From Thalassolituus oleivorans MIL-1 (lineage in GTDB: Bacteria > Pseudomonadota > Gammaproteobacteria > Pseudomonadales > Oceanobacteraceae), in the NCBI RefSeq assembly GCF_000355675.1, contig NC_020888.1, positions 655,001-719,000 on the forward strand: 64,000 bases of DNA. Reading direction: 5' to 3'. The translations under genes were made by a program, and so were the position numbers. Below the pieces are notes generated by a model. That model saw only the letters and a list, made by a program, of their open reading frames with translations. It had not been told where the DNA came from and ran no database searches. Below, piece after piece: positions 1 through 64,000 of this stretch. Each line of letters starts with the position of its first letter. Position 1 is the stretch's first letter.

Positions 1-645
1 CGTCGCCCCAATTATGATGATTCGTCGAGTTCGTGGCTGGTTACCTATTCGGATGCCATTACGTTATTACTCGCATTTTTTGTCATGATTTTATCCGTAT
101 CCGATTTAAATCAAGGCAAGGTTGAGGCTTTGCAGCAAGGCTTAGCTGAGGTAAATGCCTCACAACAACCAACGACTCCATTTACTGATATCAAGCGCGG
201 TTTAGACGACTTTGTGAAGGAGAATGGGCTCGAAGATCAGGTCAGTGTTACGTTAGATCAACGTGGTGTGCAAATTGAATTTGCCAATGTAGCGCTCTAC
301 GATTCTGGATCCGCAGACTTAAAAGATAATGCCCTGCCTTTATTGCAAGAGTTAAGTCGGGTTATCCGTGATGTCAGTGGTGACAGCCACATGGTCGAGG
401 TCGAAGGGCATACCGATGACGTACCGATAACAACCGAACAGTTCCCATCGAACTGGGAGTTGTCTTCTGCAAGAGCGACCCATGTGGTTAAGTATCTTTT
501 AGCCTCCGGTATTGCCAAAGAGCGCTTAAAAGCGTCAGGTTTTGCCGATAGCCGGCCTAAGCCCGTTGCGGAGGGTGAAAGCGAAAGCCTAGAACAGCAG
601 CGCAAAGACAATCGTCGGGTTGTGGTAGCCGTGCGCAGGTATTAA
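1..645 (+). CDS. MotB/OmpA-family protein, 5' end cut by window
   Basis: The frame is open from base 1, so the gene begins upstream. The visible 214 residues start with a single membrane helix carrying the MotB-type motif WLVTYSDAITLLLAFFVM (about residues 12-29), where the Asp at residue 18 is at the place of the proton-conducting Asp of MotB. A C-terminal OmpA peptidoglycan-binding domain follows, with EVEGHTDDVPI and SSARATHVVKYLLASGI. This is the architecture of flagellar stator B subunits, which anchor the stator to peptidoglycan and let ions through. It could be MotB itself, a MotD/PomB-like paralogue, or another OmpA-MotB protein; the partner MotA-like gene would lie upstream, outside the window. 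The stop is followed by a bidirectional terminator. Confidence 0.85.
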   Translation, partial: RRPNYDDSSSSWLVTYSDAITLLLAFFVMILSVSDLNQGKVEALQQGLAEVNASQQPTTPFTDIKRGLDDFVKENGLEDQVSVTLDQRGVQIEFANVALYDSGSADLKDNALPLLQELSRVIRDVSGDSHMVEVEGHTDDVPITTEQFPSNWELSSARATHVVKYLLASGIAKERLKASGFADSRPKPVAEGESESLEQQRKDNRRVVVAVRRY

Positions 646-666
646 TGATTAAAACGCATAGAGACA

Positions 667-698
667 ACAAAGGGGCCGAAGCCCCTTTGTTATTTTAT
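667..698. terminator. Bidirectional rho-independent terminator
   Basis: A 10-bp perfect stem (acaaaggggc at 667-676 with gcccctttgt at 681-690, loop cgaa) is followed by a T-rich run. It lies between the convergent MotB-like and PhoX-like genes and has A/T flanks suitable for ending both. Confidence 0.85.
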
Positions 699-705
699 AC
701 AGGAA

Positions 706-2502
706 TTATTCACCTTTAGGGTTATAAATCCAAAGCATGTTATTGGTGTGATTACCGGTATCTTCACCGATCAACACGCGACCGTCATCAAGCACAACAA
801 GGTTGTCTGGTTGAGCGATATTATCAACTGAACAACGATTTTCTGAGAGTGATGAATCATAAGCACCACCAACAACAACTGGATCCATACGGCTGACATC
901 GTAGTTAGAATGCAAACCTAAACGGTAAACGATACCGCACCGGTTTGTTTCAATTTGAATGTCACCACTGGTATCTGACATGCCACCTTTTACATCAGAC
1001 ATAGCAACGTACATGAACGGAACAGCGCCACTGGCCGCACCATCATAGTTGATATTAATGCCTTCCATTTTATTGAATTCAACGGTGGCACCTACCGCTT
1101 CAGCTGCACGCAATGTTTCAAGGAATGCGACGCGATCATCGGCTGCCGTACCCGCTGCCCATTCCGCCACATCAGCATCACTGATGTAACTTGTTTCACC
1201 GTCAACGAAGTCGGTTTCGTCGATTGAATCGTACGAATCAACCCATGCTTCGATTTCTGCGTTGGTTGCGTGCGCTAATTCAATCCAAGTAATATCGAAA
1301 CCGGCTTTTGAGTGATCGCGAGTAGCGTCTTGCGCAACTTTCGCGGCATACAAAGTACCGGACGATAGATCCCCCGCGGTGTCTGCAACGAATTTAAAGA
1401 AGCCTTTATTTGAGCCATCGTCGGTCAGATATACTGTTTTACGATCAGGCATGATAACTGGGTTTTCGTGAGCTACACGACCAAGAGTGAAGTGCTTAAT
1501 AGGAGTTGGCGCTGCATCCGTTGGGTTTGTTATTTCGACAATGTAGCCATAATCATATGGGTTCGGAAAGGTACCGCCTAAGTAGGATTGAATGTTTTGC
1601 ACATCAGGATAGCTTGGATAACCGCCTGAGTAAGTAGTGTCGTTCCACCGTACGGTATTTTCGGCTTCGTAGTTTTCTTCAGATGTTAACGGGGTGCCCC
1701 AAGGAGAGACAGTACCGAAACAGTTAATCATGGTGCCGTTCACAGAGCTGAAATCAATATTCAAGGCATCGCTTACAGACCAGCTACCATCTTCTTGACG
1801 GGCAATGCTCATACGCGACATTGCGCCAGGGCGATCTTCCCAAGCGGTAAATAGGAAGCCTTCAGAGCCGTCGGCATTGTTAGGAATAAAAGCATTAAAA
1901 TCTGGATTGTTAGATTGTTTAATCGAAGCATCACCTGCGGCGTTAACGATATGGCCAAGCCCAAATGGTAATGCACCAGAGAAAGTATCGCCTTCGCGCC
2001 CAATCGCTTGATAGCTACCAATTGCCATTTGCGTTGACTGAGCTTCTACAGAATCTGAGGCCGGTACCGCTACTGACTGTAAGCGCGGATCGATATTATC
2101 GATATCCGCTCCAACCCATGCGCCAACGGCCGCTTTCGCTTCGTCGCCAGGTAGTGAAGAGCTCGGATGTTGAATGTTGAAAAAGAATTCACCGTTGTCA
2201 GTATTGAACATACCGGTTAACTCAGAGCCTAGCGGAGTGGTTGCTAGACGGATCAGTTTTGGTGCTACAGTCGCATCAGCACCATCAGCACCATCAGCAC
2301 CATCAGCACCATCAGCACCATCAGCACCATCAGCACCGTTAGAACCATTGCTGCCGGCTAAACCAGGAGCGCCATCTTGAGTGATGATGGTCGTAGTACC
2401 ATCAACACCATCTTTACCATTCTTACCGTCGTCTCCGCCGCAGGCGGTAACTAAAAATGCCGATGCAATTGCTACCGCCAAGAGGCTCTTATTAGTATTC
2501 AT
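706..2502 (-). CDS. PhoX-type (DUF839) phosphatase-like lipoprotein with collagen-like tract
   Basis: 598 residues. The N-terminus is a lipoprotein signal with lipobox LVTAC, so the protein is probably an outer-membrane or surface lipoprotein. Residues about 23-77 form a Gly-X-Y collagen-like linker containing seven GAD triplets. The rest matches the PhoX/DUF839 family, seen in GTVSPWGTPLTSEENY, in FKFVADTAGDLSSGTLYAAK and in the C-terminal DNLVVLDDGRVLIGEDTGNH. PhoX proteins are calcium-dependent, often iron-containing monoesterases used in phosphate starvation; they are usually Tat-exported, and no twin-arginine motif is seen here. The start has a TAGGAA ribosome site. It lies in the same orientation as the dihaem lipoprotein gene and near a second phosphatase, which supports a role in phosphate acquisition. 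Enzyme activity is inferred from the family. Confidence 0.8.
   Translation of the reverse strand: MNTNKSLLAVAIASAFLVTACGGDDGKNGKDGVDGTTTIITQDGAPGLAGSNGSNGADGADGADGADGADGADGADATVAPKLIRLATTPLGSELTGMFNTDNGEFFFNIQHPSSSLPGDEAKAAVGAWVGADIDNIDPRLQSVAVPASDSVEAQSTQMAIGSYQAIGREGDTFSGALPFGLGHIVNAAGDASIKQSNNPDFNAFIPNNADGSEGFLFTAWEDRPGAMSRMSIARQEDGSWSVSDALNIDFSSVNGTMINCFGTVSPWGTPLTSEENYEAENTVRWNDTTYSGGYPSYPDVQNIQSYLGGTFPNPYDYGYIVEITNPTDAAPTPIKHFTLGRVAHENPVIMPDRKTVYLTDDGSNKGFFKFVADTAGDLSSGTLYAAKVAQDATRDHSKAGFDITWIELAHATNAEIEAWVDSYDSIDETDFVDGETSYISDADVAEWAAGTAADDRVAFLETLRAAEAVGATVEFNKMEGININYDGAASGAVPFMYVAMSDVKGGMSDTSGDIQIETNRCGIVYRLGLHSNYDVSRMDPVVVGGAYDSSLSENRCSVDNIAQPDNLVVLDDGRVLIGEDTGNHTNNMLWIYNPKGE
2281..2334. 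repeat. Six exact 9-bp tandem repeats (accatcagc)
   Basis: Six perfect head-to-tail copies of accatcagc, with degenerate copies on both sides, encode the GAD triplets of the PhoX-like protein on the minus strand. The 9-base unit keeps the reading frame, so copy-number change would alter linker length without switching the gene off. Confidence 0.95.
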
Positions 2503-2610
2503 GCTTAAATTCCTATTAGTTCAGGGAGGACAAATTTAAGTCATGTAATCTAGAGGTGGATTGTTACGGAATTATTCGTAGTTTGTTATGGTTTATTGAC
2601 ACTTAAAGTT

Positions 2611-4224
2611 CTAATCCCAATTTAAGCGCATATCCCAATGATACACTCGGTGCGCTCCATCGAGAGGGGGAGTGCTTTCGTCAATTTCTTTATATACATT
2701 GGTCACTGGACTCCATGTGGCATCGCGTCCGTTAATAAAACTTTGGTGGCGAACAATGTGGCTGTACGCCTTGTTTAAATCCAATGCGCGACGCATAGAT
2801 GGCGTGATTAAGGCATATACATCTGCTGCTTGAATTTTATCTACATCCGGAGTTCCGTCTTTGTACCACTTTTCGATAATCTCAGGGTTGCTTCTGAACT
2901 CACTTCCGCCTCCGGCACGTTGCAAATAATTTAGAATTTCTCCTCCTTCTTCATTAAAGTTCGGAGCGTCTTTCATGCCATGCAAATTGATGTAACCCCA
3001 ACCTTGGCCTCCACTTACTTTTCGAGCCATCGAAAACGTGCTGTCGATGGTCGTACCAATAGCTGCATGACATCCCATGCAAAACATAGTTTCCTCGTAG
3101 GATTGCGGGCGAAGATCACCGTTGTAGTCTTCAATAAAACCTTGCACAAACCAGCCTAGTCCGTTATCGAGACCCTCATCGCCGCGCTTAATGAAATTAG
3201 GCACTTGTTCTAGAAGTTTCTCCTTGCGCTCGTTGGCATAGCGACTATCAATGACGTATCGATTTAAAACATTGACCTTTCGCATGTATCGTAATTCTTT
3301 CATTCTCGCCGGAATTGAAATATTTCCTTGAATATCAGTGCCGACATAACGCACTGAATGCATAAACTCTGTACCTTGTGGAAACTGTTGGAATTCAATT
3401 TTCTCATCGCTGGCGTCGCCAAGGTAATGGCTGCTTTTGGTAATGGTGTCGATGATCGAAAGCTTGCCATCCCTATTTAAGTCCGCATTGATTTCGCTTT
3501 CGTCAATGTTCCAAAAATTTACGCTGTCTATGTTCTTTAAATTCAGTTCAGTAAGCGTTAAGTTGATAAAATAAATATCACGATTAAACTGTCCGTTTAG
3601 TTCACGAAATTTTTTTGGAAGACGGATAACAACATCATCCGTTGAACCATTGGTTGGCCAAAATGTCCCCGGAAACGGTTTATAATTAAAAGCAACCCAG
3701 CCACTGTCATCAAGTGCGAGTCCGTTGGCGTCGAATGCTGCGGCTCCTTTGTGGTAATTGGTTAAATCAGGGATAAAACCCGTCCAGCCGCTATCGCTTA
3801 ATATTTTTGGAAGACTTTGGTAGTTTTCAGTTGCAACATATTTTCGAATACTTTGATCATCGACATCTTTGAGCCATTGGCTTCGGTCTTCAAAAAGATT
3901 GCTCCAGTGGTTGGTAACGCCAATATCAGAGAAAATATAGCTACCTTGAATGCTGCCGTCGTCTAGCTGGTTAAGACGATCTTCCCCTTTGCGATCATAA
4001 AGTTGATGGCAGGTATAACAAGGGTTGTATTTTTGTTCAGTGCGGGTATAGCACTGTGGTGGAATGCTTGCTTCGTCGTTAAAAATGCGTTCATTTGTAA
4101 TGTGTACGCGCTTGGTCTTTTCGACTTCTGGTAAAATCGAAGTGTCTGTTTGGCCGCAGGCGCTGAGGTAAAAGCTAATAAAGATGCTGGCTATGAGGGT
4201 AGTTTTATTGCGGATATCAGTCAT
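2611..4224 (-). CDS. Putative dihaem c-type cytochrome lipoprotein
   Basis: I do not recognise the family. The start at 4224 (537 residues) is chosen because it opens directly into a lipoprotein signal peptide with lipobox LSAC; a longer frame to 4329 adds an unlikely N-terminus. Two CXXCH haem-binding motifs are present, CYTCH at residues 69-73 and CMGCH at 382-386, so a covalently bound dihaem periplasmic or outer-membrane protein is likely. An EF-hand-like stretch, DLNRDGKLSIID, lies in the middle. The gene is between and divergent from two predicted phosphatases, PhoX-like downstream and PhoA-like upstream. A redox role linked to phosphate or phosphonate metabolism is possible, but the context is the only support. 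Haem attachment would require the cytochrome c maturation system. Confidence 0.7.
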   Translation of the reverse strand: MTDIRNKTTLIASIFISFYLSACGQTDTSILPEVEKTKRVHITNERIFNDEASIPPQCYTRTEQKYNPCYTCHQLYDRKGEDRLNQLDDGSIQGSYIFSDIGVTNHWSNLFEDRSQWLKDVDDQSIRKYVATENYQSLPKILSDSGWTGFIPDLTNYHKGAAAFDANGLALDDSGWVAFNYKPFPGTFWPTNGSTDDVVIRLPKKFRELNGQFNRDIYFINLTLTELNLKNIDSVNFWNIDESEINADLNRDGKLSIIDTITKSSHYLGDASDEKIEFQQFPQGTEFMHSVRYVGTDIQGNISIPARMKELRYMRKVNVLNRYVIDSRYANERKEKLLEQVPNFIKRGDEGLDNGLGWFVQGFIEDYNGDLRPQSYEETMFCMGCHAAIGTTIDSTFSMARKVSGGQGWGYINLHGMKDAPNFNEEGGEILNYLQRAGGGSEFRSNPEIIEKWYKDGTPDVDKIQAADVYALITPSMRRALDLNKAYSHIVRHQSFINGRDATWSPVTNVYKEIDESTPPLDGAHRVYHWDMRLNWD

Positions 4225-4269
4225 GATACTGCTCTGATCTGTTAGCGAATAGCACGAAGGATATTTCTG

Positions 4270-4317
4270 AATTGTGACAATTATATTAATGGCGCGTAAT
4301 TGATAAAGTGTCATAAT
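4270..4317. promoter_or_regulatory. Divergent promoter region with possible Pho half-sites
   Basis: Between the dihaem lipoprotein and phoA-like genes lie a perfect short inverted repeat, aattgtgacaatt (4270-4282), and a TGTCATAAT element (4309-4317) that resembles one half of an enterobacterial Pho box. On the minus strand TATAAT (4280-4285) could be a -10 element for the lipoprotein gene. No complete two-half Pho box is visible, so PhoB control is only a suggestion. Confidence 0.3.
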
Positions 4318-4377
4318 TCGGAAATACACTATGGTCCGAGTAAAAATTCAGTAGAAGCTATGGAAATTAGGACGCTC

Positions 4378-6045
4378 ATGAATAGTACTATCTTTAAATT
4401 CTTAAATATCCTATGGGTACCCAGTATTCTTGTTCTGAGCGGATGTCAGCCTCAGTCATCCGATGTTTTGGATGTTAAGCCGCCACTTTCTTTTGATGCC
4501 GGTGCGAACTCTAATATTTGGTATCAATCTGCCCAGGATTCGCTGCAAGCGGATTTTGCTAAGTTTGAAGCGATTCAAAATCAAATCGGTAGCGCTAAAA
4601 ATGTTATTTTGTTTGTTGGTGATGGTATGAGTATTTCGACCATTACCGCAGCACGAATTTTGGACGGTCAGCTACGCGGTGAAAGCGGTGAAGAGAACCA
4701 ATTAAGCTTTGAGAAATTTCCGTTTACCGGGTTTTCAAAAACCTACAACGTCGATGCGCAAACCCCCGACTCTGCTGGCACTATGACGGCGATGATGTCT
4801 GGTGTTAAAACTGATGCTGGTATTGTTGGGTTGAGTGAAGAGGTTACTCGGGGCGATTGTGCTAGTAGCAAGGGAACTGAGGTTATCTCTGCGCTTGAGC
4901 TGGCTGAAATAGCAGGTATGGCGACAGGGATTGTTACTACCGCTCGGTTGACACATGCAACGCCTGCTGCAACTTACGCACATAGTCCTGATCGTGATTG
5001 GGAAGATGTTTCAGATATGCCGGCTAGTGCCATTGCGCAGGGCTGTATGGATATCGCAGATCAATTTGTTCATTTAAAGGAAAAAATTGAGCAGGAGTAT
5101 GGTGTAAGCGTCGATGGAATTGATGTTGCTATGGGCGGTGGGCGACGTCACTTTCTGCCGAAAGATGCTGCATTTAATTCGCCTGATGCCGTAAGTGCTA
5201 TTGAAGGTGATCGTACTGACAATCGCGATCTAATTGCTGAATGGAAAAAGCTATATCCCTCTGGTCAATATGTTATGGATCAGACTGGTTTTGATGCGCT
5301 TACTACAGCTGCACAATTACCAGTACTAGGCTTGTTCAATGAATCGCATATGCGCTACGAAATGGATCGAAAAAATGATGTCTCCGGGGAGCCATCGCTT
5401 AGTGAGATGACAGCCAAAGCGATTCAGTTGTTAGAGGCTAAGGATAAAAATAAAGGGTATTTTTTAATGGTTGAAGCAGGTCGTATTGATCACGGCCATC
5501 ATGCAGGCAGCGCCTTTAATGCTTTACATGAATCCATTGAACTTAGCCAAGCGGTGGCTAAAGCTCAAGCATCTACAAATCCGAATGAAACCTTGATTAT
5601 TGTTACCTCGGATCATAGCCATGTCTTTACGATGGCAGGCTATCCGAAGCGCGGTAATCCAATTTTGGGTAAAGTTGTTTCTGTTGGTAGTGATCAAGAG
5701 GCACTGGCTTTAGATGATATGCCTTATACCACGCTGGGGTATGCTAACGGGCGTGGCTTTAAAGATTTAGGTGATGAGACAGATGGTGATTTAGCTTATG
5801 AGCATCCGGTTGATCAGGGCCGTAAGGATTTAAATTCTATCAATACTGAAACACCAGGATATCACCAAGAAGCCTTAATTCCCTTGGAGTCCGAAACTCA
5901 CTCTGGCGAAGATGTGGGTATTTTTGCCACTGGTCCGGGCGCACATTTAGTGAGCGGTGTTCATGAGCAAAATGTGATTTTTCATATTATGAATTACGCC
6001 GCTAATTTAACAGGAAAAGCGACGTCTACGCTGCCTAAAAAATAA
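4378..6045 (+). CDS. phoA: Alkaline phosphatase, PhoA family, lipoprotein
   Basis: 555 residues from the ATG at 4378, which has an AGGA ribosome site eight bases upstream and opens into a signal ending in lipobox LSGC (Cys23). Family motifs are clear: the metal-binding VGDGM (Asp82), the nucleophile region TPDSAGTMTAMMSG (Ser132), EAGRIDHGHHAG, VTSDHSHVFTMAGY and ESETHSGEDVGIFATGPGA. These define a two-zinc, one-magnesium alkaline phosphatase that hydrolyses phosphomonoesters outside the cytoplasm, here probably lipid-anchored rather than soluble. It is divergent from the dihaem lipoprotein gene and ends at a strong terminator. A sister specificity such as phosphodiesterase cannot be excluded from sequence alone. 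Confidence 0.9.
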   Translation: MNSTIFKFLNILWVPSILVLSGCQPQSSDVLDVKPPLSFDAGANSNIWYQSAQDSLQADFAKFEAIQNQIGSAKNVILFVGDGMSISTITAARILDGQLRGESGEENQLSFEKFPFTGFSKTYNVDAQTPDSAGTMTAMMSGVKTDAGIVGLSEEVTRGDCASSKGTEVISALELAEIAGMATGIVTTARLTHATPAATYAHSPDRDWEDVSDMPASAIAQGCMDIADQFVHLKEKIEQEYGVSVDGIDVAMGGGRRHFLPKDAAFNSPDAVSAIEGDRTDNRDLIAEWKKLYPSGQYVMDQTGFDALTTAAQLPVLGLFNESHMRYEMDRKNDVSGEPSLSEMTAKAIQLLEAKDKNKGYFLMVEAGRIDHGHHAGSAFNALHESIELSQAVAKAQASTNPNETLIIVTSDHSHVFTMAGYPKRGNPILGKVVSVGSDQEALALDDMPYTTLGYANGRGFKDLGDETDGDLAYEHPVDQGRKDLNSINTETPGYHQEALIPLESETHSGEDVGIFATGPGAHLVSGVHEQNVIFHIMNYAANLTGKATSTLPKK

Positions 6046-6061
6046 TATTAAAATAGAGCAT

Positions 6062-6090
6062 AAAAAAGCCCTGCAATGCAGGGCTTTTTA
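6062..6090. terminator. Bidirectional rho-independent terminator
   Basis: Stem gccctg/cagggc (6068-6073 and 6079-6084) is flanked by six A and five T residues, between the convergent phoA-like and ppnN genes. Confidence 0.9.
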
Positions 6091-6105
6091 TTTGGATGCG
6101 ATTTT

Positions 6106-7467
6106 TTAGCTGGAGACGATTTCGTAACAAGGTTTGTAATTACCTTTTATCTTCATTCTTCCATGCTCTACCATGGCTCTGAGTAGTCGATCCATTCCTT
6201 CTAATATGTCGCGATCACCAGTGATTTGATATGGCCCGTTTTCACGTACTCGACTCACGCCATCGGCTTTCACATTGCCGGCTACAATGCCAGAAAATGC
6301 ACGTCTTAAATTCGCGGCAAGTTCGTGGCCCGGTAACGTATGGGTGAGCGCCAATGACTGCATGGCTTCATGAGTCGGATCAAAGGGATGTTGAAATTCA
6401 TCTTGAATTGTCAGTGCCCAATTATAGAAAAAAGCATCATTGTGTTCACGTCTGAACGTCTCGACTTCGTGAATCCCTGCTTTCATCCTACGAGCGACCT
6501 TTTCTTCATCAGCTATGATTATTTCATAACGTTGCTGTGCATCTTTACCAAGAGTTTCACCAATAAAGCGATCAATATCGTACAAATACTCCTCTGCTTC
6601 TTTTGGTCCAGTGATAATCAGTGGGAAAGGTATTCTCGCGTTATCCGGATGAGACAATACACCGAGTAAATAAAGGAGCTCCTCTGCTGTGCCAGGGCCG
6701 CCAGGGAAAATAACGATGCCATGAGCTAAACGGATAAAAGCCTCTAAACGCTTTTCGATATCTGGAAGAATAACAAGTTGATTAACAATTGGGTTGGGCG
6801 CTTCTGCCGCGATAATGCCCGGCTCAGTAATACCGATATAGCGTCCGTCGCGGATGTGTTGTTTTGCATGGCCGATGGTTGCACCTTTCATCGGCCCTTT
6901 CATTGCGCCTGGTCCGCAACCAGTACCAATATCCATACCACGCAGACCTAACTGATACCCGACGTCTTTAGTGTATTGGTATTCATGCGGTGCGATTGAA
7001 TGACCGCCCCAACAGACGACTAAATTCGGCTGCATATCGGGTTGTAGAATATTGGCGTTTCTTAAAATGTGGAAAACAGCATTAGTGATGTCTTCGCTGT
7101 TATTAAGGTTAAAACGGTGAGCTTTTAAAATAGACTCATCGACGTACAAAATATCGCGTAATACCGAAAATAATTGTTCACGCACACCGCGAATAATTTC
7201 GTTATCTACAAAGGCGTTTGCCGGTGCTCCAGTGAGTCGTAAGATAATGCCACGGTCTTCTTGATCGACGACAATATTAAAGTCTTTATATTCTTTTTCT
7301 AATTCTAAATAATCATCATTTTGGCTACCTGCACTCAATACCGCATAAGAACAGCGTCGCAATAATTCATGGGTGCGGCTACTAACGTCTTTGAGTTGCT
7401 GAATTTCGTAGCGTGAGAGTACACGTAGATGGGTTTTAGGGTGAATCAGTTCGTAGTGTCTTGCCAT
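6106..7467 (-). CDS. ppnN: Pyrimidine/purine nucleotide 5'-monophosphate nucleosidase PpnN
   Basis: 453 residues, essentially the length of E. coli PpnN (YgdH). The central LOG/TIGR00730-type Rossmann domain shows GTGCGPGAMKGPMKGATIG and the signature FPGGPGTAEELLYLLG, with the Arg/Glu environment that cleaves the N-glycosidic bond of nucleoside monophosphates. The flanking N- and C-terminal regions are those of the PpnN subfamily, which in E. coli is activated by (p)ppGpp. It acts in cytoplasmic nucleotide salvage and stress adjustment. A GGAG ribosome site precedes the ATG. The CBS-domain gene lies only nine bases upstream in the same orientation, so the two are very likely cotranscribed. 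Confidence 0.93.
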   Translation of the reverse strand: MARHYELIHPKTHLRVLSRYEIQQLKDVSSRTHELLRRCSYAVLSAGSQNDDYLELEKEYKDFNIVVDQEDRGIILRLTGAPANAFVDNEIIRGVREQLFSVLRDILYVDESILKAHRFNLNNSEDITNAVFHILRNANILQPDMQPNLVVCWGGHSIAPHEYQYTKDVGYQLGLRGMDIGTGCGPGAMKGPMKGATIGHAKQHIRDGRYIGITEPGIIAAEAPNPIVNQLVILPDIEKRLEAFIRLAHGIVIFPGGPGTAEELLYLLGVLSHPDNARIPFPLIITGPKEAEEYLYDIDRFIGETLGKDAQQRYEIIIADEEKVARRMKAGIHEVETFRREHNDAFFYNWALTIQDEFQHPFDPTHEAMQSLALTHTLPGHELAANLRRAFSGIVAGNVKADGVSRVRENGPYQITGDRDILEGMDRLLRAMVEHGRMKIKGNYKPCYEIVSS

Positions 7468-7476
7468 ATAGTACTC

Positions 7477-8067
7477 CTATGCCCACAGTTCCATGGGGCC
7501 GTAATGGCTTAATAACCGCAATAGATCGGTGCGGGTAATGATGCCAGTCAACTGATGTTGACGATTGATCACCGGCAGAGCGCCAAGATCATGTTGATAT
7601 AAAATTTGTGCTGTTTGTCGTATATCGGTGTTTTCTAAGATGCAGTAAACCGGATGCATGGCATGCTGCAAAATATTATTGCCAATCGCTTTAGGGGTTT
7701 CGATGAGTGTTGCCATAATGTCACGATCGAAAACAATTGCATGGATCGCATGGTGTTCGTCGATGACGGGGAGATGTCGATATCCGCTTTCTTTTATCGC
7801 TAGCCAAGCATCGCCGACGGTGGCTGTTGTGCTTAAAGTTTTAAGTTCGGTCGCCATAATGTCGGTAGCATAAGCAACAAGCTGGGGTTCATGCTCAGTG
7901 TGTTCTTGATAGTCGTGAATAGCTTGCTGAGCGTGTTGCGAAGGGGATTTTAGGTTCGAGTGTATCTTAGCAACGGCTTGAGTTGCTGCTGTTGCTTTAA
8001 TTTGCAACGAAGGGGCTGACACAGGCGTTTCAATGCGCCGACCCATGTCAAAAACATACACTCCCAT
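7477..8067 (-). CDS. CBS-domain protein, cotranscribed with ppnN
   Basis: 196 residues. The C-terminal two-thirds form a CBS pair (Bateman module), seen in ATVGDAWLAIKESGYRHLPVID and the closing GALPVINRQHQLTGIITRTDLLRLL. CBS pairs usually bind adenosine ligands such as AMP, ATP or SAM. The N-terminal 60 residues are low in recognisable features. No catalytic domain is attached, so this is a stand-alone sensor or scaffold. Location directly upstream of ppnN suggests it may tune nucleotide breakdown; that is inference. The ATG at 8067 has a weak ribosome site, and Met8 at 8046 is an alternative start. Confidence 0.8.
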   Translation of the reverse strand: MGVYVFDMGRRIETPVSAPSLQIKATAATQAVAKIHSNLKSPSQHAQQAIHDYQEHTEHEPQLVAYATDIMATELKTLSTTATVGDAWLAIKESGYRHLPVIDEHHAIHAIVFDRDIMATLIETPKAIGNNILQHAMHPVYCILENTDIRQTAQILYQHDLGALPVINRQHQLTGIITRTDLLRLLSHYGPMELWA

Positions 8068-8178
8068 AGACGTTTAGTTCGATCCTTTTCCGCCGCAGTT
8101 GCTTTGACTATAGCAGTGCGGCAGTCAAGTGTCATGCTCCCGAATACGACATTGCCGCCGACGATAGATGCAAAACGA

Positions 8179-8949
8179 TTAGGAGTGTTGATCGAGTAAG
8201 GTTAACCGATCAAGAATATTATCGGTGTAGCGCATGACTAAAAAGGGCACTAGCTTAGCGTCGGTATTGGTGGCCGCTGTTTGAATAAATATCCATTGGC
8301 TACGAATTTTTGAGAGCAAAGCTTGAGCTTCGTCTGATGTGGCTTGGCTTTTCATATCGGCTAAACCGCGATCGAATTGTTTACACAGGGCTGCAATATC
8401 AATTTGATCTGTGGTCAGTGGGGCACCCATAGAAGACGCGGCACGTTCTATGTAGCGTTCTACGACCGAGATCATAAGATTCTTTTGATTGCGGCTCCAT
8501 TGTTCGTATTCTGAGGGTTTTGTTTCTGAATTTTGTCTTAGGTTTTCGCCAAGTTTTTCTAGCTCATCAAGCATCGCACGCTGTGCTTCACGCATCAGCG
8601 TAACAACCTGCAACTCAGGATAATTACTTTCTTGGATTTCATTTAGATTTTGCTTTAAGTAACTGTCAAACGTCATCCACCGCTGTTGGATGTTTTGTTT
8701 GTACGGTAAATAGGAACCATCCAATTGCTTACTAATATCCGCATGAAGTGCTTCTACTTCGCTGCGACGTTGGCTAAGTTCGGCAATGCGTTGGGTATTC
8801 CCCTCGTCTGCTTGAACATGGTAATACTTAAGCAATAGCATTTTGACGTCGACTGACAATTGAAAGACACTGCGCTCAAGCTCAGAATTGTCGGCATAAG
8901 CTGGTAGGCTAACAAACAAGGTGAGGAGCAGGGATCTTAGGAGTAACAT
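8179..8949 (-). CDS. Secreted helical protein of unknown function
   Basis: 256 residues from the ATG at 8949, which opens directly into a signal peptide (hydrophobic LLLRSLLLTLFVSLPAYA, cleavage likely after AYA). A longer frame to 9021 only adds residues before this signal. The mature part is almost wholly alpha-helical by composition, charged and without Cys pairs or catalytic motifs, resembling periplasmic helical-bundle or sensor-like proteins. I do not recognise a family. It is downstream of and divergent from purU and precedes the CBS-ppnN pair in the same orientation, with about 110 bases between, so cotranscription is uncertain. Confidence 0.65.
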   Translation of the reverse strand: MLLLRSLLLTLFVSLPAYADNSELERSVFQLSVDVKMLLLKYYHVQADEGNTQRIAELSQRRSEVEALHADISKQLDGSYLPYKQNIQQRWMTFDSYLKQNLNEIQESNYPELQVVTLMREAQRAMLDELEKLGENLRQNSETKPSEYEQWSRNQKNLMISVVERYIERAASSMGAPLTTDQIDIAALCKQFDRGLADMKSQATSDEAQALLSKIRSQWIFIQTAATNTDAKLVPFLVMRYTDNILDRLTLLDQHS

Positions 8950-9057
8950 AGGCCCATCTCTGATTTTGAAATATTTATAATAGTCTGTGACGAGTTCACC
9001 ATTAACTGTCTCAGACTGCAAGGGCCAGCTAGGCCTTAATTACCTATTTGGATGGTT

Positions 9058-9909
9058 ATGGAACGAGTTTACCGTTTAACAATATCGTGTCCCGATCGGG
9101 TCGGTATAGTAGCCAAAGTCGGTCAGTTTTTCTCCGCACATGGCGGTTGGATAGTGGAAGCAAATCACTATTCAGACCCAGTGACTGGAAGGTTCTTTAT
9201 GCGGCACTGTATTCGCGCGGATTCTCTGCCGTTCGATCTTGATGTTTTGAAAGAGAACTTTGCGCCGATTGCTGAAGAGTTTGGAATGAGCTGGCAGGTC
9301 AGCGATTCGGGGGCGCCAAAGAAAGTAATTCTCATGGCAAGCAAACAGAGTCATTGCTTAGTTGATTTGTTGCACCGCTGGCATAGCAAAGAACTCAATT
9401 GCGATATTCCGTGCGTAATATCTAACCATGATGATTTACGTTCCTTAGTTGAGTGGCATGGAATTCCTTTCTTTCATGTGCCCGTAGATAAAGACAATAA
9501 AGCGGAACATTTTCGTCGGGTAAATGCCATTGTTGAAGAGCACGCAGCAGATACCATTGTACTTGCGCGCTACATGCAGATTATTCCCCCAGAGTTGTGC
9601 GTAAAATATGTTGGGCAGGTGATTAACATACATCACAGCTTTTTGCCGTCGTTTGTTGGCGCTAAGCCATACCACCAAGCGGCAGAACGTGGTGTTAAAT
9701 TAATCGGTGCGACGTGTCATTACGTGACGCAAGAGTTGGATGCTGGGCCTATTATTGATCAGGACGTTATTCGTATTAGCCATAACGATACTGTTGAAGA
9801 TATGGTGCGCTTGGGTAAAGACGTAGAGAAATCTGTATTGGCTCGCGGAGTGCGTAGTCACTTAGAAGATCGCGTTTTACTGCATGGTAATAAAACCATC
9901 GTATTTTAA
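9058..9909 (+). CDS. purU: Formyltetrahydrofolate deformylase
   Basis: 283 residues. An N-terminal ACT domain (YRLTISCPDRVGIVAKVG) is followed by a formyltransferase-fold hydrolase domain with the catalytic Asn-His-Asp set seen in INIHHSFLPSF and in TQELDAGPIIDQD. The enzyme hydrolyses 10-formyl-tetrahydrofolate to formate and tetrahydrofolate, feeding PurT and balancing one-carbon pools. I prefer the ATG at 9058 because GGATGG lies just upstream; an in-frame ATG at 9052 is possible. The gene stands alone and ends at a terminator. Confidence 0.95.
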   Translation: MERVYRLTISCPDRVGIVAKVGQFFSAHGGWIVEANHYSDPVTGRFFMRHCIRADSLPFDLDVLKENFAPIAEEFGMSWQVSDSGAPKKVILMASKQSHCLVDLLHRWHSKELNCDIPCVISNHDDLRSLVEWHGIPFFHVPVDKDNKAEHFRRVNAIVEEHAADTIVLARYMQIIPPELCVKYVGQVINIHHSFLPSFVGAKPYHQAAERGVKLIGATCHYVTQELDAGPIIDQDVIRISHNDTVEDMVRLGKDVEKSVLARGVRSHLEDRVLLHGNKTIVF

Positions 9910-9920
9910 TCAGACTTTAT

Positions 9921-9960
9921 TTTGCATAAAAAACCGGCAATTGCCGGTTTTTTTATGCAA
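9921..9960. terminator. Rho-independent terminator after purU
   Basis: A long inverted repeat, core accggc-aatt-gccggt (9933-9948), is extended by A6/T7 and by ttgcat/atgcaa arms. T-tracts on both sides suit both convergent genes. Confidence 0.9.
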
Positions 9961-9988
9961 AAATTAAGGTCAAGTTTGACCTTAATTT
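9961..9988. repeat. Perfect 13-bp inverted repeat with 2-base spacer
   Basis: aaattaaggtcaa (9961-9973), gt, ttgaccttaattt (9976-9988). It directly abuts the purU terminator and ends seven bases before the thiolase stop. It may be a second terminator stem for the thiolase transcript or a protein-binding palindrome; there is no run of T on the thiolase side. Confidence 0.8.
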
Positions 9989-9994
9989 AACGTC

Positions 9995-11182
9995 TTATAG
10001 CATTTCAATCGCGACCGCTGTTGCTTCGCCGCCACCGATACACAAAGCTGCTACGCCTTTTGTACCACCGGTGTTTTTCAATGCATTCATTAACGTCACG
10101 ATCAAGCGTGAGCCGGTTGAGCCAACAGGATGGCCTTGAGCACATGCACCACCGTAGATGTTCACTTTTTCGGCATCCAGGCCCAAAGCATCAATCGGCA
10201 TCATGGCAACCATAGCAAATGCCTCGTTGATTTCATAAAGGTCAACTTCTTGGCTATTCCAGCCAGCTTTAGCCAGTACCGTTTCAATCGCGCCACAAGG
10301 AGCGATCGTGAACTCCGATGGGTGCTGTGATTGAGTGGCATGAGCCACGATGCGAGCAATAGGCTTAACCCCTTTTGCTTGGGCAACCGATTCGCGCATC
10401 AATAATAGAGCAGAAGCGCCATCAGAAATGGAAGAAGCGTTCGCTGCGGTGATCGTTCCGTCTTTACGGAAGGCAGGACGTAAGCTTGGAATTTTTTCGA
10501 TGTTCGCGTTAAACGGCTGCTCGTCTTGACTAACGACTGTCTCACCTTTACGAGTTGTAACCGTTACAGAAACGATTTCAGCAGCGTTCAAGCCAGCCTC
10601 GATTGCAGATTTAGCACGGGTTAGTGAACGGATAGCGTAATCATCCATTTGCTCGCGCGTGTAGCCTTTACTATCAGCAGTTTCTTGAGCGAATGCTCCC
10701 ATTAGCTTGCCGGTTTCAGCATCTTCAAGGCCATCTAGGAACATGTGGTCTTTAGCTTGATCGCCATGACCCATGCGATAACCATTGCGTGCGTTCTCTA
10801 GAATGTAAGGTGCGTTAGACATAGATTCCATGCCGCCAGCGACAGCAATATCAACGGAGCCAGCTTTAATGGCATCGTGGGCCATCATGGTTGCTTTCAT
10901 GCCCGAACCGCAGAGTTTGTTAACTGTGGTTGCGCCAGTCGCATCTGGTAATCCGGCTTTACGCATAGCTTGGCGTGCAGGACCTTGTTTTAGGCCTGCA
11001 GGTAGTACGTTCCCCATAATCACTTCTTGCACGTCAGTCGGCTGAATACCGGCGCGCTTTACGGTTTCGGCAATGGCGATAGCGCCCAGATCGGTAGCGC
11101 TAACTGCGCTTAGGCTGCCTTGAAAGCCGCCCATGGGGGTGCGGGCACCAGCAACGATAACCACGGAATCCTGATTTGACAT
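9995..11182 (-). CDS. Acetyl-CoA C-acetyltransferase (thiolase)
   Basis: 395 residues from the ATG at 11182, which has GGAG seven bases upstream; an upstream in-frame codon at 11197 overlaps that ribosome site. Thiolase signatures are complete: nucleophilic Cys91 in NKLCGSGMKATMMAHDAI, INEAFAM, the His of GGACAQGHPVGSTGSR (about 351) and the second Cys in CIGGGEATA. The enzyme condenses or cleaves acetoacetyl-CoA, serving fatty-acid degradation or polyhydroxybutyrate supply (AtoB/PhaA type); the sequence does not separate these. No other beta-oxidation or PHB gene is adjacent. It is divergent from the lipase operon, with 281 bases between, containing no recognisable gene. Confidence 0.92.
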   Translation of the reverse strand: MSNQDSVVIVAGARTPMGGFQGSLSAVSATDLGAIAIAETVKRAGIQPTDVQEVIMGNVLPAGLKQGPARQAMRKAGLPDATGATTVNKLCGSGMKATMMAHDAIKAGSVDIAVAGGMESMSNAPYILENARNGYRMGHGDQAKDHMFLDGLEDAETGKLMGAFAQETADSKGYTREQMDDYAIRSLTRAKSAIEAGLNAAEIVSVTVTTRKGETVVSQDEQPFNANIEKIPSLRPAFRKDGTITAANASSISDGASALLLMRESVAQAKGVKPIARIVAHATQSQHPSEFTIAPCGAIETVLAKAGWNSQEVDLYEINEAFAMVAMMPIDALGLDAEKVNIYGGACAQGHPVGSTGSRLIVTLMNALKNTGGTKGVAALCIGGGEATAVAIEML

Positions 11183-11463
11183 GAGAGTCTCCTGCAAACA
11201 CTGAGTAATAAACGGCGTTCATTCTAGTGGAAGGACTAGGTAAATCACAGTCCGAAAGCAGGTGTTCGGTTTGGCACCTTTGAATATCTCAACTATGTTT
11301 GATTACGATCAGATACAAAATGAGCTGTGCTTACGCAAGGAATCATACTTTCGAGTGATGAGGGTGCGTGTCTGCCAGATTATAGTCGGTAGCATGTCCG
11401 TATGTGGTGCTTCCACGTACATGATGTATACCAATAACCATAAAAACTCATACAGGTAGCAAT

Positions 11464-14454
11464 ATGGTGAAGAAGACTCTCCTCAGTCTGGCCGTTGCAG
11501 CAGCGACCGCGGGACTGGCCGGTTGTAATATTAGTAGCGTGGAAGGTGATAACAACAAGGTCGACCTTTCTCCAGTAACAGCCGGAAGCGCAGGATCAAC
11601 GCCAAGTAGCGTTGCCCCAATTTTTTCTGCAGGTAGTCGCAAGCTGCCTCTTAACATCGATTTGCTGTTTGCTGATGCATCGACTTCTGATGGTACGGCA
11701 AATACTGCAGATACAACGCCGCCAGTAACGACTGCCATCAATAAACTCGATGGTTTTTCTAATACCGCCGCTTTTTATGTCAATTTTAATGCTGCGTTAG
11801 CTCCTGAAAGCGTTATTGCTGGTCAGACCGTATTTTTGATCAAACTGAAAAATGCCCAAGACAACGCTGCGATTGATGCGTTAGATATCACCTCGATTAT
11901 CGCAAATGGCGGTGCATCTCCAGTGGCAGCAGATCAGCCAGTTGGTGGTACTGACTATGATGCGCGTTATGTGACACTTGATGGTGGCGCAACGCACGCA
12001 ATTCAGATTTTGCCGAAAACGCCTTTAGATCCAAAAACTAAGTACATCGTTGCGATGACGAATAGTATTACATCCGCGAGCGGTGAAGCAGTAACAGGAT
12101 CGGCGGAATACGAATTATTAAGTGGCTCTTTACAGTTACCGTCTTCTGCGTTGGCGCCTGTTCGTGCAGCGGTTCAAGGTTGGGAACAAATTGCGGGTGG
12201 CTTCCTTGCTGCGGCAACAAGCAATGCAGTTACTCAAGACGATGTGGTTTTGAGCTATGCCTTCACCACAGGCGGTACAGTTGATGTTCTTAATGCAATG
12301 GCGGCTCCTGCGACCTTCTTGGCAACACAGATCACGTCAGTCGATGCAGCGGAAGCTAAGATCACAGCGAGTGTTGTAGCGTCGGTTCTCGGTGGTGGTG
12401 GCGATCAAGCGACCGCAGATGCTACGGCATCAGGAACGTTAGATAGCATTGCTGGTTTGGTTGCAGTGTCAATAAACACCAAGGCTCCGGGCACTCTGCC
12501 AACAACTGATGGAGCAACAATCCGTCCTGTATTGAAAGCGACAGCGTCATTAGCACCGTTTTACTATCAAGGTTTGATCACGGCGATTGCCGATGGTCAA
12601 GGTGCCGGCATCGACTCTATTGTTGATCGCCCACAATCGCGTAGCTACGCACCGATTGTATCGGCGCCATCAACGCCGGTTGCTGTTCCATATGACACAT
12701 TATTGACGGCTCAGCTCACGCCAAAAGTTGCAGCGGCAATTGAAGCTCAAGTACGCGCAAACCCAGCATTGGATGGTGCGGATGAAACGACTATTCAGGC
12801 GGCTGTTGATGCGCAATTGGCTTCAGATCTTACCTCGACAGTTGCTGCACAAGTGGCGGCGTTGTCCTCTCACGGTAATATCTTCCAAGGCGCTCTAGAG
12901 ATTCCATCGTATTTAGCCGATTCCGAAGCCGGTGTTGCTGATGCTAGCTTAGGTAGTTGGACGGGTAGCAATGATGCTGCAGTTGCTTTGGGGCTTACAG
13001 GTGCTCCGGAAGATGTTAACGGTTCTTTCAACGTTACCTATCGCTTCCCGTTTGCGGATAAAGTGGGCGACTCTGTAATTCCGGTTATGGTCACTATGCC
13101 TGATGCTAGCTGTGATCCAGACGGCGCAGGTCCAGCCTCTGGTAAGCCTGCTGAAGGTTGGCCGGTTGTGATTTACCAGCACGGTATTACAGTTGATCGC
13201 ACAGCTGGCGTATTAGTGGGTAATGCGTTGGCTGGCCAATGTATTGCTATGGTCGCGATCGACCATGTTATGCACGGTGTTGCTCCACTCAATAATGAAG
13301 GCGAAGCGAACTCTCTACGTCTATTTAACGTAGAGCAAGTTGCAGCAGCTGACGTGTCAACCAATAGCCCGTTTGCCGCAGCTCGTGCTGGTTGGGTTAC
13401 TGCCGTTGGTGCAGAAAATGCTCCTGAATTGGCAGCACTAAAAGAACGTCACAATAACGTGGCAAAAGCTGCCGATAGTTCGAATATTGCGATGGTCTTT
13501 AACGGTGCTTTAGACGCTAATAGTGATCCAGTAACAGCGGATTCTGTTGGGTCTTCTGGCGAGCTATACATTAACTTGCAGAACTTCTCGCGTTTGCGTG
13601 ATGGTATGCGTCAAACCGTTCTCGACATGATGAACCTGAACGCATCGATTGGTGATATGGATGTTAATGCTGATGGCACTGCAGATGATTTAGATCCGGA
13701 AAACGTCTACTTTATCGGCCATTCACTGGGTGGGATCATAGGTACGACCTTCTTAGCCGTAAATAATGATACTTCGGTGCAAGCATACAACTCAGATTTA
13801 CCACTTGTTAAAGCAGCTGCTTTAGGTAACCCAGGTGGTGGTGTTGTTAAGTTACTTGAAAACTCGCCAACGATTGGTGCACGAGTATTAGGTGGTTTGG
13901 CTGCTGCTGGTATTAATCAGGGTTCTACGAGCATTGAGTCTTTCTTTAGTGTTTTACAAGCTATGGTTGACTCCGCTGACCCAATTAACTTTGCATCGAA
14001 TCTTGAGACTCTGCCTGTACTCGTATACGAAGATGTGGGTGTAGCAGGTGATGCTGATGAATTATCTGATCAGGTGGTTCCTAACAATGCGCTAACTCCA
14101 GTCTTAGATACATCTAAATCGTATCTAGCCGGTACAGATCCACTAGTAACAGAAATGGGGATTACGACCTTTGTAACGCAGGAAACTGCTGTAGAGGGAG
14201 GAGCAATTTCAGCTGATCCTAAGTACTACTTCCCGAATGCATCGAATGACTCGATTGTACGTGCAAACGTTCGCATCGCTAAGGGTACGCACAGCACTTT
14301 CTCTTCTGCTGATCCGCAGGATGTATTTGCTGAAACCTTCCAACAAATTATTACTTTCTTTGATCCGTATGGAGCGACCCAGCTTACTGGCTTGCCTGGC
14401 GATCAGAAAGGGTTTGTTGTTGAAGACATATCTGTTCTCGAAACATCTAACTAA
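11464..14454 (+). CDS. VolA/Pla-1-type lipoprotein lipase
   Basis: 996 residues. The N-terminus is a lipoprotein signal with lipobox LAGC. Regions across the protein, including INKLDGFSNTAAFYVNF near residue 97 and PVVIYQHGITVDR in the middle, are typical of the VolA/Pla-1 extracellular lipase family. The GXSXG nucleophile elbow is GHSLGG with Ser at about residue 754, and a lipoprotein anchor suggests exposure at the cell surface. VolA of Vibrio cholerae is a surface lysophospholipase that releases fatty acids for import. A lipid-scavenging role fits the DUF1302 and DUF1329 genes that follow at 20 and 35 bases. Low-complexity Ala/Thr-rich stretches occupy the first half. Substrate is not predictable. 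Confidence 0.85.
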   Translation: MVKKTLLSLAVAAATAGLAGCNISSVEGDNNKVDLSPVTAGSAGSTPSSVAPIFSAGSRKLPLNIDLLFADASTSDGTANTADTTPPVTTAINKLDGFSNTAAFYVNFNAALAPESVIAGQTVFLIKLKNAQDNAAIDALDITSIIANGGASPVAADQPVGGTDYDARYVTLDGGATHAIQILPKTPLDPKTKYIVAMTNSITSASGEAVTGSAEYELLSGSLQLPSSALAPVRAAVQGWEQIAGGFLAAATSNAVTQDDVVLSYAFTTGGTVDVLNAMAAPATFLATQITSVDAAEAKITASVVASVLGGGGDQATADATASGTLDSIAGLVAVSINTKAPGTLPTTDGATIRPVLKATASLAPFYYQGLITAIADGQGAGIDSIVDRPQSRSYAPIVSAPSTPVAVPYDTLLTAQLTPKVAAAIEAQVRANPALDGADETTIQAAVDAQLASDLTSTVAAQVAALSSHGNIFQGALEIPSYLADSEAGVADASLGSWTGSNDAAVALGLTGAPEDVNGSFNVTYRFPFADKVGDSVIPVMVTMPDASCDPDGAGPASGKPAEGWPVVIYQHGITVDRTAGVLVGNALAGQCIAMVAIDHVMHGVAPLNNEGEANSLRLFNVEQVAAADVSTNSPFAAARAGWVTAVGAENAPELAALKERHNNVAKAADSSNIAMVFNGALDANSDPVTADSVGSSGELYINLQNFSRLRDGMRQTVLDMMNLNASIGDMDVNADGTADDLDPENVYFIGHSLGGIIGTTFLAVNNDTSVQAYNSDLPLVKAAALGNPGGGVVKLLENSPTIGARVLGGLAAAGINQGSTSIESFFSVLQAMVDSADPINFASNLETLPVLVYEDVGVAGDADELSDQVVPNNALTPVLDTSKSYLAGTDPLVTEMGITTFVTQETAVEGGAISADPKYYFPNASNDSIVRANVRIAKGTHSTFSSADPQDVFAETFQQIITFFDPYGATQLTGLPGDQKGFVVEDISVLETSN

Positions 14455-14474
14455 GCCTTGCGGAGTATAAAAAG

Positions 14475-16388
14475 ATGACAAGCAAAGCTATGTATAAAGT
14501 ATTTAAGAAAGCCCCATTAGCACTGGCATTGACCAGCGCAATGGGCGCCGCTCATGCGGTTGAATTTAACTTTGGTGATTTCAGCGCCCAGCTTGATAAC
14601 ACCATCAGTTATGGTATTGCGTGGCGTGTAGAAGATCGCGATAAAGATCAGATCATGCCAGCCAATGGCAGTGATTTTGGTTTTACTGGTCAAGGTTCTT
14701 CGTACAACTATGACGATGGTACGTTGAACTACAGTCAGGGCGATGTTTATACCCACGTTTTGAAGTTCTCATCAGACCTTGAGTTGAACTACAAAAACTA
14801 CGGTGGTTTCTTCCGTGGTCGTGCTTATTACGATGCCGCCTTGATGGATCAGGATACCGATTTCAAACCATTAAACGAAGCAACCGAAAACGCTGCAGGT
14901 AAAGGCGCTGAGTTATTGGATGCTTATGTGTGGGCTGATTACGACCTTGGTGATACTCCAGTGACCTTTCGATTAGGTCGTCAGGTATTGAGCTGGGGTG
15001 AAAGTACCTTTATTCAGGGTGGTATTAACAGTATCAACCCAGTGGATGCGTCGGCTTTCCGTAAGCCTGGTGCTGAAGTTAAAGAAGGTTTATTACCCGT
15101 TAGTATGGCCTATACCTCTATTGGTATTACCAGCGACGTAACGTTAGAAGCCTTTTATCAACTTGAGTGGGAAAAGACTCGTACTGACCCGTGCGGTACT
15201 TTCTTCTCTACCGTTGATTTCGTTGCGGACGGATGTGGTCCAGTTATTTTGGGGGGGGAAGCTGACGAGCGCGATATGTTAGCGTTCCGCCAAGCCGAGA
15301 TTGATGCGGGTGTGCCTTTATCATCTCGTGTATCACCAGTAACTGAGCGCTTACCTGATGATCAACCGAAAGATTCTGGTCAGTTTGGTGCTGCTTTACG
15401 TTGGTACTCCGAAGCGCTGGGTGACACTGAATTCGGTTTGTATTACATGAATATTCATAGTCGCGTGCCATATATCAATGGTGCCGTAACAAACTATGAC
15501 TCTACAGGAACGGTAACCGGTACCAAAGGTGCGCAGGTTAATGCCAACGCTACATACGACACGTATCGTCCCTTGTATCAAATTGCTTACCCGGAAGACA
15601 TCCAGATTATGGGTGTGAGTTTTGCGCGTAGTACTGAAAGCGGTATGTCTATCGGTGGTGAAATTAGCTACAAGCCGGATGCGCCACTGCAGTGGAACGC
15701 TTTCGAGTTGATCGTATCTGGTAACGGCGCTCCATATAGCCGTTTGTATCAGCAGCGAGCTGAAGAAGGCGGATCTGCATCTGATCTTTACGGCGAAATT
15801 GCTAAAGGTTACGACGAGTTTGATATTTGGCAGGCTCAAACCACCATTATTAAATTCTTCGACAATGCCTTCGGTGCAGACCGTATTGCTTTGGTTGCCG
15901 AATTTGGCTTGAACTTTATTCCTGATTTACCGGATACCGATGATGCTCGTTATGGTCGTTCTGGTGCTTATGGTATCGGTAATAACGATGGTGTTTGGGA
16001 TCTAGCTGGAAGTACCAACTTCTGTACCGCTGAAACTTTTGGTGGAGCAGCTAACTCAGGTAAGAACGTTCAAAGCAGTAACTGTACTGATGATGGTTAT
16101 GTGACCAAGCTATCCGGTGGTATCCGTTTGCGTGGTGGTATGGACTTCAACAACGCATTTGCTGGCGTCAACATGTCTCCGAATATGTCGGTTGCCTTTG
16201 ATAAAGGTAATGGTCCAGAACCCGGTTCTCAGTTTATTGATGATCGTTTGACTGTTGGCTTAGGTGTGTCGTTCGTGTACCTAAACCAAACGTCTGTTGA
16301 TGTGTCTTACACCAATTTCTCTGGTGGTAAGTACAACCAACTTAAAGACCGCGACAACATTAGTCTGTCAGCTAAATATTCATTCTGA
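14475..16388 (+). CDS. DUF1302 family outer-membrane protein
   Basis: 637 residues with a signal peptide (cleavage likely after AHA near residue 28) and the DUF1302 beginning FNFGDFSAQLDNTISYGIAW. The body is rich in alternating beta-strand sequence, and the chain ends SLSAKYSF, with a terminal Phe as in outer-membrane beta barrels. Motif RLGRQVLSWGEST is typical of the family. DUF1302 proteins are found beside DUF1329 proteins in hydrocarbon, steroid and aromatic degraders and are thought to help move hydrophobic compounds across the outer membrane; function is not proven. GGAG lies ten bases before the ATG. It is the middle gene of the lipase operon. Confidence 0.88.
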   Translation: MTSKAMYKVFKKAPLALALTSAMGAAHAVEFNFGDFSAQLDNTISYGIAWRVEDRDKDQIMPANGSDFGFTGQGSSYNYDDGTLNYSQGDVYTHVLKFSSDLELNYKNYGGFFRGRAYYDAALMDQDTDFKPLNEATENAAGKGAELLDAYVWADYDLGDTPVTFRLGRQVLSWGESTFIQGGINSINPVDASAFRKPGAEVKEGLLPVSMAYTSIGITSDVTLEAFYQLEWEKTRTDPCGTFFSTVDFVADGCGPVILGGEADERDMLAFRQAEIDAGVPLSSRVSPVTERLPDDQPKDSGQFGAALRWYSEALGDTEFGLYYMNIHSRVPYINGAVTNYDSTGTVTGTKGAQVNANATYDTYRPLYQIAYPEDIQIMGVSFARSTESGMSIGGEISYKPDAPLQWNAFELIVSGNGAPYSRLYQQRAEEGGSASDLYGEIAKGYDEFDIWQAQTTIIKFFDNAFGADRIALVAEFGLNFIPDLPDTDDARYGRSGAYGIGNNDGVWDLAGSTNFCTAETFGGAANSGKNVQSSNCTDDGYVTKLSGGIRLRGGMDFNNAFAGVNMSPNMSVAFDKGNGPEPGSQFIDDRLTVGLGVSFVYLNQTSVDVSYTNFSGGKYNQLKDRDNISLSAKYSF

Positions 16389-16423
16389 GTGTGTTGATCA
16401 GATTCGATTTACAGAGGTTTATT

Positions 16424-17788
16424 ATGTTTAAACAACAAGCAAAAATATGGGGCGGCGCTGTAGCGCTGTCTCTAATGATCACCGGTGCTAATGCAGGTGT
16501 TCCTGCGGAGCAAGCCGCAAAGCTAGGCGGTGATGAGTTCACCCCAATGGGTGCTATCAAAAAGGCAGAAGGTAATATTCCGGCATGGTTAGGTGGTGTA
16601 CCTGCTGGTAAAGGCGGATTGGACGCAAAGGGTAAAATTACTAACCCATTTCCTGAAGATAAGCCTAAGTTTGTAATTACCGCAGCAAACTATAAAGACT
16701 ATTCAGCGAATTTAAGTGATGGTCAAAAGGCGATGTTTGCTAAGTATCCAGATACTTACAGAATGCCAGTATATGAGACCCGTCGTACTGCAAGTTATCC
16801 TGAGACTATTTACGCAGCGACAAAGGCTAATGCCACGAACACTGTATTGTTGGATGATGGTAATGGCTTGAGCAACTTCGTCGAAGGCGCTCCTTTTCCA
16901 TTCCCTCAAAGCGGTGTTGAAGTGGTATGGAACCATATCACCCGTTATCGTGGTGGTAGTGTTGCCCGTGTAGTTGGTCAAGCTACTCCGCAAGTAAATG
17001 GTGATTTCACTGTTGTGCGCTTTCAAGATGAGTTCACGTTCCGCAACAAACTAACGGATTATGACCCTAATGTTGATGCCAACGTTCTGTTCTACTTTAA
17101 GCAAGATGTACTTTCACCGGCTCGTTTAGCGGGTAATGTACTATTGGTTCATGAAACTCTCGACCAAGTAAAAGAGCCTCGTAAAGCATGGGTTTATAAT
17201 GCTGGTCAGCGTCGTGTGCGACGCGCTCCTCAGGTTGCTTACGACGGTCCAGGAACGGCATCGGATGGTCTGCGTACTGCGGATAACCTCGATATGTTCA
17301 ACGGCTCTCCAGATCGCTACGACTGGAAGCTAGAAGGCAAAATGGAATTGTATATCCCATACAACTCTTACGCTTTGAAAGACAGTAAGTTGAAATATAG
17401 CGATATCGTAAAAGCAGGTCACATAAATCAGGACCTAACTCGCTATGAATTGCATCGTGTGTGGAAAGTGACCGCAACTCTAAAAGAAGGCAAGCGTCAT
17501 ATCTATGCTAAGCGCGTATTTTACTTCGATGAAGATACTTGGCAGGCCACAGAGATTGATCATTACGACGGTCGCGGTGCGTTATGGCGTGTGGCTGAGT
17601 CTCACAACGTGATGTACTACGATAAAAAGGTACCTTGGTATGCCGTTGAAACTTTGTATGAATTAACTTCTGGTCGTTACCTAGTGCTAGGGTTAGATAG
17701 CGAAGAAGATGGTGGCTATGAATATGGCTTTAAGCGTTCACAGGCAGATTACACGCCGGCAGCCTTGCGTCGTGAAGGTGTTCGCTAG
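16424..17788 (+). CDS. DUF1329 family periplasmic lipid-handling protein
   Basis: 454 residues from the ATG at 16424, with AGAGG upstream and a signal peptide ending ANA. The mature start VPAEQAAKLGGDEFTPMGA is characteristic of DUF1329, a family related in fold to LolA/LolB lipoprotein carriers. Such proteins sit in the periplasm or at the inner face of the outer membrane and accompany DUF1302 barrels and RND-type exporters. Here it is the last gene of a three-gene unit beginning with a surface lipase, suggesting handling of lipase products or of lipids delivered to the outer membrane. That link is inference from gene order. A strong terminator follows. Confidence 0.88.
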   Translation: MFKQQAKIWGGAVALSLMITGANAGVPAEQAAKLGGDEFTPMGAIKKAEGNIPAWLGGVPAGKGGLDAKGKITNPFPEDKPKFVITAANYKDYSANLSDGQKAMFAKYPDTYRMPVYETRRTASYPETIYAATKANATNTVLLDDGNGLSNFVEGAPFPFPQSGVEVVWNHITRYRGGSVARVVGQATPQVNGDFTVVRFQDEFTFRNKLTDYDPNVDANVLFYFKQDVLSPARLAGNVLLVHETLDQVKEPRKAWVYNAGQRRVRRAPQVAYDGPGTASDGLRTADNLDMFNGSPDRYDWKLEGKMELYIPYNSYALKDSKLKYSDIVKAGHINQDLTRYELHRVWKVTATLKEGKRHIYAKRVFYFDEDTWQATEIDHYDGRGALWRVAESHNVMYYDKKVPWYAVETLYELTSGRYLVLGLDSEEDGGYEYGFKRSQADYTPAALRREGVR

Positions 17789-17805
17789 CATTTTCTCGAT
17801 GAAAT

Positions 17806-17831
17806 AAAAAAGGGCCGAAAGGCCCTTTTTT
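17806..17831. terminator. Bidirectional rho-independent terminator
   Basis: Stem agggcc-gaaa-ggccct (17811-17826) with a GAAA tetraloop, flanked by A-rich and T-rich runs, between the convergent DUF1329 and porin-like genes. Confidence 0.92.
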
Positions 17832-17870
17832 ATTGGTGTGATCGCATTTAATTAGCAAATTAATACGCTA

Positions 17871-18371
17871 TTAAAAATTGATTACCGCACTGAGTTGCAT
17901 AACACTGGATGAATCTTTATTGAGATATTCAGCGCGAAGAGCAATACGCTCAGATGGATGTAGACCCATACCCGCGCCCATCAAAATACCATCGTCATCA
18001 CCGACGTCTAAACCTAGTCGAGCCAGTACCGAGACTTTCGGGCTGATTTCAGGTAAGCGTTTTTCACCGACTGCAGCGACCCAGATACCATTGATTTCAT
18101 TATTTTTGCCATCGAAAAATTCATCGGTTTGGCTGTAGCCAATCTCTAAGCTGGTGTCGATATCTGGCATCTCGTCGTTCAATTTATAGCCAAGGAATAA
18201 ACCGAAACCTGGAGCATCGACGCTACCATCGCCAAATGCAGAATCAACCATGTTATGGCTTATTGTACCGCCAATGTAGAGACGATTAGCTAGGTCAGAA
18301 GAGGTTTGCTCTTCGGCCATAACAAGAGAGCTGGCTGCTAAAGCGGTAACAAGTGCAAGGGTCTTTTTCAT
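17871..18371 (-). CDS. Small outer-membrane beta-barrel protein
   Basis: 166 residues. A signal peptide ends near VMAEEQ. The mature protein begins NRLYIGGTISHNMVD and ends QLSAVINF, with alternating hydrophobic strands and a C-terminal Phe, as in eight-stranded OmpA/OmpW-like or YfaZ-like barrels. Length fits eight strands and leaves no room for a periplasmic domain. It is a single gene downstream of srkA in the same orientation, with 33 bases between, so the two may be cotranscribed. Specific function cannot be told. Confidence 0.75.
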   Translation of the reverse strand: MKKTLALVTALAASSLVMAEEQTSSDLANRLYIGGTISHNMVDSAFGDGSVDAPGFGLFLGYKLNDEMPDIDTSLEIGYSQTDEFFDGKNNEINGIWVAAVGEKRLPEISPKVSVLARLGLDVGDDDGILMGAGMGLHPSERIALRAEYLNKDSSSVMQLSAVINF

Positions 18372-18404
18372 GATAAATCCTTATGTAATTGCTGAGGCTC
18401 TGTA

Positions 18405-19388
18405 TTAATAAACAGAAATAGAAAGCGGTTCTTCTTGTAGTGCGGCGAGTTGCTCGCGTAGTGATAAAAGATGTTCAGACCAAAATCGGTGTCCTTCGAA
18501 CCAAGGGAAGGCGATAGGAAATGCAGGATCATCCCAACGCTGCGATAGCCAAGCTGCGTAACGCACAATTCGCACCGTGCGCAACGATTCAATTAAGCGC
18601 AGCTCGTGGTTAGGGAATGGTCGAAACATTTCATAACCTTCGCTTATGACCATTAATTGCTGGCGTTGTTCCGCACGGTCGCCACTTAGCAACATCCAAA
18701 TGTCCTGCATTGCGGGGCCTTGAATGCAATCATCGAAGTCGACCATGTGTAAAACATCTTCACGCAGTAATAAATTTCCTGTGTGTAAGTCACCATGTAG
18801 CCGTAACGTTTTAAGTTTATCAGCCGGATATTGCTGATCGATATGTGCCAGTAAATCTCGAATTAATGATTCATAAGCGGGACGAAAGTCATCGGGCATT
18901 AAGCCGCATTTAAGTACTTGTTCTGCGGCGAGGCGAATATCGTCACCACCGCGAATGGTTGCGCGTTCGGCAAATGGCTTGCGACTACCAATGTTATGCA
19001 AACGCCCAAGCCAACGACCTAATAGTTCTAAGTCGTCTTCGTTGCTTAATTCTGGCGCATGTCCACCACGGCGGGGAAATAACGCAAAATAAAAACCATC
19101 AAACTCAAAGACACTTTCGCCACCATGCAAAATAGGAGCAACGACAGGAAGCTCTTCGCGTTCGAGTTCGAATAAAAACTGATGTTCCTCGGTAATGGCT
19201 GCGCGGCTCCAGCGCCCAGGCCGATAGAACTTGGCAATTAGTGGAAGTTGGTCTTCGATGCCCACTTGGTAGACGCGATTTTCGTAACTATTTAAAGCTA
19301 AGATGCGGGCATCGCAGAGATAACCAAGTGAATCGACGGCGTCCATAACACGTTCGGGTGTTAACGTGGCGTACGGATGAGACGACAT
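18405..19388 (-). CDS. srkA: Stress response kinase A (SrkA/YihE)
   Basis: 327 residues, the usual family length. The protein has the aminoglycoside-phosphotransferase/choline-kinase fold: NSYENRVYQVG, the ATP-binding Lys in IAKFYRPGRWS, the catalytic loop LHGDLHTGNLLL, and the metal-binding DFDDCIQGPAMQDIW. SrkA is a cytoplasmic Ser/Thr kinase that limits MazF-linked death and oxidative damage in E. coli. The ATG has a GAGGT ribosome site. In E. coli the gene precedes dsbA; here it is followed by a small porin gene instead. Confidence 0.93.
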   Translation of the reverse strand: MSSHPYATLTPERVMDAVDSLGYLCDARILALNSYENRVYQVGIEDQLPLIAKFYRPGRWSRAAITEEHQFLFELEREELPVVAPILHGGESVFEFDGFYFALFPRRGGHAPELSNEDDLELLGRWLGRLHNIGSRKPFAERATIRGGDDIRLAAEQVLKCGLMPDDFRPAYESLIRDLLAHIDQQYPADKLKTLRLHGDLHTGNLLLREDVLHMVDFDDCIQGPAMQDIWMLLSGDRAEQRQQLMVISEGYEMFRPFPNHELRLIESLRTVRIVRYAAWLSQRWDDPAFPIAFPWFEGHRFWSEHLLSLREQLAALQEEPLSISVY

Positions 19389-19449
19389 AATGTTACCTCT
19401 AAGAAAAGAGCGCCATTATGCCTGTTCTATGCTCAAGCAGACAGCGCTG

Positions 19450-20205
19450 TTAATCGCTATTATTTATTCTTGGTAGTGTTCTCGCTAGGCACCAAACTCC
19501 CACTAGTCGGGCACCTTGATGGAGCAAGTGAGTTGCGGCGAGATCCGCTGTGGCGCCAGTGGTCATCACGTCGTCGATAATTACGACGTGCTTGTTAGTT
19601 AGATTTTGACTCCCGGCTAATAATCGGGATTTAAGTTGAGTTCGTCGCTGCTGCGCGCTCAACCCACGTTGATCTTTCCCGTACTTTTTGTGTAGGCATC
19701 CTTCAATAATCGGGATATCAAATTCGCGGCTAAGTTTACGCGCGATTAATTCACTAACATTGAAGCTGCGTCGGGCTAAGCGCCAGCGGTCGCTGGGTAT
19801 GTATACTAGGGCATCGATGCTATCGAGACTATTGGGCGGGTTGTCTATCATCCAGCGAGCGAAATACTTGAGCCAAAAGCCATTACGTTGGTCTTTGCAG
19901 TTTCGAATCCAGTCGCTGAGCGGTGCTTGGTAATGAAAGTTACAGTGACTGTAGTGATAGGTTGGTGGGTGTTGTTGGCACTTACCACAACGCCCTGGCT
20001 GGGTTGTTGGTTCGCTACATTGCGCGCAACATAATTCTTGCTTAGGCAGTGAGTCGCGGCATTCGTTACAGATGATTCCTTCTTCTGGTGCCGACGCTAA
20101 GCAATAGATACAGATGCTTGTCTGTTTTAATGTTTGGTTGAAAAATAACCAGCTGTTAGCGATAAATCTTGATCTAGTTGACCAATCCATGAGTATCTTT
20201 ATCAT
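19450..20205 (-). CDS. comF: ComF family phosphoribosyltransferase-like protein
   Basis: 251 residues. An N-terminal zinc-ribbon-like set of cysteines (ICIYC, IICNEC, LCCAQC, CGKCQ) is followed by a type I phosphoribosyltransferase domain with the PRPP loop [13 protein letters not shown]. ComF proteins act at a late step of natural transformation in competent bacteria, working with the DNA uptake machinery; GntX is the E. coli member. The gene is divergent from bioB with a gap of about 40-60 bases, an arrangement common in gammaproteobacteria. Met7 (20187) is an alternative start. Confidence 0.88.
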
Positions 20206-20246
20206 CCGTGGTAGTGATACAGCATTTAGTTTTAAGAGGTTACACC

Positions 20247-21311
20247 ATGGCGCACGCAGCTGAGAATACCCACGATATCCGTCATGACTGGACGGTGGCA
20301 GAAGTTGAACAGCTGCTAAACCTGCCTTTTAATGACTTGCTGTTTCGTGCGCAGACGATTCATCGCCAGTATTTCGATCCTAATGCCGTGCAAGTGAGCA
20401 CCTTGCTGTCTATTAAGACCGGCGCTTGTCCAGAAGACTGCGCCTATTGCCCGCAGAGCGCGCGCTACGATACTAAGCTTGAGAAAGAAAAGCTGATGGA
20501 AGTCGAGGCCGTGATTGAAAAAGCAAAAGCGGCCAAGGCTGCTGGCTCCGATCGATTTTGTATGGGAGCTGCTTGGCGCTCACCACGCGAGAAAGACATG
20601 CCCTATGTGATCGCAATGGTGAAAGGGGTGAAAGAGCTCGGTTTGGAAACCTGTATGACGCTCGGTATGCTGGATAACCAAAAAGCGGATGCTTTGGCTG
20701 AAGCAGGGTTGGATTATTACAATCACAACTTAGATACTTCACCTGAGTATTACGGCGAAATTATTACCACGCGCACCTATTCTGATCGCTTGAATACTCT
20801 AGCTAACGTTCGCAATGCCGGGATGAAGGTGTGTTCTGGTGGTATTTTAGGTATGGGCGAAACCCATCGAGATCGTGCTGGTTTACTAGTGCAGTTAGCG
20901 AATCTACCAGCTCATCCAGATTCAGTACCGATCAATCAATTAGTCAAGGTTGCTGGTACACCGTTGGAAAATGAAGGCGATTTAGATCCACTCGACTTTA
21001 TTCGTACCATCGCTGCCGCGCGCATTATGATGCCGAAATCTCACGTACGTTTGAGTGCTGGCCGCGAAGAAATGAGCGAAGAAATGCAAGCTATGTGCTT
21101 CTTTGCTGGTGCTAATTCGATTTTTTATGGTGAGTGCTTACTTACTACGCCAAACCCCGCGGCCAATAAAGACCAGGCCTTGTTCCGTAAGTTGGGCATT
21201 AACTCCAATCATAGAGTCACTCAAGCTCCACAAGAGTTGGACGAAATTTTGGTTCAACCTGCTGCTGCAACCGCAGACAGCGAGCTCTTCTATAACGCAT
21301 CAGCTGTCTAA
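20247..21311 (+). CDS. bioB: Biotin synthase
   Basis: 354 residues from the ATG at 20247, with AAGAGGT upstream; an upstream in-frame codon at 20208 is less likely. The radical-SAM cluster motif is in [13 protein letters not shown] (CxxxCxxC), and conserved stretches [12 protein letters not shown] and [12 protein letters not shown] match BioB. The enzyme inserts sulfur into dethiobiotin, using a 4Fe-4S and a 2Fe-2S cluster. In Pseudomonas bioB is followed by bioF-bioH-bioC-bioD; here the next genes are unrelated, so the remaining biotin genes must be elsewhere or absent. No BirA-type operator was seen in the short comF-bioB gap. Confidence 0.97.
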
Positions 21312-21327
21312 TGTGACAAATGCGTCT

Positions 21328-21362
21328 AAACGCTATCTAGCTTTGGCTTTTGGGTAGCGTTT
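21328..21362 (+). terminator. Possible weak terminator after bioB
   Basis: Inverted repeat aaacgcta (21328-21335) and tagcgttt (21355-21362) with a 19-base loop, directly after the bioB stop. It lacks a good T-tract, so termination strength is doubtful. Confidence 0.4.
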
Positions 21363-21416
21363 AAATGCAATGTTGGTTAAATTGTATACAGATACACCAA
21401 CATCCCCGAGGTGCAT

Positions 21417-21668
21417 ATGAATATCGGGTCTACTACTGGTTCTGCGTTCACGACGGCATCTTATGGCGTCAGCCAAGGTTCTGATCAAGTACAACGTGCT
21501 GCGCAAAGTGTTGCAGATGCAACCACCCAACGCCCTGTTGAAGGCACTGGCAAGCTGGCTTCGGCGATGACTGACATGAAACAAGGTCAGCAAGCAGTCG
21601 ATGCTAACGCAAAAGTAATGCAAGCGTCAGATCAACAGTTGGGCACACTTATTGATACATTGGCCTAG
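21417..21668 (+). CDS. Small protein with flagellar rod/hook-type C-terminus
   Basis: 83 residues. The ATG at 21417 has GAGGTG at the right distance; the GTG at 21411 is inside that ribosome site and unlikely. The first half is Gly/Ser/Thr/Ala-rich. The last 22 residues, AVDANAKVMQASDQQLGTLI and two more, look strongly like the C-terminal helix of FlgC/FlgG/FlgE-type axial proteins (pattern ANxKVxxTxDxxLGxLI). The globular rod domains are missing, so this is not a complete flagellar protein. It is followed after 22 bases by the SprA-related gene and may be cotranscribed. Function is unknown; a secreted or flagellum-associated small protein is possible. Confidence 0.65.
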   Translation: MNIGSTTGSAFTTASYGVSQGSDQVQRAAQSVADATTQRPVEGTGKLASAMTDMKQGQQAVDANAKVMQASDQQLGTLIDTLA

Positions 21669-21690
21669 TCGGTCAGCATGAGATTCTAGC

Positions 21691-22578
21691 GTGCAAATTT
21701 CAGTCGGTGCCCCCGGTTCATCAACACCTTCCGGTTCATTGGTCGGAGCTGCATCTTATTCTATCGATCCTTCGCTCCGTCCTTCGTTAACGGGCAAACC
21801 TGCCACTAACGAAAGTTTATATTCTCCAGACATTGTTGAAATTGGTTCTGTGGCATCGGCAGAAGAAGGTGCCTTCGTATTCGGTAAGCGCAAAGAGTCT
21901 GATACCTATTCGCTTACTCCAAAGCCTAAATCTGTTGACAGCGAAGATGCATCAGCGGAAGCAAGCTCCGATACTAGTGCTCAAACGTCTGCAGATGAGG
22001 CTAAGTTGGCCGAACTCAATCAGTTGCGTCAACGAGATCTTGAAGTGCGTTCGCATGAACAAGCCCACGCGAGTGTTGGCGGAGAGTTGGCGGGATCAGC
22101 GTCTTTCACCTTTGAGCAAGGCCCTGACGGTGCGCGCTATGCAGTTGCCGGTGAGGTGTCTATCGATGTATCACAAGTCAGCGGCAACCCTGAAGCTACC
22201 CTAGCCAAGATGCAACAAGTACGTAGGGCAGCGTTAGCGCCGGCTGAGCCATCAGCTCAAGATCGGCGTGTTGCGGCCATGGCCTCTCAGCGCATGGCAG
22301 AGGCGCGTAGTGAACTCGTTCAGCAGCAGCAAGATTTACTCAATTTAGAAAATTCTAAAAAGTCGGATCAGCAGACTTCTTTAGACGCTGAATTAAAAGC
22401 GGCGAAGAAAACTCAAAAAGAGGCTGAAGAAGGCGGGAATGACGAGCAGGAACGCATTAGTGCCGCTGAGCGCTTTGCCGAATTTAATGTGAAGTTGCGC
22501 CGTATCAATGAAACTTTGTTGCGCATTACTCAGCCCCCAGTCGTGCAAGCTGGTTCGTTGCTCGATGATGAAGCCTAA
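21691..22578 (+). CDS. SprA-related putative metalloprotease domain protein
   Basis: 295 residues from a GTG start. The central region RSHEQAHASVGGELAGSASF contains HEQAH (residues 122-126), an HExxH zincin-type motif, and with ARYAVAGEVSIDVS and RRAALAPAEPSAQDRRVA is characteristic of the SprA-related family (putative catalytic metalloprotease domain). The first 110 residues are disordered, Ser/Ala/Glu-rich; the C-terminal 100 residues are a charged coiled-coil-like helix. No signal peptide is seen, so it may be cytoplasmic or exported by a non-Sec route. It follows the small flagellar-tail-like gene. Protease activity is predicted only from the motif. Confidence 0.8.
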   Translation: MQISVGAPGSSTPSGSLVGAASYSIDPSLRPSLTGKPATNESLYSPDIVEIGSVASAEEGAFVFGKRKESDTYSLTPKPKSVDSEDASAEASSDTSAQTSADEAKLAELNQLRQRDLEVRSHEQAHASVGGELAGSASFTFEQGPDGARYAVAGEVSIDVSQVSGNPEATLAKMQQVRRAALAPAEPSAQDRRVAAMASQRMAEARSELVQQQQDLLNLENSKKSDQQTSLDAELKAAKKTQKEAEEGGNDEQERISAAERFAEFNVKLRRINETLLRITQPPVVQAGSLLDDEA

Positions 22579-22616
22579 TCTTATTTAGACCGTATTACCG
22601 ACACAAAATGATTAAG

Positions 22617-22640
22617 AAGCCGACGTTTGTCGGTTTTTTT
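22617..22640 (+). terminator. Rho-independent terminator
   Basis: Stem ccgac-gttt-gtcgg (22620-22633) followed by seven T residues, downstream of the SprA-related gene. Confidence 0.88.
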
Positions 22641-22666
22641 ATGGCACGAATCCGTCGCCGCTGGGC

Positions 22667-22712
22667 TTGACAATTGCTCAATGCGAACGTATGTTTCAAA
22701 CACTTGTTTGAA
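22667..22712 (+). promoter_or_regulatory. Sigma-70-type promoter overlapped by PsrA-like operator
   Basis: TTGACA (22667-22672), a 17-base spacer and TATGTT (22690-22695) form a promoter for the first acyl-CoA dehydrogenase gene. The palindrome ttcaaac-actt-gtttgaa (22695-22712) starts at the last base of the -10 and fits the known PsrA consensus, CAAAC-N2-4-GTTTG. A repressor bound here would block initiation until acyl-CoA or fatty acid relieves it; no psrA gene is in the window. Confidence 0.65.
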
Positions 22713-22789
22713 TCTAGATCAGTTCGACTGATTGAAACCCTAAACAGCAGCCTAGCTGCAAGAACATTACAGGCAACGAGGTCATCCCA

Positions 22790-24595
22790 ATGCCAGATTA
22801 CAAAGCTCCCCTACGTGAAATTAAGTTCGTAATGGACGAACTGTTGGATATGCCTGGTCACTACGCCAGCATTCCTGCTTTTGCAGATGTTGCAACACCA
22901 GACATGGTTGACGCGATTCTGACTGAAGGCGCGAAGTTCTGTGAGCAAGAATTGGCTCCGCTGAACCGCATTGGTGATATCGAAGGCTGTACTCGTCACG
23001 ACGACGGTTCTGTTACTACGCCAACAGGCTTTAAAGAAGCGTATGCTAAGTTTGTTGAAGGCGGCTGGCCTTCACTGGCACACGACGTTGAACACGGCGG
23101 CCAAGGTCTGCCAGAGTCTCTAGGCACTGTGATGTCAGAGATGGTGGGCACGTCTAACTGGTCTTGGGGCATGTACCCAGGTCTATCGCACGGCGCAATG
23201 AATACCATCGCGTTGCACGGTACTCATGATCAAAAAGAAACTTATCTGACTAAATTAGTTTCAGGTGAGTGGACAGGTACTATGTGTCTGACTGAATCTC
23301 ATTGCGGTTCTGACCTTGGTATTCTGAAAACTAAAGCAGAAGCGAATGCCGACGGCTCTTACGCCATTACTGGTAGCAAGATCTTTATCTCTGCTGGTGA
23401 ACACGATATGTCTGGCAACATTGTCCATATCGTATTGGCTCGTCTACCGGGTGCTCCAGAAGGTACTAAAGGTATCTCTTTGTTCATCGTTCCTAAGTTC
23501 CTGCCGAACGAAGACGGCACTCCAGGTGAGCGTAACACGCTGATCTGTGGTTCTATCGAACACAAAATGGGCATCCACGGTAACGCAACATGCGTTATGA
23601 ACTTCGATGGTGCTAAAGGCTGGTTGATCGGACCAGAAAACAAAGGCTTGAACTGCATGTTCACCTTTATGAACACCGCTCGTATCGGTACTGCATTGCA
23701 AGGTGCAACAGCTTCTGAAGCGTCTTTCCAAGGTGCTTTGGCTTACGCTAAAGATCGTTTAGCTATGCGTTCATTGACGGGTCCTAAGGCGCCTGAAAAA
23801 GCGGCTGATCCAATCATTGTTCACCCTGATGTACGTCGTATGCTTTTGACTCAAAAAGCGTTCGCTGAAGGTGGTCGTGCACTTGTGTACTTAGCTGCTC
23901 AGCAAAACGACATCGTTAACAAAGGCGAAACCGAAGAGCAACGTAAAGAAGCTGATGAACTGTTGGGCTTCCTAACGCCAATCGCTAAAGCATTCTTGAC
24001 TGAGACGGGTTCAGAATCTGCAAACTTAGGTATGCAAGTATTCGGTGGTCACGGTTTCATCGCTGAATGGGGCATGGAGCAGATTGTTCGTGATACTCGT
24101 ATCTCTACAATCTATGAAGGTACTACCGGTATCCAAGCACTCGACTTGTTGGGCCGTAAGGTTCTGATGACTCAAGGTGCTTCACTGCGTAACTTCACTA
24201 AGATGGTTCACAAGTTCTGCCAAGCAGAAGAAGGCAATGAAGAACTTGCTGCTCTTGTTAAGCCATTGGCTGAAGTGAACAAAGAGTGGGGCGATCTGAC
24301 CATGAAAATTGGTATGACCGCTATGAAGAACCGCGATGAAGTGGGTGCGGCTTCGGTTGATTACCTAATGTATTCTGGTTACGCAGTATTGGGTTACTTG
24401 TGGGCTCGTATGGCTAAAGTTGCACAAGATGCATTGGCTAACGGCACCACTGAAGAAGACTACTACAAGGCTAAATTAACAACCGCTAAGTTCTACTTCG
24501 CGCGTATTTTGCCACGTACTAAAGCACACGCAGCGACCATGCTAGCGGGTGCGGACAGTCTGATGGATCTAGCTGAAGAACACTTCGCGTTCTAA
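22790..24595 (+). CDS. Acyl-CoA dehydrogenase, long C-terminal-extended type
   Basis: 601 residues, longer than the 380-400 of short-chain enzymes and typical of the FadE5/DmdC-like class. Visible features are the N-terminal family signature MPDYKAPLREIKFVMDELL, the FAD/substrate region CLTESHCGSDLGILKTKA, and the catalytic-Glu region YEGTTGIQALDL (Glu at about 443), followed by a C-terminal helical extension. It oxidises acyl-CoA to enoyl-CoA with FAD in beta-oxidation; automatic pipelines often call this class 3-methylmercaptopropionyl-CoA dehydrogenase, which the sequence does not prove. The promoter carries a PsrA-like box, supporting a fatty-acid role. A close paralogue follows. Confidence 0.9.
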   Translation: MPDYKAPLREIKFVMDELLDMPGHYASIPAFADVATPDMVDAILTEGAKFCEQELAPLNRIGDIEGCTRHDDGSVTTPTGFKEAYAKFVEGGWPSLAHDVEHGGQGLPESLGTVMSEMVGTSNWSWGMYPGLSHGAMNTIALHGTHDQKETYLTKLVSGEWTGTMCLTESHCGSDLGILKTKAEANADGSYAITGSKIFISAGEHDMSGNIVHIVLARLPGAPEGTKGISLFIVPKFLPNEDGTPGERNTLICGSIEHKMGIHGNATCVMNFDGAKGWLIGPENKGLNCMFTFMNTARIGTALQGATASEASFQGALAYAKDRLAMRSLTGPKAPEKAADPIIVHPDVRRMLLTQKAFAEGGRALVYLAAQQNDIVNKGETEEQRKEADELLGFLTPIAKAFLTETGSESANLGMQVFGGHGFIAEWGMEQIVRDTRISTIYEGTTGIQALDLLGRKVLMTQGASLRNFTKMVHKFCQAEEGNEELAALVKPLAEVNKEWGDLTMKIGMTAMKNRDEVGAASVDYLMYSGYAVLGYLWARMAKVAQDALANGTTEEDYYKAKLTTAKFYFARILPRTKAHAATMLAGADSLMDLAEEHFAF

Positions 24596-24614
24596 TTTTG
24601 ATCTATTGATAAAG

Positions 24615-24653
24615 AAAACCGCGCTTTGGCAATAATGCCGGCGCGGTTTTTTA
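24615..24653 (+). terminator. Rho-independent terminator between the two dehydrogenase genes
   Basis: Ten-bp stem aaaaccgcgc (24615-24624) with gcgcggtttt (24641-24650), and an inner ggca/tgcc stem in the loop. T residues follow, so the two paralogues are probably transcribed separately. Confidence 0.88.
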
Positions 24654-24765
24654 CTTTCTTTACTACCCATTCTCTGGATAGTGGTTAAAATAGCGGCATT
24701 TTGAGCCATTCGCTGGATATCTTGGCTCGCGACTGGTGGTCGTTAACGATAAAACGAGGTTAAAC

Positions 24766-26556
24766 ATGGCAGATTACAAGGCTCCATTGCGCGATATGCG
24801 CTTTGTTCTAGACGAAGTATTTGAAGCAGATAAGTTGTGGGCTTCTTTAGCGGGATTGGAAGGCGCGGTTGATATGGAAACCGCGGACGCCATTCTTGGT
24901 GAGTGCGGTAAAATCGCTAGCCAAGTATTGGCACCGATCAACCGTGAAGGTGACGAAGTTGGCTCAACTTGGAAAGACGGCGTAGTAACGGCCGCTCCTG
25001 GTTTTAAGGATGCTTATCAAACTTACGTAGAAGCTGGCTTGAACGGCTTGGGTGGTAACCCAGAGTTCGGCGGTATGGGCATGCCGAAAACTTTGGTTGG
25101 CCAAGTTGAAGAGATGGTTCAAGGCTCTAACATGGCCTTCGGTTTAGCGCCGATGCTGACCGCTGGTGCGTGTTTATCGTTGAACGCTCACGGTTCGCAG
25201 GAGCTTAAAGAGAAGTATCTGCCGAATATGTACACTGGCGTTTGGTCAGGTGCAATGGATTTAACAGAACCTCATGCTGGTACCGATTTAGGGATTATTC
25301 GTACTAAAGCTGAGCCTTCAGCTGATGGTTCATATTTAGTGTCAGGTACCAAGATCTTTATTACTTGGGGTGAGCATGATATGGCCGAGAACATCATTCA
25401 TTTGGTGTTGGCTAAATTACCAAATGCGCCTGCCGGTCCAAAAGGCATTTCTTTGTTCTTAGTGCCTAAGTTCTTGGTCAATGATGATGGTTCTCTCGGT
25501 GAGCGTAACGCTATGTCTTGTGGTTCGATCGAACACAAGATGGGTATCAAAGGCTCTGCTACTTGCGTGATGAATTTTGATGGCGCTAAAGGCTGGTTGG
25601 TTGGTGAAGAGAACCAAGGTCTTGCTTGTATGTTCACTATGATGAACTACGAGCGCCTAGGCGTAGGTATCCAAGGTGTCGGTGCGGCAGAAGCTTCCTA
25701 TCAGAATGCGGTTGAATATGCGTTAGATCGCATTCAAAGCCGAGCACCAACGGGTGCTGTTGCTAAGGATAAAGTAGCTGATCCGATTATTGTGCATCCA
25801 GATGTACGCCGTATGCTGATGACCATGCGTTCATTCAACGAAGGCGGCCGTGCATTCTCCACCTATGTTGCCGGTTGGCTGGATCGAGCTAAGTTCTCTG
25901 ACAATGCAGAAGAGAAGAAGCATGCTGATGCGATGCTGGCCTTGTTGACGCCAATTGCTAAAGCCTTCTTGACCGATACTTCCTTAGAAGTTGCGATCAT
26001 AGGTCAGCAGGTATTTGGTGGTCACGGCTTTATTCGTGAATGGGGCCAAGAGCAACATGTACGTGATATTCGTATTACCCAGATTTATGAAGGTACTAAC
26101 GGAATTCAAGCATTGGATTTGATGGGACGTAAGATTGTTGGTAACAACGGCGCGTTCTACAAGTTGTTCGAACAAGACGTTAACGACTTTATTGCTAGCC
26201 AAGCAGCAAACACGGCTGCGGCTGAGTTTATCGAACCTCTGAAGGCTGCTATGGAAAACCTAGCAGATCTTACTCAATGGGTTATAGATCAAGCTCAGGG
26301 TAATCCAAATGAAATTGGTGCAGCTTCTCTGGAATACTTGCACGTATTTGGTTATGCCGCTTATGCCTACATGTGGGCGCGTATGGCGGTAGTTTCTTTG
26401 CCTAAAGCAAATGAAGACTTCTATAAAGCTAAGTTGGCAACTGCTCGTTTTTACATAAAACGCGTACTACCTCGTTACATTGGCCTAAGTGCTGTTGTGA
26501 AAGGCGGTTCAGAAAGCCTGTATGAATTAGACGAAGCTTTATTTGTAACGGCGTAA
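24766..26556 (+). CDS. Acyl-CoA dehydrogenase, paralogue of preceding gene
   Basis: 596 residues from the ATG at 24766 with GAGGT upstream; the GTG at 24736 lacks a ribosome site. It follows the preceding enzyme along its whole length: MADYKAPLRDMRFVLDE, LTEPHAGTDLGIIRTKAEP and catalytic region IYEGTNGIQALDLMGRK (Glu about 442). It belongs to the same long FAD-dependent acyl-CoA dehydrogenase class, probably with another chain-length preference. Unlike its partner it has no visible PsrA-type palindrome upstream, which suggests different control after duplication. A TetR-type regulator lies downstream in the same orientation beyond a terminator. Confidence 0.9.
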   Translation: MADYKAPLRDMRFVLDEVFEADKLWASLAGLEGAVDMETADAILGECGKIASQVLAPINREGDEVGSTWKDGVVTAAPGFKDAYQTYVEAGLNGLGGNPEFGGMGMPKTLVGQVEEMVQGSNMAFGLAPMLTAGACLSLNAHGSQELKEKYLPNMYTGVWSGAMDLTEPHAGTDLGIIRTKAEPSADGSYLVSGTKIFITWGEHDMAENIIHLVLAKLPNAPAGPKGISLFLVPKFLVNDDGSLGERNAMSCGSIEHKMGIKGSATCVMNFDGAKGWLVGEENQGLACMFTMMNYERLGVGIQGVGAAEASYQNAVEYALDRIQSRAPTGAVAKDKVADPIIVHPDVRRMLMTMRSFNEGGRAFSTYVAGWLDRAKFSDNAEEKKHADAMLALLTPIAKAFLTDTSLEVAIIGQQVFGGHGFIREWGQEQHVRDIRITQIYEGTNGIQALDLMGRKIVGNNGAFYKLFEQDVNDFIASQAANTAAAEFIEPLKAAMENLADLTQWVIDQAQGNPNEIGAASLEYLHVFGYAAYAYMWARMAVVSLPKANEDFYKAKLATARFYIKRVLPRYIGLSAVVKGGSESLYELDEALFVTA

Positions 26557-26573
26557 GCGCGGAAGCAATGATG

Positions 26574-26600
26574 AAAAAGCCGCCTTCGGGCGGTTTTTTT
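26574..26600 (+). terminator. Rho-independent terminator
   Basis: Stem ccgcc-ttcg-ggcgg (26580-26593) with a UUCG tetraloop, preceded by five A and followed by seven T residues. Confidence 0.92.
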
Positions 26601-26699
26601 GCTTGTTAGGGCAATTGATCTGAGTATTGGCAGCGGCTGACCATTCTTAGCGGGCACCTAATAAGGTAAACTTGCGACTACATAACACTATGATGGCTG

Positions 26700-27317
26700 A
26701 TGTCGATACACATGGAGCGTTTAAGCGAAATGAACAAAGAACTTGATAAGCGGGTAGAGCGATCGCGCCGTCTGCTCATCAATACCTTGCTAGAGTTAAT
26801 GGCAGAGCGTCCTTATTCAAAAATTTCGGTTGCCAATATTTGTGAGCACTCAAGTGTTGCACGTCCGACGTTCTATCTGCATTTTCGCTCGAAGGATGAT
26901 TTATTACGTTACTACATTGAGCAGATGTTTTTACAATTTGCCGAGCAAATTGATCCAATTCTGACGGCTTCGCCGACGGTTGATCCAGAGATTGCGACGA
27001 TTATGTTCCGTCAGTGGCAGGAGCATGCAGATTTAGCGCGCTTGTTGGTAGCGCCGGATGTCGAAGCGATTTTGCTGAACGAGTTTAAGCGCTACGTTGG
27101 TCACGTGATCGACCGTTTTGTCGAAGCTCACAAATTAAAGATCAGCAGTGATAGTAAGATTCACTATGTTGTGGATTTCTTGGCGGGTGCGTCGTTCTCA
27201 GTGATTGTGCGTTGGATTCGCGAAGACTTCAAAGAAACGCCAGAAGAGTTATCGGCGTTGTATGCGGACCTTTCTCGTCCAGGTCTTATTCAAGTGCTAA
27301 TGAGCGGTAAGCTTTAA
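26700..27317 (+). CDS. TetR-family transcriptional regulator
   Basis: 205 residues. The N-terminal helix-turn-helix is clear in YSKISVANICEHSSVARPTFYLHFRSKDDLL. The C-terminal helical domain would bind an unknown ligand and dimerise. The HTH is not PsrA-like, so this is not the obvious reader of the fatty-acid operator upstream of the first dehydrogenase gene. The start is uncertain: ATGs at 26700, 26712 and 26730 are in frame, and GGAG at 26713 would suit 26730 with a long spacing. It is likely a local regulator of the neighbouring lipid genes or of itself; this is inference from position. Confidence 0.88.
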   Translation: MSIHMERLSEMNKELDKRVERSRRLLINTLLELMAERPYSKISVANICEHSSVARPTFYLHFRSKDDLLRYYIEQMFLQFAEQIDPILTASPTVDPEIATIMFRQWQEHADLARLLVAPDVEAILLNEFKRYVGHVIDRFVEAHKLKISSDSKIHYVVDFLAGASFSVIVRWIREDFKETPEELSALYADLSRPGLIQVLMSGKL

Positions 27318-27340
27318 TTTCAGTAACTTGTCGAACAACA

Positions 27341-27356
27341 GGTGCCTTGCGGCACC
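27341..27356. terminator. Hairpin between convergent genes
   Basis: Perfect 6-bp stem ggtgcc-ttgc-ggcacc between the TetR and HPF-like genes. No T-tract follows on either strand, so a termination role is weakly supported. Confidence 0.35.
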
Positions 27357-27383
27357 CGTCCTCACGTAATTAACTCAACAGCA

Positions 27384-27743
27384 TCAAATGGGGTTTACAA
27401 CGAGCCCTGCGCGACGACTTTTATCAGCTCGACGCTTATGAATCTTCAAGACTTTTCGTTGGGCTTTTTCAAAGGCATCTCTAACCGCGACATACATATT
27501 CTCATGCTCGGGGTTGTCATGATGGTCATGGGTGATTGCGACGGTTTCACCGGGCAGACCGACCTCTAGCGATACGTGGGCCAAGCGGCCTTTGTTACTG
27601 TGATTGTGCGGCATAGCAACGACAGCCCTAATACTCGTGATGTCGTCGAAAGTACTGCTGAGTTTACTGGCTTTCTCGCGGATGTTTTGTTCAATCGCAT
27701 CGGAGTGGCCGATGTCACGGAAGCTAATTTCCAAACCTTTCAT
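27384..27743 (-). CDS. HPF/RaiA-family ribosome-associated protein
   Basis: 119 residues with an AAGGAG ribosome site. The fold signature of the S30EA/HPF family is visible: ISFRDIGHSDAIEQNIREKA, ASKLSSTFDDIT, HVSLEVGLPGETVAI and a second helix VAVRDAFEKAQRKVLK. A His/Asp-rich loop, THDHHDNPEHEN, replaces the usual segment. Such proteins bind the 30S decoding region and dimerise or silence ribosomes in stationary phase. It is not next to rpoN and ptsN, where the housekeeping hpf of gammaproteobacteria usually lies, so it may be an additional copy. The C-terminus is very basic. Confidence 0.8.
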   Translation of the reverse strand: MKGLEISFRDIGHSDAIEQNIREKASKLSSTFDDITSIRAVVAMPHNHSNKGRLAHVSLEVGLPGETVAITHDHHDNPEHENMYVAVRDAFEKAQRKVLKIHKRRADKSRRAGLVVNPI

Positions 27744-27865
27744 ACTCGCTCCTTTTGTTAGTTGCGTAATCAGGATGGACTATTTACATTACTCCTGCCG
27801 ATTCTCAGGTCAACCCATTTTATGTAGCTATACTAAAAAGATCACAAAACTGACAAGTTGTTGCC

Positions 27866-28372
27866 ATGATTACTTTACTTTCATTTTATCGTGGAGAATG
27901 TTCGGATATTCAAGGGCTTAGCTTGGATGAGCGTTTAGGGATTGCGGCAAAACAATGGCAAGAACTTGACACACTTTTACCTTGGTTATTCCCATGTGGC
28001 GCAGAAACTAATGGTGCTTTGGGTCTGTCTGAGAGCGAAATCCGTCAATTTGTGTTCGACGCAGAAGCGACATCTGGTCTGTACGATATGCTGCGAACTG
28101 TGCTGCCACTATTTGGCATTACCTTCTGGGATAGTGCTCAAGGTTATGCGGCGGAAGTACACGCAGAGCAGCTTGCCGAGGCTGAGATTAGTGCACGGTG
28201 TGCGCTGTACTTGCCAGGGGTAGTAATTACATTGCAGCGCTTAGGTTTGGGCGCGCAGCAGCAGGTATTAGTTGCGGCGTTGCAGACCTATGCTGACGAT
28301 TACGCGGACACCGCAACAGCGAATGTTTTGGCCATGATTGAGGAAATAGTTAAGCAGACGGATGGTCAGTAA
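27866..28372 (+). CDS. Opioid growth factor receptor (OGFr)-like domain protein
   Basis: 168 residues, cytoplasmic, no signal. The first 60 residues carry the pattern FYxGxxxDxxGxxL followed by LDTLLPWLFP and ESEIRQF. This matches the conserved N-terminal region of the OGFr family, where the hallmark is a helix ending in WLFP and then an acidic, Asn-containing turn. The second half is helical and Ala/Leu-rich. OGFr was named in animals, but bacterial homologues of this domain exist and have no known function. The gene is divergent from the HPF-like gene and precedes a HAD phosphatase gene by 78 bases. Family assignment is by eye only. Confidence 0.6.
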   Translation: MITLLSFYRGECSDIQGLSLDERLGIAAKQWQELDTLLPWLFPCGAETNGALGLSESEIRQFVFDAEATSGLYDMLRTVLPLFGITFWDSAQGYAAEVHAEQLAEAEISARCALYLPGVVITLQRLGLGAQQQVLVAALQTYADDYADTATANVLAMIEEIVKQTDGQ

Positions 28373-28450
28373 TAGTTTACTGCGCGCCGCTGTTGGCCTT
28401 TAGCGGCTGTGTGATAGGCTACCCCCTAAATACTGAACAAGGAGAACGAC

Positions 28451-29122
28451 ATGCGGGTCTATGATGTTCCCGTCGTGTTCTTCGATCTCGATGACTCCCT
28501 AATTAATAAAGACGCCAATAGCTTGTGGATTCGTTGGCGTTTCCGTAGTGAGCGCTGGGCCATAGTCGAAGCTATGCTCGCCTTAGCTTCGTTATATCGA
28601 GCCTATAAGCGCGGTCGTGTTACTCATTGGCGCTTATCAAATTATTATCGCACGCGAACTCGTGGCATGAATCTAGCAAGTTATGAGCGGCGAGTAGAGC
28701 AGTTCTTTACCGAGCGCGGTCAGCTGCATATCTATCCTCAGGCCGCTTCTTTGCTGTTTGCTTACGAACGTCAGGGCACGGAATTGGTAATGATTACTGG
28801 TGCTGATCATGTGATAGCAGAAGCATATGGGCGCGCACTCGGTATTCCACACGTCATAAGTAATCGTTTGCGAGTTGAAGGAGAAAAGATCGTCGGATTG
28901 GAGCGGCCTATGTGCTACGGCAGTGGCAAGGTAGCTCTGGCGCAGGCATTTCTTCAAGCGCGTGGCTTATCGTTTACGGATGCGGCGTTTTATACCGATA
29001 GTCATGCCGATATTCCTTTGCTTGAGTTAGTCGCACAGCCGGTAGTACTCAATCCTAATGAGCAACTACGCAATGCTGCAACTTTGCGCAATTGGCCTTG
29101 CCTTGATTGGCGCATAGAGTAA
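28451..29122 (+). CDS. HAD-superfamily IB phosphatase
   Basis: 223 residues with AAGGAG six bases before the ATG. HAD motif I is FDLDDSLI (nucleophile Asp), motif II is VMITGADHV, and motif III/IV is FYTDSHADIPLLE after a conserved Lys (GSGKVALA). This is the HAD-IB subfamily containing SerB-like phosphatases and SerB-type lipid or phosphoserine phosphatases; the cap helix RLSNYYRTRTRGM is basic. In Pseudomonas such a gene often stands as a histidinol- or phosphoserine-phosphatase homologue. The true substrate is unclear. It lies just upstream of the trp operon but has its own spacing. Confidence 0.85.
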   Translation: MRVYDVPVVFFDLDDSLINKDANSLWIRWRFRSERWAIVEAMLALASLYRAYKRGRVTHWRLSNYYRTRTRGMNLASYERRVEQFFTERGQLHIYPQAASLLFAYERQGTELVMITGADHVIAEAYGRALGIPHVISNRLRVEGEKIVGLERPMCYGSGKVALAQAFLQARGLSFTDAAFYTDSHADIPLLELVAQPVVLNPNEQLRNAATLRNWPCLDWRIE

Positions 29123-29144
29123 ATGCTTAGACAGCAGCCGTGAC

Positions 29145-29172
29145 TTGCCGCGCGGCGATCATCTGGTATAGT
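29145..29172 (+). promoter_or_regulatory. Promoter of the trp operon
   Basis: TTGCCG (29145-29150), 16-base spacer, TATAGT (29167-29172). Placed about 35 bases upstream of the leader peptide start, it would give a transcript beginning near 29179. No TrpR-like operator was recognised. Confidence 0.6.
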
Positions 29173-29209
29173 TCACTCATCATTTTTATTGCTTTTTACG
29201 GAGCTAGCG

Positions 29210-29272
29210 GTGTTTTTTCAATATAACCGCCCCCTACAACAGGGTCAGCATCTGACTCGTCGATGGTGTTAA
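29210..29272 (+). CDS. trp leader peptide with a single Trp codon
   Basis: A 20-codon reading frame starts with GTG, preceded by GGAG six bases upstream. It ends Thr-Arg-Arg-Trp-Cys-stop (the Trp codon at 29264-29266) and reads VFFQYNRPLQQGQHLTRRWC. It lies between a promoter and a rho-independent terminator ahead of trpE, the layout of Trp attenuation. During Trp shortage a ribosome stalled on the Trp codon would favour an antiterminator and let transcription enter trpE. Most leader peptides have two or more Trp codons; here only one is present. Confidence 0.65.
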   Translation: MFFQYNRPLQQGQHLTRRWC

Positions 29273-29288
29273 ACGCCACTCTTGTTGA

Positions 29289-29326
29289 CCGCACCTAGAC
29301 TTTATTTAGTGGTGTGCGGATTTTTT
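29289..29326 (+). terminator. trp attenuator terminator
   Basis: ccgcac (29289-29294) pairs with gtgcgg (29314-29319), followed by one A and six T residues. Together with the leader ORF upstream and trpE downstream, this is the expected attenuator. The antiterminator fold was not computed. Confidence 0.75.
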
Positions 29327-29354
29327 GCGCGTTTTTAACATTTCAAGGTTCTGT

Positions 29355-30839
29355 ATGACTCCGCAACAATTTGCTGCTCTTGCCGAGCAGGGTTTTAACC
29401 GTATTCCAGTCGCTCGTCAGGTTTTGGCCGATCTCGATACGCCTTTAAGCACATATCTCAAATTGGCGAATGCGCCGTATACCTACTTGTTTGAGTCTGT
29501 TCAAGGTGGCGAAAAGTGGGGCCGATATTCAATGATTGGTTTGCCATGCCGCGAGGTTATTCGTATTACTGGTAACACCGTTCTGCAAGAAAGAGACGGC
29601 GACGTAATCGATCAAGTGGAGGTTGCTGATCCGCTGCAATTTATTAGTGATTTTCAGCAACGTTATCGTGTGCCTCCTATGCCGGAATTGCCTAAATTCG
29701 ACGGCGGTTTAGTAGGCTATTTTGGTTACGATACTGTGCGATATATCGAACCACGATTAAAAAATTCGTGCCCAGAGGACGAATTAAATACTCCTGATAT
29801 TTTATTAATGGTATCGGAGGAGGTCGTAGTATTTGATAATTTAAGTGGAAAATTACATTTAATTGTATTGGCCGATCCAGCGGAAACGGACGCTCTAGCC
29901 AAAGCAGAATTGCGCTTGGGTGAATTACGTGAACAGCTTCGTCGACCTTACATTGGCCCAGTAGGTGCTGCCTTAGCTCAGCCGAAAACAATTAATGAAG
30001 ATGATTTTCGCTCCTTGTTTGGTGAGCAGGAATTCATGGCTGCGGTTGAGCAAATCAAAGAATATGTATTGTCCGGAGATATCATGCAATGCGTTATTTC
30101 GCAGCGCATGCAAGTCCCTTTTGCGGGTGATCCCGTTAATGTATATCGCGCTTTACGCACTTTGAATCCATCACCTTACATGTACTGCCTAAATTTAGGT
30201 GATTTTCATGTAGTCGGTTCATCGCCTGAAATTTTAGCGCGATTAGAAGATGGTGAAGTAACGGTTCGTCCGATTGCCGGTACGCGTTATCGTGGCCAAA
30301 CGCACGAAGAAGATGTCGCTCTTGAAAAAGAGTTACTGTCTGATCCGAAAGAAATTGCCGAGCATTTAATGCTAATTGATTTAGGACGTAACGATGTTGG
30401 TCGTATCGCCAAGACTGGTCAAGTTGAAGTCACCGATCAAATGGTGGTTGAGCGCTACAGTCATGTTATGCACATCGTTTCTAATGTGACAGGCCAAGTT
30501 AAAGAAGGCATTACGGCTATGGATGTTCTACGAGCAGTGCATCCCGCTGGAACGTTGAGCGGTGCACCTAAAATTCGGGCCATGGAAATTATCGACGAAT
30601 TTGAATCAACCAAGCGCGGTGTCTATGGCGGTGCGGTGGGGTATTTAAGTTGGAACGGTAATATGGATACGGCAATTGCGATTCGTACTGCCGTGATTAA
30701 AGATGGTTATCTTAATATTCAAGCCGGTGCTGGTGTTGTGGCAGATTCTATTCCAAGACTGGAATGGAAAGAAACTATGAATAAAGGCCGTGCCATGTTC
30801 CGTGCAGTCGCGATGGCTGAAGCTGGATTGGATCAGTAA
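29355..30839 (+). CDS. trpE: Anthranilate synthase component I
   Basis: 494 residues from the ATG at 29355, with AAGG upstream. An in-frame codon at 29325 falls in the attenuator T-tract and is unlikely. Motifs include the Trp-feedback region [16 protein letters not shown], the Gly-rich [10 protein letters not shown], and the C-terminal chorismate-binding region with [19 protein letters not shown] and GAGVVADS. It converts chorismate to anthranilate with ammonia from TrpG and is inhibited by Trp. It is the first structural gene after the leader, and trpG follows at 42 bases. Confidence 0.98.
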
Positions 30840-30881
30840 ACGAATTTTAAGGATCGCGTTGGCGACCCATAGGAAGCAAGC

Positions 30882-31475
30882 ATGTTGCTCATGATCGATA
30901 ATTACGACTCATTTACGTACAACGTCGTACAATATTTTGCTGAGTTAGGCGCGGATGTGCGCGTCTATCGCAATGATGAAATCACCATTGAGCAAATCGA
31001 AGCATTGAACCCCGACCACCTAGTGATTTCTCCCGGGCCTTGTACGCCGAACGAAGCGGGTATTTCTATGGCGGTGATTGAGCATTTCGCCGGCAAGTTA
31101 CCTATTTTGGGGATTTGCCTAGGCCACCAAAGTATTGGTCAGGTGTTCGGTGGGAAGATTATCCGAGCTGGGCAAGTGATGCACGGTAAAACATCCGATG
31201 TGCATCATGCCAATTTAGGCGTATTTGCGAACCTGCCGAACCCATACAAGGCCACACGCTATCATTCGTTAGTTATTGATAAGAATCATTTGCCTGATTG
31301 CTTAGAGATTACTGCATGGACGGAAAATCAGGATGGCAGTATGGAAGAGATTATGGGCGTACGACATAAAACCTTGGCCGTAGAAGGTGTGCAATTTCAT
31401 CCTGAGTCGATACTGACTGAGCATGGTCATGCACTCTTAAAGAATTTTTTAACCACGACACTGACTAGTCGCTAA
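30882..31475 (+). CDS. trpG: Anthranilate synthase component II (glutamine amidotransferase)
   Basis: 197 residues. Class I amidotransferase with oxyanion-loop [11 protein letters not shown], nucleophile Cys in [16 protein letters not shown], and the His-Glu pair in [13 protein letters not shown]. It delivers ammonia from glutamine to TrpE; in many bacteria the same subunit also serves PabB. The gene lies between trpE and trpD with 14 bases before trpD, in the trpEGDC order typical of Pseudomonas-like bacteria, and is not fused to trpD as in enterobacteria. Confidence 0.98.
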
Positions 31476-31489
31476 TCGGGGAGCAATGT

Positions 31490-32536
31490 ATGGATATCCG
31501 CCAAGCACTAGCGCGTGTTGTTGAGCGACAAGACTTAACCACCGCAGAAATGATCGACGTTATGCGCTTAATCATGACAGGCCAGTGTGACGATGCGCAA
31601 ATTGGTGCTTTTTTAGTCGCATTGCGTATGAAAAGCGAAAGCATTGATGAAATCGTTGGTGCGGTCACTGTGATGCGCGAATTGGCGACCGGCGTAACGG
31701 TAAAGCAAGATCATGCTGTCGATATCGTTGGTACAGGTGGCGATGGTGCCAATTTATTTAATGTCTCGACTGCATCGTCATTTGTGGTTGCTGCAGCTGG
31801 TGGCACGGTGGCGAAACATGGTAATCGTGGCGTGTCGTCTAGTTCTGGTAGTGCGGATTTGTTAGAAGCTGCAGGTGTTAATTTAGCGCTAACCTCTGAG
31901 CAAGTTGCTCGTTGTATTAATGAGTTGGGCGTTGGCTTTATGTTCGCACCATCACATCACAGTGCAATGAAGCATGCGATTGGCCCTCGTAAGTCGCTCG
32001 GTTTACGCACCATATTTAATATTCTTGGTCCTATGACCAATCCCGCTGGTGTGCGCAATCAAGTGATAGGCGTTTTTGCAAAAGCTTTGGTTCGTCCTGT
32101 GGCGGAAGTATTGCAACGGTTAAATGGCGGTCATGTCATGGTCGTACATTCACAAGATGGGTTGGATGAAATTAGCTTGGCGGCACCCACCTATGTATGT
32201 GAATTGCGCGATGGTGAGCTAAAGGAATATGTATTGACACCGGAGCAAGTGGGTATTGAGTCGCAAGTATTAACTGGGCTTGAGATTGACAGCGCTGCGG
32301 CAAGTTTGACGCTGATTCGTGATGCTCTGGGTAAACGTGAAACAGCTGCGGGGAAAAAAGCAGCGGATATGTTAGCAATTAATGCCGGTGCTGCGATTTA
32401 TGTAGCAGGATTAGCAAAAGACTTAAAAGATGGCGTGGCGATGGCCGAAGATGCAATTTGTACGGGCCTAGCGCTAGAGAAGATGAACGAATTAGTCAGT
32501 TTTTCAAATTACCTAGCAGCGGATAGTGCTGAATAA
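31490..32536 (+). CDS. trpD: Anthranilate phosphoribosyltransferase
   Basis: 348 residues. The PRPP/Mg region [18 protein letters not shown] and the [19 protein letters not shown] motif identify TrpD, which joins anthranilate to [12 protein letters not shown] closes the active site region. A GGGGAGC ribosome site precedes the ATG. It is part of the trp operon, 14 bases after trpG and about 40 bases ahead of trpC. Confidence 0.98.
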
Positions 32537-32578
32537 TATTGTGGCACTGTTTTGCCCACGACGCGTTTGGAATTAATT

Positions 32579-33379
32579 ATGAATACCCCAACAATACTGA
32601 AAAAAATCCTCGCAACGAAAGCGAGTGAAGTGGCTTTTCGCTCTAAAACACATTCGTTGAGTGAATTAAAAGCGCGTGCGGTCGATTGTGATAATGCGGA
32701 ATTACGTGGTTTTTATCGCGCATTGAAAGCCAAGGTGGATGCTGGTCTCCCCGCTGTTATTGCTGAAGTTAAAAAAGCATCACCATCGAAAGGTGTATTT
32801 CGTGAAGATTTTGTACCGGAGGCCATTGCTGAATCCTACGAAAAGGGTGGCGCTGCGTGTTTGTCGGTATTAACCGATCGCGATTATTTTCAGGGCCATG
32901 AAGATTTTTTAGTGGCTGCGCGTAAAGCATGCTCGTTACCGGTCATTCGCAAAGACTTTTTAATTGATCCGTATCAGATTTATGAGGCTCGTCTATTAAA
33001 CGCCGACTGTGTTCTCTTAATCGTTTCTGCATTGAGTAAAATGCAGCTGCAAGATTTAGAAGGCATTGCGCACGAGTTGGGTATGGATGTGCTGGTGGAA
33101 GTGCATGATGGTGAAGAGCTAGAAACGGCACTGACACTGGCGACGCCATTGGTGGGTATCAATAACCGTAACTTGCATACCTTTGAGTTAACGCTAGAAA
33201 CCACCTTTGGCTTGTTGCCTTATGTACCAGCAGATCGTTTGTTGGTTACCGAAAGCGGTATTTTGGTACCTGAGGATGTGGCATCGATGCGCCAACGCAA
33301 CGTCAATGCCTTCTTGGTGGGAGAGGCCTTTATGCGCTGTGATGAACCGGGTGAAGCTCTACAGGCACTTTTTTTCTAA
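32579..33379 (+). CDS. trpC: Indole-3-glycerol phosphate synthase
   Basis: 266 residues from the ATG at 32579 (GGAA upstream); the frame to 32552 starts at an unlikely TTG. TIM-barrel motifs: [13 protein letters not shown] (catalytic Lys), [35 protein letters not shown] and ESGI. It closes the indole ring of CdRP. It is monofunctional and not fused to trpF, which is absent here along with trpA and trpB, again as in Pseudomonas. It ends the operon before the convergent crp gene. Confidence 0.98.
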
Positions 33380-33398
33380 GAGTTATCCGTGCAATTAG

Positions 33399-33416
33399 GC
33401 GGGAGTTTCCTCCCGC
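33399..33416. terminator. Hairpin between trpC and crp
   Basis: Stem gcggga (33399-33404) with tcccgc (33411-33416), loop gtttcc. It is GC-rich but has little T-tract, so it may be a modest bidirectional terminator. Confidence 0.5.
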
Positions 33417-33440
33417 TTGGTTGATATTCAAAGCGCTGAC

Positions 33441-34079
33441 CTAGCGCGTGCCGAATACCACGATCGTCTTACCGGCCACACTGATTAGCCCTTGTTCTTC
33501 TAGGCTCTTCAGTACTCGTCCTGCCATCTCGCGCGAACAACCAACAATACGACCAATTTCTTGGCGTGTGATCTTGATTTGCATACCATCGGGATGCGTC
33601 ATGGCATCGGGTTGTTTGCACAAATCCAATAATGTACCTGCAACGCGACCCGTGACATCTAAAAATGCCAAGTCACCCGCTTTGCGAGTGGTGCGAGTTA
33701 AGCGCTGAGCCATTTGGCGGAAGATGCGGAAAACGAGCTCGATATCGGATTCTGCTAACTCGCGGAAACGCGAATACGAGATTTCAGCCACTTCACATAC
33801 TGTCTTGGCGCGAACACTGGCAGTACGAGGGCTATTTGCTTCGTCGAATAAACCCATCTCACCAAAGAAGTCGCCTTCATTGAGGTAAGCCATGATCATC
33901 TCACGGCCCTCATCATCTTCGATCACAACACTGACTGAACCTTTCATTAGGTAGTAGAGTGTGTCGCTCGCATCGCCTGTGTTTATTAAGGTGGTACGTG
34001 CTGGATAACGTTTCGTGTGGCAATGCGTTAGAAAGTTCTCTAACGGTGCATGAATGGATGGAATACGCGGAATGATCAT
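33441..34079 (-). CDS. crp: cAMP receptor protein (Crp/Vfr)
   Basis: 212 residues. The N-terminal cyclic-nucleotide domain includes GEMGLFDEA, followed by [10 protein letters not shown] at the phosphate-binding cassette. The C-terminal HTH is [20 protein letters not shown]. The C-terminal half closely resembles Pseudomonas Vfr, including FLDVTGRVA and [20 protein letters not shown]. It is a global cAMP-dependent activator. The context is the same as Vfr in Pseudomonas, convergent with trpC and divergent from an OsmC-like gene and speD. The upstream region holds a 7-bp inverted repeat, cactgag-ttat-ctcagtg (34202-34219), but no convincing CRP site. Confidence 0.95.
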
Positions 34080-34267
34080 TTAGGGTTCCTTGCTGATCGC
34101 TGCTCTGATTATTACCTATCCGTTGGCACAGTAGAACCGTGGAAAGAGGCCAATTACTCATTTATCTCGCTTTTTTTGCTGATAACTGTGGTTTTTTTGC
34201 TCACTGAGTTATCTCAGTGGGGTAGCTGTGGTAATCTGCGCGCTTTCGTCTGGTAGCGGAGTTTTTC

Positions 34268-34690
34268 ATGAAGGCGACGGTAAAGTGGGTCGATAATGCG
34301 ATGTTCTTGGGTGAGTCTGGTAGTGGTCATGCCATTGTCATGGACGGACCAGAAGATCACGGTGGCCGCAACATGGGGATTCGCCCTATGGAGATGCTGT
34401 TACTTGGCTTAGGTGGTTGTACTAGTTTTGATGTGATGAGCATTTTATCGAAGCAGCGTCTTGATGTGCATGATTGTGTTGCTGAGATTGAAGCGGAGCG
34501 CGCAGATGCGGTGCCGAGTGTCTTCACTAAAATTCACGTTCACTTCAAAGTCAGTGGCCGCAATCTAAAAGAATCGTTAGTTGAGCGGGCAGTAAAACTG
34601 TCGGCTGAAAAATATTGCTCTGCATCGATTATGTTAGAGCAAGCTGGCGTCGAAATTACCCACAGCTTTGCTGTAAGCGAAACAGACTGA
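34268..34690 (+). CDS. OsmC/Ohr-family protein
   Basis: 140 residues with GGAG six bases before the ATG. Family features are [16 protein letters not shown] (first redox Cys) and [10 protein letters not shown] (second Cys), the pair used by OsmC/Ohr peroxidases. Length and sequence are closest to the YhfA type. Such proteins reduce organic peroxides or act as osmotically induced stress proteins; YhfA activity is not established. Position between crp and speD is conserved with Pseudomonas aeruginosa PA0652-PA0654. It may be co-transcribed with speD, which starts 34 bases downstream. Confidence 0.9.
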
Positions 34691-34724
34691 GCGGCTAGAT
34701 CGCACGATATATGAGGATCCTGTA

Positions 34725-35516
34725 TTGAATAACAAATTGCGACTTCATGGTTTCAACAACCTGACTAAGTCATTGAGCTTTAACATCTATGACATCTGTT
34801 ATACCAAAACAGAAAAAGAGCGTCAGGAGTACATTGAGTATATTGATGAACTCTATAGTGCAGAACGTCTGACTAAAATTCTAACGGACGTTGTTGATAT
34901 CATTGGCGCAAATATCCTGAACGTAGCCCGTCAGGATTATGAGCCTCAAGGTGCGAGTGTGACCATTCTGGTTGCCGAGCATGAAACACCGCCAGCAGAA
35001 GAGCTGATGGAAGAGAACCCAGGTCCGCTGCGCGATACTGTGGTTGCTCATTTGGATAAATCGCACGTTACCGTGCATACCTATCCTGAAAGTCATCCTC
35101 ACGGTGGCATTAGCACCTTCCGTGCGGATATTGATGTGTCTACTTGCGGTTTGATTTCGCCACTGAAAGCATTGAACTACCTGATTCACAGCTTTGATTC
35201 GGATATCGTGACCGTTGATTATCGTGTGCGTGGTTTTACTCGTGACGTCGATGGTGTGAAGCACTATATCGATCACAACATCAATTCGATTCAGAAGTAC
35301 CTGACTGAAGATACACGTAATGCGTATCAGATGATTGATGTGAACGTGTATCAAGAAAATACCTTCCACACCAAGATGCTGCTGAAAGACTTTGAACTAG
35401 ACAACTATTTGTTTGGTGAAGGTGTTAAGACAATGGATGCCGCTGAGCGTGAAGACGTCGAAGCGAAATTACGTAAAGAGATGTTAGAAATCTTCTACTC
35501 GCGCAATATGCCGTAA
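34725..35516 (+). CDS. speD: S-adenosylmethionine decarboxylase proenzyme (class 1A)
   Basis: 263 residues starting at a TTG. GAGG at the right distance and the N-terminus [19 protein letters not shown], aligned with the family start, support this start; no in-frame ATG precedes it. The self-cleavage site is Lys112-Ser113 in [19 protein letters not shown]; Ser113 becomes the pyruvoyl group. [17 protein letters not shown] is the class 1A signature. The enzyme makes decarboxylated SAM for spermidine synthesis. No speE follows; the next gene is an MFS transporter on the same strand, after a hairpin. Confidence 0.96.
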
Positions 35517-35522
35517 TAGAAG

Positions 35523-35556
35523 TAAGCTGCCTATTTCGCATAGGGTGGGCAGCTTA
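35523..35556 (+). terminator. Terminator after speD
   Basis: Nine-bp stem taagctgcc (35523-35531) with ggcagctta (35548-35556) and a short T run after it. It lies before the transporter ribosome site. Confidence 0.65.
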
Positions 35557-35580
35557 TTTGCCGATTATAGGAATACTTCA

Positions 35581-36759
35581 ATGACGCTGTTGCAAGGGTT
35601 GATGGTGGCTCAGGCACTCGCATTGAGTGCTGCTCCACTCATGATGTTTGCCGGTGGTGTCATTGGCGCACGCTTGCACAATAATCCTTCTTTAGCGACC
35701 TTACCTGTTGCCGCCATGATCATTGGTACGGCATTAGCGGTATTACCTGCAGCCGCCATTGCTGCTCGGTTTGGTCGTCGAGTTCTATTTATCAATGCCA
35801 TGTTATTCGGTTCAGTTGCATCATTAGCAGCGGCTTTAGCGATTTATAAAGAAACTTTCTGGGGTTTTGTCGCTAGCGCAGTTTGTTTCGGTGGTGTGGC
35901 GGCTGTCGTACAGCAATTTCGTTTTGTTGCGATGGCGAGCGTGACAGCGGATAAGCATGCAGTGGTGGCGGCGCGTTTGCTGCTGGTGGGTATTGTTTCG
36001 GCTTTTTTGGGACCTGAACTGGTTACTTTAGCAGCGTGGTTTCCTCGGTTAGATATGAGTGCAGCCTTTATTGCACTGGCATTATTTTTTACGTTAGCCG
36101 CCGCGGTCTTAGCCATGGTTGTTCCGCGGCAATTAGTCACGACTGAAAGTGCGCGGGCAACAGGGAGGTCACTATCTGAACTCTTGTCTCAGCCGACGCT
36201 GTGGTTGGCGACGCTATCAGCGAGCTGTGGTTTTAGTGTGATGTCTTACATCATGACCGCGACGCCGATTAGTATGACCTTGGTGGATGGCTACGCATTG
36301 GCCGATGCTAAGTGGGTTATTCAAAGCCACATCGCGGCGATGTTTTTACCTTCGCTCATTTCTGGTTATTTGATCCAAGGGTTAGGGCATGTGCGCATGA
36401 TTGTTGCGGGCCTAGTATCCATGTTGCTTTGCATTGCGGTAGCTTGGTGGGATCGATCATTACTGCATTATTGGTTAGGGCTATTGTTGTTGGGCTTTGC
36501 TTGGAACTTACTTTTTGTTGCAGGAACCTCTTTGCTGACTCAATGCTATCGTCCTGAAGAGGCGACCCGTGTGCAGGGTTTTAATGATTTACTTGTTTTT
36601 GGTGGTCAGGCACTTGGGGCTATGGCGTCGGGTGCAGTGGTTTTGCTTCTTGGGTGGCAAGGCTTGTTACTATCTGCCTTACCACCGTTGATGATTTTAG
36701 CCGCCGTATTAGTTTGGCAACAGGTGAGTATCAAACGAGCGTCAGCCGCTGGTTTGTAA
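35581..36759 (+). CDS. MFS transporter
   Basis: 392 residues from the ATG at 35581, where AGGA is nine bases upstream; the frame to 35545 adds a hydrophilic leader over the speD hairpin. About twelve hydrophobic segments are visible, with the MFS loop 2-3 motif ARFGRRVLF and a long central cytoplasmic loop near residues 185-210 (TTESARATGRSLSELL). Substrate cannot be read from sequence. It stands between speD and the convergent rsmC with an eight-base gap, so it has no obvious partner gene. Confidence 0.85.
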   Translation: MTLLQGLMVAQALALSAAPLMMFAGGVIGARLHNNPSLATLPVAAMIIGTALAVLPAAAIAARFGRRVLFINAMLFGSVASLAAALAIYKETFWGFVASAVCFGGVAAVVQQFRFVAMASVTADKHAVVAARLLLVGIVSAFLGPELVTLAAWFPRLDMSAAFIALALFFTLAAAVLAMVVPRQLVTTESARATGRSLSELLSQPTLWLATLSASCGFSVMSYIMTATPISMTLVDGYALADAKWVIQSHIAAMFLPSLISGYLIQGLGHVRMIVAGLVSMLLCIAVAWWDRSLLHYWLGLLLLGFAWNLLFVAGTSLLTQCYRPEEATRVQGFNDLLVFGGQALGAMASGAVVLLLGWQGLLLSALPPLMILAAVLVWQQVSIKRASAAGL

Positions 36760-36766
36760 TTGCGGG

Positions 36767-37771
36767 CTAGCGTGGTTCTTGCGCGCAAATCAATTTGAAA
36801 CCCTTCTCTTGTACCATGACTTCTACATGGTCAAAGGCTTCTTGCGCCCATTCTTCGTAACCTAAGTGACGATTAGCGATTAGCCATAACTGTCCGTCTT
36901 TGACGAGGTGTTGCTTCGCTTGTTTGAAAAGGTTCTGCGCGAATTGGTAATCGGTATTCTTACCTTGGTGAAACGGCGGATTGGTAATAATGAAGTCAAA
37001 TCGCCCATCTATGGAGGTCAAACCATCGCTGTGTAGGATTTCAACCGGTAACGCTAAGCGCATACTGTTGAGTTGAGCACTGCGCAGAGCAAATGCATCA
37101 ACATCCGTTAGTACCACCTCTAATGACGGGCTGCGCTTTTTGAGGCTAAGGCCAATGACGCCAGAGCCACAACCTAAGTCGAGTAGCCGACCGTGTGCAG
37201 GCGCGGGAAGGTGTTCTAACAAGACGGATGTGCCGCTATCTAAACTGCCATGACTGAACACTCCAGGCAGGGTAAGGTAGTCGGCGGCATCCCATTTAAA
37301 TGAGCGTCCCATCGCTAGCCAGTTAAACTTTGTAACAGGTGTTAGGTCTATAGACCATAGTGAGCAATGGCGCGCGCTATCCAATTTTGTGGTTGAGCTA
37401 CTGAATTCTTTGCAGGCACTGCCAATGCTTTTACCACCGGCGTCATTAGCGGCAACAACATAGCAACGCTTTGCGGTAGTGGCGATGAGCTGAATAAGCG
37501 CTTGAGCAAAAGGTTTGGCTTTAGGCCAAAGCAAAATTACGGTGCGATCTTGCAGTTGATCTGTAGTCGGTAAACCAAATGTGATCAATTTATTGTCGAT
37601 ATGACCTTGATAAGCTTGAGCCGTTAGCCAGTCCCACGTGTTGATCTGTAACTCGTTTTTTTTTACTACTGATAGCCACTCACCGCTGAAGTCTTTTGCT
37701 GAACCCAATACGGTGGTCTTGGGGGTTAGTAAGTCAATATGGCGGAGCAGCAGATCGTATACGGCACTCAT
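36767..37771 (-). CDS. rsmC: 16S rRNA (guanine1207-N2)-methyltransferase
   Basis: 334 residues. Two-domain RsmC architecture: a catalytically inactive N-terminal methyltransferase-like half and a C-terminal Rossmann domain with LLDLGCGSGVIGLSL (SAM site) and the amino-methylase motif ITNPPFHQG. PGVFSHGSLDSGTSVLLEHL is the RsmC linker. It methylates G1207 of 16S rRNA in the 30S subunit. RlmG is the closest alternative, but the linker favours RsmC. It overlaps the upstream MerR-type gene by four bases (37768-37771), so the two are translationally coupled. Confidence 0.93.
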   Translation of the reverse strand: MSAVYDLLLRHIDLLTPKTTVLGSAKDFSGEWLSVVKKNELQINTWDWLTAQAYQGHIDNKLITFGLPTTDQLQDRTVILLWPKAKPFAQALIQLIATTAKRCYVVAANDAGGKSIGSACKEFSSSTTKLDSARHCSLWSIDLTPVTKFNWLAMGRSFKWDAADYLTLPGVFSHGSLDSGTSVLLEHLPAPAHGRLLDLGCGSGVIGLSLKKRSPSLEVVLTDVDAFALRSAQLNSMRLALPVEILHSDGLTSIDGRFDFIITNPPFHQGKNTDYQFAQNLFKQAKQHLVKDGQLWLIANRHLGYEEWAQEAFDHVEVMVQEKGFKLICAQEPR

Positions 37772-38685
37772 TCAGGTAAGCCTAATAACATGTCTCGAAC
37801 ATTGATGGCATCTTGTTGTAGATCGCCGTTGAGGGTAACGAGCCCTTTTTGTCGTAAAGTTGTTTGTTCATCTGCTTGTTGGCCGATGACAAAAATAGCG
37901 GCACCGGATTCAAGGACCATGCGCTGTAATTGTTGCTTTTGTGCATCACTGGCGTGTTTAGGGATGCGCAATACAGCCCCTTGCCACTGTTGGTGTCTTA
38001 GTAACTCGGTAATATCATCCGTGGCGGTCAATCCAGCTAAGCGCACAATGCGTAATCCGAGTTGTTTCAGCAATATTGCTAACAACAACATATCTAGGTC
38101 GTCATCTTGAGTGGTATTAGCAACTACAAGCGTACCTTTATATTCAAGGTTACTTTCTTCACCTAAGCGCCCAGCGAGTCTACCTTGGAGAAAACCGCCG
38201 TAAAACTGCATGCGGGCTTGCCCCAAAGGCTGGGTAACTTGATCGCGCAAATGTTGATACATAGGGATCAATAAGAAGCGCAAGGCGATATCTATAGGAA
38301 AAAACTGACTCACTTCATCGGCAACGGTGCTCAGTTGCGCAGCATCAAATTGTTGTACGCCTTTGGCCAAAGACGCACGATACTGATGCCATTGCGACGG
38401 CTGTGGTTGGCTTATCAATATGGTTTCTGGTTCCGGATCGCCGCTATCTATCATGGCTTTAGCCTGTGATACCGGGACTCCGCGCTCTAATAGAGACACA
38501 ACCTTACGAATAAGCTGAATATCGGATTCTGTATAGAGTCTATGCCCTTTGGCCGTGCGTTTGGGCGTAATTAACCCGTAACGTCGTTCCCATGCGCGAA
38601 GAGTAATGGCATTAACACCGGTCTCGTTCGAGACGACCCGTATAGGATAGTAAGCCGCTTGCGGCTCGGATGTTGGGGATGACAT
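37768..38685 (-). CDS. MerR-family regulator, class II LitR-like
   Basis: 305 residues. An N-terminal MerR helix-turn-helix (residues about 14-80; NAITLRAWERRYGLITPKR and GHRLYTESDIQLIRKVV) is followed by a cobalamin-domain-like C-terminus. The B12-ligating D/E-x-H-x-x-G motif of CarH/LitR is absent; at the equivalent place the sequence reads TTQDDDLDMLLLAILL. In Pseudomonas putida such B12-less class II LitR proteins work with short LOV photoreceptors, and here a short LOV gene lies divergently next door. A light-responsive repressor or activator is therefore likely. It overlaps rsmC by four bases, so light could also affect rsmC expression; that last point is speculation. Confidence 0.85.
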   Translation of the reverse strand: MSSPTSEPQAAYYPIRVVSNETGVNAITLRAWERRYGLITPKRTAKGHRLYTESDIQLIRKVVSLLERGVPVSQAKAMIDSGDPEPETILISQPQPSQWHQYRASLAKGVQQFDAAQLSTVADEVSQFFPIDIALRFLLIPMYQHLRDQVTQPLGQARMQFYGGFLQGRLAGRLGEESNLEYKGTLVVANTTQDDDLDMLLLAILLKQLGLRIVRLAGLTATDDITELLRHQQWQGAVLRIPKHASDAQKQQLQRMVLESGAAIFVIGQQADEQTTLRQKGLVTLNGDLQQDAINVRDMLLGLPE

Positions 38686-38906
38686 ACCCTGGGCCTGTTC
38701 CTAAAATTGTACAAAGCTGAGCAAATTCTATAAGTAGTTATACAGAATGTAAAAGAATGTCCGAACACACGCTAAGTGTTCGGTCGCACTTTCTGCGTTT
38801 TTATAGACTTCCGTTCTAGCGGAAGGCGTAGTACCGTGTTCGAAGTTTGCCGTAAGGATGATTCCCGACTGCGGCTTAGAGCGATATTTAATGGTGGAGT
38901 ACAGAG
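38686..38906. promoter_or_regulatory. Divergent LitR-like/LOV control region with palindromes
   Basis: The gap holds several inverted elements: TTGTACAA (38707-38714), TTATACA-GA-ATGTAAA (38738-38753), the exact repeat ccgaacac-N7-gtgttcgg (38761-38783), and ttccg-ttctag-cggaa (38809-38824). TGTACA/TGTA-type half-sites are of the kind bound by LitR/CarH-type MerR proteins. Which element binds the regulator is not determinable by eye. Confidence 0.5.
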
Positions 38907-39374
38907 ATGGTCATCGACCACAATGATGAGCAAGGGCCAATCAGTTTAGAGCTGTTGAAAAAAGCGGTAGATGCCTCGAACGACGGAATTGTCATTGCGG
39001 AACAAGAAGGTGACGACAATATTCTGATCTACGCTAATAAGGCTTTTGAGCGTCTGACTGGCTATCATGTTGACGAGATTTTGTATCAAGATTGCCGCTT
39101 TTTACAGACAGGGGATCGAGATCAAACGGGCTTAGATACGATTCGCGAAGCGATTAAGCAAGGCAGCAGCGCTCGGGTTGTATTACGTAACTACCATAAA
39201 GATGGTTCGATGTTTTGGAATGAGCTGAGTATATCGCCAATTTATAGCGATGAAGATCAGTTGACCTATTACATCGGCATCCAAAAAGATGTCACCGCGC
39301 AGGTGGAAGCTGAAGCGCGCGCTAAAGCGGCGGAGCAAGAACTGGCCGAGCTTAGAGCTAAGCTAGCTCAGTAG
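38907..39374 (+). CDS. Short LOV-domain blue-light photoreceptor
   Basis: 155 residues with GGAG eight bases before the ATG. A single PAS/LOV core spans about residues 20-130. The photoactive Cys63 lies in ILYQDCRFLQTGDRDQ, with the flavin-contacting RFLQ. NYHKDGSMFWNELSISP and YYIGIQKDVT complete the LOV fold. A C-terminal amphipathic helix (about 130-155) is the only effector, as in PpSB1-LOV of Pseudomonas putida, which this protein closely resembles. It should bind FMN and form a Cys adduct in blue light. The divergent MerR/LitR-like gene is the likely signalling partner. The gene ends at a strong terminator. Confidence 0.95.
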   Translation: MVIDHNDEQGPISLELLKKAVDASNDGIVIAEQEGDDNILIYANKAFERLTGYHVDEILYQDCRFLQTGDRDQTGLDTIREAIKQGSSARVVLRNYHKDGSMFWNELSISPIYSDEDQLTYYIGIQKDVTAQVEAEARAKAAEQELAELRAKLAQ

Positions 39375-39391
39375 AGTGATACATGTCTTAT

Positions 39392-39419
39392 AAAAAAGGG
39401 AGCCTAGGCTCCCTTTTTT
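39392..39419. terminator. Bidirectional rho-independent terminator
   Basis: A perfect 28-base palindrome consisting of six A, gggagcc, ta-centre, ggctccc and six T. It serves the convergent LOV and ppa genes. Confidence 0.93.
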
Positions 39420-39444
39420 GTAACGATGGCTTGAGCCAGCGCTA

Positions 39445-39972
39445 TTAGCCTTTATAGGCTGCAGCTGATTCAGTGATCATGCGACGAGCTTCGTCAGCAT
39501 TACCCCAGCCGCTTACTTTTACCCACTTGCCTTTCTCTAAATCTTTGTAATTTTCGAAGAAGTGAGAGATTTGCGCGCGCAATAGCTCAGGAACATCGTC
39601 GATATCTTTTACATCGTTGTATAACTGAGTCAATTTTTCGTGCGGAACGGCTAATAACTTAGCGTCGCCACCGGCTTCGTCTTCCATATTTAGAACGCCA
39701 ACAGGGCGTGCACGAATGACTGAGCCCGGTTGAACTGGGTATGGAGTGATAACTAATACATCGAGTGCATCGCCGTCATCAGCCAAAGTGTTAGAGATAT
39801 AACCGTAGTTCGCTGGATAGAACATCGGGGTTGCCATGAAACGGTCAACCATCAGGGCGTCCATATCTTTGTCGATTTCGTATTTGATCGGAGAGTGGTT
39901 TGCAGGGATTTCAATCACGACGTAGATATCGTTAGGCAAGTCTTTGCCAGCTGGAATCGAGTTGTAGCTCAT
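39445..39972 (-). CDS. ppa: Inorganic pyrophosphatase
   Basis: 175 residues from the ATG at 39972, which has GGAA six bases upstream; the ATG at 39984 has no ribosome site and adds four residues not usual in the family. Family I soluble PPase motifs: [33 protein letters not shown] and the metal-binding [11 protein letters not shown]. It hydrolyses pyrophosphate to drive biosynthesis. Single gene, divergent from the first TonB receptor gene with a gap of 169 bases. Confidence 0.97.
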
Positions 39973-40141
39973 AACAGTTTCCATAGGTAGGTTGAATGTC
40001 TGGCGGAATTATAGCCGCAAGCCGCTATAGATGTCAGTTCGACGAGAGAATATGGCATAATTCGTGACCGAAACGGGTGGCAGGATGCATTGCAGGAGGC
40101 CTTCGTTGTTGTAGAGTCAGGGAAAGCGGGAGCTGTAGTAG

Positions 40142-42454
40142 ATGTTTTTAAGTCGAACGCTACATTCGATTGTATTGTTTATCGTTTTTTTTATGGAATG
40201 CACTGGTGTCTATGCCAGTGAGTACGATCTATCCGAATTTGATTTGCCATTGCTAGAAGCAGACATCCCTGTTGTTCTTTCGGCTGCCCGTTTGAAACAG
40301 CCTCGCGCCGAAGTTCCCGCTAGTGTTACCGTCATTGATGCTGAACAAATTGCTGCTTGGGGCGTGCGTACCCTTCCTGAGTTATTACGTTTTGTTCCCG
40401 GTGTTTTTGTTACTCAAGATAAGTTTGAACATAACGATGTCGTAGCTTATCACGGTTCAACCGCTTATATGAGCCGGCGTCTACAAGTCTTGGTTGATGG
40501 TATGTCGGTTTATAAAGGCGGTATCGCTATGGTGGTTTGGGATGACATTCCCATCGCGCTTGAGGATATCCAACGAATCGAGTTTGTTCGGGGTCCAAGT
40601 TCAGCCATGTATGGTGCGAATGCCTTCCTTGGGGTGGTCAGTATTACATCGAAGAAACCAGCGGATACCGAAGGTGTGCGCATTAGCTATCGTGGGGGGA
40701 CTCAAAATGTACGTGATGCTATGGGGAGTGTTTCTACGATACATGGCAAGAGCTCGTCGCGTATAACCGTACAACAGACCAGCGACGATGGTTTTGATGG
40801 ATTACAAACTGAGTCGTCTGACAAGCTCGAGGACAGCCGAAGACATGGTTTCGCTACCGGGTATTACGAGCAAGATTTAGATAGCGGCATTCAGTTATCT
40901 TTCCAAGGTGGCTATAAATATGGCTATACCGATGTGCGGAAAGGACTTCTTTGGCAAGAACCGCGGAGTAACTTTGTTAAAGCCTATTATGGATCTGCAC
41001 AGGCGGACTTCAATTTTTCAAGTTCACATCAAGCATACCTGCGTGCGTATTGGCAATTCGAAAAACGCACTCAGGAAGGCATAGCGTGTATTCCTACCGT
41101 GGCACTTGATAGTGATTTATACGCTGAGTGGGAGGTGAATCCGCAATGGGCGAAGTTTTTAGGGATAGGTCTGCCGACGGCAGTCAGTTCGGCTGACCCT
41201 GCTACTGCCTATGCTTCCAATCAGTTATTACAGCAATTGGCTTTCGGCAGCTCAACGCCAAATGAATTAGCGGCGATTATTGAGCAGGCCACAGGCGAAC
41301 GATATACCTTATCGCAAGAAGATGTCGATCTTGCCCAAACGGTAGTACTTAGAGCCTACGACGGAACTGGCTTTAGTCAATTTTCGCAACCGTTTTGTGA
41401 TGATGCAAATTTAAGTTACGACGGCCAGCGTTCGGATGTTGAATGGCAAGACACCGTTCAATGGACGGATACATTGCGCAGTGTAACTGGAATCAATATT
41501 CGGCAAGAAAATATTAATTCACAAACGTATTTCGACGGTAAGGTAACTAGTTATTTGTATCGAGCTTTTGGCAATTTAGAATGGCATGCAGCAGAGTCAA
41601 TTATCATTAATGTCGCAGGTACTTACGAATACGAAAGTATTAATTCTCCTGAGTTCTCTCCTCACATTGCTCTAAATTATCTTTTTTCGCCACGTCAAAG
41701 TGTTCGATTGGTGTATTCGACAGCGATTAGATCGCCTGATGTTTATGAACAAAAACCTAACTATTCTTTTGATGTGAACAATTTACCTGATAATTATTTA
41801 GGCGTGCAGGAAGCAACCTATTTTATTCATCAGGTTTATGATAATCGCCGTGTTGAAAGTGAGAAAATCACTAGCTATGAGGTTGGTTATTATCACAATA
41901 TTTCTAGCATTGGCCTAGAAATGGATATCAAACTTTATCGAGATGAATTAACGCAATTAATATCCCAGTATGTTGGAGTTGCTGCACCATCGTTATCAAA
42001 TGACACCGAAATGAGTATCGAAGGTGTTGATTGGCAGTTCCAGTGGGAGCTTAGCGGAAAGAACTGGCTAAGGTTTGTTGGCGCTTATTTAGATACGGAT
42101 GTTCGCCCCGGCTCTACGTATTTATTTAGCCAAATTGAAATAGAAGAATTTCAAACTGCTGAGACACGTCTAAGTGCGCAGTATAGCGGCAATATTAGTT
42201 GGCATCACAAAGGGGAAGGTTGGAATTCGACGTTGTCGTATTTTTGGAATTCTGCCTATGACGCTAGCGAAGCTGATCCAAACGATTACCGTCGTTACGA
42301 AGTGAACCTGCAGAAATCATGGCGATATAGAAAGCTTACATCTAGCGTTACCTTGTTTTGGCACCACTTAGTGGATGACGGCGAATTATTAGAAGCCGAT
42401 CAAGTGTATTCCACCAATGATCTTTACTCCATTCGCATTGGAGTTGATTTTTAA
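40142..42454 (+). CDS. TonB-dependent receptor, copy 1 of a duplicated cassette
   Basis: 770 residues. A signal peptide (cleavage near VYAS) is followed by a possible TonB box around DIPVVLSA and a plug domain with VPASVTVIDAEQIAAWGVRT, LQVLVDGMSVY and VRGPSSAMYGANAFLGVVSI. A 22-stranded barrel follows, ending SIRIGVDF. A helical insertion of 102 residues between Cys codons 41087 and 41396 is unusual. It imports or senses an unknown ligand across the outer membrane. A very similar receptor occurs at 43613, and each receptor is followed by a binding-protein-like gene, here after 40 bases. Confidence 0.92.
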   Translation: MFLSRTLHSIVLFIVFFMECTGVYASEYDLSEFDLPLLEADIPVVLSAARLKQPRAEVPASVTVIDAEQIAAWGVRTLPELLRFVPGVFVTQDKFEHNDVVAYHGSTAYMSRRLQVLVDGMSVYKGGIAMVVWDDIPIALEDIQRIEFVRGPSSAMYGANAFLGVVSITSKKPADTEGVRISYRGGTQNVRDAMGSVSTIHGKSSSRITVQQTSDDGFDGLQTESSDKLEDSRRHGFATGYYEQDLDSGIQLSFQGGYKYGYTDVRKGLLWQEPRSNFVKAYYGSAQADFNFSSSHQAYLRAYWQFEKRTQEGIACIPTVALDSDLYAEWEVNPQWAKFLGIGLPTAVSSADPATAYASNQLLQQLAFGSSTPNELAAIIEQATGERYTLSQEDVDLAQTVVLRAYDGTGFSQFSQPFCDDANLSYDGQRSDVEWQDTVQWTDTLRSVTGINIRQENINSQTYFDGKVTSYLYRAFGNLEWHAAESIIINVAGTYEYESINSPEFSPHIALNYLFSPRQSVRLVYSTAIRSPDVYEQKPNYSFDVNNLPDNYLGVQEATYFIHQVYDNRRVESEKITSYEVGYYHNISSIGLEMDIKLYRDELTQLISQYVGVAAPSLSNDTEMSIEGVDWQFQWELSGKNWLRFVGAYLDTDVRPGSTYLFSQIEIEEFQTAETRLSAQYSGNISWHHKGEGWNSTLSYFWNSAYDASEADPNDYRRYEVNLQKSWRYRKLTSSVTLFWHHLVDDGELLEADQVYSTNDLYSIRIGVDF

Positions 42455-42494
42455 TGCGAATCTCGTCTAATTTTTTCAGCAATAGAGACATTTC

Positions 42495-43346
42495 GTGAAG
42501 TGTTTCTTGATTGGTATTTTGCTGATTTATTCTTCTTCATTATGGGCAGAAAAAGTCGCTATTGTGGTGCAGAAAGTAATTCCGGCAGTGAATGTGCTAG
42601 CGCAAAAAGTAGCTAATGAAACCGGTTTTACCGCTACCGTAGTTTTGGCCGAACAGTTTGAGCATTCTGTTTATGATTGCGTCGTATTGGTGGGTGATGG
42701 GCCGCTAGAGACATGGAATTTGGCGAACGATGTTCCAGTAGTTAGTATTCTTAGTGGTAGAGTGGCCGTTGAAAATGCCTCCTTTTTAAGCAGTGCGATC
42801 TTCGTTGAACCTCCATTGAGACGGCAAGTTGCTTTGGCGCGCTTAATTTTAGGTGAAGCGGAAAACTTAGGTATTCTTATTTTAAAAAATGATTCTAAGC
42901 GTCTTTCTCTGGAAGTTAGTAAGCTCCCTAAATCTTCAAAAATTAAGCTGTATAATATTGACGAGTATGACTCATTCAATAGAGCGTTGATCGACTTGCT
43001 TGCGGATAGTCGGGTATTGATCGGTCAGTATGATTTAAATATCTATAGTGCTAAAAATATTGAAAACATATTAATTACTGCCTATAGACATAATGTTCCT
43101 TTGATAGGCCCATCGAACGCCTATATTAATGCGGGCGCTTTAGCGTCAACTTATAGTGATCTAACGGATGTTGCTCGGCGTTTGAGTGAAATTTTACTAA
43201 AAGGGCTAGGTCATAATGATTGGGCTAAACCAGACTATAATTCGTATTTCTCTGTTAGCTATAATCATCAGGTGGCCCGTTCTCTTAATTTAAATTTACC
43301 CGATGTAGATACCGTTGTGGCTAGCATTAAAAAAACTGAACAGTAA
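42495..43346 (+). CDS. Periplasmic ABC-type binding-protein-like, copy 1
   Basis: 283 residues from a GTG start. A Sec signal peptide ends near LWAEK. The fold matches the uncharacterised ABC substrate-binding family (ABC_sub_bind, PF04392-like): NVPLIGPSNAYINAGALAST and the closing VSYNHQVARSLNLNLP correspond to the conserved C-terminal NxxxAxxLxxxLP. No ABC permease or ATPase gene is near, so it is more likely a ligand-binding sensor component than part of an importer. It pairs with TonB receptor copy 1; a paralogue follows receptor copy 2. Confidence 0.75.
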   Translation: MKCFLIGILLIYSSSLWAEKVAIVVQKVIPAVNVLAQKVANETGFTATVVLAEQFEHSVYDCVVLVGDGPLETWNLANDVPVVSILSGRVAVENASFLSSAIFVEPPLRRQVALARLILGEAENLGILILKNDSKRLSLEVSKLPKSSKIKLYNIDEYDSFNRALIDLLADSRVLIGQYDLNIYSAKNIENILITAYRHNVPLIGPSNAYINAGALASTYSDLTDVARRLSEILLKGLGHNDWAKPDYNSYFSVSYNHQVARSLNLNLPDVDTVVASIKKTEQ

Positions 43347-43612
43347 TTATAGAATTTTTGATTGGGCGGTTGTTCCTGTTCGCAGAAGGACTGGCATTTA
43401 GCGTAGATGAATAGGAATCCCTTATTGATCTCTGTATCATTGTCACCACGCGTATTCTTGTGGCGATGGATAGTTTGAGTGAATGAAGAATGACTTTAGA
43501 TCACCTGCTATGCTAATAGTTATTAGTGGTTTGATTAAGTCGTAAATAGTATCCCCCGTGCCGGCGATGGAGTGTGGTGCACTAACAAAGATCACCAAAG
43601 TAGCAGGTACAC

Positions 43613-45949
43613 ATGCTTTTGAAGAACAAGATATTTTCCGGTCTTATTTTAGCCTCGCTAGCCATCAGTGCCGATGCGTTGGCCGATGATATGGCTGCCT
43701 TTGATCCTTTAACCGATGGCGACTTCGGCGGCTTGGCTCTGCAAGATGATATTCCTGTTGCACTCACTGCTGCGCGTTTAAAGCAGCCTCGAGCTGAAGT
43801 GCCAGCCAGTATCACGGTGATTGAAGCGAAACAAATCGAGGCTTGGGGAGTGAGAACTATCCCGGAGCTTATGCGTTTTGTGCCCGGGATGTTTGTTGGT
43901 CATGGTGATGATCAAAACAATCGCGCGGTAGCTTATCACGCGTCAAGCCCCAACATTATGCGTCGTATGCAAGTGCTTGTGGATGGTCGTTCAGTATTTA
44001 AAGCGGCTATCGCTCAAATTATTTGGGACGATATTCCAGTTGCTATGGAAGATATTCAACGTGTAGAAGTGGTGCGCGGACCTAACGCAGCCAGTTATGG
44101 CGCGAATGCGTTTCTTGGGGTGATTAACATAGTGACTAAACACGCGGCTGACACTCAAGGAACGACTTTGCGCTTTCGCAAAGGTAATCAGGGGGTCGAG
44201 GATAGCTTATTCAGTCATTCTGATAGGGTCAGTGATGATGCCTATCGCTTAACACTGCAGCAAAATTCGGACAATGGTTTTGACGGCCGCGATGCAACCA
44301 ATGGCGAAGATGATTGGCACGATTCTCGCCGTCATGGCTTTGCCAGCCTCTATTATGATCATGACATCAGTGAAAGTACTCAATTGAATTGGGAAGCAGC
44401 GTACAAGTACGGCAACACAGATATTCGTAAAAGTGATTTTGATACGGACTATCCTGATCAAATCACGCGTCAAGGATTTGTGATGGGTAAGTTAATTCAC
44501 GAATTTAACCAGGATCACTTTTCTCATTTGCAGGCATATTGGCAAACCGATCACCGCACTCAAGAGACGTCTAGTTGCGGTTCGACCACATCATTCGATC
44601 CTGTTTTGTTGGACGAGTATCGTACGAACCCTGAATGGACGCAATTTGTTGCGCTGGGGGTGCCAAGTATCTATGCCGATAGCAACACGACTCCGCAGAC
44701 GTTGGCGGCGGCTAATTATTTGGTTGGCGGTATAGCCACCAACTCGCTTACGCCTGAACAAGTGGAGCAATTGATTGAGGAGAACCTAGGAAAAACCTAC
44801 ACCCTACAGCAAAGTGACTTAGATGCTGCTGCTGTCGCCTTCGGTAATGCCTACAATGGCAGTGACTTCTCGCAACTAGGACAATTGGCATGTGGTGCTG
44901 GTAATTTTAATGTGCGCGAAGATCGCTATGACATCGAGTGGCAGGATACCATGCAGTGGACGCCCGCATTGCGTACGGTTTCTGGCATTAGTTATCGTCG
45001 CGACAGCGCCGATTCAATGACCTACTTTAAGGGTGCTGTGCACAACGATACCTATCGTATGTTCGCCAATGGTGAATGGCAGGCATTTTCTCATTTGGTT
45101 TTTAATATTGGCGGTATGTATGAACAGGAAGATTCGAATGATAGCGCCTTTTCTCCGCGGGTTGCGGCTAATCTACTGTTAACTCAACAACAGAGTTTGC
45201 GTCTGGTTTATTCGCAAGCTGTGCGCTCGCCAGACTTGCTAGAGAAGAAGCCAAATTACGCCGTTACTTTGTATGATTTGACCGACAATTATCTAAATTT
45301 AGATGATGGTGTTTTCTTTATGAATCAAGTGCCGGATACGCGAGAGCTTGATCATGAAAAGATTACCAGTGTTGAGCTTGGTTATTACGGTAAGTTGCCG
45401 GAATTAAATTTAGAGCTAGACGTTAAGGTGTATAAAGACCGTCTTAGCCAGTTGATATCCAATACTATTGCGCTTAACTCTGTGTATATCGCGTCGGATA
45501 CTAAGATGGATGTTAAAGGGGTTGATTGGCAATTAAATTGGCAATTCAGTCGAAATAACTGGTTGTGGTGGTCTGGAGCGTATGTGGATGCTGCTGTCCG
45601 CCTAGGTGATACCAGCCCATTAGACGCTAAGGAAATTGATCGCCTCGCGAAAGTTGAACGGCGCTTAAGCGCGGAGTGGAGCAATAACGTTAGTTGGCAT
45701 CATGATGGCAATAATTGGGGCTCGACTCTGACTTATTTCTGGCATGATGGTTACAACGATTTAGAGAATAAGGGGGTTGATTTTCGCCGGTTTGAAGCCA
45801 ATTTGACCAAAACTTGGGATATGAATGGCTATAAACCAGAAGTAGGCTTGTTTTGGCATCATTTAGTTGATGATTCTCGGCTTGTTTACCCAGATCAGGT
45901 CTATGCTGTTAATGATATCTACTCCTTTCGGGCCGGAATTACTTTTTGA
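43613..45949 (+). CDS. TonB-dependent receptor, copy 2 of a duplicated cassette
   Basis: 778 residues. Signal peptide ends near DALADD. The plug begins with DIPVALTAARLKQPRAEVPA, near-identical to copy 1, and contains VLVDGRSVFK and VRGPNAASYGANAFLGVINI; the barrel ends SFRAGITF. A 104-residue helical insertion lies between Cys codons 44576 and 44891, parallel to copy 1. Its 3' end overlaps the frame of the next binding-protein gene. The 266-base gap before it shows no clear riboswitch or terminator; it may hold its own promoter. Confidence 0.93.
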   Translation: MLLKNKIFSGLILASLAISADALADDMAAFDPLTDGDFGGLALQDDIPVALTAARLKQPRAEVPASITVIEAKQIEAWGVRTIPELMRFVPGMFVGHGDDQNNRAVAYHASSPNIMRRMQVLVDGRSVFKAAIAQIIWDDIPVAMEDIQRVEVVRGPNAASYGANAFLGVINIVTKHAADTQGTTLRFRKGNQGVEDSLFSHSDRVSDDAYRLTLQQNSDNGFDGRDATNGEDDWHDSRRHGFASLYYDHDISESTQLNWEAAYKYGNTDIRKSDFDTDYPDQITRQGFVMGKLIHEFNQDHFSHLQAYWQTDHRTQETSSCGSTTSFDPVLLDEYRTNPEWTQFVALGVPSIYADSNTTPQTLAAANYLVGGIATNSLTPEQVEQLIEENLGKTYTLQQSDLDAAAVAFGNAYNGSDFSQLGQLACGAGNFNVREDRYDIEWQDTMQWTPALRTVSGISYRRDSADSMTYFKGAVHNDTYRMFANGEWQAFSHLVFNIGGMYEQEDSNDSAFSPRVAANLLLTQQQSLRLVYSQAVRSPDLLEKKPNYAVTLYDLTDNYLNLDDGVFFMNQVPDTRELDHEKITSVELGYYGKLPELNLELDVKVYKDRLSQLISNTIALNSVYIASDTKMDVKGVDWQLNWQFSRNNWLWWSGAYVDAAVRLGDTSPLDAKEIDRLAKVERRLSAEWSNNVSWHHDGNNWGSTLTYFWHDGYNDLENKGVDFRRFEANLTKTWDMNGYKPEVGLFWHHLVDDSRLVYPDQVYAVNDIYSFRAGITF

Positions 45950-45954
45950 CATGG

Positions 45955-46869
45955 ATGATGTGCATGGATGCTCTGAAACCGTTCTGGCATCGTAAGGCGA
46001 TTCTTGTTCTGTGGTGTTCGTTGCTATTTAGCGCAGCGAGCATTGCCGATATTGCTTTGGTCGTGCGCGAACGCCAGCCTATGGCCGAGCAGTTGGCAAA
46101 AACCATTGCTCAGGGCCTGAAGATCCCCTCCCAGTTATTAACGCTAGGCGATAAACAAGTCGATTGGTCTAGCTTTGATGCGATTGTATTGCTAGGTGAA
46201 CCTGTTCTTGAAGCATGGCAAACGCCTACGGATAGCCCTGTGGTCGCAGTGTTCGTTAGCCGCGAGAGTGCGCAGCGGCGTTCTGCACTATTAAAGTCTG
46301 CCATCTATGTGGAGCCGCCTTTATCTCGTCAAATTACGCTCAGCAAAATTCTGCTAGGTTTTGATGTACGTCTCGGTGTCTTAGTTTCAGATGCCTTTGC
46401 AGCAAGCGCGGCAGATGAAGTCGCTAAGGTGCAGCGCGAAGAGTTTGTTAATATTTATCCACTTTCGGATCTCAATAACTTAAATCGTACATTGATTGAA
46501 TTACTTGCTGACAATCAAGCTTTGGTGGGGGTGTACGATAGCGAGTTATACAGTCCTGGCAATATCAAAAATATTTTAATAACAGCCTATCGACAGAATC
46601 GACCCTTAATCGGACCTTCAAGTGCTTATATAAAAGCAGGATCGCTAGCATCTACTTACAGCGACTTAGATGATGTTAGCAAACGCTTAATTGAAATTTT
46701 ATCTGCAGGTTTAAATAACAAACAATGGGCTAAACAGGACTACAATCCATATTTTCAAGTGCGCTACAACGAGCAGGTCGGGCGGTCGTTAAATTTATCT
46801 TTGCCGAATGTTAATGATGCAGTTAAGGCATTGATGAAAGCGGAGGAGAATCGTCATGAACTTCCGTGA
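45955..46869 (+). CDS. Periplasmic ABC-type binding-protein-like, copy 2
   Basis: 304 residues from the ATG at 45955; ATGs at 45958 and 45964 are equally possible, and an in-frame TTG at 45946 overlaps the receptor stop. A signal peptide ends near SIADIA. Motifs parallel copy 1: SAIYVEPPLSRQITLSKILL, RPLIGPSSAYIKAGSLAST and VRYNEQVGRSLNLSLP. The copies share the positions of the ligand-lobe motifs, so they may bind related ligands. The 3' end overlaps the histidine kinase start by 14 bases, giving translational coupling and tying this sensor protein to the kinase. Confidence 0.75.
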   Translation: MMCMDALKPFWHRKAILVLWCSLLFSAASIADIALVVRERQPMAEQLAKTIAQGLKIPSQLLTLGDKQVDWSSFDAIVLLGEPVLEAWQTPTDSPVVAVFVSRESAQRRSALLKSAIYVEPPLSRQITLSKILLGFDVRLGVLVSDAFAASAADEVAKVQREEFVNIYPLSDLNNLNRTLIELLADNQALVGVYDSELYSPGNIKNILITAYRQNRPLIGPSSAYIKAGSLASTYSDLDDVSKRLIEILSAGLNNKQWAKQDYNPYFQVRYNEQVGRSLNLSLPNVNDAVKALMKAEENRHELP

Positions 46870-48751
46870 TTGGTCGATTCGTCGTCGAATTATGCTACTC
46901 AGCACTTTGCCAGTGCTGTTGACGGTTGCCTTACTCACCGCTTTGCACATGATGGAGCGCTGGTCTGACGTGCATCGTGAGAACGAGAGCATCGCACGTT
47001 TAATGATTGAGAATATCGGGGCATCGGCAGAATACCCACTGATTTCAGGTAATTATGAATTATTAATGCCACTTATTGATGCGGCGTTGGCTCAGCCTGC
47101 AATAGTGACGGTACGAATTAGTAATGCCAATGGCGAGCTAGTGATTGATCGCCACTCTGATTCCTATGTAGGGTTGAGCTTATCGGAAGTGCGCTTACTG
47201 CATAGTGATATTAATCGCGAAATTGTCTCTCTGAGCGAATTTTCTAGTTTTAATGAGGATGATCGTACCATTCAAGAACTCGGTTATATCGAGTTGGGTA
47301 TGACAGATCGTTTTGGCCGCGATCGAGAACTTTCTATTTTACGGCAGTCGTTACTGACTGGTTTAGCGGTGGTTATTTTAGCAGCGCTTATTGGTCGTTA
47401 CATGGGGATGACGATTGTGCGGCCACTGGAATCTTTATCCAGTTTTATTCGCCAATTAGCTCGCGGAGAAAACTGGCGCAGAATTGATGTAAACGACGGT
47501 GCAGAAATAGGTAACTTGCAAGATGATGGTAATCGACTGGCGTTAACCTTAGAAAAAGCGGAAGCAGAGCATGAACGCTTTACTAGTCAATTGCTGCAAG
47601 AACAGCAGAAAACGCGGGAAGCCAGTCAGGCTAAAAGTCAGTTTTTATCCATGATGAGCCATGAACTGCGGACACCATTAAATGGCGCGGTTGGTATGCT
47701 ACAACTTATGGATCAGAGTAGTTCGGAAACGGAATTTAATGATCAAAAAAGGCATGCTGATACGTCACTGGCGCACTTAACTCAGTTGCTCGATGATGTC
47801 ATGGTCGTTGTCGACACTGATAGTAGTCAGTTGCCGGTGGTTTATGCATATTGCGATATCGCTAAAGTCATGGAGCCACTGTTTGCCGATTTAAGAATCA
47901 AGGCAAGTCGTAAGGGCTTATCTTTAATCGTTGATATTGATCCTGTTTTTTTGCAGACGGAGATTTATTTACCGAAGTCTTTGGTTCGGCAATTATTACG
48001 ACATTTATCGGATAATGCCCTAAAGTTCACCGAGCAAGGTGTTGTCGTTATTGAGTTGCAATATCTGCGCGATGACGGCGAAGAGCTTCGAATTGTTGTA
48101 CGGGATTCGGGGATTGGTATTCCAGCCGATCAGCAAAGCCAAGTGCTCGAAGCTTTTTCCCAAGTAAGCTCTTCCTTTAATCGTCGTTACGATGGCCTAG
48201 GATTGGGTTTGACGATTTGTCATCATATTAGCCAAATATTAGCTGGGCATATCGCGTTTGAAGACAACCCCGGTGGCGGTACCTGCGTCTCTGTTACTAT
48301 TCCCTTACTATCACCAAAGAGTAATGAAAAATCTTCGGCTAAGGCAGCGTCAACATCAGTAGCCCGCGGCAAAATCCTGATTGTCGAGGACAACGAAGTC
48401 AATTTAAAAGTGGCTGAAAAGATGTTGAACAAAGTCGCTCCCGATATCCAAATCAGTTCGGTTGGTTCTGGCGAAGACTGCATAAGTTTAATTCAGCATC
48501 AGGGACGGCATTTTGATCTTATTCTGCTGGACTGCCAAATGCCGGGAATGGATGGTTTTGAGACCAGCGAGCAGCTAAGAAAATATGGGTTTCCAGGGGC
48601 GATTATCGCTTGTACGGCAAATACCACGGATAAAATAGAGCAGCGGTGCATTGATGCTGGTATGGATGACTATATGGCGAAGCCAATTCGCCTAGACAAT
48701 ATTAGAGATATGTTAAATCGATGGTTGAAACAAACAGAAACGGCAGATTAG
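46856..48751 (+). CDS. Hybrid sensor histidine kinase
   Basis: 631 residues with GGAGGAGA upstream. TM1 lies at about 12-32, a periplasmic sensor region at about 33-162 (CHASE8/BarA-like), TM2 at about 165-187, and HAMP at about 188-240. HisKA carries His269 in SMMSHELRTPLNGAVG. HATPase boxes are N-box LSDNALKF, G1 RDSGIGIP and G2 DGLGLGLTIC. The receiver domain has Asp559 in LILLDCQMPGMDGFE. It would autophosphorylate at His269 and pass the phosphate to its own receiver; no HPt domain or output regulator is encoded here. The overlap with the binding-protein gene suggests it reads the periplasmic ligand-bound state. The terminator stem overlaps its last codons. Confidence 0.93.
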   Translation: MNFRDWSIRRRIMLLSTLPVLLTVALLTALHMMERWSDVHRENESIARLMIENIGASAEYPLISGNYELLMPLIDAALAQPAIVTVRISNANGELVIDRHSDSYVGLSLSEVRLLHSDINREIVSLSEFSSFNEDDRTIQELGYIELGMTDRFGRDRELSILRQSLLTGLAVVILAALIGRYMGMTIVRPLESLSSFIRQLARGENWRRIDVNDGAEIGNLQDDGNRLALTLEKAEAEHERFTSQLLQEQQKTREASQAKSQFLSMMSHELRTPLNGAVGMLQLMDQSSSETEFNDQKRHADTSLAHLTQLLDDVMVVVDTDSSQLPVVYAYCDIAKVMEPLFADLRIKASRKGLSLIVDIDPVFLQTEIYLPKSLVRQLLRHLSDNALKFTEQGVVVIELQYLRDDGEELRIVVRDSGIGIPADQQSQVLEAFSQVSSSFNRRYDGLGLGLTICHHISQILAGHIAFEDNPGGGTCVSVTIPLLSPKSNEKSSAKAASTSVARGKILIVEDNEVNLKVAEKMLNKVAPDIQISSVGSGEDCISLIQHQGRHFDLILLDCQMPGMDGFETSEQLRKYGFPGAIIACTANTTDKIEQRCIDAGMDDYMAKPIRLDNIRDMLNRWLKQTETAD

Positions 48752-48769
48752 TATCTGCCGTTTCTGTTT
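48732..48769. terminator. 17-bp perfect stem overlapping kinase stop codon
   Basis: aaacagaaacggcagat (48732-48748) and its complement (48753-48769) flank loop tagt, which contains part of the TAG stop. It lies between the convergent kinase and fbp genes. The 3' T run is short. Confidence 0.75.
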
Positions 48770-48785
48770 AATTAACGCGAATGCA

Positions 48786-49760
48786 TTAGTTTTTTACGTG
48801 ATAACTGATCGCTGTTTCTACTTCTTGAGATGAACCCATAACAACGGATACACGTTGATGAATACCTTCGGGTTTAACCGTCATAATGTTTTCGAAAGCG
48901 GTGGAGGCCATACCGCCTGCTTGCTCTACTAGCATACTCATTGGATTGCCTTCATACATTAAACGCAGCTTACCTGGCTTGCCAGGATCGCGGCTATCGT
49001 ATGGGTACATAAAAATACCACCGCGGGTCAGAATGCGGTGAATTTCTGCAACCATAGATGCAATCCAACGCATGTTATAGCGTTTACCCAAGGGACCTTC
49101 TTCGCCTTGCAATAAATCAGAAACGTATTGTTGCATTTCAGGCAGCCAGAAACGTTGGTTTGACATATTGATGGCAAATTCTTGAGTCGTTTCAGATATA
49201 CGAATATTTTGGCGCTCTAATACGAATTCGCCGATGCGCGGGTCCAGTGTAAAGGAAAAGACGCCATCACCCGTTGTCAGTACGAGTAAAGTTGATGGTC
49301 CGTAGAGTACGTACCCGGCAGCAACTTGCTGTTTACCTGATTGCAAATACGCAGCTTCGGTAGCAGCGTCGGAATCCGCGGCGGCCTTCAATATCGAAAA
49401 AATAGTACCGACGGTGACGTTTACATCGATGTTGGAGGAGCCGTCTAATGGATCGAACAAGACCAAATATTCACCGCTGGCATTACATGCTACTGGTAAT
49501 TCTTCTTCTTCGCTGGCCAAGCCTTTGACGCTAGGAATGGCAGCAAGACAATCCTTGATTAAGTCGTTAGAGATAACATCTAATTTCTTTTGGCATTCCC
49601 CTTGGACATTCTCTTGTTCGGCACTGCCAAGTACGCCAGCAAGTGAACCAAGGTGTAGACGATAGGCAATGTCTTTGCACGCAACCATAAGTCCATCAAT
49701 GATCTCTACCACAGCGGTATTGTCGCAATGGCCATCCAAAAACGTCCGTAAGCGTTGCAT
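48786..49760 (-). CDS. fbp: Fructose-1,6-bisphosphatase class I
   Basis: 324 residues from the ATG at 49760, with GAGGA upstream; an in-frame codon at 49784 adds nine residues lacking support. FBPase motifs include the metal site DPLDGSSNIDVNVTVGTIFS and the substrate region KPGKLRLMYEGNPMSMLVEQ. Cytoplasmic gluconeogenic enzyme hydrolysing fructose 1,6-bisphosphate. It is divergent from mpl with 259 bases between them in which no gene was seen, and convergent with the kinase gene. Confidence 0.96.
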   Translation of the reverse strand: MQRLRTFLDGHCDNTAVVEIIDGLMVACKDIAYRLHLGSLAGVLGSAEQENVQGECQKKLDVISNDLIKDCLAAIPSVKGLASEEEELPVACNASGEYLVLFDPLDGSSNIDVNVTVGTIFSILKAAADSDAATEAAYLQSGKQQVAAGYVLYGPSTLLVLTTGDGVFSFTLDPRIGEFVLERQNIRISETTQEFAINMSNQRFWLPEMQQYVSDLLQGEEGPLGKRYNMRWIASMVAEIHRILTRGGIFMYPYDSRDPGKPGKLRLMYEGNPMSMLVEQAGGMASTAFENIMTVKPEGIHQRVSVVMGSSQEVETAISYHVKN

Positions 49761-50019
49761 GTTATCGTCCTCATCGGTAAGCAAAAGGGTAAACTGGCGC
49801 GCATACTACCTGAAACTCTGGGGAAATTCAGCGCTTAGACCGATAATCCTATGGCCATAGCTCACACTTAAATAGGAATGGCAGGCTATGTTCACCATCA
49901 CCGGCTTTCTTAGAGCGAAGTGGAGGCATTGAATTATTAACAGCTTCCCTTGATGTTAGTGCTTGCTCCGCGGTAAAGGGGCAGTACACTAACGGTTTAA
50001 TCCTAAAGCGGTAGGGAAG

Positions 50020-51408
50020 ATGCGACTGCACATTCTGGGCATTTGTGGCACCTTTATGGGGTCTCTTGCTCAATTGGCCAAAGCACTAGGTCATGACGTT
50101 TCGGGTTCTGACGCGGGGGTTTACCCGCCAATGAGCGATCAATTGCTAGCCGCTGGCATTGAATTGACAGAAGGCTTTGCGCCCGAAGGCATTCCTACTG
50201 ATGTCGATCTCGTTATTATTGGCAATGCCATGTCCCGTGGGAATCCATCGGTTGAGTATGTGTTGGATAGAGGTATTCCTTATATCTCAGGACCGCAATG
50301 GTTAGGCGAATTTGTTTTACGAGGACGTTGGGTTGCTGCTGTTGCTGGTACGCACGGCAAAACAACCACGGCGAGTATGTTGGCTTGGATCCTAGAGTAT
50401 GCGGGTATGAAACCCGGGTATTTAATCGGTGGCGTGCCGCAAAACTTCAGCGTTTCAGCACGTTTGGGCGACTCTCCATTTTTTGTGATTGAGGCCGATG
50501 AGTACGATACGGCTTTTTTCGATAAGCGTTCTAAGTTCGTTCATTACCAGCCTCGTACTGTGATTATGAATAATCTTGAGTATGATCACGCCGATATATT
50601 CCCCGATTTAGCTGCGATTGAACGCCAGTTTCACCATCTTGTTCGCACTATTCCTGCCTCAGGGCAAATAGTGTTACCGGCAGGTGAGGAAGCGTTGGAG
50701 CGAGTACTTAAACAAGGCTGTTGGACACCGGTTCAGCGCATAGAGCAGAATCTAGGCACGAGTGCCTGTGAATGGCAATGGCGTTTGGATAGTGATGATG
50801 CTAGTCGCTTTAGTGTTATGTATCAGGGCGAAGATACAGCACACGTAAACTGGTCGTTAAGTGGATTACATAACGTCCGTAATGCAGTCGCTGCTATGGT
50901 GGCGGCACGGCATATGGGGGTTACTCCTATTGTTAGCGCGGAAGCACTGGGTCAGTTTCAGTCGGTAAAGCGTCGAATGGAATGCGTGTCCGGTGATTCC
51001 TCTATTCGTGTTTACGACGACTTTGCCCATCACCCAACGGCAATTGCGACAACGCTGGCTGGTGCTAAGGCGCAACAAAGTACGAAACAGCCTAATGGCG
51101 GACGCTTGTTCGCGATACTAGAGCCGCGTTCAAATACCATGAAACTCGGACACCATAAGGATCAGCTGGCCGGATCCGTTGCTAGTGCTGATAAGGCATT
51201 TTGGTTTCAACCCGCGGATATGGGTTGGTCTCTAGCAGAGGTTGCCGAGCGCTGTGATATTCCGGCGCAAGTATATAGCGATCTCGATGAGCTTGTGACA
51301 GCGGTAGTCGCGGATGCTCGTCCGGGAGATTGGATTGTATGTATGTCCAATGGTAGTTTTCAGGGGGTGTCAAAACGTTTGGCAGCGCTAGTGGGTGGAT
51401 ATAAATGA
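50020..51408 (+). CDS. mpl: UDP-MurNAc:L-Ala-gamma-D-Glu-meso-DAP ligase
   Basis: 462 residues. Mur ligase family: N-terminal Rossmann MRLHILGICGTFMGSLAQLA, P-loop AVAGTHGKTTTASMLAWIL, EADEYDTAFFDKRSKF and the DDFAHHPTAIATTL segment. The GICGTFMG start separates Mpl from MurC. It recycles the murein tripeptide by attaching it to UDP-MurNAc in the cytoplasm. It overlaps ubiX by four bases (ATGA), an arrangement common in gammaproteobacteria. Confidence 0.96.
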   Translation: MRLHILGICGTFMGSLAQLAKALGHDVSGSDAGVYPPMSDQLLAAGIELTEGFAPEGIPTDVDLVIIGNAMSRGNPSVEYVLDRGIPYISGPQWLGEFVLRGRWVAAVAGTHGKTTTASMLAWILEYAGMKPGYLIGGVPQNFSVSARLGDSPFFVIEADEYDTAFFDKRSKFVHYQPRTVIMNNLEYDHADIFPDLAAIERQFHHLVRTIPASGQIVLPAGEEALERVLKQGCWTPVQRIEQNLGTSACEWQWRLDSDDASRFSVMYQGEDTAHVNWSLSGLHNVRNAVAAMVAARHMGVTPIVSAEALGQFQSVKRRMECVSGDSSIRVYDDFAHHPTAIATTLAGAKAQQSTKQPNGGRLFAILEPRSNTMKLGHHKDQLAGSVASADKAFWFQPADMGWSLAEVAERCDIPAQVYSDLDELVTAVVADARPGDWIVCMSNGSFQGVSKRLAALVGGYK

Positions 51409-52070
51409 CGACGGTGAATGGCAATCGCGTGCAGCGTATTTGTGTAGCGCTTACCGGCGCTTCTGGCTCGTTGTATGCCTTGCGTCTCATTGAAGTGTTA
51501 TTAGCCGCCGACTGTCATGTTGATGTGATGATCTCGAAGGCGGCTTTGCTGGTGCTTGCCACAGAAACAGACGTTACTCTGTCGGCTAAGCCACAATCAG
51601 CAGCGGCGGCACTGCAGGCGCGCTACGGAGTTGATGCCGAGCGCTTACGAGTATTTGGTAACGAAGATTGGATGGCCCCTTGGGCATCCGGTTCTGGCCA
51701 ACCAGGTCCGGTTGTTATTTGTCCTTGCAGTACCGGAACCTTATCCGCTATTGCTACTGGTGCCAGCAATAATCTTATCGAGCGAGCCGCAGATGTAGCG
51801 CTAAAAGAACGCAGAAAGCTAATTTTAGTGCCGCGTGAGACGCCGTACTCGGAAATACACCTGCAAAATATGTTAAACCTTACCCGTATGGGGGCTGTTA
51901 TTCTTCCTGCCAGTCCGGGGTTTTATCATGAGCCAAAACAAATAACTGATTTAATCGATTTTATTGTGGCTAGAATTCTTGGCCAATTAGAACTTCCTCA
52001 AACACTGATGCCAGCGTGGGGAAAAGACATAGTTACAGAGCCAAAAGCGGCGGAGCCTAAGCATGACTGA
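51405..52070 (+). CDS. ubiX: Flavin prenyltransferase UbiX
   Basis: 221 residues, with a short C-terminal extension compared with the common 190-210. Family features: ALTGASGSLYALRLIEVL (FMN site), PCSTGTLSAIATGASNNLIERAADV and LVPRETPYSEIHLQNM. It makes prenylated FMN for UbiD in ubiquinone synthesis. It overlaps mpl by four bases upstream and the next small gene by eight bases downstream. Confidence 0.95.
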   Translation: MTTVNGNRVQRICVALTGASGSLYALRLIEVLLAADCHVDVMISKAALLVLATETDVTLSAKPQSAAAALQARYGVDAERLRVFGNEDWMAPWASGSGQPGPVVICPCSTGTLSAIATGASNNLIERAADVALKERRKLILVPRETPYSEIHLQNMLNLTRMGAVILPASPGFYHEPKQITDLIDFIVARILGQLELPQTLMPAWGKDIVTEPKAAEPKHD

Positions 52071-52425
52071 ACAACAAAATACCCCTGAAGCAGAAGAACA
52101 AGATATCGCCAAATGGTGCATCTTAAGTTTTATGGGCGGTATTATCGTCGCAGCTTTAGCGTTGGAATATTACGGCTTTATTCAACATCCTAAAGATGCT
52201 GATACAGCTTTAATTTCTGAGTTTAAATTATTATCGCTAAGCCCAGAACACGAAGTTAAGGTATCACCAAAAATGTCGGGTAAAGAAGCCTTTTGTGTCG
52301 ATGGCTATATTTTGCTGCGCCCTACCAATGGTAATGCAGTGGCTGGTATTTTAGTTGACGAAAAAAATCGCGGTGTGCAATGTCAGCACAGTTTGACCCC
52401 AACGGTCGGTGAACCTTCAGAATAA
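52063..52425 (+). CDS. Small single-pass membrane protein, unknown
   Basis: 120 residues. One transmembrane helix at about residues 18-37 (WCILSFMGGIIVAALALEYYG) is followed by a roughly 80-residue hydrophilic part with two cysteines (AFCVDGYILLRP and GVQCQHSL) that could form a disulfide if periplasmic. No family recognised. The start overlaps ubiX by eight bases, so it is translated with the mpl-ubiX unit, and the TSP3-repeat gene begins 10 bases after its stop. Confidence 0.7.
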   Translation: MTEQQNTPEAEEQDIAKWCILSFMGGIIVAALALEYYGFIQHPKDADTALISEFKLLSLSPEHEVKVSPKMSGKEAFCVDGYILLRPTNGNAVAGILVDEKNRGVQCQHSLTPTVGEPSE

Positions 52426-52435
52426 TAAGAGCCTT

Positions 52436-54907
52436 ATGCGCAGCTACTATTCCACATTATTACTTTCGTTATCACTGGTTAGCTCACTCAGTTTTGCTGC
52501 GCTAAATGATATAGATGGCGATGGAATTCCAGATCATCTCGATACTGATCGTGATGGCGATGGCCTGTCTAATTTTATGGAGCAGACGGGCGGTACCGAC
52601 CCCGATGTTCCAGATCAATTTGATACCGACGAGGATGGTATTCCCGATGCCATCGACGACGATATTGATAACGATGGCGTGCCCAATCAACGAGATTCAT
52701 TTCCGCTAGATGGCAGCGAATACCGAGACACGGATGGCGACGGTGTAGGCGACAATGCCGATCTTGATCGTGATGGCGATGGCGTGCGCAATGATTTAGA
52801 AGAAAAGCTGGGCTATAACCCCAACGATATTCGCTCTCGTCCGAAAGATAGCGATGGTGATGGCTGGCCGGATTTGCTCGACGACGATATGGATAACGAC
52901 GGCTATAAAAATAATGAGGATGCCTTTCCTCTTAATGCCGCCGAACATGCCGATATGGATCACGATGGTATTGGCGATAATTCCGATCCGGATAAAGACG
53001 GCGATGGCATCAGTAATAAATTAGAAGTGCTGGCTAACACCGATCCCGATGATCAGTTTTCCGTGCCGCGCGATGCCGACCGTGATGGCGTCCCTGATAT
53101 GCTTGATGACGATCGTGATGGCGATGGCGTCAGCAATGCCAAAGATCTTTACCCAGACAATTCAGCAGCTTGGGCTGATACCGATGGTGATGGTATTCCG
53201 GACAACGAAGATGCGGATGCAGATAACGACGGCATTGCCAACGTATTGGAAATGCATCTTGGCACGAATGCCTTGGATGCTAGCAGTCGCCCTGCGGATA
53301 CCGATGGTGACGGTATGCCGGATTATTTTGATTCTGACGTTGATGGTGATGGTACCGAAAATAATCTCGATGCTTTCCCCAAAGATGCAACTGAATGGCT
53401 AGATACCGATGGCGACGGTATTGGCGATAATTTAGATACAGATAGAGACAATGACGGTTTCAGCAAAGAAATCGAAGCGCTGGCGAATAGTGATGATCTC
53501 GATGCCAGCAGCAAGCCCGCGGATCTCGATGGCGACGGCTTAGCTGACGTTGTTGATCCCGATATCGACGATGACGGTGTATTAAACGACGACGATGCCT
53601 TCCCTTATGATCCTAGCGAATCTCTCGATTTTGACGGTGACGGCATTGGTGATAACAGCGATCAAGATTTAGATAACGACGGCATTAATAACGAGTTTGA
53701 ACGCTCACTCAGTTACGATCCGTACGATGCTAATAGTAAGCCTGAGGATATGGATGGCGACGGAATTCCGGATGCGCTTGATAGTGATATGGACGGTGAC
53801 ACACTGTCAAACGTAATGGATATGTTCCCGCGTGACCCGACCGAATGGTTCGATACGGATCTTGATGGCATCGGTGACAATACCGATCCAGATCGTGACG
53901 GTGATGGTATTAGTAATGCCTATGAGTTGCGTGCCGGTACAGACCCATCCGATCCTAACTCAGTGCCACCCGATATGGATGGTGATCGTATTCCGGACGT
54001 CGTAGATGATGATATCGACGGAGATACTCACCTGAACGGAGCGGATGCTTTCCCAATGGATGCCAGTGAATGGCATGATATGGACGGTGATGGCATTGGT
54101 GATAACAGTGATCTCGATATCGATGGCGATTTAATTTCGAACGAGTATGAGCTTCGATTGGGTTATCGGCATTTGGACAGTACCCATGTACCACCAGACT
54201 TAGATGGTGATCGTATTCCGGATGAACTGGATGATGATATTGATGGTGATAGTTATCTGAATACTCTTGACCGCTTCCCTCGTGATCGCACTGAGTGGGC
54301 TGATACCGATAACGATGGTATCGGTGACAACACAGACGGCGATATTGATGGTGACGGTATTATCAACACCTACGAAGTACGGTTGAATACTGATCCTTAT
54401 GACGCTGGAAGCCGTCCTCGTGACCAAGATGGTGACGGTTTACCTGATGCTATTGATGATGATCGCGACGGCGACGGCGTAACCAATGGTAGTGATTTAT
54501 TCCCAGATAATCGCTTGGAGTGGGCCGATCTAGATGGTGATGGAATTGGGGATAACAGCGATTCTGATTTAGATGGTGACAGCTATTCGAATAACGAAGA
54601 ATTGGCAGAGGGCACCGATCCGCGGTCAGCATCGTCTTATCCAGATCATGAACCACCGGTGTTGGAGGATGCCCATTGGCTAGAGGGAGAGCCAACACTC
54701 ACGGGTATGTTGTATGACGACGGTTTAGGTATCAAACGTGTGTGGCTGCAAAGCCCAATGGGCGACGTTTGCGAAGGCTACGTATCCTATATAGGTCACT
54801 TCAACGTTACTTGTCCGATTAGAGCAAATAGCACTCGCTGGACTTTGCACGCTGAAGATCATGCCGGTAATCAGATTGAGCAAATATTCGATACTGACGG
54901 TCGCTAG
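52436..54907 (+). CDS. Thrombospondin type 3 repeat protein, calcium-binding, exported
   Basis: 823 residues from the ATG at 52436 (AAGAG upstream, signal peptide ending LSFA); an in-frame start at 52409 lies inside the preceding gene. Nearly the whole mature protein is made of DxDGDGIPD / DxDxDGDGxxN calcium-loop repeats, with nine copies of a spacer like AFPKDATEWLD, i.e. nine long TSP3-type units. A non-repeat C-terminal domain of about 90 residues has two Cys (VCEGY and VTCPIR). Such proteins are usually rigid Ca-filled stalks at the cell surface or secreted; adhesion is inferred, not shown. No anchor or OmpA domain is seen. Confidence 0.88.
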   Translation: MRSYYSTLLLSLSLVSSLSFAALNDIDGDGIPDHLDTDRDGDGLSNFMEQTGGTDPDVPDQFDTDEDGIPDAIDDDIDNDGVPNQRDSFPLDGSEYRDTDGDGVGDNADLDRDGDGVRNDLEEKLGYNPNDIRSRPKDSDGDGWPDLLDDDMDNDGYKNNEDAFPLNAAEHADMDHDGIGDNSDPDKDGDGISNKLEVLANTDPDDQFSVPRDADRDGVPDMLDDDRDGDGVSNAKDLYPDNSAAWADTDGDGIPDNEDADADNDGIANVLEMHLGTNALDASSRPADTDGDGMPDYFDSDVDGDGTENNLDAFPKDATEWLDTDGDGIGDNLDTDRDNDGFSKEIEALANSDDLDASSKPADLDGDGLADVVDPDIDDDGVLNDDDAFPYDPSESLDFDGDGIGDNSDQDLDNDGINNEFERSLSYDPYDANSKPEDMDGDGIPDALDSDMDGDTLSNVMDMFPRDPTEWFDTDLDGIGDNTDPDRDGDGISNAYELRAGTDPSDPNSVPPDMDGDRIPDVVDDDIDGDTHLNGADAFPMDASEWHDMDGDGIGDNSDLDIDGDLISNEYELRLGYRHLDSTHVPPDLDGDRIPDELDDDIDGDSYLNTLDRFPRDRTEWADTDNDGIGDNTDGDIDGDGIINTYEVRLNTDPYDAGSRPRDQDGDGLPDAIDDDRDGDGVTNGSDLFPDNRLEWADLDGDGIGDNSDSDLDGDSYSNNEELAEGTDPRSASSYPDHEPPVLEDAHWLEGEPTLTGMLYDDGLGIKRVWLQSPMGDVCEGYVSYIGHFNVTCPIRANSTRWTLHAEDHAGNQIEQIFDTDGR
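52508..54640 (+). repeat. Protein-level TSP3 calcium-loop repeats (about nine units)
   Basis: Nine units of about 75-80 residues, each with DxDGDG(I/L)(P/G)D, DxDxDGDG, a (A/S/L/M)FPxD spacer and a DTDGDGIGDN segment. DNA copies have diverged at synonymous positions, so this is an old repeat and not a recent tandem expansion. Confidence 0.85.
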
Positions 54908-54914
54908 TGAGAGC

Positions 54915-54949
54915 TCACGAAGAATGGTTGATTTGTTCATTCTTCGTGA
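54915..54949 (+). terminator. Terminator after TSP3 gene
   Basis: Twelve-bp perfect stem tcacgaagaatg (54915-54926) with cattcttcgtga (54938-54949). No long T run follows, so rho-independent function is less certain. Confidence 0.55.
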
Positions 54950-55033
54950 ATCTTACAGACCGGTTTTAGCGAAAAATATTATTCCTCAACTACACTGCAA
55001 GTAACTCCTCAAGTTAGGCGCGGTTAAGACATT

Positions 55034-55288
55034 ATGTCTTTGAATTGTGTTTTTTGTAACAAGTTGGTCTTTGGTACGACTGGTGTAACTGTGCCTAATC
55101 AAGGCCCTGCGCATCAATATTGCTATCAAGCCCATGTTGCTTTAAAGCGGACATTTCAGTCGCTGGATATCAGTGCTCTCAACGAAAGCGAATTTAATGA
55201 TTTAAAGGATTTGGTCTTGTCGGAAGCGAATGAGCGAGAGCGCAAAAGACGAGGCGCTAGCGATGCGGGTGATATTGAACTGTTTTGA
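55034..55288 (+). CDS. Small putative zinc-binding protein
   Basis: 84 residues. The N-terminal half has CVFC at residues 5-8 and a later PAHQYCYQAH, a CxxC...HxxC arrangement consistent with one zinc ion, similar to DUF2175-like mini-domains. The C-terminal half is a charged helix (LNESEFNDLKDLVL, ANERERKRR). No export signal. Function not known. It is alone, convergent with the peroxiredoxin-glutaredoxin gene, with a hairpin overlapping its stop. Confidence 0.7.
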   Translation: MSLNCVFCNKLVFGTTGVTVPNQGPAHQYCYQAHVALKRTFQSLDISALNESEFNDLKDLVLSEANERERKRRGASDAGDIELF

Positions 55289-55313
55289 CTCAAAAAACTG
55301 AGCCAAAACAGTT
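55278..55313. terminator. Terminator-like hairpin over stop codon
   Basis: aactgttttgactca (55278-55292) pairs with tgagccaaaacagtt (55299-55313) with one mismatch; loop aaaaac. It includes the TGA of the small zinc-binding gene and sits before the convergent peroxiredoxin gene end. Confidence 0.55.
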
Positions 55314-55318
55314 GGCTA

Positions 55319-56059
55319 TTATTGTTGAGCTAACCAAGTTTCGAGATCGTCACTGCCGCCAATATGACTGCCACCAATGAAAACTTGGGGTACGGTTTCA
55401 CGCCCAGATACTGCTCGCAACGAGGTTATACTGGCATCGCGTCCCATCAGAATCTCTTCATATTCCAGCCCTGCTTGCTGTAATGCTTCTTTCGCTTTTG
55501 CACAAAATGGGCAGCCGGGTTTGGTAAAAAGTGCCACTGACTGAGGTAATGCAGCATTGCAATTGATGTAGTTGAGCATGGTATCGGCATCGGATACCTC
55601 AAACGGATCGCCAGGCTTTTGTGGTTCGATAAACATTTTTTCAATGTTGCCGTCACGTACGAGCATACTGTAGCGCCAACTACGCGGACCAAATCCAAGA
55701 TCTGCTTTGTCGACGAGCATTCCCATGCCTTTGGTGAAATCGCCATTGCCGTCAGGAATCATACGAATGTTGCCGCATTCTTGATCGGCGGCCCATGCAT
55801 TCATCACGAATGTGTCGTTAACACTGATGCAAACAATCTCATCGATACCATTCTGAGCAAAAACTTTGGCAAGTTCATTGTAACGCGGTAGATGGGTGCT
55901 GGAGCAGGTTGGTGTGAAGGCTCCCGGCAATGAAAATACAACGACTGTGCGTCCTTTAAATAGGTCGTCGCTATTGATATTGACCCAATCATTGCCGCTA
56001 CGTGTTGCCCAAGTAACGGATGGCACGTGCTGTCCTTCGATATTTACTAAGTTCGACAT
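55319..56059 (-). CDS. Peroxiredoxin 5-glutaredoxin fusion
   Basis: 246 residues. The N-terminal Prx5 domain has the peroxidatic Cys52 in PGAFTPTCSSTHLP. The C-terminal glutaredoxin domain has CPFC (Cys183, Cys186) in LFTKPGCPFCAKAK and the GSH-binding TVPQVFIGG. This is the hybrid hyPrx5 architecture known from Haemophilus and Neisseria: a cytoplasmic, glutathione-dependent peroxidase. Oxidative-stress control was not visible upstream; the neighbouring gene on the other strand is unrelated. Confidence 0.93.
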   Translation of the reverse strand: MSNLVNIEGQHVPSVTWATRSGNDWVNINSDDLFKGRTVVVFSLPGAFTPTCSSTHLPRYNELAKVFAQNGIDEIVCISVNDTFVMNAWAADQECGNIRMIPDGNGDFTKGMGMLVDKADLGFGPRSWRYSMLVRDGNIEKMFIEPQKPGDPFEVSDADTMLNYINCNAALPQSVALFTKPGCPFCAKAKEALQQAGLEYEEILMGRDASITSLRAVSGRETVPQVFIGGSHIGGSDDLETWLAQQ

Positions 56060-56239
56060 ATGCAGTCCTATCTATGAGTGAAAAAATGATAGTGCCAGTA
56101 TGGCTGAACTTATGCCTCGATGGCTAAATAATTCATACCATTACAGATCGGGAAGCTTGATTTGTTTGACGTTAATAACGCGAGTGCAGTACTGGTTAGT
56201 AAGCGCTTATAATGGCACTTACTTTTTGAGGTCGTATGT

Positions 56240-56617
56240 ATGCTTATTGAAAATAGCTCCGATTTAATTAAACGTCATCAAATGGTGACTCTGCCCTCCG
56301 GTGCGCTTGCGCACGAGGCAGAATTAATTAACGGACAAGCGCTGGTTATTAGTAGCGATGGGCTTGCTGTCTATAGTCGTGCCGGCATGGTTGGAGATCC
56401 GTTAGGAAATGGCCTGCTGCGTTCAGTCGCGATCCCTGCTGATTTTTGTTTAACCTTGCAGAATGGTGCCTACATACAAGAGCATCGTGCAGGGTATGTT
56501 GGTTTGAGTGACGGGCGAGTGTGTTTAATTACTCTCAATGATGCGCAGTTGTTTCCATCAAAACAACAAGCCCTGCGCAATCAGAATGAAATTGTGCGGA
56601 TTGCGCTGGGCAGTTAG
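56240..56617 (+). CDS. Conserved-looking hypothetical protein
   Basis: 125 residues, no signal, no membrane segment. Predicted mostly beta, with short strands such as QALVISSDGLAVYSRAGMV and AGYVGLSDGRVCLIT and a polar C-terminus. Not recognised. It lies divergent from the peroxiredoxin fusion and ends six bases before the convergent PEBP gene. Codon use looks like that of its neighbours. It is probably a real gene because the frame is long, it has a GAGG ribosome site and no competing frame. Confidence 0.6.
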   Translation: MLIENSSDLIKRHQMVTLPSGALAHEAELINGQALVISSDGLAVYSRAGMVGDPLGNGLLRSVAIPADFCLTLQNGAYIQEHRAGYVGLSDGRVCLITLNDAQLFPSKQQALRNQNEIVRIALGS

Positions 56618-56623
56618 TTTGAT

Positions 56624-57166
56624 TTACGGGCGTTGATAGAGCGCCTCAAGTGTTGTCTTTTGCAGTGCGTGGCTATTGAGAAAATAGCCAACCAGTGCGC
56701 CTGAGCTGTCGGGTTCTAAATCTAATTTATCGGTATCGAGAGCAAAGACCGTAAATTGATAACGATGAGCTTGATCACCTCTTGGCGGGCAAGCGCCACC
56801 AAAGCCAACACTACCGTAGTCCGTTCGGCTTTGCATCGCGCCATCTGGCAATGCTTCACCTTCAGCACTTCCTGCACCTGTAGGTAATTCATGAACATCG
56901 GCAGGAATATTGAATACCAGCCAGTGCCACCATCCACTACCAGTTGGTGCATCTGGATCGTAGGCTGTAATGGCATAGCTCTTGGTGTCGTCAGGGCCTT
57001 GAGTCCAGCTTAGTTGCGGCGATAGGTTGTCTCCATTGCAACCAAATCCTTTAAACTCTTGCGCGTTTGACATTGCTTCACCAGCCGTAATATCGCTACT
57101 GGTGACTTTAAAATCTGCCACAGCTGCACTACTTAACAGGCATAGGGCTAATACTTTAAGATTCAT
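56624..57166 (-). CDS. PEBP family protein (YbhB/YbcL-like), secreted
   Basis: 180 residues with a signal peptide ending SAAVADF. The PEBP/Raf kinase inhibitor-like motifs are YDPDAPTGSGWWHWLVFNIP and GGACPPRGDQAHRYQFTV. Such bacterial proteins are small and of poorly known role; some bind phospholipid-like ligands. Placed in the periplasm because of the signal. It follows the diguanylate cyclase gene after 30 bases on the same strand and may be transcribed with it. Confidence 0.9.
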   Translation of the reverse strand: MNLKVLALCLLSSAAVADFKVTSSDITAGEAMSNAQEFKGFGCNGDNLSPQLSWTQGPDDTKSYAITAYDPDAPTGSGWWHWLVFNIPADVHELPTGAGSAEGEALPDGAMQSRTDYGSVGFGGACPPRGDQAHRYQFTVFALDTDKLDLEPDSSGALVGYFLNSHALQKTTLEALYQRP

Positions 57167-57196
57167 GGGTGTTCCTTTATCTGATAGGGGATGCGG

Positions 57197-59008
57197 TTAT
57201 GATATTTCATCATGATGACCGAGTAAGGTCATGCTTCTAACACAATTTCTACCAGCTGCTTTGGCAGCATACAAGGCTTTATCAGCTCGTTGATACATGA
57301 ATTCTTGATAGTTGCGAATGTGTGGTATACCCGCGCAAACACCGATACTAATCGTTACTGAAAGCTCTTCGTTCTGGTGGCGCAGTGATAAATTGGCAAT
57401 CGCATTACGTACTGTTTCGGCAACTTGAAGCGCGCCACTGATATCTGTATTCGGCAGTAATATGGCAAATTCTTCACCGCCCGAGCGATAGACAGTGTCA
57501 CTCGGACGCTTTAGTGCGTCTTGCATTGTTTGTGCTACTTGCTGCAATACTAAATCGCCGACATGATGGCCGTGTACATCATTGAATTTTTTGAAATGAT
57601 CAATATCCATTAATAGTAAAGCTAACGATGTGTGTTGGCGAAATGCGTCTTGGTATAAGCTGAAAAACCTTTGATCGAAATAACGGCGATTGCGCACTCT
57701 TGTTAGTGCGTCGGTGATGGTTTCTTCTTGTAGTTTAGAATTTAATTGCTCTAAATCTTCGGTACGTTCTTTTACTTTTTTATCCAAAGCATCGTTAGCT
57801 TCTTGCTGTAATGAGATGATTTTTTCTTGAGCCTGTATGCGCGCAATCCGCTCGCGATTATGACGTTCAGCTAAGCTAATCGCGAGTACCAGTACTTGAA
57901 ATATCACCCCGAATTCTACCGAATGTACCGTATATTTATTGATATCAAGTACGGCGAATTTTTGTAATGCAAAGACGATAAATCCGTTGAGTAACAAGAA
58001 TATCGATAGCAAATATAATAGATAGTCTTTAGAGCGGCGCTGAATTGTTAAAAAAATGCCACTGCCTATACCTAGGCTACACATTACTACGCCAAGACCT
58101 GTCAAGAATCGAATCATGATTTCATAAGGAGCGAATATAGAAGCAATACCGCTGAATAACGCTACCCAATTTAATAGTACTATTAAATTATTAATACTTG
58201 GTGCTTCTTCTTTTAAGCGTAGAAAACGGATGCTGAAAGTGGTAGATGTGATACAAGTAGCAACAATACTGATCATAAGGAAATGATCATTAAATATAGG
58301 GTAATTTGGCCAAAGTATTTTATAGGTCCAGCCATAAATGGTAGCAATTAAAAAGCTAAAGGAGAGTAAGCTGGAAGAGTAAAATAAAAATAACGCATCG
58401 CGTGTCAAAAGGAAGATCAGTGCGTTATAGATGATCATCGCTAGCATAATGGCGTAAAAAGCAGAAGCGATACCGACGCGGTCGGCACGCGCTTGCCAGA
58501 ACTTATCGGTATGGAATAAATGCAATGGCACTTCAATAGCAGAGGCTGAACTTACTCGGATATAAATTTGATCGGAAGTTCGCAAGTCGTTTAGGGGGAC
58601 TACTAAGTTGGGAACGTCGACGAGTCTATCGTGAAAAGGCAAAGCATTGCCGATGTTTGCTTCAAAAATGACTTGGCGTTCTCGTAAGTGAAATACCTGA
58701 ACATAGTCAAGCAGAGGAGAGTCGATTTCTAACATCCACGATGTGGAGTTTTGCTGTAGTACGATGTGTTCTAAATTTACCCTAAACCAGTATTCACCAT
58801 TGTAAAATCCTAAGTTAATACAACATGGATTGACCGGCAGCCACTCGTTCGCAGGCATGAACATGGCCTGTTCTAACGAGAGTGAGTAATTAGACTCGAG
58901 TGCATCGACTAATATGGGCTGCGGCTGCAACGTATTACTATCTGCATGGCTTAGTAATGACGTTGACCAGAGCAATAGGCACCATACTAGGCGTAACCAA
59001 TTTGCCAT
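57197..59008 (-). CDS. 7TM-DISM diguanylate cyclase
   Basis: 603 residues. A signal peptide precedes a periplasmic 7TMR-DISMED2 domain (about 30-170). A seven-helix 7TMR-DISM_7TM membrane domain (about 178-385), a coiled-coil (about 390-430) and a C-terminal GGDEF domain follow. The active loop is GGEEF (residues 510-514), and the RxxD inhibitory site RPSD lies five residues before it, so product inhibition by c-di-GMP is expected. The sensor binds an unknown, likely carbohydrate-like, ligand. It is divergent from the RmlD-like gene. Confidence 0.92.
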   Translation of the reverse strand: MANWLRLVWCLLLWSTSLLSHADSNTLQPQPILVDALESNYSLSLEQAMFMPANEWLPVNPCCINLGFYNGEYWFRVNLEHIVLQQNSTSWMLEIDSPLLDYVQVFHLRERQVIFEANIGNALPFHDRLVDVPNLVVPLNDLRTSDQIYIRVSSASAIEVPLHLFHTDKFWQARADRVGIASAFYAIMLAMIIYNALIFLLTRDALFLFYSSSLLSFSFLIATIYGWTYKILWPNYPIFNDHFLMISIVATCITSTTFSIRFLRLKEEAPSINNLIVLLNWVALFSGIASIFAPYEIMIRFLTGLGVVMCSLGIGSGIFLTIQRRSKDYLLYLLSIFLLLNGFIVFALQKFAVLDINKYTVHSVEFGVIFQVLVLAISLAERHNRERIARIQAQEKIISLQQEANDALDKKVKERTEDLEQLNSKLQEETITDALTRVRNRRYFDQRFFSLYQDAFRQHTSLALLLMDIDHFKKFNDVHGHHVGDLVLQQVAQTMQDALKRPSDTVYRSGGEEFAILLPNTDISGALQVAETVRNAIANLSLRHQNEELSVTISIGVCAGIPHIRNYQEFMYQRADKALYAAKAAGRNCVRSMTLLGHHDEIS

Positions 59009-59083
59009 GGGAAGTAACTTGAGTAGAGCTATAGATACTTACCAGTATAGACATCCTTCTGAGCTTTGAAGGAGTGGCTGCCA

Positions 59084-59131
59084 GTGGTAATCTTAGGTTC
59101 TTTCAATTCACCGGTTTCACTGGGATCTTAA
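59084..59131 (+). CDS. Possible leader mini-ORF upstream of RmlD-like gene
   Basis: AAGGAG at 59069-59074 is well placed for a GTG at 59084 that opens a 15-codon frame (VVILGSFNSPVSLGS) ending with TAA at 59129-59131, two bases before the likely TTG start of the next gene. It may couple or regulate translation of that gene. It may also be chance. Confidence 0.3.
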   Translation: MVILGSFNSPVSLGS

Positions 59132-59133
59132 CA

Positions 59134-59982
59134 TTGGCTATCAGCAGTTTTCATACCCATATCATTGGTGCAAACCGCCCCGTCGGTAAGTGTCTGACAC
59201 GCTTATTGGCTGAACAGAATTTCATGTACAAGGGTGTTAGCCTAGAAAGTCGCGAACGTCAGGGATTGCAGTCTAGTGGTCGACCGGTCTACGTTCTGAC
59301 TCCTTCTGTTTATAACCCAGAAGATTTTCAACATCTTGAGTTTTGGATTGATCAGGCTCGCTCAGAAGATGCTGCGATTGTGCTGCTTTCCTCCATGGCT
59401 GTTATCGAGGCTACTAATGGTACTTTGGTAGATGAGACTTGGCATGTATTCAGCGATACGCAGGTTGCACAACACTTGTTGGCGATTGAAGAGTTGGTTC
59501 GGCAAAATCCACAACATCTAATTTTACGTGCCGGTCAGGTCTTTTCTTTAATGAATGATGATTTTGCTACTCGGTTGCTAACGGCTATTCGTCATGAGCA
59601 AATTCTGACTGTCGATATGAAGCGTCATATTGCACCAACACCTGCGGATGACGTTGCTGAAGTTATGTTGGCCATGTTTAAGCAAGCCTCTTGTGCAGAT
59701 CATCTTTGGGGGACTTATCACTTTAGTGGTGTCGAGCCGGTGTCATCATATGCGTTTGCCGAAGCTCTGTTGTCTGAGGCAAGACAGTATGAAAATCTCG
59801 GAGCGGCTGAGTTACATTCTCAGGAGGGTGGGCAAGTGCCGTATGTTTGGACGCCGCTTTCAGACAATACGTTGCTATTTCATAGTTTTGGTATTAAGCC
59901 GAAAGCTTGGCGCAAAGGTCTTAGCCGGCTTATTCGTCAATACTATCGTGTTGATATGGCTGACAGCTCAGTGTCAGTTTAA
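59134..59982 (+). CDS. RmlD/NAD-dependent epimerase-like protein
   Basis: 282 residues from a TTG at 59134. The first glycine-rich turn, HIIGANRPVGKCLTRLL, is the start of an NAD(P)-binding Rossmann fold, and the frame continues through VLLSSMAVIEA and RAGQVFS in the SDR/RmlD style. A GTG at 59074 would give 302 residues, but its ribosome site would be too close. Catalytic YxxxK is not clearly visible, so it may be a degenerate or atypical member. The end overlaps the convergent unknown gene by nine bases. Start and function are uncertain; family assignment is moderate. Confidence 0.65.
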   Translation: MAISSFHTHIIGANRPVGKCLTRLLAEQNFMYKGVSLESRERQGLQSSGRPVYVLTPSVYNPEDFQHLEFWIDQARSEDAAIVLLSSMAVIEATNGTLVDETWHVFSDTQVAQHLLAIEELVRQNPQHLILRAGQVFSLMNDDFATRLLTAIRHEQILTVDMKRHIAPTPADDVAEVMLAMFKQASCADHLWGTYHFSGVEPVSSYAFAEALLSEARQYENLGAAELHSQEGGQVPYVWTPLSDNTLLFHSFGIKPKAWRKGLSRLIRQYYRVDMADSSVSV

Positions 59983-60567
59983 ATTGAAAGTAGATGATTG
60001 TTGATACAAATCCATCAGCTTATCGGTAATAACTGTACGAATGCTTTCGCGTTCTAAACTAGAAAGTCCAGTCAGTTCTTTCAGACGTAACCGGTGTAAA
60101 TGCAAGCAGGGAAGCTTGTCATTAAATTCACGTAAGTCACCCTTCATGAGTACCGGTAAAAACGGATCGTCGCTGTTGCTGCGACGTAATATCTGCCGCA
60201 TGCCTTCTTGAAATGGAATCGGTACTGAACGTACTTTCTTGTCTTTGTGAGAAATAACTAAATACAAACCTTGTTTGCCAATCAGATTTCCGGGAATCAC
60301 ATGCAGACCCGTCGAGCTCACAGCATCTGGATTGAGATAGCTGAAGGTGTCATGAAAGGCATATGGATCAGGTAGGATCACCATTTGACGATGAGCTTCT
60401 TCTGGAAAAAAGATGCTGTAGTTGGTGTATAGCTGTCGAACTGATGATGAAAACACGCAAAAGCGGTTTTCGAATTGCTTAACGAAGCTCATCGCACGCT
60501 TGTGCTGGTTAATCTTTTCAAGATTCCAGACTAGATCGCTGTTTTGCTGACGTACGGCAGTATTCAT
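59974..60567 (-). CDS. Unknown cytoplasmic protein
   Basis: 197 residues from the ATG at 60567, which has a strong AAGGAGG ribosome site; an in-frame codon at 60600 overlaps a hairpin and is unlikely. The protein is basic and without signal or membrane segment, with central DPYAFHDTFSYLNPDAVS and HLHRLRLKELTGLSSLERES. I do not recognise a family. It lies downstream of holA on the same strand, beyond a 260-base spacer containing two hairpins, so its expression may be controlled at the RNA level. Confidence 0.7.
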   Translation of the reverse strand: MNTAVRQQNSDLVWNLEKINQHKRAMSFVKQFENRFCVFSSSVRQLYTNYSIFFPEEAHRQMVILPDPYAFHDTFSYLNPDAVSSTGLHVIPGNLIGKQGLYLVISHKDKKVRSVPIPFQEGMRQILRRSNSDDPFLPVLMKGDLREFNDKLPCLHLHRLRLKELTGLSSLERESIRTVITDKLMDLYQQSSTFNLN

Positions 60568-60588
60568 CGGTTCCTCCTTCCTACGGTT

Positions 60589-60616
60589 CGCCACCGTCAA
60601 TAAACGGTGGCGTTTT
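60589..60616. promoter_or_regulatory. Hairpin 22 bases upstream of unknown gene
   Basis: Nine-bp perfect stem cgccaccgt (60589-60597) with acggtggcg (60604-60612), followed on the plus strand by TTTT. On the minus strand it lies just before the ribosome site of the unknown gene; it might be a leader structure or a terminator for plus-strand transcripts. Confidence 0.55.
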
Positions 60617-60629
60617 GAGCCACATTATT

Positions 60630-60658
60630 CATAGCTTTTGACGTTAAAGCTATGTTTT
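60630..60658. promoter_or_regulatory. Second hairpin in the holA-unknown gap
   Basis: Stem catagcttt (60630-60638) with aaagctatg (60646-60654), followed on the plus strand by TTTT, in tandem with the hairpin at 60589. The rest of the 60655-60827 gap shows no gene or clear structure. Confidence 0.5.
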
Positions 60659-60827
60659 CGTACCGCTAACTGTTTAAAACTGACAATAAATTGCACATTA
60701 CCTAGTCGAATCAAGACACTAGCGCCACTCTTGCAAATGAGTTTGTCGGGTTAGACCAATAAGCTAAGAGAGTATGGCATGGGGTGGCTGTATGAAATGT
60801 GACCAAGCTAATGCTTTTTTCGGATAG

Positions 60828-61835
60828 TTAGCAGGGCAGGTGAGTTTTATGGCCTGTCAGGAGAATTGTTAGTTCGCCAAGTAATAACCAAGGGTCTTGT
60901 CCATTACCTTTAGCTGCATTATCGATCGCTTCGGCCTTTTGGAGGGCGGCGAAAAGCTCATTCTGACGAATCCTTTGCAGTGCCGCTTTATAAGGACCTT
61001 GTTGTTTTGGCCAAATGTTTTGCTTTTTAAATCCTTCGCTCAATTGCTGGCCTGAGGTGTTGTACAAGGCGATAAGCTGGCGAATCTTTCGCGTGATGGC
61101 TCCTAAAATCATAATGGGTTCAGAGCCTTCTGCTTGAAGGTGGGTGAGTATGCGTGCCGCTTCGGCTAAATTTCCTAATAGACAGGCATCTGCTAAGCCG
61201 AATGCATCGAAGCGTGAGCTATCCCCGATAGCCTCGTTAATCATAGCTTCAGTAACGGGTGAATCACCTAAAAGACGTAGCTTCTCAACTTCTTGTACTG
61301 CGGCGAGTAAATTGCCCTCAGTTTGATGAGCGAGTGCGGCCAGTGCTGCAGGTTCAATTTGTAAGCCAACGATCTGAAGGCGACGTTTCAACCAGCCGGG
61401 GAATTGATTCCGTTCTATAGGCCAGATCGGTAAAAACACTCCGGCACTTTCAATAGCTTTGAACCAAGCGCTGCGTTGTGCTGTGGCATCTAAACGGGGA
61501 CAAATAATCAGTAGCACATTATCGGGATTGGGATGGCTTACCATCTGCTGTAAAGCAGCTCCTTTATCCGAGGGCTTGCCATTTGGAATGCGAACTTCAA
61601 GGATGCGGCGGCTAGAAAATAGCGACATGGCGTTGGCTTCATCGAGCAAGGTGCGCCAATCGAAGCCGGATTCTGCATGAAACAGTTCTCGCTCTTCTAT
61701 CTGGGCGGCCCGTGCCGCAGCGCGAATTTCATCGCAGGCTTCCATGATCAAAAGTGGTTCGTCACCGGAAACCAAATAACAGCTACTGAGGCCGCGACTC
61801 AAGGTCGCTGATAGTTGATCTTGACGGATTTTCAC
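60828..61835 (-). CDS. holA: DNA polymerase III delta subunit
   Basis: 335 residues. N-terminal AAA-like fold (YLVSGDEPLLIMEACDEIRA), a central segment with LALAHQ-type ALAHQTEGNLLAAVQEVEKL typical of HolA, and a C-terminal lid/collar domain. It opens the sliding clamp as part of the clamp loader. It overlaps lptE by four bases upstream, in the conserved order leuS-lptE-holA. It ends before a 227-base gap containing hairpins. Confidence 0.94.
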   Translation of the reverse strand: MKIRQDQLSATLSRGLSSCYLVSGDEPLLIMEACDEIRAAARAAQIEERELFHAESGFDWRTLLDEANAMSLFSSRRILEVRIPNGKPSDKGAALQQMVSHPNPDNVLLIICPRLDATAQRSAWFKAIESAGVFLPIWPIERNQFPGWLKRRLQIVGLQIEPAALAALAHQTEGNLLAAVQEVEKLRLLGDSPVTEAMINEAIGDSSRFDAFGLADACLLGNLAEAARILTHLQAEGSEPIMILGAITRKIRQLIALYNTSGQQLSEGFKKQNIWPKQQGPYKAALQRIRQNELFAALQKAEAIDNAAKGNGQDPWLLLGELTILLTGHKTHLPC

Positions 61836-62368
61836 GGCTGCTGAGTCGGTTCTGGCGCTGGAGCTGGTTCACTTTTGCCATCCGCTTTATTGGCTGAGAT
61901 GCCTTGTAAGCGTCGTAGTAGCTTGCTTGCTAAGTCTTTTTCTATGGCGGAACGTTGCTGACGTTCTTCGTTGGCGGTCGCGACGATGTTATTGACGTCG
62001 TTCGTCAGTGTGCGGCGGGAGCGCACTAATATCTCGGTATTGATTCCATCTTCAGGACGCGACACAGTGGCCGTTAGGCGACCATTCAGCTCGTATTCGG
62101 CCACTTGTCCGTTAGTACTTACTGATAGCGTTCGACGTTCGATCTCGTAAGATTCAACCACGAGTTGTGCGGGGGCATCGACGGCGTGTTCGGTAATAAC
62201 CACACCGTTGAACTGCAGTTGTTGATTAAGCGCTTGGTCAAACCCTGTGTTACCGCTGCCTTGCAAATACAAGATGCGGTAACCATCGGGTATTGGGGTG
62301 ATTCCGCGTAAATGCCAGCCGCAGGCACTGAGTGTGATAACGGCTAACCAAATTAACGAAACGCGCAT
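61832..62368 (-). CDS. lptE: LPS-assembly lipoprotein LptE
   Basis: 178 residues. Lipoprotein signal with lipobox LSAC followed by GWHLRGITPIPDGYRILYLQ, the LptE hallmark. It forms the plug of the LptD barrel in the outer membrane and helps insert LPS. C-terminal tail is Pro/Glu/Ala-rich (KSEPAPAPEPTQ). Lies between leuS and holA, the usual gammaproteobacterial order; overlaps holA by four bases. Confidence 0.95.
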   Translation of the reverse strand: MRVSLIWLAVITLSACGWHLRGITPIPDGYRILYLQGSGNTGFDQALNQQLQFNGVVITEHAVDAPAQLVVESYEIERRTLSVSTNGQVAEYELNGRLTATVSRPEDGINTEILVRSRRTLTNDVNNIVATANEERQQRSAIEKDLASKLLRRLQGISANKADGKSEPAPAPEPTQQP

Positions 62369-62410
62369 GCGAACAACCTCTATTGTGTGGTGTTTAAATC
62401 GTTGTCGATA

Positions 62411-64000
62411 TTAACCTACAACGATGTTGACCAACTTACCTGGCACCACGATAACCTTACGTACGGTTTTGCCTTCAAGCTGTTTTTGCACGGCTTCGTC
62501 TGCCATTGCCAAGGCTTCTAATTCATCCTTGCCAGCACTTACAGGCGCTTCCAGTTTGGCTCGCAATTTACCGTTTACCTGAACGACTAAGGTGATTGAA
62601 TCACGTACTAACGCGCTTTCATCAACGACCGGCCAAGTAGCATCAATCACTAATCCATCATTGCCAAAAGCAACCCACAGCGCTTGAGTGATATGCGGAG
62701 CCATCGGCGACAGCATGCGAATAATCGCATTCAGACCTTCACTGACAACACCGCGCCCGCCATTTGATGACAGATCGACTTTTTGCAATGCGTTCATCAA
62801 TTCCATGATAGCGGCAATACCGGTGTTGAAGTTGTAACGGCGACCAATATCATCGCTGACCTTCTGGATGGTTTCGTGGACTTTGCGGCGAACATCTTGT
62901 TCGTCTTTGCTCAGATTTTCTAAAGTCCCCGCATTGGCTTGCTGCAGCAGTTCATAGCTTAAACGCCAAACTCGCTGTAGAAATTTTTGCGAACCTTGAA
63001 CGCCAGAATCTGACCACTCCAGCGTTTGCTCTGGGGGCGCTGCAAACATAGTGTACAAGCGCACAGTGTCGGCACCATAAAGCTCAATCGCTTCTTGCGG
63101 ATCGACGCCGTTGTTTTTCGACTTCGACATCTTAATCATGCCAGAGTACTGTACTTCTACGCCGTCGACAGTGCGATGGGCCGTTAATAAACGCCCTTTT
63201 TCATCACGTTCGATGGTCACATCTGCCGCGTTAACCCATTCTTTAGCACCATTGTCATTGGTGGTGTAAAAGGCTTCCGCTAACACCATGCCTTGGCATA
63301 GCAAGCTTTTAAACGGCTCATCGCTTTCTACTAAGCCTGCATCACGCAGCAGCTTGTGGAAGAAGCGGGCGTACAATAAGTGCAAAATTGCATGTTCGAT
63401 ACCACCGATGTATTGATCGACAGGTAGCCAATAATTGGCTTCTTTGGGATCCAGCATGGCATCGTCGCAACGTGGCGAGCAATAGCGCGCGTAATACCAA
63501 GATGACTCCATAAAGGTGTCGAAGGTATCGGTCTCGCGGAATACGGGTTCGCCATCCAGTTCAATATTTTCGAATTCTGGATTGTTTTTAATCGGCGAGT
63601 TGATGCCATCCATGACCACATCGGTCGGCAGAATAACCGGCTGCAATGATGCTGGTGCTGGCATGGTATCGCCTGCGGCATTGCGAATTACAGGGATTGG
63701 GCTACCCCAATAACGTTGACGGCTAACACCCCAATCGCGCAGGCGATAGTTAGTTTTAACTTCGCCTTTACCTAGCTCGACTAATTTTGCTGCAATAGCA
63801 TCGAACGCCTGTTCGAAGGCTAAGCCATCAAATTCACCAGAATTGATCAATACACCTTTTTCGGTGAAAGCGGCGGCCGCAAGATCAATTTCTTCACCAT
63901 TGATACCCTCAATCACTTGGTTTATGGCCAAGTCGTATTTATTGGCAAATTCCCAGTCACGTTGGTCGTGCGCCGGTACGGCCATGACTGCGCCTGTGCC
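62411..64000 (-). CDS. leuS: Leucyl-tRNA synthetase, 5' part cut by window
   Basis: The frame is open to the right edge, so the N-terminal part is outside; about 529 residues are present. The edge falls in [20 protein letters not shown], the editing-domain signature. The visible remainder includes the [15 protein letters not shown] segment, the catalytic [14 protein letters not shown] loop, the anticodon-binding domain and the C-terminal domain ending [14 protein letters not shown]. It charges tRNA-Leu and edits mischarged Ile or norvaline products. It is followed by lptE after 42 bases. No internal break is seen. Confidence 0.97.

Follow-up and report, generated by a model that had tools for sequence, protein, structure and literature searches.

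Hybrid histidine kinases controlled by a periplasmic binding protein (SBP) are known from the LuxP-LuxQ and TorT-TorS systems, and TonB-dependent transducers of the FecA type signal via an STN domain, an anti-sigma factor and a sigma factor. The locus described here, in a 64,000-nt stretch of the Thalassolituus oleivorans MIL-1 genome (the window), resembles LuxPQ and TorTS in placing a hybrid kinase next to a periplasmic SBP, and the FecA type in having a TonB receptor tied to cytoplasmic signalling. By analogy, it may be akin to SBP-gated hybrid kinases such as LuxPQ. It differs from LuxPQ and TorTS, whose units are not known to include a TonB receptor and whose sensors are of other families, in its probable GacS/BarA-type sensor and PF04392-type SBP. 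It also differs from the FecA type, since Pfam reports no STN domain in its receptors at E <= 1. In make-up and size class the kinase is like PA1611 (651 aa), described in the cited excerpts as a hybrid kinase of the HptB/RetS network in Pseudomonas, and is 31% identical to it over its length.

Five ORFs on the + strand encode, in order, a TonB receptor, an SBP, a second receptor, a second SBP and a hybrid histidine kinase (Table 1), and the ORF list places them where the original prediction had put them. The kinase gene starts inside the SBP2 gene, as claimed, with an overlap of 14 nt. The longest ORF of SBP2 opens with TTG, the ATG codons at 45955 and 45964 being likelier starts; the choice of start decides whether SBP2 shares 4 nt with receptor 2 or follows it after 5 nt. 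As also predicted, no permease or ATPase genes linked to the locus were found among the surrounding ORFs read. Given the gap between the pairs, a single transcript for all five genes cannot be assumed, and a separate promoter for copy 2 within this gap is possible. Neither promoter-like sites (13 vs 18.7 in shuffles) nor terminator-like sites (5 vs 7.6) were in excess in the region 39900-48850, and the gap showed no unusual RNA fold (z 0.15).

Table 1. Features of the locus, in window positions.
Feature	Position	Strand	Remark
TonB-dependent outer-membrane receptor copy 1 (770 aa)	40142..42454	+	Plug + barrel
Periplasmic binding protein (SBP) copy 1 (283 aa), distant PF04392 relative	42495..43346	+	signal peptide by eye
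266-nt gap between receptor-SBP pairs	43347..43612	+	promoter and fold scans
TonB-dependent receptor copy 2 (778 aa), slower-evolving, adjoins SBP2 and kinase	43613..45949	+	domains, branches
SBP copy 2 (307 aa from TTG; 301 aa from ATG 45964)	45946..46869	+	predicted two-lobed fold
Hybrid histidine kinase (631 aa)	46856..48751	+	sensor, HAMP, HisKA, HATPase, receiver; without Hpt

The trio of receptor, SBP and sensor kinase is a conserved unit. When the gene order was searched for in other genomes, the SBP was flanked by receptor and kinase in 109 of the 141 other SBP loci examined (107 by second thresholds). These comprise 46 of the 59 loci of the order, 38 of the 39 named genome contigs, 22 of the 40 class/phylum loci and all 3 further Pseudomonas loci. 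Receptor and kinase adjoin the SBP in 15 of the order set's 18 family labels, so the trio is not a chance arrangement. In 112/118 pairs the SBP gene overlaps or directly abuts the kinase gene, and the receptor, SBP and kinase families are each present in 90-96 of 98 loci, the next commonest neighbour occurring in 26. Neighbours were counted over all ORFs; non-overlapping ORFs miss genes in high-GC genomes (L039, L114, L117, L120), and the SBP in 8 loci. Exceptions are one genus (6 loci) with receptor and SBP and no adjoining kinase gene, and 9 loci outside the named-contig set, one at a contig end, with SBP and kinase and no adjoining receptor. The trio recurs in many Gram-negative bacteria, including Pseudomonas, and probably relays an outside chemical signal to the cell interior. 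The gene order is therefore not unique to this genome as a three-gene unit, whereas the doubled form is, the order receptor-SBP-receptor-SBP-kinase being found in none of the 141 other loci.

The near-parallel pairs are indeed related, with 347/736 identical positions (47%) between the receptors and 124/284 (44%) between the SBPs. Copy 1 has the longer branches in the trees (receptor 1.04 vs 0.41; SBP 1.01 vs 0.77), the gap parts the pairs, and the kinase is adjoined by SBP2 only. These observations would fit a first pair that is a decaying or otherwise used duplicate, with pair 2 and the kinase as the working unit. We regard this as somewhat unlikely, as both copies are intact at 44-47% identity and sister-group relatives retain two SBPs ahead of one kinase. 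The predicted scheme of two inputs and one output is plausible, yet its layout was seen in this genome alone.

Both receptors contain Plug and TonB barrel domains above the Pfam cut-offs. OmpS of Alcanivorax and TOL_0244 of T. oleivorans are alkane receptors, and the top NCBIfam match of both receptors of the locus is the TOL_0244 family; the scores, 145.6 and 170.1 of 645 bits with the best stretch in approximately the first 330 residues, are far below the cut-off. With receptor similarity only below the cut-off, alkane sensing by analogy with OmpS (PMC6304351, in excerpt) was rejected. A cysteine pair in a receptor insert was also rejected as a hallmark, being kept in 54/94 only. Weak Pfam matches (YscO, TFIIB, MCM8, SH3_ISE2) were dismissed as noise.

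The description of the SBPs as PF04392-like is supported by the family profile and the fold, and not by the direct Pfam scores (15.0 and 11.7 bits; gathering cut-off 25.9). As the PF04392 profile matched nothing in the window's own genome at E <= 1e-3, the label is only a distant one. PF04392 was matched by 22 of 41 SBP family members at E <= 0.01 (best 3.8e-13), and a search with the SBP family profile recovers solved SBPs of the PF04392 type (3lkv at 9.4e-18). A PDB search by the SBP2 sequence alone gave weak matches (best E 0.21). Structure prediction for SBP2 yielded a two-lobed SBP fold (mean pLDDT 93.4), whose best fold matches are TrpX-type PF04392 SBPs, with LuxP also matching. The TrpX-type proteins 3lft, 3lkv/VC_1101 and CD0873 are the best fold and profile matches to the cassette SBPs; they differ in sequence (14-16% identity), and the cassette SBPs have no linked permease. 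Aromatic amino acids are bound in three solved relatives, and a prephenate dehydratase gene precedes the receptor in 6/6 loci of one genus, which hints at an aromatic amino acid as ligand.

In the kinase, two membrane helices flank the periplasmic sensor domain (about residues 35-155), ahead of the remaining domains listed in Table 1. The sCache_4 domain scored above the Pfam cut-off in 6 of the 10 kinases scanned, whereas in the window kinase Pfam reports none up to E <= 1. The sensor profile and an alignment with the L232 kinase over the full length agree on a GacS/BarA-type sensor, and this (sCache_4) assignment for the window kinase, which is tentative, rests on the homologues. A PDB search by the kinase sensor alone gave a best E of 0.32. 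Across 88 loci, SBP distances track those of the sensor (r 0.655) more closely than those of the kinase core encoded by that gene (r 0.555; bootstrap difference 0.028-0.162), a correlation that may mirror like rates in envelope proteins.

At two loci (L182 and L184), receptor and SBP are accompanied by an sCache_4-HAMP-PAS-GGDEF-EAL protein in place of the kinase, and the sensor regions of these proteins match the kinase-sensor profile at 9e-44 and 1e-44. The same sensor on either a kinase or a GGDEF-EAL protein argues that the SBP feeds the sensor and not an importer. Sensor-profile matches of the GGDEF-EAL proteins at L203-L205 are weak (5e-8 to 2e-7), in L204 and L205 perhaps owing to HAMP alone, and these three loci have no receptor; they were left out of this argument. 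The predicted signalling chain of receptor, SBP and kinase is thus supported by conservation of the trio, by exchange of the output at two loci and by the absence of any other widely recurrent neighbour.

An uptake system with a local regulator would read the locus otherwise: receptor and SBP would import a nutrient via an ABC permease whose genes lie at another place, and the kinase would merely tune receptor and SBP expression. TonB receptors usually import, a distant relative's locus (L207) has a PF02653 permease and an ABC ATPase, and the window's genome has six PF02653 permease matches, none linked to the locus. However, across the 98 loci no family of permeases is a recurrent neighbour of the cassette, and the SBP of L207, the one relative confirmed as ABC-linked, scores far below most cassette SBPs on the cassette SBP profile (3e-14). 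The GGDEF-EAL swap behind the same sensor is also hard to square with a mere local regulator, and we consider such an uptake system unlikely. Very unlikely, in our view, is that the receptor-SBP pair senses the state of the envelope or outer membrane, the SBP serving the kinase as a structural cofactor. According to the cited excerpts the related GacS sensor has no known ligand, nor has the SBP of this locus, but the SBP retains its predicted two-lobed ligand-binding fold and the receptor the plug of a TonB importer.

By sequence, the window kinase belongs with PA1611, and the cassette is the setting of PA1611-type kinases. A Pseudomonas genome (G642) that is 96% identical in the PA1611 receiver has the same receptor-SBP-kinase order, here on one strand, followed by fabA and fabB. 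This PA1611 cassette has one receptor-SBP pair, whereas the window has two. At L232, with fabA and fabB behind the kinase, the three proteins are 33% (receptor), 33% (SBP) and 31% (kinase) identical to those of the window. The best receiver-only chain for the window kinase is 7c1j, the PA1611 receiver, narrowly (69.9 bits; next 8pdc, 65.3), and for the genome's Hpt protein 7c1i, HptB, is the sole solved chain matched at E <= 0.001 (1.4e-17). Among the matches listed in the open literature, we found no description of a receptor-SBP-kinase cassette and nothing linking receptor and SBP to the PA1611 kinase. In the excerpts of the literature cited (PMC3462791, PMC7467158, PMC4866733, PMC9864456, PMC6304351, PMC5992135, PMC12148439, PMC6816091, PMC12112638), accounts of PA1611 include neither SBP nor receptor, no signal is named, and one paper terms the PA1612-PA1611 operon "seemingly unrelated" to fabAB. 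The earlier statement that no such system is described thus applies to the receptor-SBP cassette among these matches, and not to the kinase arm, described as PA1611.

HptB/HsbR/HsbA-like proteins are encoded in the window's genome, as are 10 proteins with 7TMR-DISM matches, of which none was assigned as RetS. HsbR (E <= 1e-100) is absent from 14 of the 34 genomes of the order (own included) whose cassette kinase has the length of an Hpt-less protein, and HptB as universal acceptor was therefore rejected. It is also absent from 13 of the 16 order genomes with Hpt-sized cassette kinases. By family label, 6/10 (Hpt-less length) vs 1/5 (Hpt-sized) have HsbR (Fisher p 0.28). Here f30 was coded HsbR-less from G029 (best 1.1e-75); G067 of the same label has HsbR (1.6e-167), its kinase being cut by the contig end.

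With moderate confidence, we propose that the locus is a doubled PA1611-type relay, for which we infer import, docking, phosphotransfer to HptB and two inputs. The TonB receptor would carry a scarce ligand through the outer membrane, and the periplasmic SBP would bind it, dock on the GacS/BarA-type (sCache_4-like) domain and alter kinase activity, as LuxP does on LuxQ. Phosphate would move from His to Asp within the kinase which, having no Hpt, would hand it to the genome's HptB-like protein and then to an HsbR/HsbA-like partner switch. In Pseudomonas, the HsbR/HsbA switch bears on motile versus attached life. The second receptor-SBP pair probably lets this one kinase respond to a further ligand or over a further affinity range. 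A wider reading, to which we give slightly less than an even chance, is that TonB receptor, SBP and GacS/BarA-type sensor form a general module with exchangeable outputs, an unrecognised input to the PA1611-HptB/Gac network that has two parallel inputs here. In the genus without a cassette kinase, the receptor-SBP pair might act on a GacS/BarA-type kinase itself.

Among the kinases governing Pseudomonas lifestyle is PA1611, for which the cassette yields a prediction of two missing partners and of the place to seek the ligand, the SBP cleft. A further suggestion from the cassette is that a periplasmic reader can link a TonB receptor to a sensor kinase without an importer, a two-membrane signalling route that would be unlike the FecA type.

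The five-gene order proposed in the original prediction is real: two pairs of a TonB-dependent outer-membrane receptor and a periplasmic binding protein (SBP1 and SBP2) precede a hybrid kinase, and on alignment the receptors are 47% and the SBPs 44% identical. Both receptors contain the Plug and TonB barrel domains, and a Pfam scan reported no STN domain in either. The two SBPs score below the Pfam cut-off for PF04392, but 22 of the 41 members of the SBP family match PF04392 at E<=0.01; the family profile matches the solved proteins 3lkv, 3lft and 6hni. A structure model of SBP2 (built from 43 sequences, mean pLDDT 93.4) has 3lft, 3lkv and CD0873 as its best fold matches, with LuxP lower in the list. 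The ligands reported for CD0873, VC_1101 and SP1069 are tyrosine, phenylalanine and tryptophan (PMC6816091). Pfam identified HisKA, HATPase and receiver domains in the kinase, and reported no Hpt domain. Its N-terminal part is helix-strand-helix, which we interpret as a periplasmic domain flanked by two membrane helices, and residues 5-491 resemble BarA below the NCBIfam cut-off (252 of 890 bits). Among the other genes of the window, a short PAS protein carries a DCRFLQ stretch and looks to be a short LOV blue-light sensor.

Features of the window and of one locus in another genome
Feature	Position	Strand	Remarks
Receptor 1, SBP1, receptor 2, SBP2, hybrid kinase	40142-48751	+	ORFs, head to tail
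MerR-type regulator	37768-38685	-	near the PAS protein
155-aa stand-alone PAS protein	38907-39374	+	DCRFLQ stretch
832-aa protein	52409-54907	+	many thrombospondin type 3 repeats
603-aa ORF	57197-59008	-	covers one 7TMR-DISM match (genome 712863-713465)
Ser/Thr protein kinase domain gene	L086:8374-10395	-	other genome; at receptor site upstream of SBP-kinase

Within the order, the SBP profile has matches in 61 of 194 genomes, and a larger profile in 80/274 genomes drawn from the class and 45/200 from the phylum, its weakest matches including classical PF04392 proteins and one ABC-linked protein. Neighborhoods were read at 141 SBP loci, all outside the window's own genome: an order set of 59 (one per genome, from 59 of the other 60 with a match), all 39 named contigs, 40 class/phylum loci mostly from the strongest matches, and 3 further Pseudomonas loci, with 5 loci counted once in each of two sets. 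When all ORFs near the SBP were scanned with profiles, a receptor and a kinase both adjoined it at 46/59, 38/39, 22/40 and 3/3 loci, and in 15 of 18 taxonomic families of the order set. The remaining order loci have a receptor only (8; six from one genus, L076 at a contig end, and L063 reordered with the kinase past the receptor), a kinase only (4, one at a contig end) or neither (1, at a contig end). The single incomplete named contig, kinase only, also ends there. Incomplete class/phylum loci comprise 5 with a kinase only, 3 with a receptor only (at one, L211, a sensor-receiver gene scores under the kinase threshold), 5 with neither, 2 with a receptor and GGDEF-EAL, and 3 with GGDEF-EAL without receptor.

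Writing T for receptor, S for SBP and K for kinase, the orders holding both partners are TSK (91), TSSK (9), TTSK (3), SKT (3) and STK (1), the remainder being SK (12), TS (12), S (9) and KS (1). The SBP gene overlaps or abuts the kinase gene in 112 of 118 pairs (median -4 nt), and receptor and SBP lie <=100 nt apart in 110 of 115. Across 98 loci the three families each occur in 90-96 and the next neighbor family in 26; neighbors beyond the trio appear lineage-bound, and the cassette seems to move as a three-gene unit through varying surroundings. The predicted receptor-SBP-kinase order thus recurs widely beyond this genome, and its doubled form (TSTSK) at none of the 141 other loci.

Several variant loci were also observed. 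Six from one genus (L072, L078, L080, L081, L083, L087) keep receptor and SBP without an adjoining kinase; all six have a prephenate dehydratase gene directly before the receptor, and the top sensor match in their genomes is a GacS/BarA-sized kinase. At L186 and L189 a response regulator (receiver and LuxR-type HTH) occupies the receptor's expected site just upstream of SBP-kinase, and at L200 the receptor gene next to the SBP is in three pieces, apparently broken.

The output of the cassette varies among loci. At L182 and L184, receptor and SBP are followed by a protein with sCache_4, HAMP, PAS, GGDEF and EAL domains, and the sensor region of this protein fits the kinase-sensor profile with E-values of 9e-44 and 1e-44; at L203-L205 the GGDEF-EAL protein after the SBP matches weakly (5e-8 to 2e-7), perhaps through HAMP. 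Cassette kinases carry a receiver without Hpt (window type) or with Hpt, and those of L115 and L037 are short and without receiver. One sensor with varied outputs is expected of a sensing unit and unneeded for an importer's regulator. In pairwise comparisons over 88 loci, SBP distances track the sensor domain more closely than the kinase core encoded in that same gene (r 0.655 vs 0.555; bootstrap difference 0.028-0.162), as do receptor distances (0.774 vs 0.648; 0.007-0.249), although similar evolutionary rates could contribute.

In the receptor tree the window copies are each other's closest neighbors (support 91/85) and belong to a group (98/98) containing one-receptor, two-SBP relatives. 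The SBP tree conflicts with this, as SBP2 groups with the kinase-side SBPs of such relatives (91/86) and SBP1 lies immediately outside (83/89). From these trees, the doubled pair is therefore confined to this lineage within the sample. Two inputs onto one kinase, as originally proposed, is a fair reading; another is that the first pair is a fading duplicate, and the branch of receptor copy 1 is longer than that of copy 2. Near relatives with two SBPs but a single receptor and a single kinase (L094, L095, L101, L105-L107) represent another kind of doubling.

The cassette kinase of a Pseudomonas locus (L039) matches 7c1j, the receiver of PA1611 (PMC7467158), at 2.1e-60, and this receiver is present in 25/25 Pseudomonas genomes at E<=1e-50. 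In the genome closest to it (G642, 96%) the order is receptor (702 aa), SBP (309 aa), kinase (651 aa), fabA and fabB, the latter two named above NCBIfam cut-offs. PA1612-PA1611 has been described as an operon that precedes fabA and is co-transcribed with that gene, though deemed seemingly unrelated, and fabA was reported unaffected by PA1611 deletion (PMC3462791); PA1613 is listed with iron-acquisition proteins (PMC9864456). By order and kinship, we assign PA1613-PA1612-PA1611 as a putative receptor-SBP-kinase cassette. PA1611 is reported to pass phosphate to HptB, which relays it to HsbR (PMC7467158; PMC5992135), and to bind RetS (PMC4866733). The LadS/PA1611/RetS switch has been termed unique to Pseudomonas (PMC4866733), whereas the cassette kinase occurs far more widely.

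Three adjoining genes in the window's genome encode an Hpt protein of 111 aa, a protein with receiver, SpoIIE phosphatase and HATPase domains, and a STAS protein, by domain content a putative HptB-HsbR-HsbA set; NCBIfam gave the first two no name at cut-off. The only solved match of the Hpt protein at E<=0.001 is 7c1i (1.4e-17), a structure from the HptB/PA1611 paper (PMC7467158). With classes set by ORF length, HsbR (E<=1e-100) is missing in 14 of the 34 order genomes (the window's own among the 34) whose cassette kinase has an Hpt-less length, and in 13 of the 16 whose kinase is longer (Pfam saw Hpt in all 4 longer kinases scanned); by family label, HsbR is present in 6/10 and 1/5 (p 0.28). 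HptB is the best candidate acceptor in this genome and no general rule, because HsbR is missing from many cassette-bearing order genomes. The second-best sensor match in the genome is a kinase with Hpt in a 950-aa frame, GacS/BarA-like by size and sensor; with this kinase and ten 7TMR-DISM matches present, RetS/GacS-type coupling may occur.

The cassette is real and widely conserved, and it is most likely a sensing relay. The kinase is already known, as the PA1611 type; of the cassette as a unit we found no description in the open literature among the matches listed. As such a relay the cassette would be a variation on SBP-gated hybrid kinases, to which it would add a TonB receptor as front end.
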